From contig NZ_JNFC01000009.1 in NCBI RefSeq assembly GCF_000756385.1, positions 1 through 64,000 of the forward strand: a DNA stretch of 64,000 bases. Direction: 5' to 3'. Of this stretch, positions 1 to 64,000 are shown in pieces. The position numbers and the translations under genes were made by a program. The number at the start of each line of letters is the position of its first letter. Within the stretch, counting starts at the first letter, position 1. Under the pieces are notes generated by a model. That model ran no database searches. It saw only the letters and a program-made list of their open reading frames with translations, and was not told where the DNA came from. Origin of the DNA: Sphingopyxis sp. LC363. Its GTDB lineage: Bacteria; Pseudomonadota; Alphaproteobacteria; Sphingomonadales; Sphingomonadaceae.

Positions 1-92
1 CTTTTGACGTATTCCTCGTTGGATATCCTTAGCGCGGTACGGCCGCAGAGTCGACGGTTACGGGAGACTTGGCCGCGACACTTACGGCCGGG

Positions 93-151
93 ATCGGCTG
101 CTGCTGTGTTGGCGGAGGGCGTAGCCCGGAGCCAACACAGCAGCAGCCGAT
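93..151. terminator. Long perfect inverted repeat downstream of the recombinase operon
   Basis: Two perfectly complementary 21-bp arms (93-113 and 131-151) flank a 17-nt loop that itself contains a GGGC-GTA-GCCC hairpin. It lies about 55 bp beyond the stop of the last recombinase gene on the minus strand, so it could end that transcript. No T-tract follows on the minus strand, and a protein-binding or recombination-linked role is equally possible. The remaining bases 1-206 show no convincing gene. Confidence 0.5.
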
Positions 152-206
152 GGCCTTTCAAATTCTGGGGTGCAGGGGGTTGCGGGAGCGAGCCTTATGG
201 AGATCC

Positions 207-1460
207 TCAACTTGTCGCGGGCCGGACGGCGCGGTTGAGAGCAGCATAGTTTCGAGCCGCCCTGTTGAGATAGTATCGCAAGCTACGCCAGTCGGAATGC
301 CCAAGTTCTTCTGCGGCGTCGATCAAGATCTGGTGGTCATCGAACAGGATGTCGGAACTCCCCTTTGCCAATGCATACAGCCGGAAGACGACTTCCTCCG
401 CAAAGCAGGCACGCAATCGATGGCCGCTACCCCGAACGTCAGCCACGACGAAGGCATCCTTGACGATATCTCCGACTGCCTTGGCGGTTAATCCATCTTT
501 GGTTTTCAGCGACAGCCACAAATATCCGTGAAACACCGGCCCGGAAGACTGCACCTTGGCGCGTTCCGACCATATAAAGTCGAGGGTCTGGTGGAGTAGT
601 TGAAACGGCACCTTGATTTCGCGGGTCTTTCCGCCCTTCTCTATGATCTCTGCGGTGACGAATGTGCGGCCGCTCTGACGGAAGCGTTCCACCGCGCCGC
701 GCATCTCCGTACGAGATTTCGATGATGTGCCTGCGCGCGTAAAATGTTCGTTGGGCGCGAGAATGCCCTCGGCGACCAGCGACGCCCGCAAGCGTTCGAT
801 CGTCAACGAGGCAACGCCCGCACGACGTAAGCCCACGTCTCGCATCCAGCGTGCGATCAGCCAGTTCCTCGCGGCGAGATAGGGATTATCCGGACTGGAA
901 AGCACATCCAGCACCTGTTCGACCGCATCATCCGACGGCGTCGGGCGGCCACCGTTTTTGGCTTTTGCGCTATAACCGAACGTCACCTTGCCTGTGCTGG
1001 GGTCAGATAAACGGGCATCCAGACGCGCAACATAGTTTGCCGCGCGCCATTCCTCATGGCCCTGCGAGTAGCTGTGTTCCTGAAGCAGGTAACGATGGAA
1101 GCGTGAGATTACGTCGAGGCAGCGCGACAGGCGGCGACGCGTTCTGGCTCCCGGGTTTCCGAGCCTCAGACGTTCGAGTTCCGTTCCTGTCCAGCTGACA
1201 ATCGAGTCGAGGCTTATGCTGCTCGTCGCGGGTTGCCCGAGTACGAAGTCCCACCAGGCGCAGAGAATATAAGCCTCATCTTCAATACTTCCCGGCGCCA
1301 GATGGCGCTGAACGGCCTGGGCGCGCAAATAGTCGAAGATCGGTTCGACCAACGCCCCGCCAGGATCGAGAACGAGCGGGAATCGCGGTAGACGATGCTT
1401 TTGCAGCACAAAGTCTTCGGATGCCCGCACGATCCTGGTACGGCCTAAGCTGGCCTTCAT
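207..1460 (-). CDS. Tyrosine recombinase, last gene of a GInt-type recombinase operon
   Basis: 417-residue phage-integrase-fold protein. The central box I region (RDVGLRRAGVASL) carries the first catalytic Arg. The C-terminal half has HRLR for the His-x-x-Arg pair, a GHS motif, and a Tyr in LRYYLNR as likely nucleophile. The start ATG overlaps the stop of the upstream small coiled-coil gene by 4 bp (ATGA), so the two are translationally coupled. It is the terminal member of a four-gene operon of three recombinases plus a small protein, the signature of GInt islands (and loosely of Tn554 and RIT elements). The role, strand exchange for site-specific integration and excision together with its partners, is inferred from the family. 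I cannot say which gin letter it corresponds to. Confidence 0.8.
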   Translation of the reverse strand: MKASLGRTRIVRASEDFVLQKHRLPRFPLVLDPGGALVEPIFDYLRAQAVQRHLAPGSIEDEAYILCAWWDFVLGQPATSSISLDSIVSWTGTELERLRLGNPGARTRRRLSRCLDVISRFHRYLLQEHSYSQGHEEWRAANYVARLDARLSDPSTGKVTFGYSAKAKNGGRPTPSDDAVEQVLDVLSSPDNPYLAARNWLIARWMRDVGLRRAGVASLTIERLRASLVAEGILAPNEHFTRAGTSSKSRTEMRGAVERFRQSGRTFVTAEIIEKGGKTREIKVPFQLLHQTLDFIWSERAKVQSSGPVFHGYLWLSLKTKDGLTAKAVGDIVKDAFVVADVRGSGHRLRACFAEEVVFRLYALAKGSSDILFDDHQILIDAAEELGHSDWRSLRYYLNRAARNYAALNRAVRPATS

Positions 1461-1900
1461 CGGATCGGCACAATGCGGGCGAGCTCGGATCGCGCTTCCG
1501 CAAGTTGGGCCTGGGCGATCTCCTTCAACTGTCGCTCACGGGTCAGAGCTTGTCCCATAAGTCGGTGCTCGCTGGAGAGGACAGCCATTTGCTGGGCGAG
1601 CGCCTGGACCTCTCGTTTCAGAGACTGAAGTTCCGTGCCCGGTCGTTGTACGGGTTTCAAGAGCTTGGCCGCAACCGTATCAAAACGCGCGCGCAATTCT
1701 GGATAATGACCGGACGGGGCCGGAGCTGCCAAATTGGGATTCGACCAGGCGGTGAGCCCCCGTTCCATATCGACCCAACGGGCAAGTTCTGCTGGCCCGC
1801 GTGGGCAATATTCTCCCTCCGGAAGGCCTCCCTTCGCAGCCCAGGATTCGAGCAATTCAACTTTGCGCTGAAAGGATTCCCTGGCAGCAGATGGTTTCAT
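1457..1900 (-). CDS. Small coiled-coil accessory protein of the recombinase operon
   Basis: 147 residues. The C-terminal half (about residues 80-147) is a long charged helix with coiled-coil character, rich in Glu, Gln, Leu, Arg and Ala. No enzymatic motif is visible. The start at 1900 is chosen because its ATG overlaps the stop codon of the upstream 762-residue recombinase by 4 bp; a reading from 1999 would overlap that gene by about 100 bp. It likewise overlaps the next recombinase by 4 bp. In GInt elements the fourth gin gene encodes a small non-integrase protein required for integration and excision. The analogous TnpC of Tn554 is also small. Assignment as that factor is by position, size and coiled coil, not by recognised homology. 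Confidence 0.65.
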   Translation of the reverse strand: MKPSAARESFQRKVELLESWAAKGGLPEGEYCPRGPAELARWVDMERGLTAWSNPNLAAPAPSGHYPELRARFDTVAAKLLKPVQRPGTELQSLKREVQALAQQMAVLSSEHRLMGQALTRERQLKEIAQAQLAEARSELARIVPIR

Positions 1901-4185
1901 TTCTGATCGACTCCATGGAAACGGGCCAGGTGATCTTCGGCCGCTTGCCGTCTTTCGGCCATCCTGGCTGCCAGCACTGTTCCCGGGCACATGAGGCAAG
2001 CGCTATTGGCGCTTTCTATCACCTTTTCCCAGTATCTCCTGTTCTCGGCCAACTGCACATTGTGCGGGCATCCGGCGCAGATCAGATCTTCAGCGTACCG
2101 TAAATCGGGACCTTGGCGTCGTTGTGCCTCCGGATTCTTTCTTCGGGCCGCAATCACACAGCCCGCCACGCTGAGGTCCTTTTCCGAGTTACCACACGCG
2201 CAATAGGAATGGCCCTGGCCATTCGGTTCCAGACTTTGCGCCCCCGCAAACTCAATGAGCAGTCGATCGAATGTCGGCCCGTCTGCACCGTAGTCGCCGA
2301 CCTCGGCGCGTGCTTGCCAATCAGCCTTGAGACGTTGAAGGTCGTTCAGGATCCTTGTCCCGGCCCTGCCGCTGAGTTGCTCATGACCATCGAGTGCCCG
2401 ACGATAGATCTCGAGACGGAAGTCGAGGCCGACCTCCTCGAATGTTCGCAGCCTCAGGTCTTCGCGTGCAAGCGCACGCCTGGCCTGTTCAAGGTCTGCT
2501 CGGGCATGGTCGACAAGCTTGAAGAAACCTCCGAACCGCGCTTCGGTGATGTACGAACGGGTGCTGTCCGGATCATAGTGGCAAAGATATTGGGATAGGG
2601 CGGTCAGCGAGCGGTCCCGATACCGATAATAATAGACGACCGCGAAAAACCGACGGAACTGGTGTGGAGCGAAGGACCAATAAGTGCCGTCGGGAAGCGC
2701 AGGCACCTTCATCTCCTCGGCAAAGGCCAGCAAGCCGCGGCTGATGTTGGGGGTCTGGACCGACGGGGCCCTGGCGAATGGGTTGTGTAACTGTAGCAGC
2801 CACCGTGATCCGGATTCCTTGCGTGCGGTTGCACTCAGCCACATCAATATCTCCACGGCTTTTGCTACCGCCGCCGGGGCCGGAATCCGCTCCCGACCGC
2901 GGACGCTTTTGGCGATGAAGGTCTTGAGCCAAAGCTCACCGCCATCATCCTCCAGGCAATCATCTCGTAAGCTGAGAATTTCCTCGATCCTTCTTGCCGA
3001 GAAGGCCGCGATGACGATCACGCACGCAGTGGGAAGCAGGCGCAGGAAGATATGGTGGAGGCTGGTCGTGACATTGTTGATAGCCGCGCCATCGAAATGG
3101 CCGATGCTGGGAATGCCCAGTGCTCCATCCTCGCGCACATGCTTGAGCGCCGGACTGTTCCAGATGTCGTGGACCAGTTTTGCACGACGCCATTTGCCAG
3201 GCTCGTTCCTGAACCCTCGCTCGGCATGACGGACGTCATCGACAAGTGTCTTCAGATCGTCGGCGTAAAACAATACCCATCGAAGTGCGCGATCAATGAG
3301 AAAACAGGTTTGGGTTGCCGGCGCGGTCGGGGTTTTGGAAAGCGGTGCACCGAGCTTCCTGGCTAACCGGGCGGAGTCGATCCTTCTGTTGAATGGTCTA
3401 TATCCAATCGGATCATGTGTGAGTTCTTCCTGGAGGCGGCCAAGTCGTTCCCAAACGCGCATATAGCGATCTAAGGATTGCCCACAGAATGTCTGATCTC
3501 TCTTGCGATTGTTTACCCGGTTATGAAGACAGGGGGTGATTTTGAGGCCGTTCTCAACGGCCCAATCAGCAAAAATCTTCGCCGCATTGTCCGATAGCTG
3601 TTTGCTATATTCGAAACCGGCCAGCCTGCTGGCCGCTTCGACGGAGAAAGTATTCGGGTCACTTTGTTGAACAGGCGGAGCGCGGCCGGCATGACGACAT
3701 CTTTTAACGGCTTCTCGCGCCGCAGCTTCAGATCGGATCAGTCCTTCCATGCCGGCGTGCTTCAGGCTGTCGCAAAACTCCTCGAACCAGGCCTGTGTCA
3801 GATCCGACATGCCAGGAAGCCCACACGCGGTGCGCCAACGAAGGAATGCAACGAACCCCGCATATTCCTCCCGGATGGTCGAGGCAGAGCGGACCCAGGC
3901 ATTCGGCCCGGTAAGCGCGTAATAGACGTATTTCTTGGCGGTAAGGAGATCTCGCCATTCGGCGTAGTCCGTCAGGCGTCGGTCTGGTGCGATCAAGATG
4001 TCGAACCGGATCGTCGTGCTCGCGTGCCGGCGTATCGTCGGGTTGTCGAGCTCAACCAACCAGGCATTATCCTCGAGAGTGCCGTCCTTGAGCCAGAGCG
4101 GCCTCGGGTTTTGCAGGAACTCGCAAAAGGCGGCAGCACCTGCCTCGCGGGCGTGTCGTGGCGGTTGATGGACCCGGCTCACCAT
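1897..4185 (-). CDS. Large tyrosine recombinase of the GInt-type operon
   Basis: 762 residues. The catalytic domain lies in the second half: ARRIEEILSLR supplies the box I Arg, HQFRRF the His-x-x-Arg pair, and LCHYDPDSTRSYI the final His and Tyr. C-terminal to this is a Cys-rich tail (CACG, CAGCPHN, CLMCPG) that probably binds zinc and is common in large recombinases of multi-recombinase elements. The start overlaps the upstream recombinase by 7 bp and the stop overlaps the small coiled-coil gene by 4 bp. Much longer than a simple integrase (about 400 residues). It probably acts as one of three non-redundant recombinases working on the element ends. Confidence 0.8.
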   Translation of the reverse strand: MVSRVHQPPRHAREAGAAAFCEFLQNPRPLWLKDGTLEDNAWLVELDNPTIRRHASTTIRFDILIAPDRRLTDYAEWRDLLTAKKYVYYALTGPNAWVRSASTIREEYAGFVAFLRWRTACGLPGMSDLTQAWFEEFCDSLKHAGMEGLIRSEAAAREAVKRCRHAGRAPPVQQSDPNTFSVEAASRLAGFEYSKQLSDNAAKIFADWAVENGLKITPCLHNRVNNRKRDQTFCGQSLDRYMRVWERLGRLQEELTHDPIGYRPFNRRIDSARLARKLGAPLSKTPTAPATQTCFLIDRALRWVLFYADDLKTLVDDVRHAERGFRNEPGKWRRAKLVHDIWNSPALKHVREDGALGIPSIGHFDGAAINNVTTSLHHIFLRLLPTACVIVIAAFSARRIEEILSLRDDCLEDDGGELWLKTFIAKSVRGRERIPAPAAVAKAVEILMWLSATARKESGSRWLLQLHNPFARAPSVQTPNISRGLLAFAEEMKVPALPDGTYWSFAPHQFRRFFAVVYYYRYRDRSLTALSQYLCHYDPDSTRSYITEARFGGFFKLVDHARADLEQARRALAREDLRLRTFEEVGLDFRLEIYRRALDGHEQLSGRAGTRILNDLQRLKADWQARAEVGDYGADGPTFDRLLIEFAGAQSLEPNGQGHSYCACGNSEKDLSVAGCVIAARRKNPEAQRRQGPDLRYAEDLICAGCPHNVQLAENRRYWEKVIESANSACLMCPGTVLAARMAERRQAAEDHLARFHGVDQK

Positions 4186-6185
4186 AACTCGATGGCCCGC
4201 ACAGTGCCCGCCGTCAGGCCGGCATCGACTTCGGCCTCCATCATCCTGAGAGCGCGACGGTGATGGGAGGACCGCAACCGATCAAGAATGACTTCGCAGA
4301 GAGCCTGGAAATTCAGCCAGACCTCGGCCCATCTTGCAGGATTGTTCGCCTTGAACGCTTCCTCCTGCCGGCCAAGAGATCGTTGGAAAAGGACAAGCGC
4401 CCGGATGCTATCGTTGCTCGGCCGGAACTGCCGGAAATGACAAGTCGCGCATTTGTCGATGGCCATGCAGGGTCCTGTATCCTCGTTGTTGGACGTCTTG
4501 GGGGCCGTGCAGAGAAAGCCCAGGCCCGTGGTTCTGGCGTGGTCCAAGGCGCTCTCGTGCGTCATCGATGTTCCAAGGGTATCGGCCGCTCCTTCGATGG
4601 GTTCGATGAGGCCCGCTTCTAATGCGGCTAGGAATGTCCGCATTTTTGAGGCAAGAAGGGCTTTGAACCACGGACGGCTCAGATACCGCATGGTGGTGGC
4701 TGAGTTCTTGTGCTGAGCCAATCGCGCCGCGACCGTATGTTCGAAATTGGCGCGCGCCGCTTCCAGTTGAAGGACCGTGGGCCGGATCATCTGGCGACGT
4801 AGCGGTAGCCGGCCAATGACGGGGTGCTCGAAATTCTCGGCCAGCATCGCCTGCCAGTGGTGATCGATGGCAGCGGTTGTCATCGGACCGATACGGTTGC
4901 GGTCGGATTTATATCCAGGCACGATCCAGAGCTTATCGGCAGTGGGCAATTCGAGGTATCGGGCCGTTGCCCGAATGCGCTCCGACAGCTTCTGCCAGGC
5001 GCGGATCGCTTCGGCACCGCTGAGATCGCCGTCGTTGTGGCGGACGTCAATGTCGGCGCCTTCCCAAAGGGTGCCTTCCTGGATTTCGCCACGGGCGCGC
5101 AATTTTGCCGCGGCGACGGTGATGATCCGGACTTTGCCCCGGTGAATATCACCGATGAAGGGATCTGCGGCGAGCCGGTCACAGGTCGATACATTGAATG
5201 CGGTGTCGATCATGACGATGGTTTGCGCAGCGAGCAGCAACCGAACGTTGCCCTCAACGTGACTGACGGCTTCCGTCCAGCCACCGAGCGCCGTGCCATG
5301 GCAGCCCAGCATCGTATTCTTCCAGTCGTTGAAACTCCGTCGATGCGGTTCCGCCAGCGCGAGATAGCGCACCATGATGGCCATGCCTCGCTGTCTGGCA
5401 TTGGCACGATTCTCGTCGGAGAGCGTGGCTCTTCGGACGTGAAGCGCGCTCAATTCCTGGAGGAGGTCCTCTGGTGTCCGCGGTGTCGGTAGATCCCGCG
5501 CTGCTGTGAAAGCCTGACCAGTTTCCCACTTGGCTATTCCGGCGCGCAGAGTACGCACGCAGATTGCCCGCAGCGCATAAAGTCGTTCATCGTTGAGACG
5601 GATGACTTCGCGCCAGTCGAGCTGGTCGTATTTCGGTCGTACCCACCCTTGTAGATCCGTCGGCAGTTCGACCTTGTTGAGTTCGCCGAATGATGGAATG
5701 TTCCGTCCCGTCAGTTGCCCCCGGGCAACGGGTGTAAATCTACCGGGATCGCTCCAGAGGCCGGCGCGGGACAGCCGCCGCAGGCAACTGACAACGGCTT
5801 CGAGGAGAGCTTTCCTGGAAAGCAGGTTGGTGTTGTTGATGATTTCGAAGCACTCGATGTCGCGTAACCGTGACGCCCAAGCCTCGCCCACCTCGTACAT
5901 GAGCATTTTCGTCAAGCGCTCTGACCGCCCGAGCTGGATCGAATTGAAGAATAGGGCCTCTGCAGATTCTGCGCATATTTCGGCCCTCAGAGCCACCCAG
6001 CGGAGAAAGCGGACGAACGCCCGAAAATAACCCGCAGTTGTCGACGCGGTACAGCCGATGAATTGCTGCTCCCACGCAGACGCGAGGCGCTTGGCCGCCG
6101 CGGTGCCATAGAGCGGAACCACCACGGCGAAATCGAAAATCCTGCCGTCGACCTTGACTTCGAAGCTGTCCAACGTACCCTCCAA
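4179..6185 (-). CDS. Large tyrosine recombinase, first gene of the GInt-type operon
   Basis: 668 residues, TTG start (MEGTLDSF). Around residue 500 the motif AQHKNSATTMRYLSR resembles the box II His ... Tyr of tyrosine recombinases. It is followed by a Cys-rich segment (GPCMAIDKCATCHF), a possible zinc-binding tail also present in the next gene. The catalytic box I is less obvious than in its two partners. The gene lies closest to the element end; its first 11 codons fall inside the exact 135-bp tandem duplication just upstream. The TTG start is chosen because it is the first start in the open frame; an internal start cannot be excluded. It heads the four-gene operon running leftward away from the junction with the strawberry-notch fragment. 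Confidence 0.75.
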   Translation of the reverse strand: MEGTLDSFEVKVDGRIFDFAVVVPLYGTAAAKRLASAWEQQFIGCTASTTAGYFRAFVRFLRWVALRAEICAESAEALFFNSIQLGRSERLTKMLMYEVGEAWASRLRDIECFEIINNTNLLSRKALLEAVVSCLRRLSRAGLWSDPGRFTPVARGQLTGRNIPSFGELNKVELPTDLQGWVRPKYDQLDWREVIRLNDERLYALRAICVRTLRAGIAKWETGQAFTAARDLPTPRTPEDLLQELSALHVRRATLSDENRANARQRGMAIMVRYLALAEPHRRSFNDWKNTMLGCHGTALGGWTEAVSHVEGNVRLLLAAQTIVMIDTAFNVSTCDRLAADPFIGDIHRGKVRIITVAAAKLRARGEIQEGTLWEGADIDVRHNDGDLSGAEAIRAWQKLSERIRATARYLELPTADKLWIVPGYKSDRNRIGPMTTAAIDHHWQAMLAENFEHPVIGRLPLRRQMIRPTVLQLEAARANFEHTVAARLAQHKNSATTMRYLSRPWFKALLASKMRTFLAALEAGLIEPIEGAADTLGTSMTHESALDHARTTGLGFLCTAPKTSNNEDTGPCMAIDKCATCHFRQFRPSNDSIRALVLFQRSLGRQEEAFKANNPARWAEVWLNFQALCEVILDRLRSSHHRRALRMMEAEVDAGLTAGTVRAIELW

Positions 6186-6203
6186 TCAAGCCTGTGAGGA
6201 TAC

Positions 6204-6263
6204 ATATCGAGTCGAGCAGATTCGCTAAGCGGCTGTGTTGATAGCGAAAATCTGATTCGATAT
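6204..6263. other. Recombinase-site-like inverted repeat, copy 1
   Basis: Left arm 6204-6227 and right arm 6242-6263 are imperfect inverted repeats; shared blocks are ATATCGA, AGATT and CGCTA. They flank a 14-bp spacer. Two inverted arms around a short spacer is the architecture of tyrosine-recombinase crossover sites, and the position directly upstream of the recombinase operon at the element border fits an attachment site. The function is inferred. Confidence 0.45.
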
Positions 6264-6338
6264 CGATCGCAAAACGCCAAAATGCTCCTTGACTTCGAAG
6301 CTGTCCAACGTACCCTCCAATCAAGCCTGTGAGGATAC

Positions 6339-6398
6339 ATATCGAGTCGAGCAGATTCGCTAAGCGGCTGTGTTGATAGCGAAAATCTGATTCGATAT
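6339..6398. other. Recombinase-site-like inverted repeat, copy 2
   Basis: Identical second copy of the arm-spacer-arm structure, exactly 135 bp to the right of the first and adjacent to the truncated strawberry-notch gene. Two intact copies in direct orientation could be a duplicated attachment site or a remnant of a tandem insertion. Confidence 0.45.
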
Positions 6399-6416
6399 CG
6401 ATCGCAAAACGCCAAA

Positions 6417-7748
6417 ATGCTCCTCGAACCAGGCTGGCGCGCCGATCGCGCGGTCCAAGGGCTCGGCCGAACCAATCGGACCAACCAGGCACAGCCTCCG
6501 ATCTTTCGCCCGGTGACGACCGATTGCCGCGGAGAACGCCGTTTCATCTCGACGATCGCGCGTCGGCTCGATGCGCTCGGCGCGCTTACCCGGGGACAGC
6601 GCCAGACTGGCGGGCAAAATCTCTTCGATCCGATGGACAATCTCGAAAGCGACTATGCCAAAGATGCGCTGCTGACCTGGTATCGACTCTTGCATCACGG
6701 TAAGCTGAAGAGCGTCACATTCGGCGATTTCTGTCACCGTACCGGGCTGCGCCTCGAATATGAGGGTGAGCTGGTCGACAAGCTGCCGCCCATCCAGCGG
6801 TGGCTTAACCGCATTCTTGCCCTGCCGATTGCGATCCAGAATGCGATCTTTGACGAGTATCTCGGGCTTGTCGAAACTCGCATCGATACCGCGAAAAAGG
6901 CTGGCACCTTCGATGCCGGAGTCGAAACCATCCGCGCCGACAAGCTGACGATCGCCGACGAAATAATCCTCCGCGGCGGGGCGGACACCTCGACCTCGAC
7001 ACGGCTCCTCACTGTGGAGGCTGAGTGGCAGCGCGACGTGCGCTCGCTGGCGGATGTGTCCGCACTGGCCGATCGTTTCGGCAACCGGGCGCTGCGCTTG
7101 CGCAACGGCCGTTCGGGTAAGGTTGCGCTGCAGACGCCGGCACGGACGCGCGTTACCGATACGGGCGAGGCCGTGGCGACTTGGCAGCTCACACGGCCCG
7201 GGCATCGCCAATACATCACTGCCGGTGACCTCGAAGAGAGCATGTGGGAGCCCGCCGACTTCGGGACATTCGAAATATGCTGGAAGGCCGAGTGCGATGA
7301 ACTCGTCCAGGAGCCGAACCGCGAACGCTTCTTCCTCGCGGTTGGCCGCTTGCTTCCAATCTGGAATCTGCTGGGCGATGATCCTGAAGTTCGTCGCCTC
7401 GTGACCGCCGACGGGCGTGCGCTGCTTGGGCGTATTGTCCCGCGCGGCGATGTGAATACATTGCTCGGCAAGCTCGGCATAACTGGCGCCATCAGTCTAA
7501 CACCGGAAGAAATTGTTGCGGCCGCCTGGGAAGGCAAGACGGTGGCGATCGGCAACAACACCGGTTTGACGCTCCAGCGAAGACGCGTGAATGGGGAATC
7601 GCGCCTCGAGCTCAGCGGATTTGATCCCCGGTCTTTGCCGACGCTAAAGGCTCAAGGCTGTTTCACGGAGATCATCCAGTTCAAGACCCGAATGTTCATC
7701 CCGGTGTCACGAGCTGCCGACATTGTCTCGGCGCTCTCTGCTAAATGA
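6417..7748 (+). pseudogene. C-terminal fragment of a strawberry-notch-like helicase/NTPase, truncated by the GInt
   Basis: 443 codons corresponding to the 3' part of the strawberry-notch (Sno) family NTPases common on sphingomonad plasmids, which usually exceed 1300 residues. The fragment begins inside the helicase core: QGLGRTNRTNQ matches motif VI of superfamily 2. It continues through the conserved Sno C-terminal domain (RGERRFISTIARRLDALGALTRG) and the remaining tail to a normal stop. The ATG at 6417 is created near the junction with the recombinase element and has no good ribosome-binding site. The N-terminal Walker A/B region is missing and presumably lies on the far side of the island, outside the window. 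Expression is uncertain. Confidence 0.8.
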
Positions 7749-7865
7749 ACCAGCAATCCGAAGGTAGTCCAGGAAGCAGTGGCGGCCAACAATAGAGGCA
7801 TATTGTCGGAGTCGTCCGCGGTAGTCCTTGAAATGTCAACGTGTCTTCATTTGATAGCATTATAG

Positions 7866-7887
7866 ACTTACACCCCTGTAAATTGTT
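7866..7887. promoter_or_regulatory. TTACA-CCCC-TGTAA palindrome upstream of mucR-like gene
   Basis: A short perfect inverted repeat TTACA(N4)TGTAA followed by ATTGTT sits about 125 bp upstream of the mucR-like start. The right part (CCCCTGTAAATTGTT) recurs at 35289-35303 upstream of a Tat-like-signal gene. A regulator-binding or promoter role is possible. The rest of 7749-8009 is AT-rich non-coding DNA. Confidence 0.3.
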
Positions 7888-8009
7888 GAAGTGTCAAATC
7901 ATGGCACTTTCCAGCAGGCTCTCTCGCAGGTATAATGCAAAAACTGCTTGCAGGACGGCTCGCCAGTGGGGATTAGGGCACCGGTCGCAACCTAACCAGG
8001 AAAAGTCAA

Positions 8010-8471
8010 ATGAACGATGTTCCCCAGGACACGGGTGATCTTCTCACCCTCACCGCAGATATTGTTGCCGCGCATGTTGGGAACAATAGTGTCGCAATAT
8101 CAGATCTTTCCCTTCTAATCACCAACGTGCATGCCGCACTCTCCGGACTATCGCATCCCGCTGAAAAGCCGGAAGAGCCGCTTGTGCCGGCGGCTTCAAT
8201 TCGGTCGTCGGTGAAACCCGACTACATCGTATGTCTTGAAGACGGAAAGAAGCTTAAAATGCTTCGCCGACACCTTATGACTCATTATGGGCTGACGCCC
8301 GAAGACTATCGGGCAAAATGGGGCCTGCCTGCCGATTATCCGATGGTCGCACCAAGCTATGCCGAGAAGCGGCGGGTGCTGGCAAAAGAAATCGGGCTCG
8401 GCACGAAGGGACGGGGTGGCGGCCGTAAACCTGCGCGCGGTGCCGCCAAACCGGCTGCAAAGCGCGCCTGA
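8010..8471 (+). CDS. MucR/Ros family transcriptional regulator
   Basis: 153 residues. The C-terminal half carries the Ros/MucR fold: IVCLEDGKKLKMLRRHLMTH, then YGLTPEDYRAKWGLP and DYPMVAPSYAEKR. As in rhizobial MucR, the second Cys of the zinc finger is replaced by Asp (CLED), normal for this branch. The basic, Ala/Lys-rich tail probably contacts DNA. Start chosen at 8010, preceded by AGGAAAAG. MucR proteins are H-NS-like silencers of AT-rich horizontally acquired DNA and regulators of envelope genes. On a plasmid it may silence backbone or cargo promoters. It converges on the minus-strand zinc-ribbon gene with no gap. Confidence 0.9.
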   Translation: MNDVPQDTGDLLTLTADIVAAHVGNNSVAISDLSLLITNVHAALSGLSHPAEKPEEPLVPAASIRSSVKPDYIVCLEDGKKLKMLRRHLMTHYGLTPEDYRAKWGLPADYPMVAPSYAEKRRVLAKEIGLGTKGRGGGRKPARGAAKPAAKRA

Positions 8472-8798
8472 TCACCAATCTGGCTGGCGAGGCGGCCTAT
8501 GGCGCAGCCTCGCCACCACTTCCTGCCATTCCGCCTCATCGCGCGGCCCAAATTCAACCGTCGGAGCTTCCGACGTTGCCCCGACCTCGACCGGTCGGCG
8601 CCGGCAGATAGTGCAGCGCATATGCTCGATGACGTCTGTCGGCCGACTATCCCATCGGTGAAGAGCAAACCAACGCCACAATATTCCGCCGTCCACGACG
8701 CCCTGATGGCCACAGAATCCGCATCGCACCGCGACATTTGAGCGGTTTCGCCTGATCTCTTCGAGCGATTCAAAACTCCCAGCCACACACTCTTCCAT
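8472..8798 (-). CDS. Small zinc-ribbon-like protein of unknown function
   Basis: 108 residues with two Cys pairs, RCGFCG (about residue 26) and RCTICRR (about residue 61), spaced like a zinc ribbon. Between them is a Trp/His-rich stretch (ILWRWFALHRW). The acidic C-terminus contains EFGPRDEAEWQEVVARL. It looks like a conserved plasmid-borne hypothetical protein of sphingomonads; I know no assigned function. It lies between mucR and the ParB-like gene, transcribed from its own promoter in the 8799-8953 intergenic region, divergent from parB. Confidence 0.65.
   Translation of the reverse strand: MEECVAGSFESLEEIRRNRSNVAVRCGFCGHQGVVDGGILWRWFALHRWDSRPTDVIEHMRCTICRRRPVEVGATSEAPTVEFGPRDEAEWQEVVARLRHRPPRQPDW
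8485..8515. terminator. Hairpin between convergent genes
   Basis: A 9-bp perfect stem (TGGCGAGGC / GCCTCGCCA) with a 13-nt loop sits just beyond the mucR-like stop and inside the last codons of the convergent gene. It is a plausible terminator for the plus-strand transcript, without a strong T-tract. Confidence 0.4.
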
Positions 8799-8953
8799 AG
8801 GGGGACAGCGCCAGCGCGCAATGACCCGCGCTGCGCGGAACTATGGCGCGCCTTTGGCACGCCAAGGATGAGAGGGGAGGGGGAAGGAAGGGGGCGAGGC
8901 CCCTTGGGAGTTAAGCCCATGAACCGGGTCTCGGTTGTCACCGGAGATTCATC

Positions 8954-11002
8954 ATGCAGAACCAGCCGATTCCTTTCAACAAGCTCCGCCTCTCGCCGGC
9001 CAATGCCCGCAAAACCTTTACCCAAGCCGGTATCGATGCCCTCGCGGTTTCGATCGACGCATATGGACTTCTTCAACCGGTCATCGTCAGCCCGGCTACC
9101 GACAAGAAGTCGTTCTTCGACGTTCATGCGGGCGGCCGACGCTGGCGCGCGATCGCGCAGCTCATCAAGAGCGGCAAGCTGCCAAAGAATGCGATGGTCG
9201 ATGCGCGTGTGTGCAATGACGAAGCCGCCGCGCTCGCCGAAGAGATCAGTTTGGCCGAGAACATCATCCGCGAAGCCATGTCTCCCGCCGATGAATGCCG
9301 CGGTTATCGAGCGGCCATGGACAAGGGCGAAAGCGAAGAAGAACTCGCGCGGCGCATGGGCGTCACGGTTCGTCACGTTCAGGGGCGCCTCCGCCTCGCC
9401 GATCTTGCAGAGCCGATCTTCGACGCCCTTGCCGAAGGGAAAATCACCCTCGACGTCGCCAAGGCTTACGGCAGCACCTCCGATCGGGACACCCAGCTCG
9501 CAGCCTGGAATGTTTTCAAGGATAGCTGGCAAGGCGACCAGCCGCACACGATCCGGCGCTATGTCAACGACAGCGCGATCGAGGCGAACAGCGCGGTTGC
9601 TAAACTGGTCGGTGAGGAGGAGTATCTCGCCGCCGGTGGCCGCATCGAACGTGACCTCTTCGCCGGCGAGGGCGAAGGTCAATGGCTTGATCGCCCGATC
9701 GCCGAAGACATCGCACGCAGGAAGCTCGAGCAAGCTGCAGACGCCATGGCCGTCGGCACACTGGGATGGGTTCGGGTTCTCCTAGCCCAGCATGTTCCCC
9801 ATTCGGCGACCGAAGGCTTGCACGACTATTACATCCGGCGCGGCGAGCTGAGCGAAGAAGACCAGGCCCGCATGATCGCGATCGAAGAGCGTCTGCAGTC
9901 GATCGAAGAAGAACTGGAGGATGCAACCGATCCGGACGTGATTTCACGTCTCGAAGCGGAGAATGAAGCGCTGGACGCCGAGCACACCGAGATCGACAAA
10001 CGCAGCTATGTCATTCCGGAAGACGAACGACCGCATGTTGGAAAGTTCGTGGTGCTCGCCAGCGATGGCACCCCGAAGGCGTCGCACCGCTACTTTTCGA
10101 CGAAGGCCCTCAAGCGCGAAAAGCAGTCGCAAAAGGTCACCGGCGGCGGTGCTGACCGCGCTGCCCTGGAGGACGCTCTTCCCCGGTCGCTCGAGGAGCA
10201 GCTTGCCAAGGAACGGCGTGACGTGTTGGCGTTGCACATCGCCCATGATCCCGCACTCGCGCTCGATCTGACCATCTTCCGCCTCGCGCGGAAATTTACG
10301 GGCCACGCCGCTTACAACGACACGGGCGTCATGGTGACGATCGGCGAGCTCTTTGACCCCGCCGGCGTCCCCGCCGCCCATTCAACGGCCGCACAAGATG
10401 GCCTCGACGCGGTCCGCTCCGGTCTTCCGTGCGATTGGGCAGGCGCCGACGACAGTTTCAGCGCGTTCATGGCGTTCCGCGAACTCGACGAAACGGACAA
10501 GGCAGCATGGCTTGCGTTTGCCGTCAGTCAAAGCCTTCAGGCGAGCCTCGCCAGCGGCGATCGCGCTAACCGCTTCCAATCCGAGCTTGGCGCGCTGCTC
10601 GAAATCGATACCGCCGAACACTGGCGGCCGAGCGCGGATGTCTTCTTCGACAAGATCCGCAAGCCGCAGATTCTGTCGATCCTGGGCAAGCTCGATCCCG
10701 AGCTTCCGGGTCGCTACGCCAGCGAAAAGAAGGCCGCCCTATCGTCTGCGGCCGCAAAACTCTGCGCCGGCGAAGCCATCGTCACGCCTGAGGTGAAGGC
10801 GCGGGCGCAGAGCTGGATCCCGGACGTCATGATGTTTCGCGCTGCCGGGACCCCGGATGAACCGGAAGCGCCGCTGGTCGACGATGACAGCAGCGAAGAG
10901 CAACCTGCCATCGATGACGCTGATGACGAGCAAGCCGACGAGGCCAACCCTGCCGTGAACGAGGTCGACCAGACCGAGGCCATTTTGGCCGACGCAGCCT
11001 GA
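8954..11002 (+). CDS. Large ParB/RepB/Spo0J-family protein
   Basis: 682 residues. The N-terminal ParB domain (residues about 1-110) has FNKLRLSPANARKTF, the GGRRWRA motif typical of ParB CTP-binding/ParB-like folds, and LAENIIREAMSPADE. It is followed by a helix-turn-helix region (ELARRMGVTVRHVQGRLRLADL). The rest is helical, with a Glu-rich segment near residue 330 and an acidic C-terminal tail (DDDSSEEQ). Far longer than chromosomal ParB (about 300 residues). Such long ParB-like proteins are typical of sphingomonad plasmids and ICEs, where they are thought to act in maintenance or transcription rather than as classical partition partners. No adjacent ParA is present. Start chosen at 8954 (CCGGAGA upstream). 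Confidence 0.85.
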   Translation: MQNQPIPFNKLRLSPANARKTFTQAGIDALAVSIDAYGLLQPVIVSPATDKKSFFDVHAGGRRWRAIAQLIKSGKLPKNAMVDARVCNDEAAALAEEISLAENIIREAMSPADECRGYRAAMDKGESEEELARRMGVTVRHVQGRLRLADLAEPIFDALAEGKITLDVAKAYGSTSDRDTQLAAWNVFKDSWQGDQPHTIRRYVNDSAIEANSAVAKLVGEEEYLAAGGRIERDLFAGEGEGQWLDRPIAEDIARRKLEQAADAMAVGTLGWVRVLLAQHVPHSATEGLHDYYIRRGELSEEDQARMIAIEERLQSIEEELEDATDPDVISRLEAENEALDAEHTEIDKRSYVIPEDERPHVGKFVVLASDGTPKASHRYFSTKALKREKQSQKVTGGGADRAALEDALPRSLEEQLAKERRDVLALHIAHDPALALDLTIFRLARKFTGHAAYNDTGVMVTIGELFDPAGVPAAHSTAAQDGLDAVRSGLPCDWAGADDSFSAFMAFRELDETDKAAWLAFAVSQSLQASLASGDRANRFQSELGALLEIDTAEHWRPSADVFFDKIRKPQILSILGKLDPELPGRYASEKKAALSSAAAKLCAGEAIVTPEVKARAQSWIPDVMMFRAAGTPDEPEAPLVDDDSSEEQPAIDDADDEQADEANPAVNEVDQTEAILADAA

Positions 11003-11105
11003 GGCATCGCTGGGCGGCGCGGAAGCAAGGGTCTCGACTTCCAGTTGGAAGCCTGCCTCCGCGCCGCTGTCGACATTCTGAAATTTCTCTATTGGAGTCA
11101 ACAAG

Positions 11106-11657
11106 ATGCCCGATTGTGCATTTGCATCGATCGTCATCGGCGGCCGCGTGTCCGCCGACGACTTTATCACGCTCTGTCATCTGATCGTCTGTGAGGGTCT
11201 TTCCCGCGAGGAGGATGGAGAGGAATTCTCGCCAGAACTTCGAAGTGAAGGCCAGCCACTTCGCCTGTTCGACCATCAAGCGATCGGCGGGCGTTTCGGC
11301 GCTCTGGAAGAATGGTGTGAGGATCGCGGCCTTCCGTTCACACGGACGTGCGCCGGCTATCCGGGAGGCTGGCGCGCCGAACGTGTCGTTTTCACGGGGC
11401 GCGGTCCCGTGGAAGATTATCCGGCGGACAACGATGGGAACGTCGTCGCTACCAGCGAGACTGTCAAAGCACATGAACACATCTCGACGCTGCGCGCCTG
11501 GTTCGCCGCCGCCGAATTCAAGATTCCCCCGCTGGTGATCACCTCCGAAGACGTCACGTCGCCCCGCGACATTTCCCGCGCGAGCGCGGGAAGGGAGGAA
11601 AGTGGGGGAGGAGGCGGCGAGCACCGCTCGCAGCTTCAGAAAGGACCAGCGACATGA
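11106..11657 (+). CDS. Conserved plasmid hypothetical protein
   Basis: 183 residues, no recognised domain. It is acidic in the first 130 residues. The last about 25 residues (RASAGREESGGGGG...) are low complexity and coincide with a GC-rich hairpin at 11573-11592. The stop overlaps the ArdC start by 4 bp (ATGA), so the two are co-translated. The constant neighbourhood ParB-like / this protein / ArdC suggests a backbone maintenance or anti-restriction function, but nothing in the sequence shows it. Confidence 0.7.
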   Translation: MPDCAFASIVIGGRVSADDFITLCHLIVCEGLSREEDGEEFSPELRSEGQPLRLFDHQAIGGRFGALEEWCEDRGLPFTRTCAGYPGGWRAERVVFTGRGPVEDYPADNDGNVVATSETVKAHEHISTLRAWFAAAEFKIPPLVITSEDVTSPRDISRASAGREESGGGGGEHRSQLQKGPAT

Positions 11658-12547
11658 AACCTCGTCACGATATCTATCAAACCATCACCGCCGAGCTAGC
11701 CGCTGCGATCGACGCCGGCGCCGGCCAGTGGCGTATGCCCTGGCACCATGACGGCGGGACGCTGATGCGGCCGACGAGTGCTGTCGGACGCGCTTATACC
11801 GGCATCAACCGCCTCGTCCTTTGGGCCTCTGCTGAAGCTCAAGGCTTTCAATCCGGCACCTGGGCAACCTACCGTCAGTGGACTGAGGTCGGCGCACAGG
11901 TGCGCCGCGGCGAAACCGGTACGCACGTCATTCTGTGGAAAAAGCAGGAGCGTGACGAACCCACGTCGGCGGATTCCGATGGCGAGGAACGCAGCGCCCG
12001 CTTCTTTGCTCGGAGCTTTGTCGTCTTCAACCAATCGCAGGTCGATGGCTCGCCCGAACGGACACTGGCAAGCGCACGGCCGATCGGCGAAACAGCCGCC
12101 TCTGCGAAACTGTTCCTCGAAAGCGTTGGCGTCCCTGTGCACTACGGCCCTTGGGACGCGTATTTTCGGCCCGATGAGGACCGCGTCTACATGCCCGACC
12201 GCGAAGCCTTCGACAGCGACGAAGGCTTCATTTCGACGCTCGGACATGAAATCGTTCATTCGACGGGAAGCGCGCAGCGCCTCGCCCGCGAAACGCTTCG
12301 GGACTATTTCAAGGATCGGACCATCCGGGCCCGCGAAGAGCTGGTTGCCGAGATCGGCGCCAGCTTCTTGATGGCCGACCTTGGTCTGGGCTATTCGCCA
12401 AGGGCGGATCACGCTGCTTATGTCTCGAGCTGGTTGACGGCGCTTGGCAACGACACGCGGGCGATCTTTCGCGCGGCCGCCGCGGCACAAGCGGCAACGG
12501 ACTGGATCCACGCTCATGCCGCCTCAGCCCTCCCGATAGCGGCTTGA
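11654..12547 (+). CDS. ardC: ArdC-like antirestriction protein (ssDNA-binding, zincin domain)
   Basis: 297 residues, full family length. The N-terminal ssDNA-binding domain contains DIYQTITAELAAAIDAGAGQW, PWH, GINRLVLW, TYRQWTEVGAQVRRGETGTHVILWKK and a FVVFNQSQV segment. The C-terminal domain is a metallopeptidase-like zincin with HEIVH (HExxH) near residue 198 followed by a downstream Glu-containing helix (REELVAEIGASFL). ArdC proteins protect incoming single-stranded or unmodified plasmid DNA from restriction just after conjugation. It is translated with the upstream gene through a 4-bp overlap, consistent with an early-transfer operon. Confidence 0.9.
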   Translation: MKPRHDIYQTITAELAAAIDAGAGQWRMPWHHDGGTLMRPTSAVGRAYTGINRLVLWASAEAQGFQSGTWATYRQWTEVGAQVRRGETGTHVILWKKQERDEPTSADSDGEERSARFFARSFVVFNQSQVDGSPERTLASARPIGETAASAKLFLESVGVPVHYGPWDAYFRPDEDRVYMPDREAFDSDEGFISTLGHEIVHSTGSAQRLARETLRDYFKDRTIRAREELVAEIGASFLMADLGLGYSPRADHAAYVSSWLTALGNDTRAIFRAAAAAQAATDWIHAHAASALPIAA

Positions 12548-12550
12548 TCG

Positions 12551-12953
12551 ATGAGCGCGCCTTCACTTCGCACCCATCGGTTGCTCATCCTCGCCTGTTC
12601 CGCGACAAAGCGGCAAGATGACGGCTATATGCCCGCCATCGACCGCTATGACGGACCGCTTTGGCAAACGGTCCGTTGCCATGCGGGCGATCGCAAGATG
12701 CTGAAAATCACCGTGCTGTCCGCACGATATGGTTTCCTCGACTCCAGGTCGCCGATCCAGAACTACGGCACCCATTTTACTGGAGAGTTCGCGGATCGGA
12801 TGATGGGCGGTGGACTGGGCCACGCTGGTCACGGCCGCCTCTTCCCTCAAGCCGGACAATTTCGGGATCGGCGCGGCTTGCGAGATGGCTTTGCTCAGGG
12901 CGCATGGCGATCGGCCTTTCACCGTTTTCCCCTTCGACTGGTATCAGTTTTAA
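12551..12953 (+). pseudogene. Frameshifted DUF6884/YaaA-like gene
   Basis: Starts 3 bp after ardC. The first about 87 codons (RLLILACSATKRQDDGY..., ISARYGFL-like TVLSARYGFLDSRSPI) match the N-terminal part of DUF6884/YaaA-like proteins. Near 12811-12818 the meaningful frame changes: the +1 frame continues as GGWATLVTAASSLKP..., then ACEMALLRAHGD and FPFDWYQF, ending at TAA 12951-12953. A single extra base would explain this. Unshifted translation instead gives low-quality sequence to 12979. It is either a genuine one-base frameshift mutation or a sequencing error. The function in plasmids is unknown; related proteins include nucleic-acid-binding and base-modification enzymes. Confidence 0.75.
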
Positions 12954-13186
12954 CACCAACTGCCGAACCTAACCTATGACCTAAAGCGTGGCGAGGCCAT
13001 TGGAGGGTGTTTAGGCGTCGCGCACTCATGTCTGCCTATGACACAAAATCTACGGTTAGCGTTCAACGAACCGTAGATGCAGAGCGGGATAAACCCTATC
13101 CAAATAAGACGCCTACGCCGGGATCTCGACTCGTCACACGAGATGAGCAAGCGAATGGAATTGATGCTCAGCATAGCTGCTCATAT

Positions 13187-13203
13187 TGGTATTGAAATGG
13201 TAT
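13187..13203 (+). promoter_or_regulatory. Putative amino-sugar operator 1 (TGGTAT-N5-TGGTAT)
   Basis: Exact direct repeat TGGTAT, TGAAA, TGGTAT with 11-bp period, 48 bp upstream of the TonB receptor start and embedded in an AT-rich promoter-like stretch (TATATAAC follows). The same arrangement recurs at three other places in this island, so it is the best candidate site for the GntR/UTRA regulator at 29520. The interval 12954-13250 otherwise shows no gene. Confidence 0.55.
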
Positions 13204-13250
13204 ATAACTGTGTTATTGTCGAGACAGGTTTGAAGAGGGGAGTGAGCAAA

Positions 13251-15986
13251 ATGGGACGGATAAAAGGCGGATTCCTGCGTTGCGGGTCGGCGATAGCTTC
13301 AGCGATTGCGCTCATGTCAGCAAGTGCCGTGTTTGCGCAAGAAACCGATAGCACAACGAGCGAAGCGCGCGCGGAGACGGACATCATCGTCACCGGCACG
13401 CGTGTCCGTACGCCCGGCCTGACCTCCACCAGCCCGATCAGCGCGGTGGAGGGTGAGCAGATTTCGCTTCAACGGGCGGTCACGATCGAAGACTTCTCGG
13501 TCAAGATGCCGCAGCTCGCGGGCGGCGTGAACTCGACATCGGTGGGCAGCGACGCATTCGGCGCGCAGACCCTGGACCTGCGTAACCTCGGGCAGAACCG
13601 CACCCTCGTACTGATCAACGGAACGCGCGCCATTCCGTTCAGCTTCCGCAATGCGGTCGATGTCAACTCGATCCCGGCTCCCTTGCTCAAGCGCGTCGAT
13701 GTGCTCACCGGCGGCGCTGCAGCGGTCTATGGCGCGGACGCCGTGGCAGGGGTCGTGAACTTCATCATCGATGATTCGTTTGAAGGGTGGCAGGCGAACG
13801 CAAATTATCGAGCGGTGTCGGGTGGAGCTTCGCAATTCGGTGGCCATGTGATGGGCGGCATGTCGCTCGGCGGCCGCGGCAATCTGGTGGTCTATGGCGA
13901 ATACACCGAGCGCGACCCACTGCTGGCCGCGCACCGCGCCTTTGCGCGGCGCGGCGTGGCGACGTTGCCGATCGGCGGCAATTTCACCGACGTGGCGAGC
14001 GGTAGGACCTTTTCCTACGATGCGTTGGGCAATTTCACGCTGACGCCGCAATCGACCGACTACACCCCCGATTTCCTGCTCGTCCAGCCGTTGCGGCGCA
14101 TCAACGCGAGCGCTTTTCTGAAATATGACGTGTTTGACAATGTCGAGCTCTATGGCCGCCTGATGTACTCCGACCTGCGGACGCGCGGCGGCAGCCGGTC
14201 GGGGCAGAATCCTCCGACCACAGGGGCCAATGGGATCAACGTCCAGATCGCCGAGAATAATCCATTCCTCGACCCCCAAGCGCGGGCGCGGCTGACCTTC
14301 GTCAACGGTTTCGCTACCGTCAACGTCCGGCGCTCGCTCGGCGAACTCGGTGTGACCTATGCGCAGAACAATCGCGAAACCATCCAGGGCCTGATCGGGC
14401 TACGTGGCAACATCACGCCTGCAATCAGCTGGGATGCCTATTATCAGCATGGCCAGTCCAAGGAATCGATCGTCGTCAAGGGCGACGGGACGCGGTCCGC
14501 CTTTGCCGGCCTAGCTAACACGACCGACATCTTCGGGCCGGGCGGTGACTTCACCAGCGTGCTGCGCGATTTCAATTTCGGCAACCGCAAACGCACGCAG
14601 CAGGTGGCATCCGCCTATGTTGCCGGCGATACGAGCGACTTCTTCGCTGGATGGGCAGGACCGATCGGCTTCACCGCAGGCTATGAATTCCGCCGAGAAA
14701 CCGGCCGGTTTGTCTATGGCGCTGACCTCGGGACGTCGTTCAACCAGGGAACCGAATCGGCGCCGCTGGTTCCGCCCTTCGTCAAGGTGAACGAATTGTT
14801 CGGCGAACTAATCGTCCCCTTGCTGTCGGATTTACCGCTGGTCCAAAAGCTGACCGTCGAAGGCGCGTATCGTCGATCCTGGTATGAAAAATCGGTGGGC
14901 GCCGACCGGCGCTACGATACGAACAAGCTTGGCATCAACTGGATCGTCTCCGACGACCTACGGCTGCGCGGCACGCGCCAAACCGTCATTCGCGACGCCA
15001 ATATTGGCGAATTCGCTAACCCAGTCTTTTCGATTCCCTTCGCTAATCTACGTACGGTTGCACGTCTTTTTCCGCGCTATGCCGGGGATCCGTGCGTGGG
15101 CGCGACCAATTCGGCGACGATCACGCAATGTACGGCGCAGGGATATCGGGGAGCCTATGATTCCAACAACCCCGCAAATCTGCAGGGCGGCTATTTCTTC
15201 GGTGGCAACGCGAACATCGAAGCCGAAAGGGGCAAAACTTACACGCTTGGCGGCGTCTTCACCCCGACCTTCCTGCGTGGTCTCAATCTTTCGGTGGACT
15301 GGTACAAGATCGATATTCGCAACGCGGTCGGCCAGATCCAACCCGTCGATGCGCTTACGAGCTGCTACATTACCGATCCAACGCCGGGCAATCCACTCTG
15401 CGCCGCAGTAACCAGGGATCCAACCACCGGTTACATCCTCAATGCCTTTGTCGATGATCGAAACCTTGCGCTTATCAAGCAGCAAGGCATCGACATCGAC
15501 TTCCGTTATGGATTCGATCTCGATTTCGGTCCGCCGGAGAGCCGGCTCACCCTCGGCTATACGGCGAGCATCGTCACCAAATATTCGATCCAGCGTAACG
15601 CCGCGCTAACTCCCGTCGATTGCAAGGGAACCTATGGCGCTGCCTGTTCATCGGACCTTGTGACGCTGGTTGCACCAGATTTCCGGTCGCGCGCTACGAT
15701 CACCTGGGACAGCAAGCCGTTGACGGTCCAGTTCGGATGGAAACGCATCGGATCGGTTCGCGATTCGACCGCGGGTAGCACCGGTCGGATTCCTGCTTAT
15801 GATTATTTCGACCTGAACCTGGCGGTTCGTCCGCCCGTCGAGGGGCTGACCCTAGCCTTCGGGATCGACAATCTCTTTGACAAGAAGCCGCCGCTACCGG
15901 TCAATCCCGGGGCATACAATACATTCCCGGATACTTACGACGTGCTGGGAACCACCTTTGGCTTCTCCGTCACCCTAAGGCGGTGA
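13251..15986 (+). CDS. TonB-dependent outer-membrane receptor for amino sugars or muropeptides
   Basis: 911 residues. Start chosen at 13251 (AGAGGGGAG upstream), which gives a clean signal peptide (MGRIKGG ... SASAVFA, cleavage before QETD). Next come a TonB-box-like DIIVTGTRV, the plug domain (LDLRNLGQNRTLVLINGTR, VDVLTGGAAAVYGADAVAGVVNFI) and a long beta-barrel with repeated amphipathic strands, closing in FGFSVTLRR. The protein ends in Arg rather than the usual terminal aromatic residue. The family imports oligosaccharides and other large nutrients across the outer membrane using TonB energy. Heading the MurNAc/GlcNAc island, its substrate is probably a chitin- or peptidoglycan-derived sugar (inference). 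A hairpin follows at 15991-16030. Confidence 0.9.
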   Translation: MGRIKGGFLRCGSAIASAIALMSASAVFAQETDSTTSEARAETDIIVTGTRVRTPGLTSTSPISAVEGEQISLQRAVTIEDFSVKMPQLAGGVNSTSVGSDAFGAQTLDLRNLGQNRTLVLINGTRAIPFSFRNAVDVNSIPAPLLKRVDVLTGGAAAVYGADAVAGVVNFIIDDSFEGWQANANYRAVSGGASQFGGHVMGGMSLGGRGNLVVYGEYTERDPLLAAHRAFARRGVATLPIGGNFTDVASGRTFSYDALGNFTLTPQSTDYTPDFLLVQPLRRINASAFLKYDVFDNVELYGRLMYSDLRTRGGSRSGQNPPTTGANGINVQIAENNPFLDPQARARLTFVNGFATVNVRRSLGELGVTYAQNNRETIQGLIGLRGNITPAISWDAYYQHGQSKESIVVKGDGTRSAFAGLANTTDIFGPGGDFTSVLRDFNFGNRKRTQQVASAYVAGDTSDFFAGWAGPIGFTAGYEFRRETGRFVYGADLGTSFNQGTESAPLVPPFVKVNELFGELIVPLLSDLPLVQKLTVEGAYRRSWYEKSVGADRRYDTNKLGINWIVSDDLRLRGTRQTVIRDANIGEFANPVFSIPFANLRTVARLFPRYAGDPCVGATNSATITQCTAQGYRGAYDSNNPANLQGGYFFGGNANIEAERGKTYTLGGVFTPTFLRGLNLSVDWYKIDIRNAVGQIQPVDALTSCYITDPTPGNPLCAAVTRDPTTGYILNAFVDDRNLALIKQQGIDIDFRYGFDLDFGPPESRLTLGYTASIVTKYSIQRNAALTPVDCKGTYGAACSSDLVTLVAPDFRSRATITWDSKPLTVQFGWKRIGSVRDSTAGSTGRIPAYDYFDLNLAVRPPVEGLTLAFGIDNLFDKKPPLPVNPGAYNTFPDTYDVLGTTFGFSVTLRR

Positions 15987-15990
15987 GGGC

Positions 15991-16030
15991 GTGGAGTGGA
16001 GGCATTGTAGACACCTAGCCTCCATTCCAC
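15991..16030 (+). terminator. Hairpin after the TonB receptor gene
   Basis: 13-bp stem (15991-16003 with 16018-16030), all Watson-Crick apart from one G-U pair, with a 14-nt loop, 4 bp after the receptor stop. No T-run follows, so it may attenuate or process the transcript rather than fully terminate, allowing lower expression of the downstream transporter. Confidence 0.5.
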
Positions 16031-16111
16031 CAGGGCGAGTTGTCCAAGGCGCGGCGCATCAGACGATTTCTCAGGTCTGACGTCCGCGCCTCACCGCCAT
16101 CCGGGGACATT

Positions 16112-17677
16112 ATGCACACGTTACAATTTACTTCGCTGGATTGGTCGATTCTGATCGGATATGTCCTGATCCTCGCTATCGCCGGCTATGCCTCAACGCG
16201 GCGCAACATGCAGAATGCGGATGATTATTTTCTGGCCAGCCATCGCGCGCCAACATGGCTGGTTGCGGTGTCGGTTCTGTCGACCGTGCAATCGACAGCA
16301 ACATTTCTGGGGGTCCCCGACAATAGCTTCAGGGGCAATTATACCTATCTGACGAGCGTGATCGGCGCGCTGATCGGCGCGTGGCTTGTTGCCGCCATCC
16401 TGATGCCGCGCTTTTATGCGATGGGCGCCACCACCGTCTATGAACTGCTCGAGGCCCGGTTCAGCCCGGCCGCTCGCCGAGCGGCAGGCGCCATGTATCT
16501 GGTCGGGCGGGTGTTTGCCAGTGGGGCGCGCCTCTATCTTGCTGCGATCGCCGTTTCGATGATCCTCTTCCTCGACGTCGCGCCCGAGCATATCATCATC
16601 GCCTCGTTTGTTTTGCTGGTCTTCGGCCTCGCCTTCACTTTTATGGGCGGCCTCAATTCTGTGATCTGGAGCGACCTGGTCCAAGTCGTGCTTTATGTCG
16701 GAGCGGCGATCTTCGTCGTCCTGTTCCTGCTGTCCAAGATTCCTGCGCCGGCCGCCGATATCTATACCGCGCTTGCGCATCCTCCCTCCGGAGCGAGCAA
16801 GTTGCAGGTCCTTGACTGGACGCTCGACCTCGGCACGCCCTTTTCGGTTCTGGCGGCAGTGACGGGGATGGTCCTGATCAACGCGGCGAATTCGGGTCTC
16901 GACCAAGATACGACGCAGCGCCTGCTCGCCTGCGATTCGGCGAAACAGGGCAGCCGCGCCCTCTACTGGTCCGTTCTGGCATCGATCCCCGTCATCCTGA
17001 TCTTCCTCTTCATCGGCTCGCTGCTCTACATCTTCTATGAACGCCCCGACCTGATGGCGGCCATCCCGGGACAGATCGCGCCGACATTCCAGGGCGAAAA
17101 AATCACCGTTTTCATGAGCTTCATCCTGAGCGAAATCCCGCCCGGGTTGCGTGGGTTCGTAACGGTTGGCGTCATCGCCGCCGCCGCCATCAATTCGGGC
17201 CTGATCTCAATGGCCGCCGTAGCAATCAACGACTTCTACCGTCCTTTCATCGAGCGCAAGAGACCGCGCGACGAGCGTCACTTCATCCTCGCGGGGCGGC
17301 TTGCGACAGTTTTGCTGGGCGTCCTCCTCTTCCTGATGTCCATCGTCTGCTTCTATTGGCAGCGATACAGCGACATTCCCCTGCTCGAATTTGTCCTAGG
17401 AGTGATGGCATTCGCCTATTCAGGATTGCTAGGAGTCTATATAACAGCGGTGTTTTCAAAGCGCGGATCAACGGCGTCGGTCATCGCGGCCCTAGCGGTC
17501 GGCTTCATCGTCGTCATGCTGTTTCAACCGTTCACGATCGACGTGCTTGGCTTGCCCGAAGCACTAAAGAAAATCGCTTTCCCGTGGCACTTGTGCGTTG
17601 GCGTGACAGTTTCCACGCTGGTTTGCCTCATCGGCAACGCGAACAAGAAAGAGAGAAGCACAGATGCCGGGTACTGA
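16112..17677 (+). CDS. Sodium:solute symporter (SSS family)
   Basis: 521 residues, about 13 predicted membrane helices. Family landmarks: an N-terminal helix (WSILIGYVLILAIAGY), RNMQNADDYFLASH, then TFLGVPDNSFRGNYTYLTS, YELLEARFSPAARR, GGLNSVIWSDLVQ and ANSGLDQDTTQRLLAC. Start chosen at 16112 because it begins directly before the first membrane helix and is preceded by GGGGAC. SSS transporters couple Na+ entry to uptake of sugars, including sialic acid and amino sugars. Between the TonB receptor and murQ it is the likely inner-membrane carrier for (anhydro)MurNAc or GlcNAc (inference). The 3' end overlaps murQ by 14 bp. Confidence 0.9.
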   Translation: MHTLQFTSLDWSILIGYVLILAIAGYASTRRNMQNADDYFLASHRAPTWLVAVSVLSTVQSTATFLGVPDNSFRGNYTYLTSVIGALIGAWLVAAILMPRFYAMGATTVYELLEARFSPAARRAAGAMYLVGRVFASGARLYLAAIAVSMILFLDVAPEHIIIASFVLLVFGLAFTFMGGLNSVIWSDLVQVVLYVGAAIFVVLFLLSKIPAPAADIYTALAHPPSGASKLQVLDWTLDLGTPFSVLAAVTGMVLINAANSGLDQDTTQRLLACDSAKQGSRALYWSVLASIPVILIFLFIGSLLYIFYERPDLMAAIPGQIAPTFQGEKITVFMSFILSEIPPGLRGFVTVGVIAAAAINSGLISMAAVAINDFYRPFIERKRPRDERHFILAGRLATVLLGVLLFLMSIVCFYWQRYSDIPLLEFVLGVMAFAYSGLLGVYITAVFSKRGSTASVIAALAVGFIVVMLFQPFTIDVLGLPEALKKIAFPWHLCVGVTVSTLVCLIGNANKKERSTDAGY

Positions 17678-18557
17678 AGCGATTGACCCACGTTATGCCG
17701 AAATCGACAATTGGCCGACGATCGACGCCGTGACCGCAATGATCGAGGGGCAACGAGAAGCGATCGAAGCCTTGAACAGCCAAGCGGATGCGATTGCCGC
17801 GGCGTGCGCAGCGGCCGCGCAGCGGCTTTTGTCTTCGCAAGGACGCCTGATCTATGTCGGCGCCGGGACATCCGGCCGCGTCGCGGTTCAGGACGGTGTC
17901 GAACTGACGCCTACCTTCGGCTGGCCGGAAGAGCGATTGCTGTATCTTCTGGCGGGCGGGCTCCCGGCACTCATCGAGAGCGCCGAAGGTGCCGAAGACG
18001 ATGTTGCCGATGCCGAGAGGCAGATTGCCGAGCACGCCGTGAACGCGGCCGATGTCGTGGTAGCGGTGGCGGCGAGCGGGCGTACTCCGTTCACTTTGCG
18101 GGCAATCGAGGTTGCGCGGGCGCGCGGGGCGCTTACGATCGCGATCGCGAACAATGCATCGACGCCGATCCTCGAAGCCGCGCTGCACCCCATCTTGCTC
18201 GGCACCGGAAGCGAGATCATCAGCGGGTCGACGCGCATGAAGGCTGGCACGGCCCAGAAGGCCGCCGTCAACATCATCTCGACGACTATCATGCTGAAGC
18301 TCGGCAAGGTCTATCAGGGCCAGATGGTCGACATGATTGTCTCGAACGCGAAATTGCAGCGGCGGGCGGCCGGAATCGTACAGATGCTGACGAGTTGCTC
18401 CGAGGAAGAAGCCATGGCTGCCCTCAAACGGGGCGAAAACAGCATCTCCAAGGCGGTCCTCATCGCAAAAGGCAATACCCCCGAGGGGGCGGCAAAGCTT
18501 CTCGGAGACAACGGCGGAATATTGGGCAAGGCCATCGCAGCGCTCGGGGAGAAATGA
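17664..18557 (+). CDS. murQ: N-acetylmuramic acid 6-phosphate etherase
   Basis: 297 residues, normal MurQ length. SIS-fold signatures are present: YVGAGTSGRVAVQDGVELTP, VAVAASGRTPF, GTGSEIISGSTRMKAGTAQK, and the C-terminal helical domain (KGNTPEGAAKLL). MurQ is cytoplasmic and cleaves the lactyl ether of MurNAc-6-phosphate, giving GlcNAc-6-phosphate and D-lactate. Its presence shows the island handles muramic acid, not just chitin sugars. It overlaps the transporter gene by 14 bp. The substrate can come from AnmK (27306-28403), and the products feed NagA and the D-lactate dehydrogenase nearby. Confidence 0.95.
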   Translation: MPGTEAIDPRYAEIDNWPTIDAVTAMIEGQREAIEALNSQADAIAAACAAAAQRLLSSQGRLIYVGAGTSGRVAVQDGVELTPTFGWPEERLLYLLAGGLPALIESAEGAEDDVADAERQIAEHAVNAADVVVAVAASGRTPFTLRAIEVARARGALTIAIANNASTPILEAALHPILLGTGSEIISGSTRMKAGTAQKAAVNIISTTIMLKLGKVYQGQMVDMIVSNAKLQRRAAGIVQMLTSCSEEEAMAALKRGENSISKAVLIAKGNTPEGAAKLLGDNGGILGKAIAALGEK

Positions 18558-18616
18558 AATGGCGCGATGTCGCAGAGCGATTTGACGGCATGCGCGGATC
18601 CTGACCGGCTGGTGCC

Positions 18617-19693
18617 ATGACGCGATTGGCGCCCGCCCGCGACCTGCCGCTCGATTTCCTGCGGGGAGTCGATGTGATGCTGATGCTGCTGGTCAATTTC
18701 CTGGTGCCCGCGGCACCAGCGATCCTCCGGCACGCCGCCTGGCACGGCCTGACGCTAGCCGATATCGTCTTCCCGATATTTTTGTTCATTGTCGGCATCT
18801 CTGCATCGCTGGCTTTCGATGGACGTTTGCGGCGGCAGATGCCCTGGGGTGCGATTGCCCGGCGCGGGGCGTTGCTCTTCGCGATCGGCGTCGCGCTCAA
18901 CTGGTGCCTGCGGCCTGGATTCGATTGGGATCAATTGCGGTGGGCAGGCGTGTTGCAGCGCATAGCCATCGTATATCTCGCTTGCGCGGTGATCGTCTCC
19001 GTCGGGCGCGGCGCGATCGTTCCGCTGGGACTGGGGCTGGCGATCATCGCCACTCACACATTCGTTCTGCTGAACATCGGTGCAGAAAATACTGTAGCCA
19101 GCCTCGCTCCCGGAGCGGGCATCAGCGGGTGGCTCGATCGGCAACTCCCGCCGGGATTGATATTGCGCGGCAGCTGGGATCCGGAGGGCATTTTGTCCAC
19201 GCTGCCTTCCATGGCGAGCGGTTTCCTTGGCGTCGCGCTTGCGCGCTGGGCCAGCGCGCCGAGGCCCATCTGGCGCCTCGCGTTCGCCGGCATCCTCCTC
19301 GTGCTGACCGGGCTGCTGACGACGATCGTCATCCCGATCAACAAGGATTTGTGGACCGCGAGTTTCGTGCTTGTGACGTCGGGGATCGGCGCGTCGGGTT
19401 ACGCTGCGGTTCGCGCCGCCTGGCCCGTGCTGCAGCCGCATGGGTGGGCGAAGCAGTTCGTCGCCGTGGGCCAGGCGGCGTTGACCATCTATGTGATCCA
19501 TATGCTCCTGATCGCCCTGCTGCGCCTTCCGCCGGGCGGCGAGGACCGGCTCTGGGACAGCCTGCTCGCGGGGCTTCGGGCGTCCGGTCTGTCGGCCATG
19601 TGGGCGTCGGTGCTATTTGCCGTTCTTGCGGTAATTCTTTGCAGGTTGCTGCTGGCACCGCTTCAACGCCGCGGCCTTTTGCTGCGGGTGTAG
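18617..19693 (+). CDS. Membrane acyltransferase of the heparan-alpha-glucosaminide N-acetyltransferase type (DUF5009-like)
   Basis: 358 residues, about 10 membrane helices. N-terminal LDFLRGVDVMLMLLVN matches the conserved LDxxRG start of HGSNAT/YeiB-type proteins. Next are DIVFPIFLFIVGISASL and RRGALLFAIGVALNW. The mammalian homologue moves acetyl groups across a membrane from acetyl-CoA onto terminal glucosamine. Bacterial members are commonly found in chitin and GlcNAc clusters, where acetylating glucosamine in the periplasm is a plausible but unproven role. It lies 59 bp after murQ on the same strand and converges on the D-lactate dehydrogenase gene. Confidence 0.8.
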   Translation: MTRLAPARDLPLDFLRGVDVMLMLLVNFLVPAAPAILRHAAWHGLTLADIVFPIFLFIVGISASLAFDGRLRRQMPWGAIARRGALLFAIGVALNWCLRPGFDWDQLRWAGVLQRIAIVYLACAVIVSVGRGAIVPLGLGLAIIATHTFVLLNIGAENTVASLAPGAGISGWLDRQLPPGLILRGSWDPEGILSTLPSMASGFLGVALARWASAPRPIWRLAFAGILLVLTGLLTTIVIPINKDLWTASFVLVTSGIGASGYAAVRAAWPVLQPHGWAKQFVAVGQAALTIYVIHMLLIALLRLPPGGEDRLWDSLLAGLRASGLSAMWASVLFAVLAVILCRLLLAPLQRRGLLLRV

Positions 19694-19745
19694 GCGGGTC
19701 CGCATGACGCCGGCGTGGTCGTCGCGGGCCTGGCGGCTTTCGGCA

Positions 19746-21116
19746 TCATGCTGCGAATATCTTGCCAGGATTGAAGATGCCCTCCGGATCGAGCGCCTGC
19801 TTGAGTTGCCGCATGATCTCGACGGAAGCCGTCCCGTTCTCGCGCAGCAGGGAGTCGCGCTTGCCCAAGCCGATCCCATGTTCACCCGTGCAGGTTCCGC
19901 CAACCGAGAGCGCGTGATCGATCATGGCATCGTTGATGACCGCCGCCTTTTGCCACGAGGGCTTGTCGTCGGGATGGAGAATGAAGAAGACGTGGAAATT
20001 CCCGTCGCCGACATGGCCCAGGATCGGAGCGAACAGCCCCGATGCTTCGATCATCGTTTCCGCACGCGAAATGGCTTCGGCCAATCGCGAAATGGGGACG
20101 CAAATGTCGGTGATCCAGGCTTGCGCCTCAGGAACCATTGACCGCGATGCCCAAAGCAGATGGTGCCGCGCCTTCCATAGCAAGTTCCGTTCCTCCGTCG
20201 CGGTCGCGGACCTGAGTGTCCCGCCGCCGTTGGCATCTCCCAGAACGCGAACGATTTCCAATTGCTCGGAGATGCTGGCGCCGGAACCGTGGAACTCCAG
20301 AAAGAGGGTTGGACATTCGGGGAGACCGAGATGGCTCTGGCGGTTGCACGCGATCATCGCGCGCGTGTCGAGAAGCTCCATGCGCGCGATGGCGATCCCA
20401 GATTGGATGGTCTGAATCACGGTATCGACCGCACCCTCTATGCTGGCGAAATCCCAGCTTGCGGAAACGATCTGTTCGGGTTGCCCATGAAGGCGCAGGG
20501 TCGCCTCCACGATTAGGCCCAAAGTGCCTTCGGATCCGGCGAAGAGATGAGTAAGGTCGTAGCCCGCCGCCGATTTGCGGGCCCGGGTCCCCGTCTGGAT
20601 CAGATCGCCAGTTGCCGTAACGACCTTGAGGGCAAGCAGATTGTCGCGCATGTTGCCGTAACGTACAGTCGTCGTTCCGGACGCCCGGGTTGCGATCATC
20701 CCGCCGATGGTTGCGTTCGCCCCGGGATCGACCGGAAAAAAGAGACCTGTGGTGCGCAGCTCCTCGTTGAGCTGTTCGCGCGTTACGCCCGGCTGAACCA
20801 CGACAAGTAGATCTTCCGGGGAAATCTCGACTATCTCGTTCATGCGCGAAAAATCTACGACGAGCGTGTCCGATGTGACGGCGGCCGCGTTCCCCTCGAG
20901 AGAAGTGCCGGCACCATAACCCACGATCGGGACGCCCTGCGCGGCAGCTGCGCGAACTAGCTGGCGAACCTCCTCGATCGACACGGGCTGTGCCACCAGT
21001 GCCGGAAGTTCGCCCGGATGGTGACCCTCGGTTTGCGTATAGGCGACGCGCGCGGTTTCAGCGGTGATCAGTCGGTCGCCAAGGAAATTCGAAAGCATGT
21101 CGCGCAGATGGGTCAT
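19746..21116 (-). CDS. FAD-dependent D-lactate dehydrogenase (GlcD/DLD family)
   Basis: 456 residues. The N-terminal PCMH-type FAD domain has PVSIEEVRQLVRAAAAQGVP, GYGAGTSLEGNA, VQPGVTREQLNEEL, DPGANATIGGMIATRASGTTTVRYG and GSEGTLGLI. The C-terminal substrate domain has HVGDGNFHV, GGTCTGEHGIGLGK and ALDPEGIFNPGK. This family oxidises D-lactate (or glycolate) to pyruvate, passing electrons to cytochrome or quinone. It fits MurQ, which releases one D-lactate per MurNAc. Start at 21116 shares a 57-bp divergent promoter region with the SIS deaminase gene, containing operator 2. Confidence 0.9.
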   Translation of the reverse strand: MTHLRDMLSNFLGDRLITAETARVAYTQTEGHHPGELPALVAQPVSIEEVRQLVRAAAAQGVPIVGYGAGTSLEGNAAAVTSDTLVVDFSRMNEIVEISPEDLLVVVQPGVTREQLNEELRTTGLFFPVDPGANATIGGMIATRASGTTTVRYGNMRDNLLALKVVTATGDLIQTGTRARKSAAGYDLTHLFAGSEGTLGLIVEATLRLHGQPEQIVSASWDFASIEGAVDTVIQTIQSGIAIARMELLDTRAMIACNRQSHLGLPECPTLFLEFHGSGASISEQLEIVRVLGDANGGGTLRSATATEERNLLWKARHHLLWASRSMVPEAQAWITDICVPISRLAEAISRAETMIEASGLFAPILGHVGDGNFHVFFILHPDDKPSWQKAAVINDAMIDHALSVGGTCTGEHGIGLGKRDSLLRENGTASVEIMRQLKQALDPEGIFNPGKIFAA

Positions 21117-21152
21117 GCCGCGAATATATCTGCCTTGCGGATCAAGGTAAAC

Positions 21153-21169
21153 TGGTATTATACAGGTAT
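21153..21169. promoter_or_regulatory. Putative amino-sugar operator 2 in the dld/nagB-II divergent region
   Basis: TGGTAT-TATAC-AGGTAT, same half-site and 11-bp period as operator 1. It overlaps TATTAT/TATAAT-like -10 sequences and ends 4 bp before the ATG of the SIS deaminase, so a bound repressor would block that promoter directly and could act on the divergent D-lactate dehydrogenase gene too. Confidence 0.6.
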
Positions 21170-21173
21170 TATA

Positions 21174-22220
21174 ATGAACGCAGCCCGTCACCCCACCTCC
21201 ACCCTGATGTTTTCCGAGGCCAGCGAGGCTGGCCAGATCGTGGCCAAGCAGTTGTCGGACAATGCTGTCTTGGCGAAGGAACTGGCGAAGCTGATACTGC
21301 GCCCCGCAACGCACACGATTTTCACCTGCGCCCGCGGCAGTTCGGATCACGCTGCCGCCTATGGGAAATTCCTGTTCGAGGCACATCTTCGCAAGACGGT
21401 ATCGTCACACCCGCCATCGATGGGTTCGGTATACCGCGTACCGATGGAGCACATGGCGGGGCAGCCGTTTATCGTCGTGTCGCAGTCGGGTAAGAGCCCC
21501 GATCTGCTTGCGTCCGCCGAGGTGGCGCGAGAGGCCGGGGCGATCGTCATCGCGATGGTCAACGACGAAAGCGCACCGCTCGTACCTCTCGCCGACATCG
21601 TCATACCGCTCCGCGCGGGACCGGAGCGAAGCGTCGCAGCAACCAAAAGCTTCATTGCGACGCTTTCGGCCTTCGCCCAGATCATATCCGAATGCGCCGG
21701 CGGACAAGCCCTCGACCCCGTCATTGCTGCCCTGCCGGATCAGTTGTGCCAAGCTTGGGCCGTGTCATGGGACGAGGCTCTGGCACCTTTCTCGCAGGCA
21801 CGCAGCCTCTTCGTCCTCGGGCGCGGCCCGTCATTCGGGATCGCACTCGAAGCGGCGTTGAAGTTCAAGGAAACATGCGGAATTCATGCAGAGGCTTTCA
21901 GCACGGCAGAGGTCGCGCACGGCCCGATGGCAGTGATCGATCGCAACTTCCCTATCCTGGTCTTCCCGCCGCTCGATGAAGCCCGGGCGGGGATGGACGC
22001 ATTGCTTCGCCTGTTCCTCGAAAAAGAGGCAATCGTGGCTGGGGCCGGACCAGTCGGACATGGGGCCATCGAACTTCCCGTCGTCGCAGGCCTGCATCCT
22101 GTGACCGCGCCTATCACGATGATCCAGTCCTACTACCGCCTTGCCAACGCTCTTGCGATTGAACGAGGACTTGATCCCGACAGGCCGCCGTTGCTCAGGA
22201 AGGTTACCGAAACAATATGA
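21174..22220 (+). CDS. SIS-domain glucosamine-6-phosphate deaminase (NagB-II / GlmS-like isomerase domain)
   Basis: 348 residues made of two SIS domains without a glutaminase domain. Motifs: CARGSSDHAAAYGKFLFE, SQSGKSPDLLASAE, ERSVAATKSF, LGRGPSFGIALEAALKFKETCGIHAE, AFSTAEVAHGP. Such stand-alone GlmS-like proteins act as glucosamine-6-P deaminase in bacteria lacking classical NagB, producing fructose-6-P and ammonia. Start at 21174 matches the family N-terminus. There is no Shine-Dalgarno sequence and the -10-like elements are only a few bases upstream, so the mRNA may be nearly leaderless. Stop overlaps nagA by 4 bp. Confidence 0.9.
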   Translation: MNAARHPTSTLMFSEASEAGQIVAKQLSDNAVLAKELAKLILRPATHTIFTCARGSSDHAAAYGKFLFEAHLRKTVSSHPPSMGSVYRVPMEHMAGQPFIVVSQSGKSPDLLASAEVAREAGAIVIAMVNDESAPLVPLADIVIPLRAGPERSVAATKSFIATLSAFAQIISECAGGQALDPVIAALPDQLCQAWAVSWDEALAPFSQARSLFVLGRGPSFGIALEAALKFKETCGIHAEAFSTAEVAHGPMAVIDRNFPILVFPPLDEARAGMDALLRLFLEKEAIVAGAGPVGHGAIELPVVAGLHPVTAPITMIQSYYRLANALAIERGLDPDRPPLLRKVTETI

Positions 22221-23347
22221 CTAGAAAGGCTTTGATCGGCGCGCGAATCCTCTCGGAAAGGGGATGGCGATCAGATCACGCATTGCTGATCGAGCGATCG
22301 GCGATCGTCGACATCGTACCCGATAGCGGCGTCCCGACCGACTTTGATCCAGTTCGCTTGGACGGCGGCATGCTCGTTCCCGGTTTTATCGATACGCAAG
22401 TGAACGGGGGTGGCGGCGTATTGTTCAACGAATCCCCGACGATCGACGGGATTAGGGCGATCACCGAGGCACACAGGGCATTCGGGACCACGGCCTTGCT
22501 TCCTACCCTCATCAGTGATGATTTCGACGTGATTGAGCGCGGGATAGCCGCAGTACGTGACGCTATCGCGATCGGGACCCCCGGCGTTCTGGGAATCCAT
22601 ATTGAAGGCCCCTTTCTGAACATTGAAAAGAAAGGCATTCACGACGCATCGAAAATCCGCAAGATGGATGAGCGGGCCGTGAATCTGCTTTCCTCGCTAG
22701 GTGCAGGAAAAACACTTGTGACCCTCGCGCCCGAAATGGTCGCTACCGGCCTGATCGCCGAATTGACGGCTCGGGGCGTCATTGTCTCTGCCGGACACAC
22801 GCTGGCAACAAGCGAGGATATGGATCGCGCAATCAGCGAAGGGCTTCGGGCAATCACCCATTTGTTCAACGCTATGCCCCCGTTAGCTAGCCGGACGCCA
22901 GGAGTCGCAGGGGCTGGATTGGCGTCCCCGCTGATTTGTGGCGTGATAGTCGATGGCCACCATGTTCATCCGACCGCGCTGCGGGCCGCTTTCCGCGCGA
23001 AGGGTCCCGACGAATTGATGCTCGTAACGGACTCCATGCCGACGGTCGGCACCGATATCGATACATTCTTCCTTGGCGAGACCGAGATTTTTCGCAACGA
23101 AGGTGCACTGCGCTCGGCTGACGGAACCTTGGCCGGCTCCGACCTCGACATGGCTCGGGCCATTCGGAACGCTGTTTCGAACATGCACGTCGAACTTGCG
23201 GACGCTTGCAAGATGGCGAGCGCGACGCCGGCGGCTTTGCTGGGGCTGACCGGCACCTATGGATGCCTCGCGCCGCGCGCGCGCGCAGATATCGTGCACC
23301 TCTCCGAAGACATTGAGATCGTCCGGACCTGGATCGGCGGCGAGTAG
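22217..23347 (+). CDS. nagA: N-acetylglucosamine-6-phosphate deacetylase
   Basis: 376 residues, amidohydrolase fold. Motifs: MLVPGFIDTQVNGGGG, GIHIEGPFLNIEKKG (metal-binding Glu), SAGHTLATSEDM (His), THLFNAMPPLASRTPG (His/Asn), GVIVDGHHVHP, LVTDSMPT (catalytic Asp) and DLDMARAIRNAV. It removes acetate from GlcNAc-6-P made by MurQ or the GlcNAc kinase and supplies glucosamine-6-P to the upstream deaminase, with which it shares a 4-bp start/stop overlap. It is cytoplasmic. The convergent neighbour is the cysteine desulfurase gene. Confidence 0.95.
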   Translation: MTRKALIGARILSERGWRSDHALLIERSAIVDIVPDSGVPTDFDPVRLDGGMLVPGFIDTQVNGGGGVLFNESPTIDGIRAITEAHRAFGTTALLPTLISDDFDVIERGIAAVRDAIAIGTPGVLGIHIEGPFLNIEKKGIHDASKIRKMDERAVNLLSSLGAGKTLVTLAPEMVATGLIAELTARGVIVSAGHTLATSEDMDRAISEGLRAITHLFNAMPPLASRTPGVAGAGLASPLICGVIVDGHHVHPTALRAAFRAKGPDELMLVTDSMPTVGTDIDTFFLGETEIFRNEGALRSADGTLAGSDLDMARAIRNAVSNMHVELADACKMASATPAALLGLTGTYGCLAPRARADIVHLSEDIEIVRTWIGGE

Positions 23348-23371
23348 CGAGCACCCTCCAGGCGGCCGACC

Positions 23372-24601
23372 TCACTTTAGGATTGCCAACGCCTCTTCCA
23401 CTGCATCGGCAAGAGCGTCGACTTCATCCAGCGTGCTGTACATGGCGAACGATGCGCGGCAGGTCGAACTGAAGCCTAGCATTTGATGGAGCGGTTGAGT
23501 GCAGTGCGCGCCGGCACGGACGCAGATACCCTTGGCGTCCAGGATCGCCGCTATATCGTTCGCATGGGCGCCGGCAGAGGCGAACGTCAGAATTGGACCG
23601 GGCTTTTCGGCATCGCCGAAGACGGTGATGTTTGGAATAGCCGCGAATCGAGCCCGCGCGTGGCGACCAAGCGCTGCCTCGTGGGTAGCGATAGTCGTAC
23701 GCCCCACGCCCTCGACATAGTCGAGGGCGGCGACAAGTCCGATCGCTTCCAGAATTGGCGGCGTCCCGGCCTCGAACTTGTGCGGCGCGGCAGCATATTC
23801 GACGTGATCGCGGCCGAAGGTTGCGACCATCTCGCCGCCGCCGAGCATCGGTGGCATGCGTTCGAGCCAGCCGGGCTTGGCATAGAGAGCCCCGATACCC
23901 GTCGGCCCATAAAGCTTGTGACCGGTGAGCGCATAGAAATCGACGTCGAGCGCCGAAACGTCGATTGCGTGATGTACCACGGCCTGGGTTCCATCTGCGA
24001 GCACAGGAACGCCCTTTTCATGGGCAAGCCGAACAATTGCCTCGAGCGGTGTCAATACCCCGAAAACATTCGACATGTGTGTGACCGCCACGAGCCGCGT
24101 GCGAGGCGTGATCGCGTCGGCGAAGGCGGTGGGATCGAGATTGCCGAAGGCGTCGGGATCGACCCAGCGCAAGACGATGCCGTGCCGCTCCCGAAGCAAA
24201 TGCCACGGGACCAGATTGGCGTGATGGTCGAGCGAGGAAACAACGATCTCATCCCCCGGTGCAACGATAGCGGCAAAGGCTGACGCCACGAGATTGATCG
24301 CCTCGGTTGCAGATTTCGTAAAAATAATCTGCTCTGCGCCGGGAGCGTTCAAAAAGGACTGCAGCCGGGCCCGCGCGCCTTCGTAGCTCGCGGTCGCGAG
24401 GCCGCTAAGCCGGTGGGCTCCGCGATGGACATTGGCATAACGGGTGAAAGCGCCATCGGTCATGCTGTCCATCACGCAGCGCGGTTTTTGCGCCGACGCC
24501 GCATTGTCTAAATATATACCCGACAAACCCGCGATCAATGGGAAGTCGCTCCTGATCACATTGGGGTCCCAGACCTTCTGGACTGGCTCGGGGTGCAGCA
24601 T
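23372..24601 (-). CDS. sufS: SufS-type cysteine desulfurase
   Basis: 409 residues, class V PLP aminotransferase. Motifs: IRSDFPLI ... YLDNAASAQKP, ANVHRGAHRLS, FTKSATEAINLVA, SSLDHHANLVPW, the PLP Lys in ALTGHKLYGPTGIG, and the active-site Cys region RAGAHCTQP. Start at 24601 is supported by a strong AGGAGG 6-9 bp upstream. SufS mobilises sulfur from cysteine for Fe-S cluster assembly. No other suf gene is nearby, so this is an isolated copy. It lies directly downstream of a CoA-transferase remnant, not obviously part of amino-sugar metabolism, and may have arrived with that fragment. Gene symbol by sequence type only. Confidence 0.8.
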   Translation of the reverse strand: MLHPEPVQKVWDPNVIRSDFPLIAGLSGIYLDNAASAQKPRCVMDSMTDGAFTRYANVHRGAHRLSGLATASYEGARARLQSFLNAPGAEQIIFTKSATEAINLVASAFAAIVAPGDEIVVSSLDHHANLVPWHLLRERHGIVLRWVDPDAFGNLDPTAFADAITPRTRLVAVTHMSNVFGVLTPLEAIVRLAHEKGVPVLADGTQAVVHHAIDVSALDVDFYALTGHKLYGPTGIGALYAKPGWLERMPPMLGGGEMVATFGRDHVEYAAAPHKFEAGTPPILEAIGLVAALDYVEGVGRTTIATHEAALGRHARARFAAIPNITVFGDAEKPGPILTFASAGAHANDIAAILDAKGICVRAGAHCTQPLHQMLGFSSTCRASFAMYSTLDEVDALADAVEEALAILK

Positions 24602-24614
24602 CGCGAAACCTCCT

Positions 24615-24839
24615 TCAGATCCGTCCTTGCTCCACAAGCCTGTCGATGTCCCCCTTGGAATAGCCGAGCCACTCCTTTAGGATATCGCCACTATGCTCGC
24701 CGAGCCCAGGCGCACCGCGAATGATTTCGGTCGGCGTCCCCCACATTTTGAGAGCCGGCGCCTGAAATGGGACCGAGCCTGCGACGGCATGCGGCACGTC
24801 GACGATCTGCCGACGGTGAAGAACTTGGGGGTTCGTGAC
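24615..24839 (-). pseudogene. C-terminal fragment of a CaiB/BaiF-type CoA-transferase, cut by IS3
   Basis: About 74 codons readable upstream to the insertion-sequence boundary: VTNPQVLHRRQIVDV, PHAVAGSVPFQAPALKM, APGLGEHSGDILKEWLGYS. This matches the C-terminal end of family III CoA-transferases. The remaining about 330 residues are absent from the window; the reading stops exactly at the left terminal repeat of the IS3-family element. The 3' end runs into the ribosome-binding site of sufS, suggesting the two genes were once an operon. Confidence 0.8.
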
Positions 24840-24924
24840 TGTCCGCCGTCAGCGCCAATGGCACAGATTTGAGGTTGTGATTTAAGGAGGATTTGGGCTT
24901 CGTCGTAGTGACGAAGGAACGAAG

Positions 24925-25311
24925 ATGAAGCCCAAATCCTCCTTGAAAAAATCGGCGCCGAAGGCCCCAGCTGAGCGGGTGGTGAAGGACATACGGCGTG
25001 CGACGCGCCGGCACTTCTCTGCAGAGGACAAAATCAGGATCGTGCTGGAGGGGCTGCGCGGCGAAGACAGCATCGCCGAGCTGTGCCGCAAGGAAGGCAT
25101 CGCCCAGAGCCTGTATTACACCTGGTCGAAGGAGTTCATGGAAGCGGGCAAGCGTCGTCTGGCCGGCGATACCGCCCGAGCTGCGACCACCGGCGAGGTG
25201 CACGACCTGCGCCGCGAAGCCCGTGCCCTGAAGGAATGCGTGGCCGACCTGACGCTGGAAAACCGTCTGCTCAAAAAAAGCATGATCGCGGATGGGGGCG
25301 ACGAAGAATGA
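24925..25311 (+). CDS. IS3-family transposase OrfA
   Basis: 128 residues. The helix-turn-helix region (FSAEDKIRIVLEGLRGEDSIAELCRKEGI) is followed by a leucine-zipper-like segment (LKECVADLTLENRLLKKS). An A7-G tract at 25273-25280 lies in phase with an A-AAA-AAG slippery codon run; a -1 slip there enters the OrfB frame and would give the OrfAB fusion transposase. OrfA alone usually represses or binds the ends. Confidence 0.85.
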   Translation: MKPKSSLKKSAPKAPAERVVKDIRRATRRHFSAEDKIRIVLEGLRGEDSIAELCRKEGIAQSLYYTWSKEFMEAGKRRLAGDTARAATTGEVHDLRREARALKECVADLTLENRLLKKSMIADGGDEE

Positions 25312-26288
25312 GGTATCCCGCATCTGAGAAGCTCGAGATCATCAGGATCGTCGAGCAGTCGCATCTGCCCGCCAAGCGGACGCTGGACCAGCTCGGCATC
25401 CCCCGCCGGACCTTCTATCGATGGTATGACCGCTACCTCGAAGGCGGGCCGGAGGCGCTGGAGGATCGGCCATCGGCGCCGAGCCGGGTGTGGAATCGCA
25501 TCGGCAACGATATCCAGCAGCAGATCGTCGAGATGGCGCTGGACGAGTCCGAGCTATCGCCCCGCGAGTTGGCTGTGCGCTTTACCGACGAGAAGCGCTA
25601 CTTCGTGTCGGAATCGACGGTTTACCGGCTTCTGAAAGCCCATGACCTGATCACCAGCCCGGCCTTCATCGTGATCAAGGCAGCCGATGCGTTCCACACC
25701 AAGACGACGCGGCCGAACGAGATGTGGCAGACCGACTTCACCTACTTCAAAATCATCGGTTGGGGCTGGGTGTATCTGTCGACCGTGCTCGACGACTTCT
25801 CCCGCTATGTCATCGCCTGGAAGCTTTGCACCACCATGCGCGCCGGGGACGTCACCGACACGCTGGAACTGGCGCTTGAAGCCTCGGGCTGTTCGTCAGC
25901 CAGGGTCGTGCAAAAGCCCAGGCTGCTCAGCGATAATGGTCCGAGCTACATCGCCGAGGAGCTGGCCCAATGGATCGGTGCCAACGGTATGAGCCATGTC
26001 CGCGGCGCCCCGATGCATCCCCAGACCCAAGGCAAGATCGAGCGCTGGCACCAGACCCTCAAGAACCGAATCCTGCTGGAAAATTACTTCCTGCCCGGCG
26101 ATCTGGAGACCCGGATCGAGGCCTTCATCGACCACTATAATCACCGCCGATATCACGAAAGCCTCGGCAATGTGACGCCCGCCGACACCTACTTCGGCAG
26201 GGCTGACGCCATCATCCAACAGCGCGAAAGGATCAAACGGAAGACCATCGAACACCGACGCTTGCAGCACCGCAAGCTCGCCGCTTAA
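25308..26288 (+). CDS. IS3-family transposase OrfB (DDE integrase)
   Basis: 326 residues from an ATG that overlaps the OrfA stop by 4 bp; the frame is also open upstream, allowing production by -1 frameshifting. An HTH_21-like region (YPASEKLEIIRIVEQS) precedes the rve catalytic core: first Asp in MWQTDFTYFKI, second Asp in LLSDNGPSY, and Glu in GKIERWHQTLKNR. It appears intact, so the element may still be mobile. Confidence 0.9.
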   Translation: MRYPASEKLEIIRIVEQSHLPAKRTLDQLGIPRRTFYRWYDRYLEGGPEALEDRPSAPSRVWNRIGNDIQQQIVEMALDESELSPRELAVRFTDEKRYFVSESTVYRLLKAHDLITSPAFIVIKAADAFHTKTTRPNEMWQTDFTYFKIIGWGWVYLSTVLDDFSRYVIAWKLCTTMRAGDVTDTLELALEASGCSSARVVQKPRLLSDNGPSYIAEELAQWIGANGMSHVRGAPMHPQTQGKIERWHQTLKNRILLENYFLPGDLETRIEAFIDHYNHRRYHESLGNVTPADTYFGRADAIIQQRERIKRKTIEHRRLQHRKLAA

Positions 26289-26415
26289 TATCAACCCCAG
26301 GACGAGGCCCGCGCTCCGCTAATCTACGCCGCGATCTGCGCCAAATGTTCTGACGACGGACACTCCGTTCCGTCGCGCCGTTCGACTGCTTTCGCCCGTC
26401 GATCCGATGCGCCTA

Positions 26416-26432
26416 ATACCAGATTGTAACCA
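26416..26432 (-). promoter_or_regulatory. Putative amino-sugar operator 4 upstream of the HAD phosphatase
   Basis: On the minus strand this reads TGGTTA-CAATC-TGGTAT, the same 11-bp spaced half-sites as the other three operators with two mismatches in one half. It lies 155 bp upstream of the phosphatase start and just inside the right flank of the IS3 element. An extra TTGGTAG occurs a few bases further right on the plus strand. Confidence 0.4.
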
Positions 26433-26586
26433 ATTTTGGTAGCAGCGCAATCCGACGGAAAAGCGGCGACATCGAGCGGGCCGCGATGGTCGCGCCCCGG
26501 GATAGATTCGACGCGCCAGAATGGCCGGAATGGAAGGCGGGTCGCATAATTGGCCCTTGTATTGCGATCTGGGGCCGGGCATCAGC

Positions 26587-27327
26587 ATGGCAATGCGGGG
26601 CCCGAAAATTGATACAATAGTATTTGACCTTGACGGGACGCTTGTCGACACGGCTCCCGATCTCATTGCTGCGCTCAATCATTCGCTGGAAGTCCTTGGC
26701 CGGCCTACCGTCGAGCCGATGCTCGTGCGCCCCCTTGCCGGCCACGGCGCGCGCGCGCTGCTGGATGCAGGACTGACGCTTAGCGGAGATGCGCCGGAGG
26801 AACTGATCGCACGAGCCATTCCCGTATTCTTGGAACACTATGCCGACAATATTTGTACGTTTTCGGCACCCTATCCGGGACTGGAACTCGCGCTCGAAGA
26901 GTTGCGGATCGAGGGCTTCAGGCTCGCGATTTGCACCAATAAGCCGGAGGGACTTGCGAACCATCTGGTCGAAGCGCTCGGCTGGGCTGGTGTGTTCGAC
27001 GCTATTATCGGTGGCGACACATTGCCTGTTCGAAAACCCGATCCACTACCGTTGCTCACCGCAATTACGCAGGCCAAAGGGGCCAAGGCCATCTATGTTG
27101 GAGATTCGGCGGTCGATGTAGCGACAGCGAGAGCCGCGGCGATGCCGTCGATTGCTGTCGGCTTCGGATTTTCCGACGTGTGCGCCAGCCAGCTTGGCGC
27201 GGATTTGCACATCGATCATTTCGACATGCTCCCCGCCGCCGTGCGGTCGATCATTGCACCCGCCACACTGATCGCACAGCGCGTGAGTCTCGACCTTGAC
27301 TCCGGTCAGGCGACCGTCGCCGTCTGA
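26587..27327 (+). CDS. HAD-family phosphatase (Gph-like; possible MurNAc-6-P phosphatase)
   Basis: 246 residues. HAD motif I is FDLDGTLVDT, the cap helical domain follows, motif II is ICTNKPEG, and motifs III/IV are GGDTLPVRKPDP and YVGDSAVDVATA. Annotated in general as phosphoglycolate phosphatase. In Pseudomonas the Gph-like protein MupP dephosphorylates MurNAc-6-P in peptidoglycan recycling, and the position between murQ/nagA and anmK makes that substrate, or another sugar phosphate, plausible here (inference). Start at 26587 is chosen because the family N-terminus begins just before IDTIVFDLDG; an ATG at 26521 would add 22 atypical residues. The 3' end overlaps the convergent anmK by 22 bp. 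Confidence 0.75.
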   Translation: MAMRGPKIDTIVFDLDGTLVDTAPDLIAALNHSLEVLGRPTVEPMLVRPLAGHGARALLDAGLTLSGDAPEELIARAIPVFLEHYADNICTFSAPYPGLELALEELRIEGFRLAICTNKPEGLANHLVEALGWAGVFDAIIGGDTLPVRKPDPLPLLTAITQAKGAKAIYVGDSAVDVATARAAAMPSIAVGFGFSDVCASQLGADLHIDHFDMLPAAVRSIIAPATLIAQRVSLDLDSGQATVAV

Positions 27328-28403
27328 GCCTTGTAGAGCTTTCCGGCCGTGGTGGGGCTGGGCGCGCCCGTCGTGTTCGGGAAGGTCACCGGCAACCCCC
27401 GAACCGAGCGCGCCGCGATAAATCCGATGGCTTCGGCTTCGATAAAATCTCCGCGCAACCCGAAATCGTCAGCGCTTTCACAAGCGCCAAGCACTTCTCG
27501 CAAGGCCTCCATTATGACGGGATTATGTCGCCCGCCACCGCAAATGATCCATAGTTCCGGTTGTTCGGGGAGCTGGCGTGCGCCCAGCGCCACGGAATTG
27601 GCGGTAAACGCGACCAACGTCGCCGCTGCGTCGGCGGCCGAGAGATCATCCACGATATCGAGCGGAAAGTCGTAGCGATCCAACGACTTCGGGCCTTCAC
27701 GCTCGAAATAGGGATGCGCAAGTAAATGACTCAGCACTGCCTGATTGACCTCTCCGCTCGCGGCCAGCGCTCCGCCATCATCATATCGGCCAAGACCGCG
27801 CTTCTGGACCGTGAGATCGAGCATCCCATTGCCGGGCCCGGTATCGAGTGCGATGATTTGTTCATCGCTGCCAATGAACGTGAAATTCGCGACGCCGCCT
27901 ACATTGAGAAAGGCGATTGGACCTGACTTCCCGATCTTCCGTGCCAGTGCGGCGTGATAGATGGGAACAAGAGGCGCGCCCTCTCCGCCAACGGCCATAT
28001 CGGCCTGCCGAACGTCCGCGACAACGTCAACGCCGAGCGTATTGGCGATTCTTGCAGGGTCGCCAATCTGGATCGTCAACCCGCGGTCGGGCCGGTGAAG
28101 GACGGTTTGGCCGTGATAACCGATCAATTCGATCTTACCGGCCCCCGGTTTGGAGAGAAGTTCGCGCGCGCAGCGTACATGCGCGCTGACAATGATATCG
28201 TCAGCCTCCGCCAACAGTCTCGGTTCGGCCGTACCGGTCGCCACAAACTGTTCGGTGGCGTCTTTGACGATGGCGCGCTCTGCGGTCGAGAATGAGGTGA
28301 GGTGCGTCGGGCCGAAGTCGTCGATTGCTTCGCCATCGGAACTCAAAATGGCCGCATCAACGCCATCGAGCGATGTCCCGCTCATGAAACCAAGAATGCG
28401 CAT
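27306..28403 (-). CDS. anmK: Anhydro-N-acetylmuramic acid kinase
   Basis: 365 residues. Motifs: MRILGFMSGTSLDGVDAA, GYHGQTVLHRPD, TIQIGDPARIAN, DVRQADMAVGGEGAPLVP, FLNVGGVANFTFI, ALDTGPGNGMLDL, ICGGGRHNP and FIEAEAIGFIA. AnmK hydrolyses and phosphorylates 1,6-anhydroMurNAc, the product of lytic transglycosylases, to MurNAc-6-phosphate, the substrate of MurQ. It therefore ties the island to peptidoglycan turnover products. Start at 28403 is the conserved family N-terminus. The upstream region, divergent from the PP2C-like gene, contains operator 3. Confidence 0.95.
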   Translation of the reverse strand: MRILGFMSGTSLDGVDAAILSSDGEAIDDFGPTHLTSFSTAERAIVKDATEQFVATGTAEPRLLAEADDIIVSAHVRCARELLSKPGAGKIELIGYHGQTVLHRPDRGLTIQIGDPARIANTLGVDVVADVRQADMAVGGEGAPLVPIYHAALARKIGKSGPIAFLNVGGVANFTFIGSDEQIIALDTGPGNGMLDLTVQKRGLGRYDDGGALAASGEVNQAVLSHLLAHPYFEREGPKSLDRYDFPLDIVDDLSAADAAATLVAFTANSVALGARQLPEQPELWIICGGGRHNPVIMEALREVLGACESADDFGLRGDFIEAEAIGFIAARSVRGLPVTFPNTTGAPSPTTAGKLYKAQTATVA

Positions 28404-28441
28404 CTCTCGTTCCCCTAACCGTAGTCGATGTTGCGCACCTG

Positions 28442-28458
28442 CTACCACTATGATACCA
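28442..28458 (-). promoter_or_regulatory. Putative amino-sugar operator 3 between anmK and the PP2C-like gene
   Basis: Minus-strand TGGTAT-CATAG-TGGTAG, 11-bp period as in operators 1 and 2, located 39 bp upstream of the anmK start in the 122-bp divergent intergenic region. It could control both genes. Confidence 0.55.
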
Positions 28459-28525
28459 CATCATCAAGCTGCGATATCGGTCGGCGCGCAGAAGGCCGGT
28501 CGCGCGTCTATTTAATGGAGCCGAG

Positions 28526-29398
28526 ATGTTCAACGTCCGTTTGGCGGAGACTCGATCCGGAGCGGCAGCGAATGAGGATGTGGTCGGATATACGGACTTC
28601 GCGGCCTGGGTTATCGATGGCGCATCAGGCATTGGGGAGAACCTCGTCTCAGCTGTCAGCGATGCACAATGGTTCGCGCAGCGGGTCGATAGGGAACTCC
28701 GCGATCTACTGGCTAGCAAGCCGACGATGCCTTTCGAGGATTTGTTCGCGGCCGTCATACGTCACTGCCGGTCGTCCTATTCGACGCTGGCGCGGCGACC
28801 GCCCGCGGGGCGCCATGAACTGCCAAGCGCGGCGATAGCTTTTGTCCGCGCCCTGCCCGAAAAGGTTGAACTGGCAACACTCGGAGACTGCAGGATCGCC
28901 TACCGGTCCCTAGGCGGAGAAGAATTCGCCGAACATGGAGACGGCGGCAATATAGGCCCTTTCGAACACCGCACCAAGGCGTTGGCCCGATCGATCCTCG
29001 CCGAGCGACCTGAGATTTCGGCGGCCGAACTTTTCGAGGAATTGCGGCCACAACTCGTCCAAAATCGAGCCTTCATGAATGTCGATGGCGGCTATTGGGT
29101 GCTGGGTCTTCAAATGGAGGCAATCGAGCGCGCAGATCGCGCCGAACTGCCCGCCGGCGACTGGGCAATCGCGCTAGCAAGCGATGGTTTCCTGCGCCTC
29201 GCCGATATGTTCGCTCACCTTGGGGCCAGCGATCTGCTCTCAATCGAGAACCGCGCCGAATTCGAGAAATGCTATTCCGACCTTCGCAATCTCGAGCAAG
29301 TCGATGGGTCCCTTCGCCGCCACCCGCGCGCGAAAATTTCGGACGACGTCAGCTTCATAAGGATCGATGTGCATACCAATAGTGTGCCAAATGGTTGA
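28526..29398 (+). CDS. PP2C-like protein phosphatase
   Basis: 290 residues. PPM/PP2C hallmarks: an N-terminal RSGAAANEDVVGY, AWVIDGASGIGEN (metal-binding Asp region), AFVRALPEKVELATLGDCRI (GD motif), WAIALASDGFLRL (third metal Asp), and KISDDVSFI (final Asp pair). The substrate is unknown. It is unusual to find a Ser/Thr phosphatase in a sugar-catabolic cluster. It is divergent from anmK, shares operator 3, and is followed after 121 bp by the GntR regulator, so a regulatory link (for example dephosphorylating a kinase or transporter) is conceivable but not shown. Confidence 0.75.
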   Translation: MFNVRLAETRSGAAANEDVVGYTDFAAWVIDGASGIGENLVSAVSDAQWFAQRVDRELRDLLASKPTMPFEDLFAAVIRHCRSSYSTLARRPPAGRHELPSAAIAFVRALPEKVELATLGDCRIAYRSLGGEEFAEHGDGGNIGPFEHRTKALARSILAERPEISAAELFEELRPQLVQNRAFMNVDGGYWVLGLQMEAIERADRAELPAGDWAIALASDGFLRLADMFAHLGASDLLSIENRAEFEKCYSDLRNLEQVDGSLRRHPRAKISDDVSFIRIDVHTNSVPNG

Positions 29399-29519
29399 AG
29401 CCGGCAACCTCAAGGTGCTATTGGACCTTTATCGGTCAGGCTGACGGGAACGAACAGGCGAAAATGCGATTGTTCCTCGGCCGCTTGCCGGATCGGAATA
29501 TGTGCGGAAAGGACCAATA

Positions 29520-30287
29520 ATGCGAGACAAGCTTGCCGGATTGAAGGAGAGCAACGCGCCTCTCTACCTTCAATTGGCGCGCAATCTTCGTGAGCACATC
29601 CAAAGCGGCGGCGTGGAACCGGGCGAGCCGCTCCCGTCCGAGCGCGAACTCTCGGAACGAATGGGCATGTCCCGGGTCACGATCCGAAAGGGCATCCAGA
29701 AGCTCATCGAGGAGGGCTTGCTCTTTCGTCGGCATGGTTCGGGAACATATGTCAGCGATCGTATCGAGGCGCGGGGTGCAATGCTAACGAGCTTTTCTGA
29801 AGATGCACGATCGAGAGGTGATGATCCTAGTGTCGTCTGGATGATGCGTAGCTACGCCAACGCCACCGACGAGGAGGCGGCCGCCTTGGAGATTCCGATC
29901 GCCACCAAGGTCGCAAGGCTCGCGCGTGTGCGCCTTGCGAATGGCGAACCGCTGGCGATAGAACATGCTGTCGTTCCCGCGGAGTTCCTCCCGGATTTGG
30001 ATGCCGTGGGTGACTCGCTCTACGCAGCGCTTCAGAGTTCGGGGGTATTTCCTGTGTCCGGCACGCAGCGTATTCGGGCTGCCTTGGCCACTCCGACCGA
30101 AGCCGGGATGCTCTCGATTGCGCAGAGCTCGGAGATATTGCGCATTGAGCGCCTGACCCGTGATACGAAGGGTACGCCGGTTGAATTTACCAGGTCTGCG
30201 TATCGAGGCGATCGATATGAATTCGTCACTGACATCGCTGCCAGCACAGCGTCGGTGTCACGGCGCGATCCTGTTGGAATGCCGTGA
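29520..30287 (+). CDS. GntR-family (HutC/UTRA) regulator, NagR-like
   Basis: 255 residues. The N-terminal winged helix has APLYLQLARNLREHIQSGG, LPSERELSERMGMSRVTIRKGIQKLIEEGLLFRRHGSGTYV. The C-terminal UTRA ligand domain includes MLTSFSEDARSRG, ARLARVRLANGEPLAIEHAVVP and LRIERLTRDTKGTPVEFTRSAYRGDRYEFV. UTRA regulators such as NagR/DasR bind amino-sugar phosphates. It is most likely the repressor acting on the TGGTAT-N5-TGGTAT sites in this island. Start at 29520 is preceded by GAAAGGA; the ATG at 29502 has no such site. It converges on the kinase gene. Confidence 0.85.
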   Translation: MRDKLAGLKESNAPLYLQLARNLREHIQSGGVEPGEPLPSERELSERMGMSRVTIRKGIQKLIEEGLLFRRHGSGTYVSDRIEARGAMLTSFSEDARSRGDDPSVVWMMRSYANATDEEAAALEIPIATKVARLARVRLANGEPLAIEHAVVPAEFLPDLDAVGDSLYAALQSSGVFPVSGTQRIRAALATPTEAGMLSIAQSSEILRIERLTRDTKGTPVEFTRSAYRGDRYEFVTDIAASTASVSRRDPVGMP

Positions 30288-30366
30288 CGGAGTTTGAGGT
30301 GTGCCCACCACATCGCGCATATCTTGCTCGGTTCCGGGGCAGTTGATTCTCGATGGCGGCACGCCA

Positions 30367-31248
30367 TCACCGGCCAGATGCTAAAGACCCGATGGGCAGG
30401 CCGGCGAGAATCAGGGCGCCGTCGAGCGCGTCGCCAAGCGGCGCACTCAGCTTCTCGACGACACGGGCGCGCAGCCATGGCTTGATCCGCGGTGCGAGTC
30501 CACCCATCAGCACGCAACGGCTCGCGCCCTTAGCGAATATCGTCTCGATGAAGCGCTCGATATGCTGCGCGGCGTCGCGAACGATCGACAGCGCAATCTC
30601 GTCACCTATCTCCGCATATTCCATCACCAGTGGGGCAAAGGCGGCATAATCGGCCGGCGCTGCATCGTCCATCCAAGCGATGACATTCGGGATAGCATGG
30701 TCGAACTGCTTGGTCACCGCCTGACTGAGCTGTGTCGGCCGTGTCCGTCCGTCGAGCGTGCGCAGGGCATGGCGGATTGCACTGAGACCCAACGCCGCAC
30801 CGCTTCCTTCGTCTGAAATGGGAAAGCCGTAGCCGCCGATGCTTAAACTGTCCTCACCGCGCTTGATCAACCCGACGCTTCCGGTACCGAGGATCAAGAT
30901 CGCACCATCGCCGCCCATATGTGCACCCAGATTGGCGATGATCGAGTCGCTGGTTAACTGAACATTGGCAAAGGGAAAATCGAGCGCCTGGATTTGCTGC
31001 TTCATCCCCATCCGATTGATGCCCGCAATTCCCATGCCGACCCGGACGCTCCCATAATCGCTGTCGGCGACACCACCATCCTTGAGCGCCTGGGTGCAGG
31101 CGTCGAGCAAGGATCTGTGCAGCGCGTCGAGCCCGATGCGCGTATTGGCGGGGCCGGCCTTCCCCGCACCCAATCGCAGGCCGTTCGCATCGACAAGCCT
31201 CGCTTTACTTGCGGTGCCGCCCGCGTCGATGCCTAGATATAAGACCAT
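30367..31248 (-). CDS. nagK: BadF/BadG-family N-acetylglucosamine kinase
   Basis: 293 residues, ASKHA fold. LGIDAGGTASKARLVD is the phosphate-1 loop, AGPANTRIGLDALHRSLLDA follows, then GMGIAGINRM, ILGTGSVGLI (phosphate 2), SDEGSGAALGLSAIRHAL, and the adenosine region (VLMGGLAPRI). Members phosphorylate GlcNAc, glucosamine or MurNAc. Here it would make GlcNAc-6-P for NagA. Closes the amino-sugar island on the right and is convergent with the regulator gene. Its upstream region has a CCATTGTGATGG inverted repeat but no clear TGGTAT pair. Confidence 0.85.
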   Translation of the reverse strand: MVLYLGIDAGGTASKARLVDANGLRLGAGKAGPANTRIGLDALHRSLLDACTQALKDGGVADSDYGSVRVGMGIAGINRMGMKQQIQALDFPFANVQLTSDSIIANLGAHMGGDGAILILGTGSVGLIKRGEDSLSIGGYGFPISDEGSGAALGLSAIRHALRTLDGRTRPTQLSQAVTKQFDHAIPNVIAWMDDAAPADYAAFAPLVMEYAEIGDEIALSIVRDAAQHIERFIETIFAKGASRCVLMGGLAPRIKPWLRARVVEKLSAPLGDALDGALILAGLPIGSLASGR

Positions 31249-31299
31249 ATTATCGACCCGCTGCCATTGTGATGGGAACCATGAAAGCTCAATCTAGCT

Positions 31300-31890
31300 A
31301 CTGATAACAAATTCGCTACGTTATCTCCTGCTTTCCTCACTATGACTCCATGCGTGGATGGCCTCCTGGTCGCAAGAGCTTTTCTGCAGTGAAGACGGCG
31401 CGCACGCATCGACGAGGAGACCTGGGTCGGCATGGATGAACCCTGGCGGTGGAGTTCGCGGTTCAACCTGATAGTGCTCGATAGTCCTTTCTTTTCCATC
31501 TATATGACCTCGCGCACAAAACTACTGACAGGACCAAGCTCGGACGTCCTTCTTCGGCGTTGCGATCGCGATATCAGCCGCCAACTTCACACCCCGCGCC
31601 TCGGTACCTTCAACAATCTTGTCGACGATCGCTTCTATCTCGGCGGCCTCTGACATCCCGTTGGGAGTTCCTTCAGCTCGGCTTGCGGCTATCCTTGAGC
31701 ACTCGAGGGGCATAACCGTCGCCCTGCCATGCCACCAACTCACGGAGGAGGCCCAGCGCCGATGAAGCCATGACATGCACCGCTAAGCACATCATCGTTT
31801 CGATTCAGCATCTCGACCGCAGCCTGCATAAGCCATTCTGCGGCCATCATCTTATCGACAATCGCCATCCAAGCCCCCTGGTGCGGAGTC
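31300..31890. other. Intergenic boundary between amino-sugar island and plasmid backbone
   Basis: Nearly 600 bp without a convincing gene. On the minus strand three short, overlapping frames show coding-like composition: one begins MAIVDKMMAAEWLMQAAVEM (about 31869-31741), one begins MASSALGLLRELVAWQGDGY (about 31770-31672), and one ends in AADIAIATPKKDVRAW (to 31522). They may be small plasmid proteins or the debris of one broken gene. No terminal repeats of a mobile element were found. Confidence 0.4.
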
Positions 31891-33120
31891 TCAGTGGGCA
31901 GTTGATGTTCCCGCCACCTTTATTGGGGTCGAACCACTCTGCGCAATCTGCAGACAATCACCGGGTCGCCAAGTAAGATGCTCGACGCCTTGCGTCCGCA
32001 TGAGCTGCTCGAGTGCCTCGTCATACCGCGGCTCAGGCAGGTTGTGTGCGAGATAGACCGCCGTTGCCTCCGCGCCGGTGTCGGTGAGGGTCAAGCTCGC
32101 GATCGGCATCTCGAGGCCGAGATTGACCCGCATCCCTTTCACGAAATGGCGCTTCTCTTCGATCGCTTGCGTGACCAGCATTCTCTCTTCGAGCCGCTCA
32201 TAGGGGATCCATTCACGGGTGACCGGCATCACCGACATCTCGAATATCTGCGCGAGGCCTGACGCACCCATGGAAAAGCTCGCGGCCATGATCAAACTGC
32301 CGTCGCGATCGTCGGACCTCCAAAGCTCCTCTTCGGCCGCGAACCGCTTATGGAAGCGGCGCGCCATATCGGCATCCATGAGGAACGGTCGCTGAGGCAT
32401 ATGCTTGATCAGGATCTTCTCGCCATAGCGCGCACTCTCGATCGAACGGATCTCGCCGATCAGGATCATGATCCGGTCGGGCTCCGATCGGGCAATGGCC
32501 AGCTCCGCGTCCTGACGGCCCGCGATCGCGTCCTTGTCCTCAAGACGGAATGTCTCGGGCACGAACAGCCGCTGCGCGAGAGGGTCGCCCCGCACCTTGC
32601 AGCCGAGCGCTGCATTCAGGAGCTGCCGGCGAACAATGTACCAGTTGCGCTTGCCCGCCATGCGCGGATGCCAGTGGGTGAGCTGCGCTCGATCCCACAG
32701 GAAATGCAGCATCCCGCGCATCGACAGCCGCTGACCCGTCGCCTTCACATCGGGCTTGTCGTTCGTGAACGACGCCGGTGCCGCGCGCGCAGGACCCTTC
32801 GACAGCGGGAAGCCGAACTTGAGCGTTGTCACGCCATTGTCGATGTCGTCGACGATAGCGCTGCCGAGCACCTGGCCGAGCCCTGTCAGATGATCGGGCG
32901 CCTCATAATGATCGCAGTGCGGTGCGTGCCGCGGGCCCGTCCCGGGCCAGCGCGACAGCACATGCCCGCCATGTCGATGGGCAATATAGAGATCGAGCGC
33001 GATGTCGCGCCGGCAGAGGCAGCGTACCGCCTGCTTGAGCCTATAGGCTCGCGCCACCATCGCCTCGAACCCGTCTTCGCCTGCGGCCATTTCCCGGTCG
33101 AGTACATAGTAGCGCTGCAT
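31891..33120 (-). CDS. DUF1173 family protein
   Basis: 409 residues. Start at 33120 (MQRYYVLDREMAAGEDGF) is the family N-terminus; it follows the stop of the upstream gene by 2 bp. It contains CLCRRDIALDLYIAHRHGGHVLSRWPGTG and HAPHCDHYEAP, a Cys/His-rich N-terminal region that may bind metal. Then come WDRAQLTHWHPRMAGKRNWY and a central RIMILIGEIRSIE segment. DUF1173 proteins are typical of alphaproteobacterial plasmids and ICEs; no biochemical function is established to my knowledge. The pairing with the small upstream gene suggests they act together. Confidence 0.8.
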   Translation of the reverse strand: MQRYYVLDREMAAGEDGFEAMVARAYRLKQAVRCLCRRDIALDLYIAHRHGGHVLSRWPGTGPRHAPHCDHYEAPDHLTGLGQVLGSAIVDDIDNGVTTLKFGFPLSKGPARAAPASFTNDKPDVKATGQRLSMRGMLHFLWDRAQLTHWHPRMAGKRNWYIVRRQLLNAALGCKVRGDPLAQRLFVPETFRLEDKDAIAGRQDAELAIARSEPDRIMILIGEIRSIESARYGEKILIKHMPQRPFLMDADMARRFHKRFAAEEELWRSDDRDGSLIMAASFSMGASGLAQIFEMSVMPVTREWIPYERLEERMLVTQAIEEKRHFVKGMRVNLGLEMPIASLTLTDTGAEATAVYLAHNLPEPRYDEALEQLMRTQGVEHLTWRPGDCLQIAQSGSTPIKVAGTSTAH

Positions 33121-33122
33121 CG

Positions 33123-33623
33123 TCAGTCCTCCGGGAGCAATTCTGACGGCAGAAATGGCGTCCAATGTTCGCCGAGCTCGAAGTGATCGCTGAAAGTCGC
33201 CGGCGGTCCCTCTGGTCTTGTCGTCCAATAGGGATTGTCCGCCTTTGCCGGTGTCAGCCCTCGATCGTCAGCCTCGACCCAGAGCATCGCCCGAGCAGCC
33301 ATCAACTTCTCGAGCTCGCCGAACGACGTCGCGACCGCGAGCGGATCGCGGCCCGCGACCGTATACCAGAGGCAGCGCTGGTAGTCGTCGCCGGCACGGC
33401 CGAGGATGCTCGCCAGTTGCGCCTTGCCGTCATTTTCGCCGCGAACGATCCGTTCCATTGCGGTGCTGAGCTCGATGACAGCGCGCAGTCCCGCGATCGG
33501 ATCGATACCGATGCTCGCGCCCGCAAGCGCGCGCACTTCCCACGCCTGCGTGTCGTCATCGCGAATATCGTAAAGCGCCGCATCGACATCGATGCCTTCC
33601 AGCCATAGATCCTGCAGCGCCAT
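33123..33623 (-). CDS. Conserved hypothetical protein preceding DUF1173
   Basis: 166 residues, acidic, mostly helical, with no recognised domain. Visible segments: MALQDLWLEGIDVDAALYDI, GIDPIAGLRAVIELSTAMERI, GDDYQRCLWYTVAGRDPLAV and WTTRPEGPPATFSDHFELGE. Start at 33623 is supported by AGGA 8 bp upstream. It forms a two-gene operon with the DUF1173 gene 2 bp downstream. Confidence 0.7.
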   Translation of the reverse strand: MALQDLWLEGIDVDAALYDIRDDDTQAWEVRALAGASIGIDPIAGLRAVIELSTAMERIVRGENDGKAQLASILGRAGDDYQRCLWYTVAGRDPLAVATSFGELEKLMAARAMLWVEADDRGLTPAKADNPYWTTRPEGPPATFSDHFELGEHWTPFLPSELLPED

Positions 33624-33698
33624 AATATTCTCCTCGTTTCTCTGCCGAACACGATATGAAGATCGGCATCTTATCAATTGGATCGCATCTGCGAATCC

Positions 33699-34292
33699 CT
33701 AATTCGCATCCGGTCGCACTCGTTTTTTATCGTCCGCCTCCAGCCGCGCTCGCGCCCGTTCAAAGACCACCGGAATTTCGTTGAAGGCGTCCCAGCCCGC
33801 TAAACCGCAATAATCATAAAATGCCTGCTCAAGCGGTGTCACCAGTGCATGTCTGTCGTCGGCCGCAAAACCGATTACTGCGACCACCTCCGGGTCTCTG
33901 GCATCACTGCCCCCGATGTAGGGGTTCGGCGCATATGCGACGCGTGACTTCTCGATCACCTTCCGCCGAAAAATCTCGTAGACTGGCTCGATCGACTGTT
34001 CCCAATCCATATTCCCGATCTCGACCAGACGAGCCTCGAATGCCTTGCGTACCGTGTCCAGCTTGGCAACCTGGACACCAACGAGAGCTTCATAGGCGTC
34101 CTGTACAGCCGACCCATATTCGCTCCAATCGTCCTGGAGCGTTTCCCATCGCCTCTCGTCGTCGGCCATGTTCTTCAGGTGAGCCGAGATCGCGTCGCGC
34201 GCGATCTCGGATTTGCTGCGACCGGATTTTTTCGCGGCGGCGGCCAACTCCGCTTCATCCTCGCGCGAAAGCCGGACATTGAAAATCGTCAT
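33699..34292 (-). CDS. Ribbon-helix-helix DNA-binding protein with unknown C-terminal domain
   Basis: About 197 residues. The N-terminal RHH motif (TIFNVRLSREDEAELAAAAK, SGRSKSEIARDAISAHL) resembles CopG/MetJ-type repressors. Residues 45 onward form an uncharacterised helical domain with YAPNPYIGGSDARDPEVVAV. Start at 34292 is preferred over 34298 because it puts GGGAG 6 bp upstream. It could autoregulate or regulate the neighbouring plasmid genes. The C-terminal domain suggests something beyond a simple antitoxin. Confidence 0.65.
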   Translation of the reverse strand: MTIFNVRLSREDEAELAAAAKKSGRSKSEIARDAISAHLKNMADDERRWETLQDDWSEYGSAVQDAYEALVGVQVAKLDTVRKAFEARLVEIGNMDWEQSIEPVYEIFRRKVIEKSRVAYAPNPYIGGSDARDPEVVAVIGFAADDRHALVTPLEQAFYDYCGLAGWDAFNEIPVVFERARARLEADDKKRVRPDAN

Positions 34293-34414
34293 TCGCATCT
34301 CCCGATGACAAGTCGGCCATGCGTAAGACAGATTTGGAAGCCCTGCAAGTTTGTATTACGCCCTCCACGAATCGGCATCCGATGCACGGAAGGTGCGAAA
34401 ATGACGGTGCGAAT

Positions 34415-34714
34415 TTAGCCAGGGGCCTCGCCAAACTGGTCGCAGATCGTCCACATCGAGACGAGAGCGTCGGCAATGCACAATTCGACGGTGCTGACAT
34501 CTACCCCGACGCATGTCGCAATCTGGCGATAACTCAAATCATGTACTCCGTTGAGGAGATAGACCGATCGCGCCAGCGGCCAAACGAGCTGGATCGCGAG
34601 CTTCACTTGGTCGCGGATGTCCGGCGCTGGGCCGATACTCTGCGCAAACGCGGGATAGTGCCTCAATCTGACGTGCAGCCAATAATTGCGCGCGATGCGG
34701 TGATGCAAGATCAT
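34415..34714 (-). CDS. Small sigma-factor region-4-like protein, module copy 1
   Basis: 99 residues. The C-terminal half, SVYLLNGVHDLSYRQIATCV followed by GVDVSTVELCIADALVSM, has the helix-turn-helix pattern of ECF sigma region 4 (SYRQIA ... STVE). The N-terminal part contains NYWLHVRLRHYPAFAQ. No region 2 is present, so it cannot be a complete sigma factor. It may be an anti-sigma-like or DNA-binding adaptor. The start overlaps the stop of the Tat-like-signal gene by 4 bp (34711-34714). It is clearly paralogous to the protein at 35357-35644. Confidence 0.65.
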   Translation of the reverse strand: MILHHRIARNYWLHVRLRHYPAFAQSIGPAPDIRDQVKLAIQLVWPLARSVYLLNGVHDLSYRQIATCVGVDVSTVELCIADALVSMWTICDQFGEAPG

Positions 34715-35220
34715 CGACCTGCTGCCTTGCCTTCGCCGCCAACCAGGTGCGACCGAACCGCTATCAGCAACTGCGAGACCGCGGTTTTAGCCGCGCCGGC
34801 GTCAATCGTTCCGGCATCGATGTGACCACCCATCGCCGGCGATCGCCATCGTCCATATGGCGACAGCAACGGGACAATTCGCGCGAAGCTATCGGAATCG
34901 AATTGCAGCCCGCCGGCCTTCGCAAAGAAGTGAGCTTTGCCGACGTCCAGTCCGATCCGGCGGCGACAATCCTCGTCCGTCCAACCATCCGCCACGACAC
35001 ACGCCGTCAGGGCGAGCTGCGATGCAATGCCCAACTGATAGAGCAGGTCGCCGGCGCGAACGAATTCTCCCTTCGGGAAAAACGCTCTCGCATTCTGCAG
35101 CCGCCACCGCGCAGCTTTGTGTTTTTCATTGTCGAGCGAACTCGGTTCAGCCGAAAGAGAGATCACGCCGACCATACCCGCGGCGATCGGCAATCCGCCA
35201 ACAAATGTCCGCCGTTCCAT
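34711..35220 (-). CDS. Tat-like-signal helical protein, module copy 1
   Basis: 169 residues. The N-terminus MERRTFVGGLPIAAGMVGVI has a twin-Arg motif followed by a hydrophobic stretch, like a Tat signal. The mature part is helical with DLLYQLGIASQLAL, CRRRIGLDVGKAHFFAKAGG and LLSPYGRWR. These blocks are shared with the protein at 35641-36174, showing the two genes are paralogues. It is translationally coupled to the sigma-like gene through an ATGA overlap. Possibly an exported sensor or anti-sigma partner; no known family recognised. Confidence 0.65.
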   Translation of the reverse strand: MERRTFVGGLPIAAGMVGVISLSAEPSSLDNEKHKAARWRLQNARAFFPKGEFVRAGDLLYQLGIASQLALTACVVADGWTDEDCRRRIGLDVGKAHFFAKAGGLQFDSDSFARIVPLLSPYGRWRSPAMGGHIDAGTIDAGAAKTAVSQLLIAVRSHLVGGEGKAAGR

Positions 35221-35288
35221 TTGGCGCCCTCCAAGCTACGCGCAAATCGTGCACAAAGGAACGATCAGGTTCGGGGCGGCGAAGTCAC

Positions 35289-35303
35289 CCCCTGTAAATT
35301 GTT
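35289..35303. promoter_or_regulatory. Motif shared with the mucR upstream region
   Basis: CCCCTGTAAATTGTT is identical to 7873-7887 upstream of the mucR-like gene. Here it lies about 70 bp upstream of the Tat-like-signal gene of module 1, in an AT-rich promoter region containing TTATTCGAATAA (a palindromic stretch). A common regulator is possible. Confidence 0.3.
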
Positions 35304-35356
35304 ATTCGAATAAATGAGGGGTAACATGAGGGTGAAGTTACGTCGGTTTCGGGCCT

Positions 35357-35644
35357 TCATTCGAATTCCCGGCGGACCATTCTGACCGACCACAATGCAT
35401 CAGCGACACAGCGTTCGACGGTCGCCACGTCGACGTCGACCGCGATCGCGATCACCCCATATGGCAGCTCGTCGACCCGGTGCATGAGAAACACACGCCG
35501 CGCGAACGGCCACAATAGATCCATCGCCAGATCCAGTTGATCCAGGACAGGCGGATCGGCGCCGAGCCGGCGAGCATATTGCGGATAGCGTTTCACGCGA
35601 ATCCAGAGCCAATAGGCGCGCGACAAACTATGATGCCATTTCAT
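35357..35644 (-). CDS. Small sigma-factor region-4-like protein, module copy 2
   Basis: 95 residues, colinear with the 99-residue protein of copy 1 (shared HH-x4-YWL-x2-R, LW/VWP-FARxV, DVDVATVERCVADALWS). The helix-turn-helix portion (LPYGVIAIAVDVDVATVERC) again resembles sigma region 4 without a region 2. The start overlaps the stop of its Tat-like-signal partner by 4 bp, exactly as in copy 1. Function unknown. Confidence 0.65.
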   Translation of the reverse strand: MKWHHSLSRAYWLWIRVKRYPQYARRLGADPPVLDQLDLAMDLLWPFARRVFLMHRVDELPYGVIAIAVDVDVATVERCVADALWSVRMVRREFE

Positions 35645-36174
35645 CGCTCCGCCCCTTCGTTGCTTACCCCGGCGAGCCGGCGCCTCACCGTTCCTAGCAA
35701 GCCGTCAAGCGTAGCGGACACTCGAGACGTGTTGATCGTCTCGATCGCCGGTAGATCGGCCGCGAAAGGACCACGCCATTGCCCATAGGGCGAGAGCAGC
35801 CCGGCCAGCTCGAGCATGGCGGGATCACGATGATACAAGCCGGCCTCGTTCGCTATCGCCAATGCCTTGTCGACGAAGAGGCCGATCCGCTGCCGGCACC
35901 AATCGTCCGAAGCGCCAAGATCGAGCAAATATGCGCCGATGCCGAGCTGGGCCACGATCCCCGCCTGATAGAGAAGGTCGTGCGGATGCCGATATAGCCC
36001 CGCGGCTACGCCCCGGTAGAATTCCTCCGCTCGCTCGAAGCGATCGGCGCCGCGGCCTTGCAGTCCACGCCCCCCATCGCTCACACTGTCGTCGATCGGC
36101 AATATGCCGGTCAGCAAAAGTCCTCCGCCGGCGCGCACAAGGCCCCGGCGCGACAAGCTCGTTGTCACGATCAT
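35641..36174 (-). CDS. Tat-like-signal helical protein, module copy 2
   Basis: About 177 residues. The N-terminus TTSLSRRGLVRAGGGLLLTG carries SRRGLV, a good twin-arginine motif, followed by a hydrophobic core. The mature part shares DLLYQ-x-GI-x2-QL, CRQRIGL and LLSPYGQWR with copy 1. Start at 36174 is preferred (AGGA 8 bp upstream); 36183 would also be in frame. The module pair/pair arrangement with identical 4-bp overlaps points to duplication of a complete two-gene unit. Export and partnership with the sigma-like protein are inferences. Confidence 0.65.
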   Translation of the reverse strand: MIVTTSLSRRGLVRAGGGLLLTGILPIDDSVSDGGRGLQGRGADRFERAEEFYRGVAAGLYRHPHDLLYQAGIVAQLGIGAYLLDLGASDDWCRQRIGLFVDKALAIANEAGLYHRDPAMLELAGLLSPYGQWRGPFAADLPAIETINTSRVSATLDGLLGTVRRRLAGVSNEGAER

Positions 36175-36183
36175 CGTCTTCAT

Positions 36184-37098
36184 CCTGCTGTTGTTCGGCC
36201 GCTGCCCGGCGAGGGCCTCAAACGACCGAGGTCAATGAAATCAGACTTTTCGCTGTCGCGCTATACCCAGAAAGGGGGGTGTGTCTAACGTCAATAATAC
36301 GGCTCCGCCGAAGCCTCACTGGCGCGAATATCCCCCGACATTTCGTCTGGAAAGTGCGGAATTCTGCGGCTGATGGATTGGGGGAGGGTGTTGATCGGAG
36401 AATTGGATCGCGGAAGTGCGGGCCACCGACCGGCATCCGCCGATCGGTAACCTGCTCTACTCGCTAGGGCCGCGATTCTGCGATCGCGACCAAGCTCGCC
36501 GTGCCCCTGCGGGTCTCGGCCCTTCGGGTAACGATCAGGGGCACGGGAAGATGGTCGGCCGCCTTTTGGCGCCCGCAGTCGTTTTCGAGGCCTCGCCACG
36601 CTATTCGCGTGCCGAGGCGCCAGGGTGCGCGCAAACCTGTCCCGCTCCCTTCTACGCCGCCTTTCAGGCTCCCGGCGTCGCATCCGGCGGCGCGCGGGGA
36701 CGCGCCCTGCGGGCGCTCAAGCAGAAAACCGGCCCTGCGGGCCTACGGTTTCCACCGCTACGCGGCGGAGCCTCCGTTTTTCAGCTTGCCCCGCGTTATC
36801 CCCCGTCTGCTTCTTGGGGCCTGCGACGGCGGCTCCGAAGGGGATGGACAGGTGAGGGCATTGCATCGCTTCCCCCGACCATAGCGGAACCGGCCCTGGT
36901 CGGGCCGGGCGATCTTCGCTGTCCGCGCTCCCGCGCGTCTGTTTGTTGCTCCGGCTCACCAAAGAGGATCGCAATTTCGTCAAGAAAACAATGAGATAGA
37001 CCGCTATCGATGCCGCCGTTATTAAGTAATTGTCAAGACGGCAACTCTGCTTTGACTTTCTGAAGAGGGGCATCGCCCTAAATTTATGGAGATACTTC
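36184..37098. other. Long intergenic region with a structured repeat and the DUF736 promoter
   Basis: About 900 bp without a convincing gene; frames here lack family resemblance. It contains copy A of the hairpin-rich repeat (36716-36795). At its right end is an AT-rich, promoter-like stretch (about 36960-37090) just upstream of the DUF736 gene. Confidence 0.5.
36716..36795 (+). repeat. Hairpin-rich extragenic repeat, copy A
   Basis: About 80 bp nearly identical to 41358-41437. It holds three successive small hairpins: GGCCC-TGC-GGGCC, CCGC-TAC-GCGG and CGGA-GCC-TCCG. Most differences between the two copies fall in hairpin loops (TGC to TTT, TAC to TGC) while the stems stay paired, which suggests selection on RNA or DNA structure. 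It lies about 300 bp upstream of the DUF736 gene. Confidence 0.7.
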
Positions 37099-37602
37099 AT
37101 GGCTAATATTGGCAACCTCAAGAAGAATAGCGATGGCGTTTTCATCGGTCGTATCGATACCGTCGCCTTTTCCAACGTCGTCGCGCTGCGTCCGGTCATC
37201 AGCCAAAACGAAGCGGCGCCGAAATATGAGGTGATGGCGCTGACCCCGGCACGCACCTGGGCCAAGGTCGGCGCGATGTTCGAGCAGATCAAGAAGTCGA
37301 CGGGAGAAGTCTTCTATCAGGGCCGCATCGACGATCCGAGCATGGCGAACCCGATGGACATTGCGCTGTGGCATGACCGCGAAGGGGGATTTGCCGTCCT
37401 TTGGAGCCGTCGCCGTCCGCGTCGTGAAATCCCCGCGGGTCAGGCCGAACAGGACCTGCCGCCCGTCGGGCAGAGTTCGGACGATGGGATCAGCGGCGAC
37501 TCCGGTCTCGGCGACAGCACCGCACCCGACGCGCCGCAGGGAAGCAAGGGCAAGGGCGCAGCAGGGAAGGGGGGTGAAACCGCCGACAAGGCAACCGCCT
37601 AA
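37099..37602 (+). CDS. DUF736 family plasmid protein
   Basis: 167 residues. Residues 1-105 are the DUF736 domain: MANIGNLKKNSDGVFIGRID, VALRPV, NEAAPKYEVMAL, WAKVGAMFEQIKKSTGEVFY and DIALWHDREGGFAVLWSR. The remaining tail is low-complexity, Gly/Ser/Lys-rich and probably disordered. DUF736 proteins are small, abundant alphaproteobacterial plasmid proteins of unknown function, often next to transfer genes. Start at 37099 is preceded by GGAG. A strong hairpin follows the stop. Confidence 0.85.
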   Translation: MANIGNLKKNSDGVFIGRIDTVAFSNVVALRPVISQNEAAPKYEVMALTPARTWAKVGAMFEQIKKSTGEVFYQGRIDDPSMANPMDIALWHDREGGFAVLWSRRRPRREIPAGQAEQDLPPVGQSSDDGISGDSGLGDSTAPDAPQGSKGKGAAGKGGETADKATA

Positions 37603-37608
37603 ATGAAG

Positions 37609-37641
37609 GAGGCCGGGAGAGGGTCTAGCTCTTCCGGCCTC
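37609..37641 (+). terminator. Terminator-like hairpin after DUF736
   Basis: 13-bp stem (37609-37621 with 37629-37641) including one G-U pair and a 7-nt loop, starting 6 bp after the stop codon. The T-tract is poor. Confidence 0.6.
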
Positions 37642-37715
37642 TCATGGCTGAACATTGGTCAATGTCCGCTTCGATGCTTATCCATTTTCCGAAGCGGCGA
37701 ACAGGAAATTTCATC

Positions 37716-38684
37716 ATGGCCCGCTTCGATAACTTCGCCGACCTTGCAGAACATTACGCCAGCCTTACCAGCGCCGACGCCTTCGCGGGCGCTTTCACCA
37801 GCGAAATTGCCGCCAGCCAGCTTTCCATCCACGACGAACCCACGGCCGACGACTTGCCCGACGGCGATGCAGCGCGCGCCGTTGCTGCCCACGTCACCGG
37901 CGAGATTTTCAACCTCTTCGCCGATACGCGCCTTGCACCTGTCGCACCTCGCATCGCTTGGGGGATCGTCAACAGCTTCCACAAGGTGGCGCAGCAGCTT
38001 TCACGCCAAGAGGATGACGCCGCGCGCGAGCTTGGCGAGCTGGCGCGCATCATGGACCCTTCCGAAATCCACGCGGTGAAGGTCGAGGAGACGCAGCGCC
38101 TTTGCCAGTCGCTTCATGAAGCCGTCGCGGCGATCTGCGCGATGCGCGACCACGCCGCCGAGATTTACCGCGTCGAATGCGGCCAGCCTTGGTCCGCTAC
38201 CACCGGCAGCCGAACGGGCCGCACCTTGACCGCCTCGCAGATCGACGCGCGCGACTTTCTCGCAGCGCGCGCGGTGGAAAAACGGGAAGCACACGCCCCG
38301 ACTGGTCCGGTTGTCGTTTTGTCGGGCGGGCAGGACTGGACCGAGCATAAGGCGCTTTGGGATCGTCTGGACGCGATCAAGGCCCGCATTCCCGCGATGA
38401 CGCTTGTCACGACTGCGCAGCACAAGGGCGCCGACGCCATCGGCGCCGCATGGGCCGCAGCGCGCGGGGTGCCGCTTGTCGCCTTCCGGCTCAATCGCCA
38501 GCTTGGCAACCGCGCCGCGTTCGAGCGTAACCGTTCTATTCAGCGATTGCTGCCAGTTGAAGCCGTTATTTGCGAAGGCAGCGGCGTCCAGATCAATCTC
38601 GCGCAGAATCTTCGCGCCGCTGGCGTCCCGCTCACCATCTTCAAACACGCAGATTTTGCGATCCGCGATCAGGCTCACGCCTGA
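37716..38684 (+). CDS. DUF2493 (SLOG-family) domain protein
   Basis: 322 residues. The N-terminal half is helical (MARFDNFADLAEHYASLTSA). The C-terminal third is the DUF2493/YspA-type Rossmann-like domain of the SLOG superfamily: VVVLSGGQDWTEHKALWDRL, TTAQHKGADAIGAAWAAARG, VPLVAFRLN, FERNRSIQ, AVICEGSGVQINLAQNLRAAG. SLOG proteins are thought to bind or process nucleotide-derived ligands; many are found on plasmids. Start at 37716 is preceded by AGGAAAT. Confidence 0.8.
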   Translation: MARFDNFADLAEHYASLTSADAFAGAFTSEIAASQLSIHDEPTADDLPDGDAARAVAAHVTGEIFNLFADTRLAPVAPRIAWGIVNSFHKVAQQLSRQEDDAARELGELARIMDPSEIHAVKVEETQRLCQSLHEAVAAICAMRDHAAEIYRVECGQPWSATTGSRTGRTLTASQIDARDFLAARAVEKREAHAPTGPVVVLSGGQDWTEHKALWDRLDAIKARIPAMTLVTTAQHKGADAIGAAWAAARGVPLVAFRLNRQLGNRAAFERNRSIQRLLPVEAVICEGSGVQINLAQNLRAAGVPLTIFKHADFAIRDQAHA

Positions 38685-38712
38685 TCGCATTTCGCCCACC
38701 CGGAGAATTACG

Positions 38713-39057
38713 ATGCGCCTCTATCTGACCAGCACTGGCGAATGGACGGGAAATCAAAGTGACGCAGCGGGCTTGGTCCGCGCGAACGGCGGGACCTGGG
38801 AACAGATCGACGTTCCGACCGACAAGCCGGGCCTGATTGCTTGGCTCACCCAGCAGTGGACGCGTTTTCCGACGATTGCGGCACCGTCGGCGCCGATAAC
38901 GGCGCCGACCGAAACCGACGCGCAGCGAGCGGAAAGCCTCCGCCGGATCAGCATCGAGGAAGAGATTCAGAATTGCGACCTTCCCCACCTCGCAGTGCTC
39001 GCGGAAAATGTCGCTTGGCGCTTCCACGAACTGGCGCGGGCCTCGAAAGACGATTGA
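38713..39057 (+). CDS. Conserved small plasmid protein
   Basis: 114 residues, unrecognised. It starts MRLYLTSTGEWTGNQSDAAG, contains a Pro/Ala/Thr-rich middle (IAAPSAPITAPTET) and a helical end (EEIQNCDLPHLAVLAENVAW). It sits 28 bp after the DUF2493 gene, preceded by GGAGA, in a row of small plasmid genes that are probably co-transcribed. Confidence 0.6.
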   Translation: MRLYLTSTGEWTGNQSDAAGLVRANGGTWEQIDVPTDKPGLIAWLTQQWTRFPTIAAPSAPITAPTETDAQRAESLRRISIEEEIQNCDLPHLAVLAENVAWRFHELARASKDD

Positions 39058-39114
39058 CCCCAAAAACTGACGACATTCGATTTTCTTGATACACGGGCCG
39101 AAGGAGCCGAACCG

Positions 39115-39420
39115 ATGAATGTAGAAATTCTCGCTCACCCCGAGTTGAAGTCCGCGCTTAACCGCCTGATAGACCTTGCGCGCGCCGACACCGGCCAATC
39201 GGCCCGCGTCACGAATTTTCTCCTCGCATGGTGGGACGGCGACCAGTGGGGAAACTTCCCGCTGACTGACCTGTTCGGCGTTGACCGGGACGTTGCCGCT
39301 GACATGGCTACCGTCTTTGCGTTTCTCGGTCAGCATGGCGGGGCCGTCTACATCGATGCTTTCGGCGACCAGTATCGCGGTCAGATGGCCGATCTGGTCG
39401 ACCGTTGGCGCCCCGACTAG
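39115..39420 (+). CDS. Conserved small plasmid protein (DUF7673-like)
   Basis: 101 residues. The pattern ALNRLIDLARADTGQSARVT, NFLLAWWDGDQWGNFPLTDL and VDRDVAADMATVFAFLGQH is typical of a small conserved alphaproteobacterial plasmid family. I believe it corresponds to DUF7673 but cannot verify. Preceded by GAAGGAG. No function known. Confidence 0.65.
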   Translation: MNVEILAHPELKSALNRLIDLARADTGQSARVTNFLLAWWDGDQWGNFPLTDLFGVDRDVAADMATVFAFLGQHGGAVYIDAFGDQYRGQMADLVDRWRPD

Positions 39421-39528
39421 GGCGCCTGCCGTTCGCGGCGCCACTTCGTAATTTTCCCAGCCCTTATTGTCGCAGCAGCCGTGGGAGCATCCACCCCAGC
39501 GTGGCCGCGCTGCGTCGGATATCGTGTT

Positions 39529-40119
39529 ATGCGCTTCACACCCCATCAGGGAATCTATGCCTACGAGCGGACGAACCGGAAATTGAAGGCGGCGGAACGC
39601 CGCCTGCGTCTGGATCGCGAGAAATTCCCGCTCTTCGCCGCCGAGATCGCCGAGAGCCAGCCCACACCGGAGGAATTGCTCGACGCGCGCGGCAGAGCAT
39701 TCGTCGAGAACCAGCAAGCGAACCGCGATCGCGAGGCTCGAAACTGGTGGCGCGCGCGCGCCGAGCTGCGCGCGATCGCCGAACCGGATCGCGCCGCATT
39801 CATCCGCTATTGGGGTCGCTGCAAATGTCCCGGCAACGCGTGCTATTTGCTGACCTACATCAATATGTTTCGTGACGGCCGACTGATCGTTCACGAGGGC
39901 GAGGTACGTCCGCGTAGCGATGTCGAATGGGAGCGTGATCGCAAAGCCAAGATCGCGGCGATGTCGGACCTCGAACTGGACGTGATGATCCAGACGCACA
40001 TCAGTCCGCTTCTTGCCGAATGGGGCCGCGAGGAACGTCGGCGCCGTGCGGAATTGAGCGCGGCCGTCCCGCCCGCGCGCTCCAGCTCGATGCGCCGCAA
40101 GCGGCGCGGCGTGCGGTGA
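39529..40119 (+). CDS. Hypothetical protein, Arg-rich
   Basis: 196 residues from the ATG at 39529 (MRFTPHQGIYAYERTNRKLK); an upstream start at 39481 would add 16 residues. It is highly charged, with two basic helical stretches and a CKCPGNACYLL segment that has three Cys residues. The C-terminus is Arg-rich (SSMRRKRRG). No family recognised. The following 274 bp contain a GAT-rich simple repeat but no gene. Confidence 0.55.
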   Translation: MRFTPHQGIYAYERTNRKLKAAERRLRLDREKFPLFAAEIAESQPTPEELLDARGRAFVENQQANRDREARNWWRARAELRAIAEPDRAAFIRYWGRCKCPGNACYLLTYINMFRDGRLIVHEGEVRPRSDVEWERDRKAKIAAMSDLELDVMIQTHISPLLAEWGREERRRRAELSAAVPPARSSSMRRKRRGVR

Positions 40120-40393
40120 TGACCCCCCGCGCAGTTCCGCGATGTCATCTTGCTGAAGCACGACGGCGCCGAGCTGGTCGGGCGGCTGTTCGACTAGTCG
40201 TCGCCCGCAGTGGATCCCGGCGTAGAGGGCCGAGCCCTCATGCCGTGATCCAGCCCGCACACGGGCGGGGGTTGAATTCTCACATTCCGTAGATTACGTA
40301 TGTTGGCGATTCCGATGATGATGATGACTTTCGAGACGATGAGAGCCGCAAGGTTCAGTTTGCCAGCATGACGATGAAGATGATGAGGGAATC

Positions 40394-40660
40394 ATGGAAC
40401 TGCCAATCGAAAAGGTCACTTCCAGTGAGGTTTCGAAGCGCTTCGGCTTCTATTACGACGAAGCCATGACGCACCCCATCGGGATCGAGCGCAACGGCGC
40501 CACCCGCGTCGTCATGTTGCCCGCGTCCGAATATGAACGCCTCGCGCGCCTCGACCATATCGCTGTCACGCCCGAGGAATTGAGTGATGAAGCAACCCGA
40601 AGCCTCCGGACCGCCACGGCGCGCCCCGAAGCCGTCGCCCTTAACGAGCTCATGGACTGA
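40394..40660 (+). CDS. Phd/YefM-type antitoxin
   Basis: 88 residues. The N-terminal DNA-binding segment VTSSEVSKRFGFYYDEAMTH is followed by PIGIERNGATRVVMLPASEYERL, the classic Phd/YefM pattern. The C-terminal tail would wrap and neutralise the toxin. Its 3' end overlaps the downstream PemK-like toxin gene by about 74 bp, so the two are co-expressed as a plasmid-stabilising module, with the antitoxin probably repressing the operon. Confidence 0.8.
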   Translation: MELPIEKVTSSEVSKRFGFYYDEAMTHPIGIERNGATRVVMLPASEYERLARLDHIAVTPEELSDEATRSLRTATARPEAVALNELMD

Positions 40661-41054
40661 GCCGCTCCCCACTGACGTCATCCAGTACGTGTATCTCTGG
40701 CGCGCCGAAAAGGAGCGCGGGCTTGAGGACGGCCGCAAGATTCGGCCCTGCCTCGTTCTCAGCACGTTCCGGGCTCGGGGCCAGCTACGCGTCATCACCG
40801 CGCCGATAACGACGCGTAACTATGACCCTGGCCTCTCGATAGCGATCCCGCCCCGGGTGACGGAGCACCTGGGACTGGACGACCGTTCGCGGATCGTATG
40901 GAACGACCTCAACGAGTTCACCTGGGTTGGACCTGACGTACGAGGCGCAGCTGACGGCTCGCCCTTCATCGGCATCATGCCCGAGGCACTTTGGCGGCGG
41001 GTGCTCGATAATGTAATCAGCGCCCGCATCAATCCAACGCACCGCTCCGAATAG
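40587..41054 (+). CDS. PemK/MazF-like toxin
   Basis: 155 residues. After a Pro-rich N-terminus the core has DVIQYVYLWRAEKERG, EDGRKIRPCLVLST, LRVITAPITT and WNDLNEFTWVGPD, consistent with a PemK/MazF-like endoribonuclease fold (KIRPCLVL is the usual landmark). A toxin of this type cleaves mRNA when the labile antitoxin is lost. Start at 40587; the long overlap with the antitoxin leaves open an internal start nearer 40670. Confidence 0.7.
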   Translation: MKQPEASGPPRRAPKPSPLTSSWTEPLPTDVIQYVYLWRAEKERGLEDGRKIRPCLVLSTFRARGQLRVITAPITTRNYDPGLSIAIPPRVTEHLGLDDRSRIVWNDLNEFTWVGPDVRGAADGSPFIGIMPEALWRRVLDNVISARINPTHRSE

Positions 41055-41493
41055 CCAGTCTGCCCGATACTGTCGAAGGCTGTCCGATGCGCTGCGTCGC
41101 GATCGGCGAAGATCAGCAATCCGGCCCGACGGGTTGGCCGCTGTGCCTCCGATGACCGTGCGGACCAAAGTGCGGCGGTTCCACTTTCGCCCCCATCGGG
41201 GATCGATGCGCCACCATAGGCAGGACCGTCCCGATCGATCTTCAGCGAGCGCGGCCAGCCTGAATGGCTCCCTGCAGCTCGCCTCCTTGGGCGGCCTCGT
41301 TGCTGTCTGACGCACGTAGACAGCTCGCCCGCCTTTCGCGGGACGGGTCTATCGACCCTCAAGCAGAAAACCAGCCCTTTGGGCCTACGGTTTCCACCGC
41401 TGCGCGGCGGAGCCTCCGTCTTTCAGCTTGCCCGCGGCGAGCGGCCGCCTCCTCGAAGTGCGTCAGCAACGACACCACCCAAGGAGACAAGCC
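41055..41493. other. Intergenic region upstream of ssb
   Basis: About 440 bp without a supported gene. It holds copy B of the hairpin-rich repeat and, at about 41326-41346, a short hairpin (CCCGC / GCGGG). The ssb ribosome-binding site AAGGAG is at its right end. Confidence 0.5.
41358..41437 (+). repeat. Hairpin-rich extragenic repeat, copy B
   Basis: Second copy of the about 80-bp element at 36716-36795, same orientation, 57 bp upstream of the ssb start. Stems GCCC/GGGC, CCGC/GCGG and CGGA/TCCG are preserved; loop bases differ from copy A. Confidence 0.7.
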
Positions 41494-41865
41494 ATGAAAC
41501 AGAAAGCCGACTTCATCATCACTGGCCGTATCGGAAAGATCGACGCCAAGGAGAAGGTCGCGCACATCGATGTCGCCACCAAATATCCCTACAAGGACAA
41601 GGATGACAACTGGAAGGATCGCACCGTCTGGAACCGCGTCACGCTCTTCAAGAAACAGCATGAACGCGTAACAGAAATCGGCGTCGGCGACCTGGTGACC
41701 TTCGAAGGTCGCGTTGGACAGAGCAGCTACGAGCGGAACGGCGTTCGCCACTATAACGTGGACCTGACCGTCAACGACTTCACCATCGAGCGCCGGAAGG
41801 GCGAACAGGCGACGACCACGAACGATACGCCGCCCGCTGAAGACGACGATCACGTTCCCTTCTGA
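41494..41865 (+). CDS. Single-stranded DNA-binding protein (SSB-like OB fold)
   Basis: 123 residues. OB-fold pattern: ADFIITGRIGKIDAKEKVAH, VWNRVTLFKKQHERVTE, VGVGDLV-like GVGDLVTFEGRVGQSSYERN, and the acidic C-terminal tip DDDHVPF, matching the SSB protein-interaction tail (D-D-D-x-P-F). Smaller and more divergent than chromosomal SSB. Plasmid SSBs coat transferred single strands during conjugation. Start at 41494 is preceded by AAGGAG. A perfect terminator follows. Confidence 0.85.
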   Translation: MKQKADFIITGRIGKIDAKEKVAHIDVATKYPYKDKDDNWKDRTVWNRVTLFKKQHERVTEIGVGDLVTFEGRVGQSSYERNGVRHYNVDLTVNDFTIERRKGEQATTTNDTPPAEDDDHVPF

Positions 41866-41872
41866 ACCTCTC

Positions 41873-41903
41873 GGGGCGGCTACGTCCGCCCCTTCAGTTT
41901 TCC
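41873..41903 (+). terminator. Rho-independent terminator after ssb
   Basis: Stem GGGGCGG / CCGCCCC with a 6-nt loop (41873-41892), followed by TTCAGTTTTC, 8 bp after the ssb stop. Confidence 0.8.
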
Positions 41904-41916
41904 CAGGAGACGCATC

Positions 41917-41982
41917 ATGGAAACCGAACTCTACGACGATTATCGCGCGCTCGCATATGACGCAGGGATCAGATCGAGATGA
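41917..41982 (+). CDS. Tiny ORF (METELYDDYRALAYDAG...)
   Basis: 21 codons preceded by a strong AGGAG and overlapping a second short start at 41979 (MNFDDPDEQPMFAFAES) by 4 bp. The second frame loses coding character after about 35 codons. Together they look like the 5' remnants of small plasmid genes, or a translated leader pair. Confidence 0.3.
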   Translation: METELYDDYRALAYDAGIRSR

Positions 41983-42284
41983 ATTTCGACGATCCCGACG
42001 AACAGCCAATGTTCGCCTTTGCCGAGAGTCTGGCAGTAAGGTCAGCCAACGGCGAAGATCTCCCGACGCCATTTAACGAACACCCATGTGTGGGCCGGCG
42101 ACGACCGACCCTTTCGCTTTGCAAGCCGCGCGCCTGTGACCGCCTCGCTCACGGCGGGAAGGTGCCCGCCGGTTCGCATCGGCGGCACGCGGCCCTTCGC
42201 CATTTGCGCATCTCTCCGGGTATAGGCACGATCGCCTTCACTCGTTGCCTCGGTTTGCTCGCAACCAGCACATCGCCGATCGCC

Positions 42285-42545
42285 TCAGAGCGTGTCCAAC
42301 TTCTCCGCGATCCTCTTTGCGCCATGCTTCTCGATCGCCTTCGCAATGGCCGTAGCTTCGCTTCGATCCATCCGGGCAATCTTCACCTTTCCCAGTGCGG
42401 CGAGAAGTACATCACGTCCCGCATCGCGCTCCGCTTCGCGGGCTCGGCGTTCCGCTTCCGTCACCCGCGCAAGTTCGGCTTCCAGCTCTGCGCGTCTCGC
42501 CGCAATCGCATCCAGATTGCCTTCGATTTTCTTCGCCCTTGGCAT
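42285..42545 (-). CDS. Small coiled-coil plasmid protein
   Basis: 86 residues. Mostly one charged helix (AARRAELEAELARVTEAERR) followed by LLAALGKVKIARMDRSEATA. It resembles small conserved proteins encoded beside transfer regions of sphingomonad plasmids (possibly DUF6437; not verifiable here). Start at 42545 is chosen because GGAG lies 7 bp upstream; an extension to 42776 has no family-like sequence. Transcribed away from the candidate oriT. Confidence 0.6.
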   Translation of the reverse strand: MPRAKKIEGNLDAIAARRAELEAELARVTEAERRAREAERDAGRDVLLAALGKVKIARMDRSEATAIAKAIEKHGAKRIAEKLDTL

Positions 42546-42951
42546 CGTTTTACTCCGCTTCAGCCTATCCAATCTTTGCGCACTGCTATCACGATACGGG
42601 CGATAATCCAGCACCGAAACAGGTACACGACGTCTGTCCGCGGCGTTACGAAATCGGACAGGGAATGGACACGGAAGGGTGCCGGTTTGACTCCCCGCCG
42701 GCGACAGAATGAGTTGCGTTTTGGGTTCACGCTTCGCGCTCCCAAAACGCAATGCGCTTGTTGGCGATCGGTCCAACAGGGCGTCGCGATCGATCGGTCA
42801 TCCGACCAAGCGGATGATCCATATCGTGGTTCCAGCAGGCAACCTATTCGGCATCGTCAATCAAACGAGCGTTGCCGATTACGCTGCCCGCATGCGGACA
42901 AGCGATCAGCAAATGTCTGGCGGGGCTAGCGCCTCATGCAGGCCTGAACTC

Positions 42952-43254
42952 TCGTGCCCGAACCGGGCACGAATGTGCCCAGATTACAGGCAAGCTGACG
43001 GGCTATGCCCGGATTCCCTCCGATAAGCAGAATGAGAGACCCGCTTCGGGGATATCTCATTCTGAGATGCACACGGTATGCGGCAAGCCGCAATTCGCGA
43101 AGCTCAAAACCCAGCGGAAACGCAGGGAAATGTGAGGGTGCATAACGCACCCGAAGGGGTGCATGTGCCACCCTATATCGGGGTGCAATCGACACCCGCC
43201 AAAAGTGGCGAATTCCGGTCGGTTTGAAGACCTGATCGGGGTGCAAATTGCACC
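42952..43254. other. Candidate origin of transfer (oriT) region
   Basis: Non-coding stretch between 42546 and the ribbon-helix-helix gene at 43361, packed with symmetry. There is a 9-bp stem (42952-42960 with 42964-42972) with 3-nt loop. There is a 10-bp inverted repeat CAGAATGAGA / TCTCATTCTG (43028-43037, 43055-43064) enclosing CCCG-CTT-CGGG. Four GGGTGCA-initiated imperfect palindromes follow (43136-43254). In R388-type MOBF plasmids oriT lies directly upstream of trwA-trwB-trwC, and the same gene order follows here. The nick site cannot be assigned. Confidence 0.5.
43136..43254. repeat. Four iterated GGGTGCA palindromes
   Basis: Motif starts at 43136, 43157, 43181 and 43239. Copy 1 is GGGTGC-N5-GCACCC; copies 2 and 3 keep GGGTG/CACCC arms; copy 4 is GGTGCAA-A-TTGCACC. 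They lie 107-225 bp upstream of the trwA-like start, as expected for binding sites of an accessory or autoregulatory ribbon-helix-helix protein. Confidence 0.7.
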
Positions 43255-43360
43255 AGCAATTTCTGCGACTGTCGGCCAGCTTGACCCTAGTTCCGGTCGC
43301 TGATATCCGAGTTTCGCCTTTCGCAAGAACCCACCGCCTACCCCTGAGAGGGAGGGTGGT

Positions 43361-43645
43361 TTGGAATTTCATCGTCGTTCTGTTGCGCTCTCGCCTTCAG
43401 CTTGGCTTGCTCTAAACGAGCTCGCCAAGTCGGAAGGCATTACCAAGTCAGAGCTTGTCCGTCGCATCGTAAACAGCTTCCTGGCGGACCGGGATCGTCC
43501 CCAGTTCAATCCGCAACGGATGGCTATCATATGCGAGTATGTGCAGCTCGTTGCCGATGAATGGGTGAGGACGAACGCGCCTGATCGGCGTGACGAATTT
43601 CTCGCAATGGTGGATGCACGAATGGACCGTCACCATGACAGATAG
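43361..43645 (+). CDS. Ribbon-helix-helix accessory protein (TrwA-like)
   Basis: 94 residues, TTG start preceded by GAGAGGGAGG. The RHH motif is FHRRSVALSPSAWLALNELA, KSEGITKSELVRRIVNSF. The C-terminal helical part would mediate oligomerisation. It sits directly before the coupling protein and relaxase genes, as TrwA does in R388, where it binds oriT, stimulates nicking and represses the operon. The four GGGTGCA palindromes upstream are its likely sites. The stop overlaps the coupling-protein start by 11 bp. Confidence 0.7.
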   Translation: MEFHRRSVALSPSAWLALNELAKSEGITKSELVRRIVNSFLADRDRPQFNPQRMAIICEYVQLVADEWVRTNAPDRRDEFLAMVDARMDRHHDR

Positions 43646-46025
43646 GCCGTCACGCCCCCGCCATCCGCGCTCATGGTCAAGTCACGGCGAAGCCAATCGC
43701 AACTCTGGCAACTTCACCCGCGGTTCGCAGCTCATAGGGCATCAGTTCTCGATGTGGTGGCGCGGCGCGCGCGTGCCCTTGTTCGTCTGGTTCGGTCTGC
43801 TGGCCGCATTCACCTGGGTCAAACTGACACTCATTCTCGATGATTATGAGTTCCAGATGCTCGGCACCAAGGCGCTCGCGGCAACCTGGGACTTCATTGG
43901 CCTCGACGAAATGAAGCGCGCCAACGTCACGCTTCGTGACGGTAGCATCTATCCAACCTACATGGGCTATGTTCCCTATATCCCGGACGTGCAGGTTGCG
44001 TGGGCAAAGCTGATGAACGCCTTGTTCGGAAGCTTGTTCTTCGCGAGCGCCGGCGCCGGGGCTTTCGCGTTGTGGTTCATTCCGTGGGCACGCGATCGGG
44101 GAGAGTCCATTCTTGCCGATCACCACGAACGCGGCGTGGAGATCGTCGAGTATGACGTTCTCAAGATGATGCTCGATCGTCATAACCTTGACCGCGTTCG
44201 GACTCGCGCGAAGGAGGCGTTCCCCGATTTGACGCTCGCTCAGGTCGAAGCCTTGCCGCTTGCGGAGCGCAAGGCTGCGGGGGTCATCTTTCCGTACAAG
44301 ATTGCGACGTTGCCGTTCCCTTATGGCTTCGAACAGAGCCATGTCATGCTCACGGGCACGACAGGCACGGGCAAGACCACGCTCATTCGCCAGCTCGTGG
44401 CGCAAGCGATAGAGCGGGGCGACCGGTGCGTGCTATTCGATCTTACCGGCCATTATATGGAAGCGTTCTACGACCCCGATCGGGACCATGTTCTGAACCT
44501 TAATGACGCGCGCTGCGAGTCATGGTCGCTGTTCAATGATTGCGAATCTCGCAGTGAATTCGTGAACGCCGCGACAGCACTTATTCCCGCCGACCATGGA
44601 TCGGACGGAGGCTTTTGGGAGAAGGCCGCGCGTACCCTGTTTGTCGAAATGTGCGATAATCTGAAGAAGAAGGGGAAGGGAACGAACCGGCACCTCTCAG
44701 ATGAACTGTTGAAGGCGAGCCTCAAGAAGATCTACGAAAGCCTAAAGGGCACGGTTGCCGATCCGCTCATTTCTCCCGACGCGGCAAAGATGGCGCAATC
44801 GATCCGGGCCGTGCTCAACGCCCATGCTGAAAGCATCCGCTTTCTGCCCGATAACGGTGAGCCGTTCTCCATCAAGAATTGGGTCGAACGCGACGATGGT
44901 AAAGCGTCGATCCTGTTCATCACGGCGCGATATGCCGATCTCGATATGTCGAAGTCGCTGCTGACGCTTTGGATGAATATCGCGATCAATACGATCATGA
45001 CGCTCCCCCATTCGCGCCAACTTCGGACCTGGTACATCTTCGACGAATTGGCGGCGCTCCACAAGTTGCCGGCTCTTGAGCGCGGGCTTCAGACAGCACG
45101 CAGTTTCGGCGGCGCGTTCGTTCTTGGGCTCCACAATTTTGCCGGGCTCCGGGCCCCATATGGTGAGGATGGCGCCCGCAATATCATCAGTTTGACCAAC
45201 ACGAAGATCATGCTTCGCACCACCGATCGGGATACGGCCGAGGAATGCTCGCGCCTGATCGGGTTTCGCAAAGTTCGTACAATGGACGAATCCTACAGCT
45301 ACGGCGCGCACCAAACTCGCGACGCGTCGACGATCTCGCCGACGACCAAAGAGGAAGCGCTGGTGATCGCCGATGACATCACCAGCCTTCCCAATCTCAA
45401 CGCCTATGTTCGGTTTCCCGAGAAGTTTCCTGCGACTTTAGTGTCGTTCCCCTATGTCGGCTTTTCGCCGGTTGCCGAAGGGTTCATCAAGGCTCCGGCG
45501 CCGCCCGAGCTGGAGCCGATCGTAGAGGACGATAGTGAAGGCGATGGGGAAGAGGGGGGCGGTCAGGACATCGCGAACGACCGTCCCGAACCCGGAACCA
45601 CTTTGGCGGCGGAATGGAGCGGCCGTCCCGAAGCCGCAGACCTGCAGGAGGGGCGCGGGATCCGCGCGCGCGACGTACTGGATGTTGGTCGTGGGAGTTC
45701 GGATAGTCGGTCGGATCTGATCGGGGAGCCAGTCAATCTGCATCCCGCCGGTTCATTGGCCAAGCGGTCGATCGACGACGTTGCGCCGAATGGTGCCATC
45801 CCTCGCAATGCGGCCACCGGCAGTAGCGGCCGGCAGGATGCGCTTTCCTATAAGGAGCGGCTTCGCGGCGCCAAGGATCCGACTGAAGAGCGAAGTGGCG
45901 AACTGGCCCGCCGCGAATCCCGGATGGACTTCGGGGAGAGTGAGCATCGCCGCGCCGGCGGTGCCGAGCTCGGCGCTGACGGCATGGCCCGCGGCAGCGA
46001 CGACCTCGGCATGGACATGGATTGA
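43635..46025 (+). CDS. traD: Type IV coupling protein TraD
   Basis: 796 residues. Two N-terminal membrane helices (PLFVWFGLLAAFTWVKLTLI and LFGSLFFASAGAGAFALWFI) flank a periplasmic loop. The cytoplasmic motor has Walker A GTTGTGKTT near residue 240 and Walker B WYIFDELAALHK near residue 465, with LQTARSFGGAFVLGLHNF beyond. The C-terminal about 150 residues are acidic and low complexity. TraD brings the relaxase-DNA complex to the secretion channel and powers DNA transport. Start chosen at 43635 (MTDRPSRP). The stop is 5 bp before the relaxase start. Confidence 0.9.
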   Translation: MTDRPSRPRHPRSWSSHGEANRNSGNFTRGSQLIGHQFSMWWRGARVPLFVWFGLLAAFTWVKLTLILDDYEFQMLGTKALAATWDFIGLDEMKRANVTLRDGSIYPTYMGYVPYIPDVQVAWAKLMNALFGSLFFASAGAGAFALWFIPWARDRGESILADHHERGVEIVEYDVLKMMLDRHNLDRVRTRAKEAFPDLTLAQVEALPLAERKAAGVIFPYKIATLPFPYGFEQSHVMLTGTTGTGKTTLIRQLVAQAIERGDRCVLFDLTGHYMEAFYDPDRDHVLNLNDARCESWSLFNDCESRSEFVNAATALIPADHGSDGGFWEKAARTLFVEMCDNLKKKGKGTNRHLSDELLKASLKKIYESLKGTVADPLISPDAAKMAQSIRAVLNAHAESIRFLPDNGEPFSIKNWVERDDGKASILFITARYADLDMSKSLLTLWMNIAINTIMTLPHSRQLRTWYIFDELAALHKLPALERGLQTARSFGGAFVLGLHNFAGLRAPYGEDGARNIISLTNTKIMLRTTDRDTAEECSRLIGFRKVRTMDESYSYGAHQTRDASTISPTTKEEALVIADDITSLPNLNAYVRFPEKFPATLVSFPYVGFSPVAEGFIKAPAPPELEPIVEDDSEGDGEEGGGQDIANDRPEPGTTLAAEWSGRPEAADLQEGRGIRARDVLDVGRGSSDSRSDLIGEPVNLHPAGSLAKRSIDDVAPNGAIPRNAATGSSGRQDALSYKERLRGAKDPTEERSGELARRESRMDFGESEHRRAGGAELGADGMARGSDDLGMDMD

Positions 46026-46030
46026 GCGCG

Positions 46031-49000
46031 ATGACGGTTTCGATCGGCAAAGTGCATTCCGCGGGAGGGGCCGCGGCCTACTTCGCGGCGGACAATTATT
46101 ATACGGCCGAACAGTCGGAAGCCGTGTCAGCCTGGGCGGGGGAGGGGTCGAAGGATCTCGGACTGTCTGGGACCGTCGATACCGCCACGTTCGAACGCAT
46201 CCTGAACGGCGAGCTGCCTGACGGAAAGCAGATCGGCGATCCAGCGACACGCGTCAGCGGTCGCGACTTCACATTTTCGATGCCGAAGTCAGCCTCGCTC
46301 CTTGCGCTGGTTTCGGGCGACAAGCGGATCCTCGCCGCGCATATGGAAACAGTCAAACAGACGATGGCCTGGGCAGAGAAGAACCTCGCCGAAGCTCGCG
46401 TTCATGTTGACGGCAAGGATGTCGCTGTCCGCACCGGCAACCTGGTCTACGCGCTATTTCCGCATGACACGAGCCGGGCCACCGACCCGCAGAGCCATAT
46501 CCATGCCGTCATCGCCAATCTGTCCCGGCTTCCCGAGCGATTCCGGAATCCCGATCGCGTCGACGAAAAGACCGGCGAAGACATCCGCGACGATGGCTGG
46601 CGCGCCTGGCACAACGGGACGATGTACAAGGCCAGCGCAACGCTCACCTCGATGGCAAACGCCATCCTCCGTGAGAAAGTCGAGGCGCTGGGCTATAAAA
46701 CCGAGATCACGGGTAAACATGGCGCTTTCGAGCTTCTTGGCCCCAATGGGGAGAAGATCAACAAGGAAGCTCTCGATGGCTTCTCCAAGCGCGGTAACGA
46801 CATAAAGGCAAAGGCCGAGGAGCTCGGCGTACATAGTCCGGAAGGCCGACGCGCCATCACGCAGCGCACGCGCGATCCGAAGATGGATGCCGGCGATCGC
46901 GCGGAACTTGCCGAGCGTTGGCGCGCCGAGGCGCGAGACTATCGCTACAATGGCGACCAGATTTACGCCATGGCTCTCGAGAGGTCGCGGGATCGCAGCT
47001 CTCCGATCGAACGCGGAATATTGGCCGTCAGCACCGCCATTCGGGATAGTCGCGACCGCCTTGTCGACTATCTGAAGCGGCCCGAGGATCCATTGGTCGA
47101 TTCCGGCCTCGCCAAACTGACACGCACGCCGGCGACCGCCCGAACCCAATATGCAACCGCGAGCGCCATTCGCATTTTGGGCGAACGCGAAGCCGTCTTC
47201 AGCACGGCCGACGTCATAAAGACGGCTGTGGATCTTGGCGAGAAGGGTGTGACGCCCGAACGCATCGAGCGCCGGATCGCCGAGCTCGTCGAAAAGGGCG
47301 AGATCGTCCCCGAAACTTCGCAACGGCTCGACAAAGCGATCGACATGATCACGACGCGGGAGGCGATCGAGCAAGAGCGCCGCATATTGAAGGCGATGGA
47401 CACAGGCGCCGGTGAAGCGCGCCCGCTCATGTCGGCCGACGTCGCTCGCGACCGTCTGCAGGAGCTCGCGGTCCCGCGCGAGCTCAACACCGAACAGCTC
47501 GCGGCCGCGATCCAGATCGTCTCATCTCCAGACCGCATCGTGCTCGTCCAGGGCCGTGCCGGCGCGGGCAAGTCGACCATGCTTCAGCCCGTCGCCAAGG
47601 CTGAGGCCATCGATGCCACAGCGCGATTGATAGGCGCCGAAGACGCCAAATCGATCCTGCTAACCGCCGATATGCGCGGCGATGCGCAGGCCCTCGCTTT
47701 CCAGAACAAGATGGTCGCGGATCTGAGAACAGACACCGGAATGGAAGCGCGCACCGTCGACAGCTTCATCTATTCGAACGAGAAGTTTCTGAATGGCGAG
47801 GCGTCGGCCGAAGCCTTCGCCGCGCGTAAGGCCGACCTCGCCGGCACCTATCTTATCCTCGACGAAGCATCGATGATCTCGAACGAGCGGATGGACAAGC
47901 TAACCGCGATCGCGAACCTGATGGAGGTCGGCCGCCTCGCCATCATCGGCGACCGCAAACAGCTCAACCCGATCGACGCGGGCAAGAGTTTCTCGGTCAT
48001 GCAGGCGCGCGCCATCCAGGACCAGCTTCCGGTCAGCGAGGTCAACATAAACATGCGCCAGAAAACCGAAGACATGCGCTTGGTTGCCGATCTCGCCGAT
48101 GCCGGCAACGTGCGCGGCGCGATCGCGATCCTGCGGGATCGCGTCATCGAGAGCAAAACCCGGATCGCCGACGCCGCCGGCGCCTGGCTCGCGCTGCCGG
48201 CAGACGAGCGGAACAAGACCACGCTCCTGCCTTCGAGCCGCGATGGACGTGCGGAGGCCAACCAGATCATTCAGGAGGGGCTGAAAGCCGAAGGCACGCT
48301 GAAAGGGGACGGGCGCGTATTCAATGTTCGAGAGACTCTGCAGCTCACCCGCGAGGAGTATCGCTACGCCCGCAACTGGAAGGCAGCGCAGTTCCTCGAA
48401 GTCGGGAGTCGCGATAATGGGCTAGGTCTACCGAAGGGCGATTATTATATCGAGCGCGTCTTCGAAAACGGCCGCGTCGAACTCCGCGACATGCGCGGGC
48501 GCAAGCACCGTGTCGAACCGTCCAAGATCGACCCTGGCGGCAAGCTTAATCGTCTGAAGCTCAGCAACGAAAAGCGCATCGAGGTTCACGAGGGCGAGCG
48601 CATCCGCTGGACTGACAGTGATAAGCGCGATGGACGCGGCATGATCAACGCGACGATCGCCAGCATCGAAAAGGTCGACCGGGACGGAATCGTTGTGAAA
48701 CTCGCCGACGGCGAGGTCCGCGAGCTGAAGAACGCCGACCCGATGCTCAAGCGCATGGATCTCGCCTATGCGATCAACACGCATATGGCACAGGGCATCA
48801 CGAACGAGGCCGTATTCTCGGTTATGGGAGCGGGCGAGACGAACCTATCCAACGCTCGCGCCTTTCTCGTCAATCATACGCGGCAGCAAATGGATGTCAG
48901 GCTGTTCACCGACGACAAGGTCAAACTGATACGTCAGCTCGAGAGCAACCGCGGCGACAAGACCTCCGCACTCGAGGCGATCGGCGAGCTGGCGGTGGAA

Positions 49001-49264
49001 CGCATCCTGTCTGGTAAAGACGGGGTACGCGACACATCGACCGGGGAGGAGGCGGACAAGCCGACTCTCGCTGACCTCGAGCGCAAACTCGATCTCGGCA
49101 ACAGCCTTGATGTCGCTGCCGCCGCCACAGCGGAAAAACCCGAAACCAAGGAGACGGATATGGGCGGTCCCAGCCCCGCCGAAGGAAAGGGTGCCGGAAG
49201 GCCCGTGGCTCCAGCGCCGCGCGAAGAGCCTCAACTCGATCGGTCGAAAGGGCTTGAGCTGTAA
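46031..49264 (+). CDS. MOBF-family conjugative relaxase-helicase (TrwC/TraI type)
   Basis: 1077 residues. The N-terminal relaxase domain has the nicking tyrosines in AYFAADNYYT (Tyr17, 23, 24), SGRDFTFSMPKSAS, and the metal-binding His motif DPQSHIHAVIAN near residue 155. The C-terminal half is a superfamily 1 helicase (RecD2/TraI-like): Walker A QGRAGAGKST near 507, Walker B YLILDEASMIS, and IGDRKQLNPIDAGK. It nicks oriT, stays bound to the 5' end and unwinds the strand. Start at 46031 (MTVSIGKV) matches TrwC N-termini; a TTG at 46022 overlaps traD. The tail is Pro/Glu-rich. Confidence 0.9.
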   Translation: MTVSIGKVHSAGGAAAYFAADNYYTAEQSEAVSAWAGEGSKDLGLSGTVDTATFERILNGELPDGKQIGDPATRVSGRDFTFSMPKSASLLALVSGDKRILAAHMETVKQTMAWAEKNLAEARVHVDGKDVAVRTGNLVYALFPHDTSRATDPQSHIHAVIANLSRLPERFRNPDRVDEKTGEDIRDDGWRAWHNGTMYKASATLTSMANAILREKVEALGYKTEITGKHGAFELLGPNGEKINKEALDGFSKRGNDIKAKAEELGVHSPEGRRAITQRTRDPKMDAGDRAELAERWRAEARDYRYNGDQIYAMALERSRDRSSPIERGILAVSTAIRDSRDRLVDYLKRPEDPLVDSGLAKLTRTPATARTQYATASAIRILGEREAVFSTADVIKTAVDLGEKGVTPERIERRIAELVEKGEIVPETSQRLDKAIDMITTREAIEQERRILKAMDTGAGEARPLMSADVARDRLQELAVPRELNTEQLAAAIQIVSSPDRIVLVQGRAGAGKSTMLQPVAKAEAIDATARLIGAEDAKSILLTADMRGDAQALAFQNKMVADLRTDTGMEARTVDSFIYSNEKFLNGEASAEAFAARKADLAGTYLILDEASMISNERMDKLTAIANLMEVGRLAIIGDRKQLNPIDAGKSFSVMQARAIQDQLPVSEVNINMRQKTEDMRLVADLADAGNVRGAIAILRDRVIESKTRIADAAGAWLALPADERNKTTLLPSSRDGRAEANQIIQEGLKAEGTLKGDGRVFNVRETLQLTREEYRYARNWKAAQFLEVGSRDNGLGLPKGDYYIERVFENGRVELRDMRGRKHRVEPSKIDPGGKLNRLKLSNEKRIEVHEGERIRWTDSDKRDGRGMINATIASIEKVDRDGIVVKLADGEVRELKNADPMLKRMDLAYAINTHMAQGITNEAVFSVMGAGETNLSNARAFLVNHTRQQMDVRLFTDDKVKLIRQLESNRGDKTSALEAIGELAVERILSGKDGVRDTSTGEEADKPTLADLERKLDLGNSLDVAAAATAEKPETKETDMGGPSPAEGKGAGRPVAPAPREEPQLDRSKGLEL

Positions 49265-49308
49265 ATGCGCCGATCGCTCTGCCTTGGCCACGCTCAATAG
49301 AATGTCGG

Positions 49309-49342
49309 CAATGACACTTTACCCGCCGGCAAAGTGTCATTG
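49309..49342. promoter_or_regulatory. 12-bp perfect inverted repeat downstream of the relaxase
   Basis: CAATGACACTTT and its complement flank a 10-nt loop, with a further half-site TGACAAAGTGT directly after. It lies 45 bp past the relaxase stop and about 50 bp before the next gene. It could be a terminator for the transfer operon or an operator for the winged-helix-like protein that follows; the extra half-site favours an operator. Confidence 0.5.
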
Positions 49343-49393
49343 ATGACAAAGTGTTCGATTTCTTGGATTGGGGATTCACTTTTCGTTCTAGAT

Positions 49394-49999
49394 ATGCATG
49401 ATTCTTACATGCTTCAGAACCTTGCGCAGCACGGCGATAATGGGCCGCCAGTGAACATGCCGACCATGATGGAAGCGTTGGCGCAAAACTCAGCCCGCCC
49501 GCGCTATGCCTTCATGGTTCTAAACCTCATTGCGAGTATCGCCGGCCCGGATGGAAGGGCGGGGCCGCTAGTTGTCACCGATGGCACTGCGGCGACCATT
49601 CGGGATTGGCTTTGCGACGCTTTGGCTCCCATGGGCTCTCGCGATCCGCGTCGTCAGGCGCTAGCTGCCCGCGTGAAATCTGAACTTTGGAGCACTGGGC
49701 GCCTCCCCACCGACGCTGTTGCCGCGAAAACCATCATCGACGACGAGCTGCGGCAGCGCATTCGTACGGCGGGAAAGGCCAACGTCAGCCGCGCAGTCTC
49801 GGACCTCGTGCGCGCGGGACTGCTGCACCGGCATTATCAAGGCTATCGCGTCGACCATTACAATCGCGGCGCGCGGCGCCAGGCGGTCTACACCCTGTCG
49901 CGGGTTGCACGCGAATTGCTGCAAACGGCGAGGGTCCGTCATTCGACGATCGGCGCGCCCCATCAAGACAGTTTGCCGCTTTTTTCGTACGCTCGCTAG
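49394..49999 (+). CDS. Winged-helix-like protein of unknown role
   Basis: About 201 residues. The C-terminal third (GKANVSRAVSDLVRAGLLHR, HYQGYRVDHYNRGARRQAVY, TLSRVARELL) has the helix-wing pattern of a winged-helix DNA-binding domain. The middle contains VTDGTAATIRDWLCDALAPM. Start uncertain: 49394, 49409 or 49334. It follows the relaxase and precedes the accessory island, with a palindromic site just upstream. Possibly a transfer or partition regulator. Confidence 0.55.
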   Translation: MHDSYMLQNLAQHGDNGPPVNMPTMMEALAQNSARPRYAFMVLNLIASIAGPDGRAGPLVVTDGTAATIRDWLCDALAPMGSRDPRRQALAARVKSELWSTGRLPTDAVAAKTIIDDELRQRIRTAGKANVSRAVSDLVRAGLLHRHYQGYRVDHYNRGARRQAVYTLSRVARELLQTARVRHSTIGAPHQDSLPLFSYAR

Positions 50000-50112
50000 T
50001 TGAGGTCGTGGCAATTGCTCCGGGACCAAAAAATGGCCCTTCGCACTTGCAACATAAACTGACGCTTCCCATATGCCATTCGCCTTTCAGGCATCCTCTC
50101 CCAAAACTTTTC

Positions 50113-50140
50113 AGGGCCGGCGTAAGCTGGCCCTTCTTTT
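50113..50140 (+). terminator. Rho-independent terminator
   Basis: AGGGCC-x-GC stem closed by a GTAA tetraloop (9 bp including one G-U) followed by TCTTTT; textbook shape. It ends the winged-helix gene transcript. Confidence 0.85.
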
Positions 50141-50236
50141 ATCCGCGTTCTGCTCGCATTTTGCCTGGGAACAGAGCGCTGCTATAATTGATCACAAGCT
50201 AGAAATTTAACATAATCTTTATTATCGAACAATTAT

Positions 50237-50275
50237 TTATCCCACATTTGACAGACTTTGGAAATTGTGGGATAA
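50237..50275 (+). promoter_or_regulatory. Inverted repeat over the start of the nucleotidyltransferase gene
   Basis: TTATCCCACA (50237-50246) and TGTGGGATAA (50266-50275), perfect 10-bp arms with 19-nt spacing. The right arm ends 6 bp before the ATG at 50282, over the ribosome-binding position. The region upstream is strongly AT-rich (promoter-like). A repressor site or a translation-blocking hairpin is likely. Confidence 0.55.
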
Positions 50276-50281
50276 CTCCTC

Positions 50282-51283
50282 ATGGACACCCTTCGCACCT
50301 TCAGCGATGAGCAATCCCGGCTTCTCGTCAACCTCCGGCAACGATATGAAGCCTGGGTCGTAACCGAACGCGCCCGGGCCGCGCTGCCTTATGATTTGCG
50401 CCGCAAGACAGTGGGCGAATATGAATATCTCTATCAGATCCATGATCGCAGCGGAAACGGCAAGTCGCTCGGTCGCATGGACGCTGCGCGGGAAGCCGAG
50501 TTCCAAAAATATCGCCAGCAAAAGGCGGAGCTGAAAGAACGTGGCGCACTACTGAGCGCCAAACTTGCCGAAAGCGCCGCTCTGTACCGGGCTCTGCGAC
50601 TTCCCCTGCTTTCCAGCGATGCCGGTCCCATTCTTCGAGAATGCGATCGTCGCGATCTTCTTGGCTCGCACCTCCTCGTCGTCGGCACCAACGCGATCGC
50701 GGCCTATATGATAGAGGCCAATGGCTTCATTCTCTTGCCCGACGAAACCGAAGACTTCGATCTCGCCTGGGTCGCCGCCGAGCAAGACAATTCCGAACAA
50801 ACCGTCTGGCAGATGCTGAAGACCGTCGACCCGACCTTCACAATCAACAGCGAGCGTGATTTCCAAGCACGGAATGCCCGGGCGTATGAGGTCGAGCTGC
50901 TCGTAGCGCCGTCTCGTGCCGAAACACTGAGCGACCGCGATCAACCGCGGCCGATTCCTTTGGAAGAGCAGGAGTGGCTGCTGCTTGGTCGACCGGTCGA
51001 TCAAGTCGTCGGCTGCCGCGATGGGTCCCCTGCCCGGATCGTAGCGCCGGACCCTCGATGGTTTGCGCTCCACAAACTCTGGATGTCAGAGCAGGCCAAG
51101 CGCAACCCTCTTAAGCGTCCGAAGGACCGTAAGCAGGGGCTGGCGCTGCTCGACGCCGTCGTCGAGGCCATGCCACATTATCCGCTCGATGAGGCATTCG
51201 AAGCGGCGATCCCGCCCGATTTGCAAGAAATTTTCGAGAATTGGCAGAAAAATACCACGGCTGGACGCAAGTCCAATTGGTGA
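50282..51283 (+). CDS. GSU2403-type nucleotidyltransferase-fold protein
   Basis: 333 residues. The N-terminal third is helical. The central nucleotidyltransferase-like core has LLVVGTNAIAAYMIEANGF and ETEDFDLAWVA (D-x-D metal pair), then a C-terminal FALHKLWMSEQAKRNPLKRP and KDRKQGLALLDAV. This matches the GSU2403 family, structurally related to AbiEii/MenT-type nucleotidyltransferases. Some such proteins act in toxin-antitoxin or defence, but no function is known for this group. No partner antitoxin is visible; the operator-like inverted repeat over its start suggests tight control. Confidence 0.7.
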   Translation: MDTLRTFSDEQSRLLVNLRQRYEAWVVTERARAALPYDLRRKTVGEYEYLYQIHDRSGNGKSLGRMDAAREAEFQKYRQQKAELKERGALLSAKLAESAALYRALRLPLLSSDAGPILRECDRRDLLGSHLLVVGTNAIAAYMIEANGFILLPDETEDFDLAWVAAEQDNSEQTVWQMLKTVDPTFTINSERDFQARNARAYEVELLVAPSRAETLSDRDQPRPIPLEEQEWLLLGRPVDQVVGCRDGSPARIVAPDPRWFALHKLWMSEQAKRNPLKRPKDRKQGLALLDAVVEAMPHYPLDEAFEAAIPPDLQEIFENWQKNTTAGRKSNW

Positions 51284-51307
51284 TGTGAGAGCGCCTTTCG
51301 GAAGAGG

Positions 51308-51505
51308 TTATGCGGCTTTGTTTACGTCGTCGATCAGCGCCTGAACCTTCCCAATCGGTGTTTCGTCAATTGGCCGGATCGTCTCGCCGCAACCTTGGCA
51401 TTCGACCGTTCGCCGCAAGCGCAACGTCTTGTAAGTGAGGTTCAGCACGAAACCGCATGCCGGGCAGTTCGCCTGCGCCCTGATGTCGTCCAGTTCGTTC
51501 GCCAT
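51308..51505 (-). CDS. Small zinc-ribbon protein
   Basis: 65 residues with two CxxC pairs, NCPACG (about residue 13) and ECQGCG (about residue 36), spaced as a zinc ribbon, followed by a short amphipathic helix (KVQALIDDV). Probably a DNA- or protein-binding accessory; no specific family recognised. Confidence 0.65.
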   Translation of the reverse strand: MANELDDIRAQANCPACGFVLNLTYKTLRLRRTVECQGCGETIRPIDETPIGKVQALIDDVNKAA

Positions 51506-51552
51506 AGGTCATAATACCACACTGATGGTGCCCCGGCTACGCAGCGATGTCC

Positions 51553-52281
51553 TCAGCCTTTGGTGATCTCGTTTAATTGCTTCTTTTCGTCGGGTGAAAG
51601 CTCCCAACGCTCAACCGTGTCAGGCTCGGAAAATTCTGCACCGATGCTGCACGTCGTGTTCGACCCGAGAACCATATAATGGGAAACTAGCAATATCCGA
51701 CGCTTATCCGAGAGATTTTTCTGAAAACTGGCGATAAACGTCGTGCCGTCGAGATAGTAAGAATATTCACTACCCTTGGCTGTCTTGACGATTTCTACGC
51801 CCTTTTCCTTCTTCTGCTCGAAGGCTCCGAAGTCCTTCACGAGCCAATCAGCCGTCCGCTCATGGATGGCTCTACAATCTTCCAACGACATCTTCTGGTC
51901 CGGGTCGTCGATCATCTCGCGCTCGTATTTGAGCGAGATGTCGGTCAGTTTGTCAAACCGGTTGAAGGACAGCGCGAGCGTGTATGGGATGCCATCCACA
52001 CTGGTGTAGGAGATAAGATTATTGTCGGGCGTAAGATAGCAGCCGCGCACGGCTAGTTCGAGCAAGCACCCTTTGACGGCTGCTGGATTGAAGCGGCTCA
52101 AGCCGGTCAGCCCGGTCGATTCTGCGAACGACATTCCAAACTTCAAATTGCCGTAGCCACCGATCCCGGAAGGTTTTGCGTTTTCCGATTGGGCGGCTGG
52201 TGCCGTGGACCCACAAGCTGCAAGAGCAAGTGCGATAGGTAACAGCCAACGAAAGCGGCGCGCAAAGCCCGTCACTTCCAA
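51553..52281 (-). CDS. Lipoprotein of unknown function
   Basis: 242 residues. The N-terminal signal LLPIALALAACGS ends in a lipobox (LAAC), so the mature protein would be a lipid-anchored envelope protein. The mature domain includes YGNLKFGMSFAE, CLLELAVRGCYLT and IPYTLALSFNRFDKL. No known family. It overlaps the upstream membrane-protein gene by 10 bp and is co-expressed with it. Confidence 0.65.
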   Translation of the reverse strand: MEVTGFARRFRWLLPIALALAACGSTAPAAQSENAKPSGIGGYGNLKFGMSFAESTGLTGLSRFNPAAVKGCLLELAVRGCYLTPDNNLISYTSVDGIPYTLALSFNRFDKLTDISLKYEREMIDDPDQKMSLEDCRAIHERTADWLVKDFGAFEQKKEKGVEIVKTAKGSEYSYYLDGTTFIASFQKNLSDKRRILLVSHYMVLGSNTTCSIGAEFSEPDTVERWELSPDEKKQLNEITKG

Positions 52282-52922
52282 TCCAAGCCTGCCGTGTCGA
52301 AGGCGAATTGCTGGTTACCCTGCTGGTAGAATTCGGCTTCGATGATGACCTTCTTCGACTTTTTCAGGTTGGCAAGAAATCCGGATTCGTTGCTGAGGAA
52401 CGCGATGTCCGAACTCCCGTCGCTGGCACCGTCGCAAGCATAGCGCTTGATAGGCTGATCGTCGAACTTCACCGACACATGACCATCGCTGTAGCTACGG
52501 CAGAGGATTTGCCCTTTATCGACAAGGAACATCACGTTCAGTCCGTCAGTCGGGCGCTTGCGAACTTCAATATATCCGCTGACCGTTCCATACGGGAATT
52601 GAAGGTTCACTTCGTTCGAACTGGTCAGGCGCGCCGTTTTCGTGACGGTCCCGCGCATTTCGTCCATCTGTTCGTTGTAGGTCCACTTCGACGGCAGCGC
52701 AGAGGGCGCTGCGTCCTCACCCTTCGCGCTCGGCTCTGTCGTGCTGGCGACTGGATCACTTGCCGCCATTGTGGTGCTTGCCTTCGGATCAGCAAACGAG
52801 CCGACAAGGATCAGCGAGACGATCGCAGCTATGGCGAAATGCCAACGCTTGAGGCTCCCAATGTAGGGTTTGAAAACCCCGACGACAGCCGCCAAGAAAA
52901 TGATCGCAAAAAGTCCTGACAC
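52272..52922 (-). CDS. Membrane-anchored hypothetical protein
   Basis: 216 residues. Two N-terminal membrane helices (MSGLFAIIFLAAVVGVF and FAIAAIVSLILVG) precede a Ser/Thr/Pro-rich linker and a C-terminal domain with LQFPYGTVSGYIEVRKRP, VMFLVDKGQILCRSY, SVKFDDQPIKRYACDGASD and KKSKKVIIEAEFYQQGNQQF. The C-terminal pattern is common to small phage- or plasmid-encoded envelope proteins. Operon with the lipoprotein gene. Possible surface or entry exclusion role (inference only). Confidence 0.6.
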   Translation of the reverse strand: MSGLFAIIFLAAVVGVFKPYIGSLKRWHFAIAAIVSLILVGSFADPKASTTMAASDPVASTTEPSAKGEDAAPSALPSKWTYNEQMDEMRGTVTKTARLTSSNEVNLQFPYGTVSGYIEVRKRPTDGLNVMFLVDKGQILCRSYSDGHVSVKFDDQPIKRYACDGASDGSSDIAFLSNESGFLANLKKSKKVIIEAEFYQQGNQQFAFDTAGLDWK

Positions 52923-53144
52923 ATCCGCCCCCGCGTGTTGAATTCATCACGGAGCATTACCCGGACAGGCGTTAAAGGGCAATTACGTCGGCGACACAGA
53001 TGCCGATGATCTTACAACCAGAATAGCTGTGTCCCGACGTTAAGGGAGGATCGGGAGGCACGAACGTTCCGGGCACGTATGTTTCTACCCGTGTACAATC
53101 GGATTACATCTTCAGCGACAGAAGCTGTTCACCAATTGCTGCTA

Positions 53145-53998
53145 GGGCTGAGACTCATTCAGAGCCAGAAGGCCAAGGTAGTGACCAGCGCGACGGCTGA
53201 CAGGAAGTTGGCGGCGAGCTTGTCGTAGCGTGTGGCGATCCGACGGAAGTCTTTGATCCGGCAGAAGGCATTTTCGATGAGGTGCCGGCTACGGTAGCGG
53301 TGCTGATCGTATCGGATGGCTCGCTTGCGGTTGCGGCGACCCGGAATGACGGGGCTGGTGCCATTCTCGCGCAAGGACGTCCGCAGCCGGTTTGCGTCGT
53401 AGCCCTTGTCGCCGAGCAGGTAGCGCATCGGTCCGGCGCGTTCGAGCAGTGCCGGTGCAGCCTTCACATCGCTGACATTGCCCGCCGTCAGCATAAGGGC
53501 ATAGGGGCGGCCGAGAACGTCGGTCAGGGCATGGATCTTGGTTGTCCAGCCGCCGCGAGAACGACCGATCGCCTGCGTCTGGCGCCCCCTTTTCCACCAA
53601 AGGCCGAGCGCTGGGCTTTGATGTAGGTGCTATCGATCGCCGTGCTCTTCGTCACCGCACCCGCCCCTGCCAAGGCATCGAGCAACTTCGTCCAGAACCC
53701 CCGCCGCGACCAGCGGTTGAAGCGGTTGTAGACCGTCGTCGATGGTCCATAGTCTGCCGGACAGTCGCACCACCGGCAGCCGGATTTCAGTACATGAAGG
53801 ATGCCCGAAATCACCCGCCGGTCATCGACCCGTCGCGCACCAGGCTGGTTCCGGGGCAAGTACGGCTCGATCGCCAGCCAAGCTTCGTCCGACAACCAGA
53901 ATAAAGAACGCGACATCGTGAAGGGCCTCCCGCTGCGGTGAAGGCCCTTTGAATCAATACATACAAGCAATTTCAAGAGGCTGATTGGGTTTTAACCC
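53145..53998 (-). mobile_element. IS5-family insertion sequence (IS427-like)
   Basis: 854 bp. Terminal repeats are imperfect and begin GGG (left GGGCTGAGACTCATTCAG, right, inverted, GGGTTAAAACCCAATCAG), flanked on both sides by TA (53143-53144 and 53999-54000), as expected for insertion into CTAG-like targets. Contains one transposase in two frames. Confidence 0.85.
53159..53916 (-). CDS. IS5-family transposase (two frames, -1 frameshift)
   Basis: Frame 1 (from 53916, MSRSLFWLSDEAWLAIEPYL) covers the N-terminal DUF4096-like domain and the first catalytic Asp (STAIDSTYIKAQRSAFGGKG). Near 53590 a run GGA-AAA-GGG on the minus strand allows a -1 slip into frame 2, RQTQAIGRSRGGWTTKIHAL, then LLGDKGYDA (second Asp), RSRHLIENAFCRIKDFRR (Glu) to TLAFWL. 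The stop lies inside the left terminal repeat. A two-frame layout is normal for this group, so this is not called a pseudogene. Confidence 0.85.
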
Positions 53999-54010
53999 TA
54001 GTGTGTGCCC

Positions 54011-54514
54011 ATGATGGAACTTGCCGATCACGACCGAGCCTTTTGGGACGATGGCGAATGGGTCAGCTGGGACGAGATTAATCAGCAGATCGAATACAAG
54101 GAATGGCGGGCGAAATATCCAAACGCCGACATCTCCCTTGTCCCGATCTTCGAAAGCCTTCTCTCAACGGCATGTAGCTACAATGCCCACACCGGGAAGC
54201 ATTTGCACGTCTACGGCGATATCGGCGAATTATACGGCGCGATCACCCACGGTATCCGGTTGAACCGAAACTACGCGCAAGGGTCCGACGGACGACTTGG
54301 CAACGACCTGATCGAAATCAAAACGATCACGCCGTTCAAGCGGACGGACACCGTTGAAATCAACATGGCGCGGAACTTCAGCAAGGTTCTGATCGTCCGC
54401 ATCAACGACGAGTTCGATATCAGCGGGAAGCTGATCGACCGGAAATCACTCCCCAAGGCGAAGGGGAAAATCCGCGTAAGCTGGAGTGAGGTTTCCGGTC
54501 AAGCGATCATCTAG
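54011..54514 (+). CDS. PD-(D/E)XK-like hypothetical protein beside IS5
   Basis: 167 residues. FESLLSTACSYNAHTGKHLH and VYGDIGELYGAITHGIRLNR precede GNDLIEIKTITPFKRTDTVE. The D-x(3)-E-x-K spacing (NDLIEIKT) resembles a restriction-type PD-(D/E)XK nuclease core, as in DUF6998-like proteins. It begins only 13 bp from the IS5 right end, with no Shine-Dalgarno, so its original promoter may be lost or replaced by the insertion. It converges with the membrane-anchored gene of the PLD operon, overlapping by 4 bp. Confidence 0.55.
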   Translation: MMELADHDRAFWDDGEWVSWDEINQQIEYKEWRAKYPNADISLVPIFESLLSTACSYNAHTGKHLHVYGDIGELYGAITHGIRLNRNYAQGSDGRLGNDLIEIKTITPFKRTDTVEINMARNFSKVLIVRINDEFDISGKLIDRKSLPKAKGKIRVSWSEVSGQAII

Positions 54515-55086
54515 TCGAACACCATCTTCCGGGTGACAGACGTCGTTCCCAACGTCGCATAGGAACCGTCGTCCAATAGCTTGGCTAAGCCCACGCAGTT
54601 GAACCATTTGGCGCTGATGCCATTGTCCGCCAGATATTTGGTCACATACGCCTTCGACCAACCCTTGCTGGTCGATGCCAACCGGTTGCCGCGACCTACG
54701 ATTGTCTCTTCCGGATTGCCGATGCCTATCGAAGAGCAACGGTAGGCGTCCGGTATGATCAACTTGTCGCCCTCGAAACCGATCCCGCTGATGTTGCCAT
54801 CGTTCGGCAGGGTCTTCACTTCCCCCGCAGAGATGTCGATGGTCTGAGACATTTGCGCCGCATGAACGCATTCGTAGCCGTCTTTGATGGACCAGCAGCG
54901 GGTCAGCGCGTCAGAGAAGCCTCCGACGCCCGATTGCGCAACAAAGCTTCCATCCGCCATCTTCTCCCAAGTCACCTGCTTGCCAGCCGATGGCGGCATA
55001 TCGACCGGGCGCGACAGGAAGTTCCAAGCGCCGTAACCGGTGGCGATGGTCGCGACGGCGGCTACGCCGATCCAAATCTTGCTCAT
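54511..55086 (-). CDS. Membrane-anchored protein, third gene of the PLD operon
   Basis: 191 residues. A single N-terminal hydrophobic segment (IWIGVAAVATIATGYGAWNF) acts as signal or anchor. The exported domain has four Cys residues (RCWSIKDGYECVH, YRCSSIG, WFNCVG) that could form two disulfides. No known family. The start overlaps the PLD gene stop by 4 bp (55083-55086), so the three genes form one translational unit. It may be an envelope sensor or effector of the system, or a passenger. Confidence 0.6.
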   Translation of the reverse strand: MSKIWIGVAAVATIATGYGAWNFLSRPVDMPPSAGKQVTWEKMADGSFVAQSGVGGFSDALTRCWSIKDGYECVHAAQMSQTIDISAGEVKTLPNDGNISGIGFEGDKLIIPDAYRCSSIGIGNPEETIVGRGNRLASTSKGWSKAYVTKYLADNGISAKWFNCVGLAKLLDDGSYATLGTTSVTRKMVFD

Positions 55087-57458
55087 TCAACTCCGTCCCT
55101 TTCCGAACCAACCATGGTGTCTTCTGCCGCTGTCGCCGCGATATTGTCCGCGCTTGCCAGCAACCCCAGTCTCATTCCGATCGAGCGATCCAAGCCAGCG
55201 CGAATGTCCGCGGCGGTGGTGCCAGTTAGTTCCGCAGCGGTAAGGCCGAGCAGTTTTATCATCAGCACCCGAAGTTTTGAGACATATGGCAGGAAGTCGC
55301 GATTTGCCCGATTGTTCGGCATCAGTGCTTCAATGGCGTCGAGCGCCCAAAGCGAGGTTACCCAGCATTCCATAAAGTCGACCGGCATTTCGCTATACTC
55401 TCGTGCCATCATGAGCCGCGAGATAGCTGGCGATTTACCGCCAAAGAATGCGACGAGCGCCCGTGCGACCAGTCGGGGCCATGACTGGGGTGCGCTCGAG
55501 CAATCGAGCCCCTTGGGGAGATCGTTGCAGCGCGCCTTGAAGAGCAGGAGCAGGATCCAATAGCGAAGACGGAGGACCTCGGCTGATCCGATGGCATCCC
55601 CGTCATCTTCGATTTCCTCTGCATAGGCCCAGATATAATATTCGAACTCTTTGGCATCTATTTTCCGACGCTCGACGGGTTCCGGGTTGACCGAAGCTAG
55701 CGCTGCGGACTCGACGTCGGCATCCGGCACGTCATCTATATCATCCGTTTCTTCGCCCATATCGAGCCAGCCGTCATCGTCGCGATCGGCGCTGGGCTCA
55801 CTGCGCCCGGTCAACAGATTGAGGAAATCGCGAATGCTGTCGGTGTAGGTGCCCGCGAGACTATTGGCTCCGTTCCCACTCCCCCGCGCACTGCCTGGGC
55901 GCGCTTCGGTGAATTCCTCATAGCTGAGATTTGTGGGGTCCGCCGCCGCCCCGACTTCTTTCGGTTCTCGCGGGCGGGCGCTTGCGATCGCGGCACCCTC
56001 TTTGCTCTGCGAGAAATCGGCCCGGACCAGCGTTTCGAATGCTTCGTGCATCCATAGCTCAAAATCGGTTCCATCGGTGAATTGAGAAAGCGCACGAGCA
56101 ACGCGGCCGCTGGCTGCTTCCCGGCGACTTTCTCTCAGCGCCTGACGGTGCGAAACATGGGCCGTCGTTGACACAAATTCGCCGCGGACAATGCGCGCAA
56201 AGAACAGCTTCTGCTGAAGTTCCGAGGTGATCGGCACTGCTAGTCGAGAGCCCGCGCTTGCAAAGGACGCCGCTGGAATGTCGTCTAGCAGTGCGCCGGC
56301 ACGGTCTAGGAGCTGGATGATACCGTCTCCCGCATCGCCGATAGGTGGCTGCCAGAACAGGGAACCTTGATCCGTTTCAAAGGAGCCAGGACGCCGCGCC
56401 TCCAAGATCGCCAGCGGGATTTCAGGCAGGTCTTCGCGGTCCGCCAATTGGGAAAGCTCAAGCCGATCAGCGTCGATCCAGCGATCGAGGCCCAATGCTT
56501 TGACTGCGGTCCCCGCGGGCAGCCGCCGATAGACGCAGGCCTCCGCGTTGCTGCCGGCGCTACTAAGCGCCGCAGTCGTGCAATTCGCGCTCCCAAAAAG
56601 GATATGGTCATGATGCTTCGTCAGCGCGACGAAGACTTTCGCATGAGTGAAGCGCGAGTTCGGGGAATTGAGATCTACGAGCCGAACCTTTTTTGCGAAG
56701 GCAGCTTCGGCGGGGAATTCGTGGTGTTCGCTGTCGATAGGAAGGATGATTTCTTTGGGCGAGAGCTCCGCCGCCAATTCAGAAAGGGCGCTGAGGTTGC
56801 TATCCCAATAAGGGCTGACAACGAGCAGCTTCCGCACCTTCTCGTTGCCGATCCATTCCACAAACTGGTTCGAAATTCCGCGATCGGTTGATGAAGGAAG
56901 AAAGCCAATCGCAGAGCCGTCGTCGAGTTCCTTGAGCGGCGCTCCGACCGGCCCTTCCAGCCACGGCGCCCGTTCGCGTGCCCAGCGCAGCGCATCTCGT
57001 GCGGGCGACGCTTCCTCTGAAACTAAGGAGTTCAGATACTGCCAGATGGCGCGTAGGATTTCACGTTCGGGTCCATCTTCATTGCCAGACTCGATCTCGA
57101 TGGCGATTTCCACGTTTCCGCCGAGGCCGGCGCCGGTGGCGTTGGCCGAGCTGACAAATGCCCTTCCCGTTTCGCGACCGAGTTGCAGAATGATCTTCGG
57201 GTGGAAGATGCCGTCACTCGCTGGTGGGCTATGGAGTGCGTAATCGCGGCCGAGCGCGACGGGCAATCTCGAGCCGTCGGTAAGCGCCATAGCCGCCATG
57301 CGATCGTCGGCCACCAAGAGAAGATTGTTGGCGCCGCTGGCCCTAAGCTGCGGCAGCAGGATTTCTTCAACCGCCGCGAATTCGACCGCGAATGTGGTTG
57401 TGATGGCACTATGAAAAGGCTTGCGGGGTCGACGGCCCAACCGTTCAGGTAGTTTCAT
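55083..57458 (-). CDS. Tandem phospholipase-D-like protein, second gene of a putative defence operon
   Basis: 791 residues. Two PLD-type half sites: H86-x-K88 in DGIFHPKII with N106 (SSANATG) and E117 (NVEIAIE); then H272-x-K274 in FTHAKVFVAL with N292 (FGSANCT) and E306 (SNAEACV). The HxK-N-E form without the classical Asp is that of BfiI/NucT-type nucleases. The C-terminal 350 residues include a linker rich in Ser/Asp and helical segments (YYIWAYAEEIEDD). Both neighbours overlap it by 4 bp. The nuclease role is inferred from motifs; the substrate (phage DNA?) is unknown. Confidence 0.7.
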   Translation of the reverse strand: MKLPERLGRRPRKPFHSAITTTFAVEFAAVEEILLPQLRASGANNLLLVADDRMAAMALTDGSRLPVALGRDYALHSPPASDGIFHPKIILQLGRETGRAFVSSANATGAGLGGNVEIAIEIESGNEDGPEREILRAIWQYLNSLVSEEASPARDALRWARERAPWLEGPVGAPLKELDDGSAIGFLPSSTDRGISNQFVEWIGNEKVRKLLVVSPYWDSNLSALSELAAELSPKEIILPIDSEHHEFPAEAAFAKKVRLVDLNSPNSRFTHAKVFVALTKHHDHILFGSANCTTAALSSAGSNAEACVYRRLPAGTAVKALGLDRWIDADRLELSQLADREDLPEIPLAILEARRPGSFETDQGSLFWQPPIGDAGDGIIQLLDRAGALLDDIPAASFASAGSRLAVPITSELQQKLFFARIVRGEFVSTTAHVSHRQALRESRREAASGRVARALSQFTDGTDFELWMHEAFETLVRADFSQSKEGAAIASARPREPKEVGAAADPTNLSYEEFTEARPGSARGSGNGANSLAGTYTDSIRDFLNLLTGRSEPSADRDDDGWLDMGEETDDIDDVPDADVESAALASVNPEPVERRKIDAKEFEYYIWAYAEEIEDDGDAIGSAEVLRLRYWILLLLFKARCNDLPKGLDCSSAPQSWPRLVARALVAFFGGKSPAISRLMMAREYSEMPVDFMECWVTSLWALDAIEALMPNNRANRDFLPYVSKLRVLMIKLLGLTAAELTGTTAADIRAGLDRSIGMRLGLLASADNIAATAAEDTMVGSERDGVE

Positions 57459-58969
57459 GCGGCTGCCTCCAGCAAGGGAAGCGCGCGCGAAGTCGGACCA
57501 TCTTCATTCAAGAGGTGAATGTCTTCAAGAAACTGGATCGCAGGCATAAGGCGAGGTGTCGTCGCGACCGGCTGATAGTTTTTGAGATAGATCAGTCGGC
57601 CGTCCCGTACCTCGAACAGGAAGGTATAATCTCGCTGCCGGCGCAGCTTCTGCATCGCAACCCAGCTATGACGTCGAACTACACGTTCGATCATATAGTC
57701 GGCGATCTTCTCGATGACGGTCTGATCTTCCTCCGAGGCCAGCCAGTTTAGCTCGGTGCGCAGAGAATGCGCCATGCCGCGGAGAGGAAAGCCTCGATTG
57801 ATCCGGTCAGCGAGATCGGGACGGTCCAAGGTCCGTTGATGGAGCGCCGCCATGAGCTGAACGGCCGCCATCGCCTTCTCATCAGGGGCGCCGCGCCAGT
57901 TTGTAATCTGGTTCCAGGTCTCTCTAAAGTCGTAGGTCTCGCGGACATTCCTAGACCGGAATTCACGCCATGATCCGGCGAATCCCAGCTCGGATTGCGA
58001 CGTGAGCTCGTCGACGACTTGCGCGCGGATTTCGAGAATCGGCAATCCGCCGTCGGCGGAATTGAGCAGCGAGAGGGCCCAAGCCAGCAGGGACGCGGCC
58101 GCCACCTGCATCAGGTCCTGACAGTTGTAGACTTCCCAGTTCAGTCGTTGAGCCTCAAGCTCGGCGGGCAGAGGATCCGCGGGCACATCGAAGAGGTGCC
58201 ATCGGACATCTTCCGGTCCGGGAGCCGCTTCGATGGCGCGCGCTGTATGGAGGACGAGCCGCAGCGATGCGCTTCGACTGTGCGCGTTCTCCGAGGCAGT
58301 GTCACCTTCGGCGAAAAGGAGCATTTCGTAAAATTCGCGCTCGGCGCCGTCTTCGTCGATTTCGGACGGAGCAATTGGGCTAAGGCGCTCGAGTTCGCGA
58401 GCACTCACGCTGGCGTCGGCGATCTTCTTCCTGAGCAGCTTTGCGACGTCTGGGCCGATCGCATCGGCGAATAGGGTCGCGGCTCGCTTGCCGAGTTCGC
58501 GTGTGGCGACTTGGATGCCATGCTTATTGTAGGTGAAGAGCCCCATCTCTTCCATCTGGGAAAAATATGCGCCTCCGAAGACGCCAAGCGCTTGGCGCAA
58601 ATATAGCTTCTGCGATCGATCGGTTGAAGCGGCGGCGGCGAAGTCGATGACCTTCTTGTCTACGGCGAGCCGGCCATTTGCCCATTCCGTTCCGCCGACA
58701 CCCGTCTCTTCGGCATATGCGGCGACGAGGGCGTAGAGCGCCTCAGCTTTGCGGAGCCAGGTTCGCCATGCCTCGAAATCGTCGGACGCTCCGCTACGCG
58801 CATAGGTTTCGCTGACCCAGCAATAATAGCAGTAATAGCGCATTCTGAGGGTAACATTGCTGATACCCGGCAAAAGGGCTTGGTAGAGCAGCACGCCGCT
58901 ATTTTGGATGCCTAGGGGGTCTAGGCCGCGCTTGTCAGCCTTCTCCGTCCACTGCGGTAATAGGTCCAA
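57455..58969 (-). CDS. Large helical protein, first gene of the PLD operon
   Basis: 504 residues with no recognised domain. The N-terminus LPQWTEKADKRGLDPLGIQN is followed by LLYQALLPGISNVTLRMRYY and a Tyr/Cys-rich YYCYYCWVSETYARSG. Then come long helical stretches, EEMGLFTYNKHGIQVATREL and, near the C-terminus, FEVRDGRLIYLKNY. It looks like a conserved but unnamed family. The stop overlaps the PLD gene by 4 bp. Partnership with a PLD nuclease suggests a recognition or regulatory subunit (inference). Confidence 0.65.
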   Translation of the reverse strand: MDLLPQWTEKADKRGLDPLGIQNSGVLLYQALLPGISNVTLRMRYYCYYCWVSETYARSGASDDFEAWRTWLRKAEALYALVAAYAEETGVGGTEWANGRLAVDKKVIDFAAAASTDRSQKLYLRQALGVFGGAYFSQMEEMGLFTYNKHGIQVATRELGKRAATLFADAIGPDVAKLLRKKIADASVSARELERLSPIAPSEIDEDGAEREFYEMLLFAEGDTASENAHSRSASLRLVLHTARAIEAAPGPEDVRWHLFDVPADPLPAELEAQRLNWEVYNCQDLMQVAAASLLAWALSLLNSADGGLPILEIRAQVVDELTSQSELGFAGSWREFRSRNVRETYDFRETWNQITNWRGAPDEKAMAAVQLMAALHQRTLDRPDLADRINRGFPLRGMAHSLRTELNWLASEEDQTVIEKIADYMIERVVRRHSWVAMQKLRRQRDYTFLFEVRDGRLIYLKNYQPVATTPRLMPAIQFLEDIHLLNEDGPTSRALPLLEAAA

Positions 58970-58990
58970 AATTTCCCCCTATTGAGGGCT

Positions 58991-59001
58991 CCAAGACTTG
59001 G
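58991..59001. promoter_or_regulatory. Palindrome upstream of the PLD operon
   Basis: CCAAG-A-CTTGG lies about 25 bp upstream of the first gene's start, next to CCCCCT repeats and a TATACGATAA-like -10 region on the minus strand. A candidate operator for the operon. Confidence 0.35.
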
Positions 59002-59196
59002 TCCCCCTTATCGTATAAGACGTCTCGCGCGCCGTTTTCCGGAAGTTAGATCGAGACTGTGTAATCTGGCGTAGCGCCCCCAGACGCTGCCTCGACATAT
59101 CGAATTTGGATCGCAGCGCCATGAAGATTTGCGCCGTTGCGGAACGATATCGAGCGCGACGGTGCGGCCAAAAGGTAGTGCTAGCCCGAAGTGAGG

Positions 59197-59868
59197 TCAG
59201 TTGGTGATTGCAAGCTCAATCAGGTTTCGGCTGATATCCCTTGAATGCGCGACGAGGCTGCGCGTGTGTTCGCGCAGCATGAGCTGCCCGATGATCCCTT
59301 CGACATAGGCCGGGTTGGTCTTGTCGATGACTTCCAGCGCAGTCTTGCATTTGTCAGGCGGGCATTGCTTGAGGGCCGATAGCACGTAGTCGGACCCAAA
59401 ATGCTCAGCGACCGCGGCGAGATCGAACATGTCTCGCGGTTGGAGACTCCAACCGCGATAGAACACCTTTTTTGCAATAATTTCTGCCGGAGTTTCAAGC
59501 GCGACAGCGTGACCTCGTACATCGGTCGCTGCGGTCGGGTCGAGCAGGATATTGTCGCAGCAAATGAAGTCGATTTCGCCCAACTCCTCATATGCGAGCT
59601 TTAAGACATCCGTGCCGGCCTGATAGCTATCGGGAGCCCGTTCGAGTTTGATACCCTGTGTTTCCGGGTTCAAAAACGGTAAATATTGTGGATCGTCCAG
59701 AAACAGATCGATGTCGTGACTCTCCCGATGGTCGATCTGCAGCATGAGCGCAGTCCCGCCGCCAAAACTCCAACTGGGTGAAAAGCCGTTCGCTTCGTTG
59801 AAGTGCTTCAGGATATCGATTGCGAGATCGAAAAGGGCCGGCCATTCGCTTGGCCGCTTCTCGGGCAC
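59197..59868 (-). CDS. AbiEii/AbiGii-family nucleotidyltransferase toxin
   Basis: 223 residues. Nucleotidyltransferase motifs: SFGGGTALMLQIDHRESHDI followed by DLFLDDP (metal Asp pair), FICCDN, and LETPAEIIAKKVFYRGW with the conserved Lys. Shorter than typical AbiEii (about 300 residues), closer to MenT-type single-domain toxins. AbiEii enzymes transfer nucleotides to tRNA acceptor ends and arrest growth. It follows a small gene by 4 bp; together they form a putative toxin-antitoxin pair of the abortive-infection type, without the usual AbiEi winged-helix antitoxin. Confidence 0.8.
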   Translation of the reverse strand: MPEKRPSEWPALFDLAIDILKHFNEANGFSPSWSFGGGTALMLQIDHRESHDIDLFLDDPQYLPFLNPETQGIKLERAPDSYQAGTDVLKLAYEELGEIDFICCDNILLDPTAATDVRGHAVALETPAEIIAKKVFYRGWSLQPRDMFDLAAVAEHFGSDYVLSALKQCPPDKCKTALEVIDKTNPAYVEGIIGQLMLREHTRSLVAHSRDISRNLIELAITN

Positions 59869-59872
59869 GGCG

Positions 59873-60139
59873 TCAGGCCGCCAGCGGCAATGCGTAACCC
59901 GAAAGCTGGGAGACTTGCTCAGCGACTTGGCTCGCTAGTTGCTCATCCACATTCATGGCCCACATGAACTGCTTCTGGACCTGAAGCGGAACTTCGGAGA
60001 AGAATGCGAAAACTGGCGCATTAAAGCTAATCGCGCTATCGGAATCGACGATCATAGCGGCAAGCTGATGTGCAGAAACAGCCGCCCCGTAAGGGGCGTT
60101 CACCGTAGTAAGCACTTGAGTTACAGCGTTTGCCATCAT
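59873..60139 (-). CDS. Small partner of the AbiEii-like toxin (putative antitoxin)
   Basis: 88 residues, Ala/Gln/Val-rich, no helix-turn-helix visible: VTQVLTTVNAPYGAAVSAHQ, VQKQFMWAMNVDEQLASQVA. It lies 4 bp upstream of the toxin gene on the same strand, fitting a co-translated antitoxin. The lack of a recognisable DNA-binding domain makes it unlike AbiEi. Start at 60139 or 60136. Confidence 0.55.
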   Translation of the reverse strand: MMANAVTQVLTTVNAPYGAAVSAHQLAAMIVDSDSAISFNAPVFAFFSEVPLQVQKQFMWAMNVDEQLASQVAEQVSQLSGYALPLAA

Positions 60140-60333
60140 CCGACTCTTAACGCGACCCTCTCTGGATCGTTGCTCCTATATAGCTCTGAGCTGTTATCAA
60201 AACAAGAATGGCGGCTTTCCTGGGCAAACCCGGCTCAAATTCCGCTGCGTCGGAGCTTATCTGTAACCGCAAAACATGCAGAAACTTGCCGTTCTTGGGT
60301 GTTTCCTGTATGTTCGCATCGAAGGATTGGCCC

Positions 60334-60543
60334 ATGAATGACGACGACAATTTCGCGAGGCGACTCTACGATCCGTCGCACCCGCTGTACGTTTCGTCAG
60401 CAGCGGAGGATGGACTCGCACGACTAACCAAGAACCGTGGCGACATGAAGGAGCTTGGGCCTTGGGGTGCGCGCCTCTTGTATGCCGGGCTGGCGGTAGT
60501 TGCCGCCTATTTCGGGTTCATCCTTGTCTTCGGAACACATTGA
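60334..60543 (+). CDS. Small single-pass membrane protein
   Basis: 69 residues: a charged N-terminus (MNDDDNFARRLYDPSHPLYV) and one C-terminal membrane helix (LLYAGLAVVAAYFGFILVFG). Start at 60334; 60310 is also in frame. A neighbour of traG; possibly a small transfer-region or entry-related protein, but no family recognised. Confidence 0.5.
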   Translation: MNDDDNFARRLYDPSHPLYVSSAAEDGLARLTKNRGDMKELGPWGARLLYAGLAVVAAYFGFILVFGTH

Positions 60544-60546
60544 CCA

Positions 60547-60572
60547 CGGCCAGCGGTTAATTCCGCTGGCCG
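60547..60572. terminator. Bidirectional hairpin between convergent genes
   Basis: Perfect 10-bp stem (CGGCCAGCGG / CCGCTGGCCG) with TTAATT loop, 3 bp after the small membrane gene stop and 6 bp before the traG stop on the other strand. Confidence 0.65.
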
Positions 60573-60578
60573 CGGGCG

Positions 60579-63500
60579 TCAGCGCTTGCGACCCTTCCCG
60601 CCACGCGGCTTTGGATCATGTTCGATGTGAAGATGATTGTTCGCCGGATTGTCGCGGAACGTCTCAAAATTGACGTCATAGTCCGGTCCGAGGCGTTCGC
60701 GAACATCGCGAGCCCACTGGCGGCCCTGCGCAATGCTGATGTCATTCCCGCGCAGATCAAGCCCCTTCCCTTCGGGATGCAAACTACCGCGAGAATGCTG
60801 ACTGTCGCGGGCAGACGTTACGATGCGCTGCGGCAACCCGAGCGCGTGAGCCGAGGCAGCAGCGGCGGTCAACGCCGGCGCCATGCTCGAGTCCATTGAA
60901 TTGAGATTTGCCCCGCCCTTAACGCCGAGGCCGGCGGCGGCGGCTACTCCTCCCAGATTTACCCGGTGCCCGCCGAGAGGCGCGTCCGCCGCGTTATCGA
61001 GCCCGAGCGCCCTCATCGCCGACGCCACGCCTGGCATGGTGCGGATGACCCACGAATCGTTCCGAGCCTCCGCCGTTGCACCCAGGCTGTCTGCCTGCCG
61101 CCGATCGCCGAGCAAGGTTGCCCTCATGCCGTGACCATATTCATCGAGGCGCGCGACGCTCCCATCGAGTCGACCGCTCACATTATCCTCGAGCGCTACG
61201 TCACGTGCCGTACCGGAAACATCGACCGCAGGGCCGCGCGCTGCGATCTCGGCCATACCGGCAGCGCCGATCGCGCGTATGTCGTCGGCGGTAGAGAACG
61301 AGGGTCCCACAATCGTGCCGGCAGGAGCGTCCGGAACCACGCCGAGGTCGCGGTGCATCTGATCAACGCGATCGTCCATGAACTGCTTCAGCAAAGCGTC
61401 TTGCGTCATCGCCTGCGTCGTCGTCATGTTGACCAGGCCCGGGTGATAGCTCTGATCGAGATGACGATTTTGCGGGTCCATCATTGCAGTTTGAGCATAG
61501 CGGACGAATTCCTGGCTCAAATTCTTGTTCAAGGCATAGCCGTCGCGCTCGAACTGCGAGAATTCGCTCGACCAACGCTGATACCGTTCTTCCGCGCGCG
61601 AAGCTTCCTCGCTGAGGCTTTGTGAGTGCCTCAGATCCTGCGATACTTCCTGCCCCAGACCACGGACCTGACTGTCGGTCGACGACGTGGTTGCACGATA
61701 GAAGCTCTCGCGCGCTTGCCGAGCAGCCTCCGAATTCGATTCCCTTTCAAGCCACTGATAGGCGTCAGTGTTTGCGTTCTGAGTTGAAACGCCCTGTTCT
61801 GTGTTCCTTCTGTCGCTCGAATTGCCGTCGATGCCGATCTTCCCATCGACTTGACCTGAGAGCGGCCCGCGTTTTCCACTTACCGCACCCGACGCACCAA
61901 CTCCCGCCCTTCCGGTCAACACCGTATCACGAGCCAATTTATCCGCTTCGCTTTTCGTCATGCCAAATTGGGTCTGAAGCGTATTCGACCACTGTGACGA
62001 AAGATCTTGGACCTGAGCGATCGACGACTGCAGCGAGCGACCTTCTTCGGTTGTTGAGCTCGCCGACGTCTGCGCCGTGTCGAACAGCCGCGCCGATTCC
62101 GTGCGCGTCGTCGCCCAGCTATCGTTCGCCGCAACGCGCTTCTGCTCGACGACACCCGACCCTTGGCTAAGCCCCTTCTGCAGCTGCGACCCATAATCCT
62201 TGCTCGCCGAGATCGCGAAGCCAAGGTTCGAAATGCCCTGACTAGTGTCGTAAGCGAAACTTCCATCTTCGTTATAACGCATGAACGCGCCATCCCCGGC
62301 GCGCTGCTGGATGGTCGCGGCGCCAGTGCTGAAGCTCGGGGCTGTCGTGTACTGGTCCCGCTGCAGCGTGTTGACTTGCCGGTTCATCAGCGAAGCGTTG
62401 CCGTACGAATAATTGCCCGTGGTCGCTTCGGCCGCGGCCTGCTCAGCCGCATTCTGGCTTGGCGAGAGAAAGCTCGCGGAATGCGACGCGATCGCCATTG
62501 CGCCTTTCGCCATGCCGGCAGCGATGAACGGCACGGACATGATCATATAGCCGGCGAGCGCGCCGACGTCCTGGTTGACAGCCGAGATGCCGGAGAAGTT
62601 GGCGGCCGTCATCCCACCATTCGCGCCCCACGATGCAAGAGAATCCTGCCAACGCGACATGAAGATCATGTTCAAAATGACGAACAGCGGCCCCCAGGCA
62701 GCCAGATAGAAGAAGCCCGTGATATAGCCTTTGGCAACGGTCATGCCGTTGGTGGGCAGCAGCATCAGCAGGAACAGGATTGGGAAGAGCGAGTAGAAAA
62801 CGACCGTCAGAACGATGTTCAGCAAGGGAACCCATTTCATCGCGCCCGACGCGATCGTCGAATAGGTATTGCGGGTCTGAATGTCCGCGCGAGTCTGCGC
62901 GAACGCATCGATCGAACCCTGCGCGGATCCGCTAGCAAAGCTGTCGCGCGCCTCCGTCAGCGCATTGATGAACATCGCCTGCCGAACGAGCTGACCGCTG
63001 CTCGAGCCCATTCCTGCGGCGTTCATATTACTGATGTCGTTGTTCAGGCGGGTCGACGCTTGCGCAACCGGAATGCCGGGGAAGAACTGAGCTGCAATTT
63101 TGGGAGCTGCGATGGCGTAGTAGTTGCTCCAGCCATTGCGAATGAAATTGTAGGCCGTCTCGCAGGTGACGATGCCCGATGTGCCATCGGGATAGATATA
63201 CTGCTGCGAAAGCGCGACCGACCCCGGCCCCATCGCAGTGAGCAGATCCGAGGACTTCAGGGTGTCGTCATAGGTTTTGCGGCCGAGCAGGATGTCATAA
63301 AAGACGCACTGCTTGAAATGCTCGTTCAGGTTGGTCGCATAGACCGGATCGTCGATCCTCAGGCCCTGCGTAGCATCGAGCAACTTCGCGCCATAGATCA
63401 TGCCTCCGGTCGAATAATTGAGCACTTGGGGCATGGCGAACACGGTCTCGGCGGCTCGCGTGAGATAATCGCCGATCTGGCTGGTGAAGCCGGCGACCAG

Positions 63501-63803
63501 GCCGAGGCCGACCGGAACATTGTCGACGACCGCCGCCGTCACGCCTGGGTTGGTGCGATCGGTAACTTTTACCGAGATCGTGGGCACCATGACGACCAAA
63601 TACATCAGGGTCGCCTGCATGAACCATTTGAGGAGCGCCCGCGGATCCATATTCCACGCCGTGACGAGGAGCGCCCAGGTGAACGCCATGACCATGACAA
63701 CGCGAATGAGGCCACGGTAACCACCGGAGCCTGACCACGACGCCACCGCGTTGAAGACGTTGACGAGATACTCCCCGCCCCCGACCGTGAACACCTCGAT
63801 CAT
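60579..63803 (-). CDS. traG: Conjugal transfer protein TraG (F-type) with a C-terminal M15-peptidase-like domain
   Basis: 1074 residues. The N-terminal about 450 residues are the TraG_N membrane domain with several helices (GLIRVVMVMAFTWALLVTAW, FMQATLMYLVVMVPTISVKV, VVFYSLFPILFLLMLLP), required for pilus assembly and mating-pair stabilisation. The middle is a long Ser/Gln-rich coiled-coil periplasmic region. The last about 110 residues contain SRGSLHPEGKGLDLRGND and NNHLHIEH, matching the SxHxxGxxxD ... HxH zinc pattern of M15-type D-Ala-D-Ala peptidases; F-plasmid TraG is not known for this. It could open peptidoglycan for the channel (inference). Ends at the left in a strong hairpin. Confidence 0.8.
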   Translation of the reverse strand: MIEVFTVGGGEYLVNVFNAVASWSGSGGYRGLIRVVMVMAFTWALLVTAWNMDPRALLKWFMQATLMYLVVMVPTISVKVTDRTNPGVTAAVVDNVPVGLGLVAGFTSQIGDYLTRAAETVFAMPQVLNYSTGGMIYGAKLLDATQGLRIDDPVYATNLNEHFKQCVFYDILLGRKTYDDTLKSSDLLTAMGPGSVALSQQYIYPDGTSGIVTCETAYNFIRNGWSNYYAIAAPKIAAQFFPGIPVAQASTRLNNDISNMNAAGMGSSSGQLVRQAMFINALTEARDSFASGSAQGSIDAFAQTRADIQTRNTYSTIASGAMKWVPLLNIVLTVVFYSLFPILFLLMLLPTNGMTVAKGYITGFFYLAAWGPLFVILNMIFMSRWQDSLASWGANGGMTAANFSGISAVNQDVGALAGYMIMSVPFIAAGMAKGAMAIASHSASFLSPSQNAAEQAAAEATTGNYSYGNASLMNRQVNTLQRDQYTTAPSFSTGAATIQQRAGDGAFMRYNEDGSFAYDTSQGISNLGFAISASKDYGSQLQKGLSQGSGVVEQKRVAANDSWATTRTESARLFDTAQTSASSTTEEGRSLQSSIAQVQDLSSQWSNTLQTQFGMTKSEADKLARDTVLTGRAGVGASGAVSGKRGPLSGQVDGKIGIDGNSSDRRNTEQGVSTQNANTDAYQWLERESNSEAARQARESFYRATTSSTDSQVRGLGQEVSQDLRHSQSLSEEASRAEERYQRWSSEFSQFERDGYALNKNLSQEFVRYAQTAMMDPQNRHLDQSYHPGLVNMTTTQAMTQDALLKQFMDDRVDQMHRDLGVVPDAPAGTIVGPSFSTADDIRAIGAAGMAEIAARGPAVDVSGTARDVALEDNVSGRLDGSVARLDEYGHGMRATLLGDRRQADSLGATAEARNDSWVIRTMPGVASAMRALGLDNAADAPLGGHRVNLGGVAAAAGLGVKGGANLNSMDSSMAPALTAAAASAHALGLPQRIVTSARDSQHSRGSLHPEGKGLDLRGNDISIAQGRQWARDVRERLGPDYDVNFETFRDNPANNHLHIEHDPKPRGGKGRKR

Positions 63804-63827
63804 CGCACGCGCTCCTTCAGCCCGGAA

Positions 63828-64000
63828 TCAGGGCCGCAAACCTTGCGCCGACAAAGCGCGGGAGAAATTCAGGGATGCCGCCATCCCCGGCGCCATGCGC
63901 GTCTGCAGGGTGCTTTCGATCATCATCGCGCGATCGACGATCTCAAAGGTCCGCGTCACGCGCTGGTTCACCGTGCTTTCGCGCTCGAACAGCCGCTGGC
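63828..64000 (-). CDS. traH: 3' end of conjugal transfer gene traH (partial)
   Basis: About 57 C-terminal codons visible (QRLFERESTVNQRVTRTFEI, VDRAMMIESTLQTRMAPGMA, ending SAQGLRP). The gene runs off the right edge. Position directly upstream of traG and the sequence style fit TraH of F-type systems, which helps pilus assembly. Only the tail is seen, so the name rests mostly on context. The stop is 24 bp from the traG start. Confidence 0.55.
   Translation of the reverse strand, partial: QRLFERESTVNQRVTRTFEIVDRAMMIESTLQTRMAPGMAASLNFSRALSAQGLRP

What the first reader, a model, noticed from the sequence alone, without database searches (positions are those of the whole stretch)
54511..58969. 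Three-gene helical / tandem-PLD / membrane operon: candidate undescribed defence system
Seen: three minus-strand genes with 4-bp overlaps at both junctions encode a 504-residue helical protein without a recognised domain, a 791-residue protein with two HxK-N-E phospholipase-D-like half sites, and a 191-residue protein with an N-terminal membrane segment and several cysteines. A palindrome sits at the promoter. Established: PLD-type nucleases occur in restriction enzymes (BfiI) and in some antiphage systems (for example DISARM DrmC). Inference: with an AbiEii pair, a GSU2403-type nucleotidyltransferase, a PD-(D/E)XK-like protein and an IS nearby, this is a defence-like island, and this operon does not match a system I know.
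Basis: partly seen in the sequence, partly recalled or inferred. Interest (0 to 1): 0.75.

Follow-up and report, generated by a model that had tools for sequence, protein, structure and literature searches.

The report
Two-gene PLD nuclease defence module
A pair of overlapping genes on a Sphingopyxis-type conjugative plasmid, a probable DNA-cutting enzyme of the phospholipase D family and its constant partner, recurs as a unit in many bacteria, often near antiviral genes; it looks like a distant, motor-free cousin of a catalogued defence system, but what it does has not been tested here.

Summary
The genes, coordinates and two 4-bp overlaps are real. The 791-residue protein carries two complete PLD half-sites (H86/K88/N106/E117 and H272/K274/N292/E306), invariant in 52 of 52 aligned relatives. 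The "operon" is really a two-gene core: gene 1 and gene 2 are adjacent in 78 of 82 loci found with gene 1 (three exceptions end at the contig edge, one is a remnant). In 398 genomes searched with each profile separately, strong hits to both fell side by side in the same six genomes (one of them the window's own). Gene 3 accompanies the pair only in the close Sphingopyxis lineage, and the promoter palindrome did not hold up. 104 immediate neighbours match 272 PADLOC defence models; 104 control genes match 2. The pair is not wholly undescribed: gene 2 is a clear, gene 1 a marginal, distant relative of ZacB and ZacA of PADLOC's ZacABC. It lacks the ZacC helicase (no match in the own genome) and has no NTPase or methylase of its own. 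Most likely it is a compact nuclease defence module in which gene 1 recognises or licenses DNA and gene 2 cuts it. In 10 of 75 loci conjugation genes are near, so a plasmid role stays open. Function was not tested; no structure could be predicted.

The parts
   Evidence: a gene 2 relative follows in 78 of 82 loci
58817..58927 (-). gene 1 N-terminal conserved motif (residues 15-51, consensus GLDPLGxQ...LPGISNVTLRxRYYxYYCW), the part that hhalign aligns with ZacA
57470..57670 (-). gene 1 C-terminal conserved segment (residues about 434-500), possibly a winged helix-turn-helix
   Evidence: one relative (L031) hits HTH_45 at E 8.6e-6, residues 478-510; weak winged-helix hits in few of 52 members, none in the window protein
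55083..57458 (-). gene 2: 791-aa tandem-PLD protein, distant relative of ZacB
57108..57203 (-). PLD half-site 1 (H86, K88, N106, E117)
   Evidence: 52 of 52 rows; same H-x-K, N, E spacing as chain 2c1l
56541..56645 (-). PLD half-site 2 (H272, K274, N292, E306)
   Evidence: 52 of 52 rows
57455..57458 (-). 4-bp overlap gene 1/gene 2; exactly 4 bp in 54 of the 78 loci that hold both genes, by the most upstream start codon
54511..55086 (-). gene 3: 191-aa protein with N-terminal hydrophobic segment; overlaps gene 2 but is not part of the conserved module

Best explanation
Genes 1 and 2 form a self-contained two-gene defence module that moves between bacteria. Shown: gene 2 has two intact PLD half-sites in one chain; gene 1 is its constant partner with an overlapping reading frame; the pair recurs without a fixed helicase, methylase or third gene; its neighbours match defence models far more often than control genes do. 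Inferred: the two half-sites fold together into one metal- and ATP-independent phosphodiesterase site (established chemistry of the PLD/BfiI class, recalled) that cuts foreign DNA; gene 1 binds gene 2 and, perhaps through a winged helix at its C-terminus, recognises or licenses the DNA to be cut; the overlap couples translation so that the nuclease is not made without its partner. It is related to ZacAB of ZacABC but works without ZacC, perhaps borrowing helicases of neighbouring systems where these are present. What marks DNA as foreign is unknown.
For: Adjacency 78 of 82 and 6 of 6 genomes with strong hits by two separate profile searches of 398. Gene 1 and gene 2 distances correlate at r = 0.98 over 69 loci. 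Catalytic residues invariant 52 of 52. The only PDB hit of the gene 2 profile is the restriction endonuclease chain 2c1l, with the same H-x-K, N at +20, E at +31, but E only 0.98. dN/dS 0.12-0.15. Neighbours: 272 PADLOC models hit by 104 immediate neighbours against 2 by 104 control genes. Plasmid copies lie behind a complete Zorya, between hsdS and hsdR, near type I-like RM genes and near DrmD- or HsdR-like helicases. In 6 of 21 comparisons at 85% DNA identity or more the shared DNA begins and ends within about 110 bp of the pair. Relation to ZacB and ZacA.
Against: No function was tested and no structure could be predicted. The winged-helix reading rests on a few weak hits. The other 15 of 21 close comparisons share DNA further out on at least one side, or are cut by a contig end. 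The window's own neighbours are an AbiEii-type gene and plasmid transfer genes, not a large defence island, and 10 of 75 pair loci have conjugation-gene relatives in the fetched flanks (1 of 20 controls). PADLOC counts are of models, many of one family, not of neighbour proteins; most of the 104 neighbours are not shown to match any. Weak gene 2-like PLD hits without gene 1 are common (11 of 17 genomes), as expected for a large superfamily. The 82-locus survey was seeded with gene 1, so it cannot show gene 2 alone; address that in part.
Confidence: 0.58

Rival explanations
1. Accessory nuclease module: the pair cannot act alone and serves as a cutting arm for whatever motor-based system is near it (type I RM, Zorya, DISARM-like SNF2, Mokosh-like or MrfA-like helicases), as ZacAB may serve ZacC.
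For: 21 of 75 pair loci hold a relative of 13 helicase or RM seeds in the fetched flanks, 0 of 20 control regions; 18 of 68 loci with enough upstream DNA have a same-strand operon-like upstream chain with a gene of 500 aa or more; Zorya, hsdS/hsdR and DrmD neighbours.
Against: 54 of 75 loci show none of the seed types (other helicases may be missed); partners are of unrelated kinds; several closely related pairs share almost nothing beyond the pair. Most seeds were drawn from pair neighbourhoods, so 21 of 75 is partly circular; control regions are 10 kb against up to 21 kb.
Confidence: 0.25
2. Plasmid function rather than immunity against phages, for example exclusion of other plasmids or DNA processing in transfer: in the window the cargo lies between traG and the traD/traI genes, where the F plasmid keeps its entry-exclusion genes (recalled).
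For: Position between TraG (60579-63803) and TraD/MobF-TraI (43590-49264). TraG and TraH relatives also lie upstream of the pair in three Erythrobacteraceae loci (L151, L154, L157) whose gene 1 is only 28-29% identical to the window's; in all, 10 of 75 pair loci show Tra or VirB relatives, 1 of 20 controls. The Roseovarius copy lies near T4SS genes.
Against: 65 of 75 loci show no relative of the eight Tra/VirB seeds; several copies are on chromosome-size contigs (G287:C1, 5.25 Mb; L128, Cupriavidus chromosome 1). The tra-linked spot may simply be a site where cargo, defence included, collects.
Confidence: 0.1
3. Toxin-antitoxin-like or plasmid-addiction pair: gene 2 is a toxic nuclease and gene 1 its inhibitor and autoregulator.
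For: Strict pairing, overlapping frames and plasmid location next to an AbiEii-type gene; HipA-type neighbours in some loci.
Against: Gene 1 is far larger than usual antitoxins (recalled); copies on chromosome-size contigs. The reversed order in a sister group does not decide. It overlaps with the best explanation if the pair acts by abortive infection.
Confidence: 0.1
4. Three-gene unit, with gene 3 as a membrane component of the defence mechanism.
For: 4-bp overlap and purifying selection on gene 3, dN/dS 0.13.
Against: Gene 3 is found with the pair in 2 of 82 survey loci (L085, L086) and in pSfKp5.2 and pDB-1, all Sphingopyxis; distant gene 3-like proteins lie in stretches without the pair in the four checked (L168-L170, L174).
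Confidence: 0.07

Closest known systems
ZacABC (PADLOC-DB 2.0.0: ZacA PDLC03828, ZacB PDLC03829, ZacC PDLC03830; L081's ZacA is Pfam DUF6361)
   Same: Gene order A then B, N-terminal motif of A, two PLD half-sites and surrounding sequence of B.
   Different: Scores far below a true member (17 and 63 bits against 397 and 535 for L081); proteins longer (504/791 aa against 420/611 aa as given); ZacC helicase missing.
BfiI (PDB 2c1l; the name is recalled, the call says restriction endonuclease) and other PLD-family restriction enzymes
   Same: H-x-K, N at +20, E at +31 in half-site 1; ATP-independent chemistry expected (recalled).
   Different: Two half-sites in one chain instead of one per subunit (recalled); separate partner protein; no methylase in the unit; PDB match only E 0.98.
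DISARM DrmC
   Same: PLD nuclease in a defence context; the first half-site matches DrmC models at E 3.5e-7.
   Different: 25 bits against a cut-off of 133 for NCBIfam DrmC; two half-sites; no DrmA/DrmB-like gene noted beside the pair in the window (not searched as families).
Druantia III DruE, Mokosh and other helicase-PLD systems
   Same: PLD nuclease; Mokosh-like helicases lie beside some pairs. DruE PLD domains: passages of PMC13192584. PLD in Mokosh: recalled.
   Different: No motor in the pair itself; in DruE the PLD domains are fused to the helicase.

Membership tests
ZacABC | ZacA (DUF6361) over its length | tested here: not met
   E 8e-4, residues 30-96 only; no Pfam hit; DUF6361 in 4 of 52 relatives, best E 0.0055; 48 columns, probability 67%, against a profile of only 4 sequences.
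ZacABC | ZacB PLD protein | tested here: met
   E 5.7e-18; probability 98.5%, E 1.5e-15 over 290 columns. Distant: 63 bits against 535 for L081.
ZacABC | ZacC helicase in the genome or beside the pair | tested here: not met
   0 of 1 (own genome) at E 0.001; of 35 seed hits at 75 pair loci none has a ZacC seed as its best.
DISARM | DrmC above curated cut-off | tested here: not met
   25.2 bits, cut-off 133.
DISARM | DrmA and DrmB in the locus | not tested
   No own-genome search for these families was made.
PLD-superfamily nuclease | HxK...N...E half-sites, two per active site | tested here: met
   (PLDc_2, 27.1 bits, cut-off 27).
PLD-superfamily nuclease | DNA cleavage without metal or ATP | not testable with these tools
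   Needs purified protein.
Restriction-modification | cognate DNA methyltransferase in the unit | tested here: not met
   None in the two-gene unit; HsdM-like genes in the flanks of some pair loci only (7 of 35 seed hits).
Anti-phage defence system | enrichment near known defence genes | tested here: met
   272 against 2 models; 21 of 75 against 0 of 20 loci, with partly circular seeds.
Anti-phage defence system | measured protection | not testable with these tools

The most novel reading that the evidence does not exclude
A widely mobile two-protein immune system with no NTPase, no methylase and no nucleotide signal: a tandem-PLD nuclease gated only by its DUF6361-like partner, which by itself tells foreign from own DNA. 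ZacABC would then be a branch of this family that gained a helicase.
Probability: 0.33. Interest if true: 0.7.

Novelty: new variant of a known kind. Interest (0 to 1): 0.52.

Why it matters
Pfam calls DUF6361 a family of unknown function, and three library searches found no paper on ZacABC or DUF6361. The PLD nucleases in the papers whose passages I saw are mostly fused to or encoded with helicases; a two-gene unit that can travel without one would let the basic question, how a PLD nuclease is held in check and aimed, be tested with two purified proteins.

Tried and rejected
Three-gene unit: rejected because gene 3 was found with the pair only in the window, pSfKp5.2, pDB-1 and two further Sphingopyxis contigs, L085 and L086. 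Promoter palindrome: not found. Sigma-70-type promoter scan: no site near 58970; 1 promoter-like site against 1.7 expected and 6 terminator-like sites against 5.1 expected in the region. Phage origin: gene 1 has no match at E 0.001 in 50,697 phage records and 2 confirmed loci in viral contigs. Filing as DISARM: rejected. Papers on ZacABC or DUF6361: one search lists only unrelated uses of such letters among its 20 shown of 504; searches find 0; some searches gave listings of related papers. Three of these were seen as passages only (PMC12458937, PMC12839542, PMC13192584). PDB by sequence: one chance-level hit each for the two window proteins alone, E 1.3 and 0.33; only designed helical proteins, fusions and a viral protein, E 0.28 or worse, for the gene 1 profile (that the second is viral is recalled); none for the L224 partner. 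PHROGs: nothing for genes 1 and 2.

Rows dropped before counts: near-duplicate or truncated loci L086, L115, L165, L166 were left out of neighbour lists, L152 too, and L086, L115, L101, L141, L152, L165, L166, which used 75 loci. 13 of 82 loci were left out of the 69-row comparisons. Alignments A3 and A4 used 48 of those 69 plus the window and L038, L042, L084. A5 holds 104 of 136 immediate neighbours of 150 aa or more (six loci dropped as near-duplicates, proteins over 1800 aa dropped, the rest shuffled and filled up to 104). Controls were 104 genes from 20 regions that I picked by hand in 13 genomes, each of which has the pair or ZacABC relatives. A5 and A6 hold unrelated proteins and served only as containers for the scans.
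Full report
Observation. The three minus-strand ORFs lie exactly where the finding puts them, with 4-bp overlaps at 57455-57458 and 55083-55086. Gene 2 barely passes Pfam's PLDc_2 cut-off (27.1 against 27 bits). Its half-sites H86/K88/N106/E117 and H272/K274/N292/E306 are invariant in all 52 rows of alignment A4. Against the nearest divergent relative, plasmid pDB-1, dN/dS is 0.117, 0.153 and 0.128 for genes 1, 2 and 3; traG and the AbiEii-type gene give 0.05. So these are real genes under selection. The palindrome is not supported.

Setting. The window is part of an F-type, MobF conjugative plasmid region of the Sphingopyxis kind: the cargo lies between TraG and the TraD/TraI genes. pSfKp5.2 of Sphingopyxis fribergensis is 100% identical over 94% of a 14-kb query; what it lacks is one stretch of about 0.85 kb, window 53146-53997, that overlaps matches to an annotated IS5 transposase. 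pDB-1 carries the same three genes at 85-90% protein identity.

The conserved unit is two genes. A scan of genome contigs (84,980 species genomes by the tool's account) with the gene 1 alignment confirmed 155 relatives, of which the best 80 were kept; viral contigs gave 2 more. In 78 of these 82 loci a gene 2 relative follows on the same strand. The four others are three contig ends (L101, L141, L143) and one gene 1 remnant (L162). A few of the 78 are damaged: gene 1 in two ORFs in L108, gene 2 cut short in L089 and in two ORFs in L140. The overlap is exactly 4 bp in 54 of the 78 by the most upstream start codon. To lessen the bias of seeding with gene 1, both profiles were run separately on 398 genomes of the same phylum. 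Gene 1 matched 8 genomes at E 0.001 and gene 2 matched 17; the strong hits (gene 1 E < 1e-80, gene 2 E < 1e-60) fell in the same six genomes, side by side. One of the six is the window's own genome and one (G470) contributed a row to the profiles. The weaker gene 2 hits (11 genomes) are short PLD-like stretches or ZacB-type proteins. The weaker gene 1 hits were G546 (ZacA-type) and G633, whose gene 1-like ORF has an upstream partner with a GSxNxT...NxE stretch seen by eye but no profile hit (L224); G704 also holds a second, partial copy near an integrase (L225). In the gene 2-seeded search of 397 family genomes, one gene 2 without half-site 1 (L043) and one at a contig edge (L044) have no gene 1. 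A sister group has the reversed order, gene 2 then gene 1 (L045-L048). Pairwise distances of the two proteins correlate at 0.98 over 69 loci.

What moves. The tree of 69 pairs puts close relatives in different orders (22 changes of order where 11 is the least possible; shuffles average 41; quick method), which suggests transfer but does not prove it. In one search, 31 comparisons within 10 groups that I picked were made; 21 are at 85% DNA identity or more. In 6 of these the shared DNA begins and ends within about 110 bp of the pair (L119-L123, L121-L123, L123-L142, L105-L107, L107-L111, L113-L116; three of them involve one MAG contig, L123, and L121-L123 has a further short match upstream). 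The other 15 share more on at least one side, up to the whole locus, or are limited by a contig end. So the pair can travel without helicase, methylase or gene 3, though it does not always do so.

Neighbourhoods. 104 immediate neighbours match 272 PADLOC models at 1e-10; 104 control genes match 2. These are models, not proteins; among the commonest are Mokosh-type (5 members), UvrD/GajB-type helicases (3) and type I HsdR (2), so the number of matching neighbours is much smaller than 272. The Pfam scan of the same neighbours shows AAA_11/AAA_12 helicases, UvrD, serine recombinases, HsdR and HipA; no Pfam scan of the controls was made. With 13 seeds, 21 of 75 pair loci carry a helicase or RM relative and 0 of 20 controls do; most seeds come from pair loci. 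Results that point elsewhere: 10 of 75 pair loci show Tra or VirB relatives (1 of 20 controls), among them TraG/TraH upstream of the pair in three Erythrobacteraceae loci with a very different pair. On plasmids, of seven distinct distant loci that I viewed, five lie near RM, Zorya or DrmD/HsdR-type genes (L027, L173, L029, L030, L031) and two show none next to them (L171, with a UvrD helicase about 3.5 kb away, and L172). Other plasmid hits were apparent duplicates of these or were not viewed.

Relation to known systems. PADLOC-DB names ZacB (E 5.7e-18) and ZacA (E 8e-4, 67 residues) as the closest models. ZacB's own search of 349 genomes finds four strong loci (E 1e-116 or better), while the window's gene scores 5.8e-11. 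One of these, L081, has ZacA (DUF6361, E 5e-97), ZacB and ZacC, a helicase of 1,060 aa, in a row. Profile-profile comparison gives 98.5% for gene 2 against ZacB over both PLD halves and 67% for gene 1 against ZacA, limited to the N-terminal motif. ZacC has no match in the own genome. The pair is therefore a distant, motor-free relative and not a member. I found no paper that names ZacABC or DUF6361 in the library, so I cannot say whether ZacABC has been tested. Of PMC12458937, PMC12839542 and PMC13192584 I saw only the passages; they describe PLD/HKD nucleases that are mostly fused to, or encoded with, helicases.

Mechanism. Shown: intact double half-sites, constant partner, overlapping frames, context. 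Established for the class, recalled here: PLD enzymes use a phosphohistidine and need no metal; BfiI needs no ATP. The only PDB sequence hit of the gene 2 profile is chain 2c1l, with identical H-N-E spacing in half-site 1, but at E 0.98. Inferred: one active site made of both halves, aimed or restrained by gene 1. A winged helix at the C-terminus of gene 1 is a lead only: HTH_45 in one member and weak winged-helix hits in few others, none in the window protein.

The conjugation-gene result raised the plasmid rival from 0.07 to 0.10 and lowered the best explanation from 0.60 to 0.58, the novel case from 0.35 to 0.33 and the three-gene rival from 0.08 to 0.07.

Verdict. A real, conserved, mobile two-gene PLD module with defence-like surroundings; a new variant of the ZacAB kind. 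Interest is moderate: the helicase-free form and the DUF6361-like partner of unknown function are worth testing, but the kind is catalogued and function is unproven.

Noticed in passing
window about 53146-53997: IS5-type element present here and absent from the otherwise identical plasmid pSfKp5.2; the two flanking matches overlap by 4 bp there, as a target duplication would give. It lies next to, not inside, the module.
   Followed up: partly
L151, L154, L157 and the window: TraG/TraH relatives lie upstream of the pair in Erythrobacteraceae too, although their gene 1 is only 28-29% identical: the spot after traG may be a recurrent cargo site of conjugative elements.
   Followed up: partly
   Followed up: partly
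window 50282-51283 (+): NTP_transf_8 (GSU2403-type) nucleotidyltransferase, E 1e-32, with a nucleotidyltransferase of the same length at the like place in both sister plasmids.
   Followed up: no
window 59197-60139 (-): AbiEii-type nucleotidyltransferase (E 1e-12) with an 88-aa upstream gene that has no Pfam or PADLOC match.
   Followed up: no
L045-L048: A sister group has the genes in the order PLD first, gene 1 second.
   Followed up: partly
L135, L137, L139, L140: Genes of a serine recombinase cluster lie directly upstream of the pair; the cluster recurs at 9 loci and may mobilise it.
   Followed up: no
L225, L162, L224: Apparently decaying copies: gene 1 remnants and a partner ORF that lacks its first half, one beside a phage-type integrase.
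   Followed up: partly
L136: A MAG contig labelled Opitutia (Verrucomicrobiota) carries a pair 89% identical in DNA to Rhodobacterales copies: transfer or a binning error.
   Followed up: no
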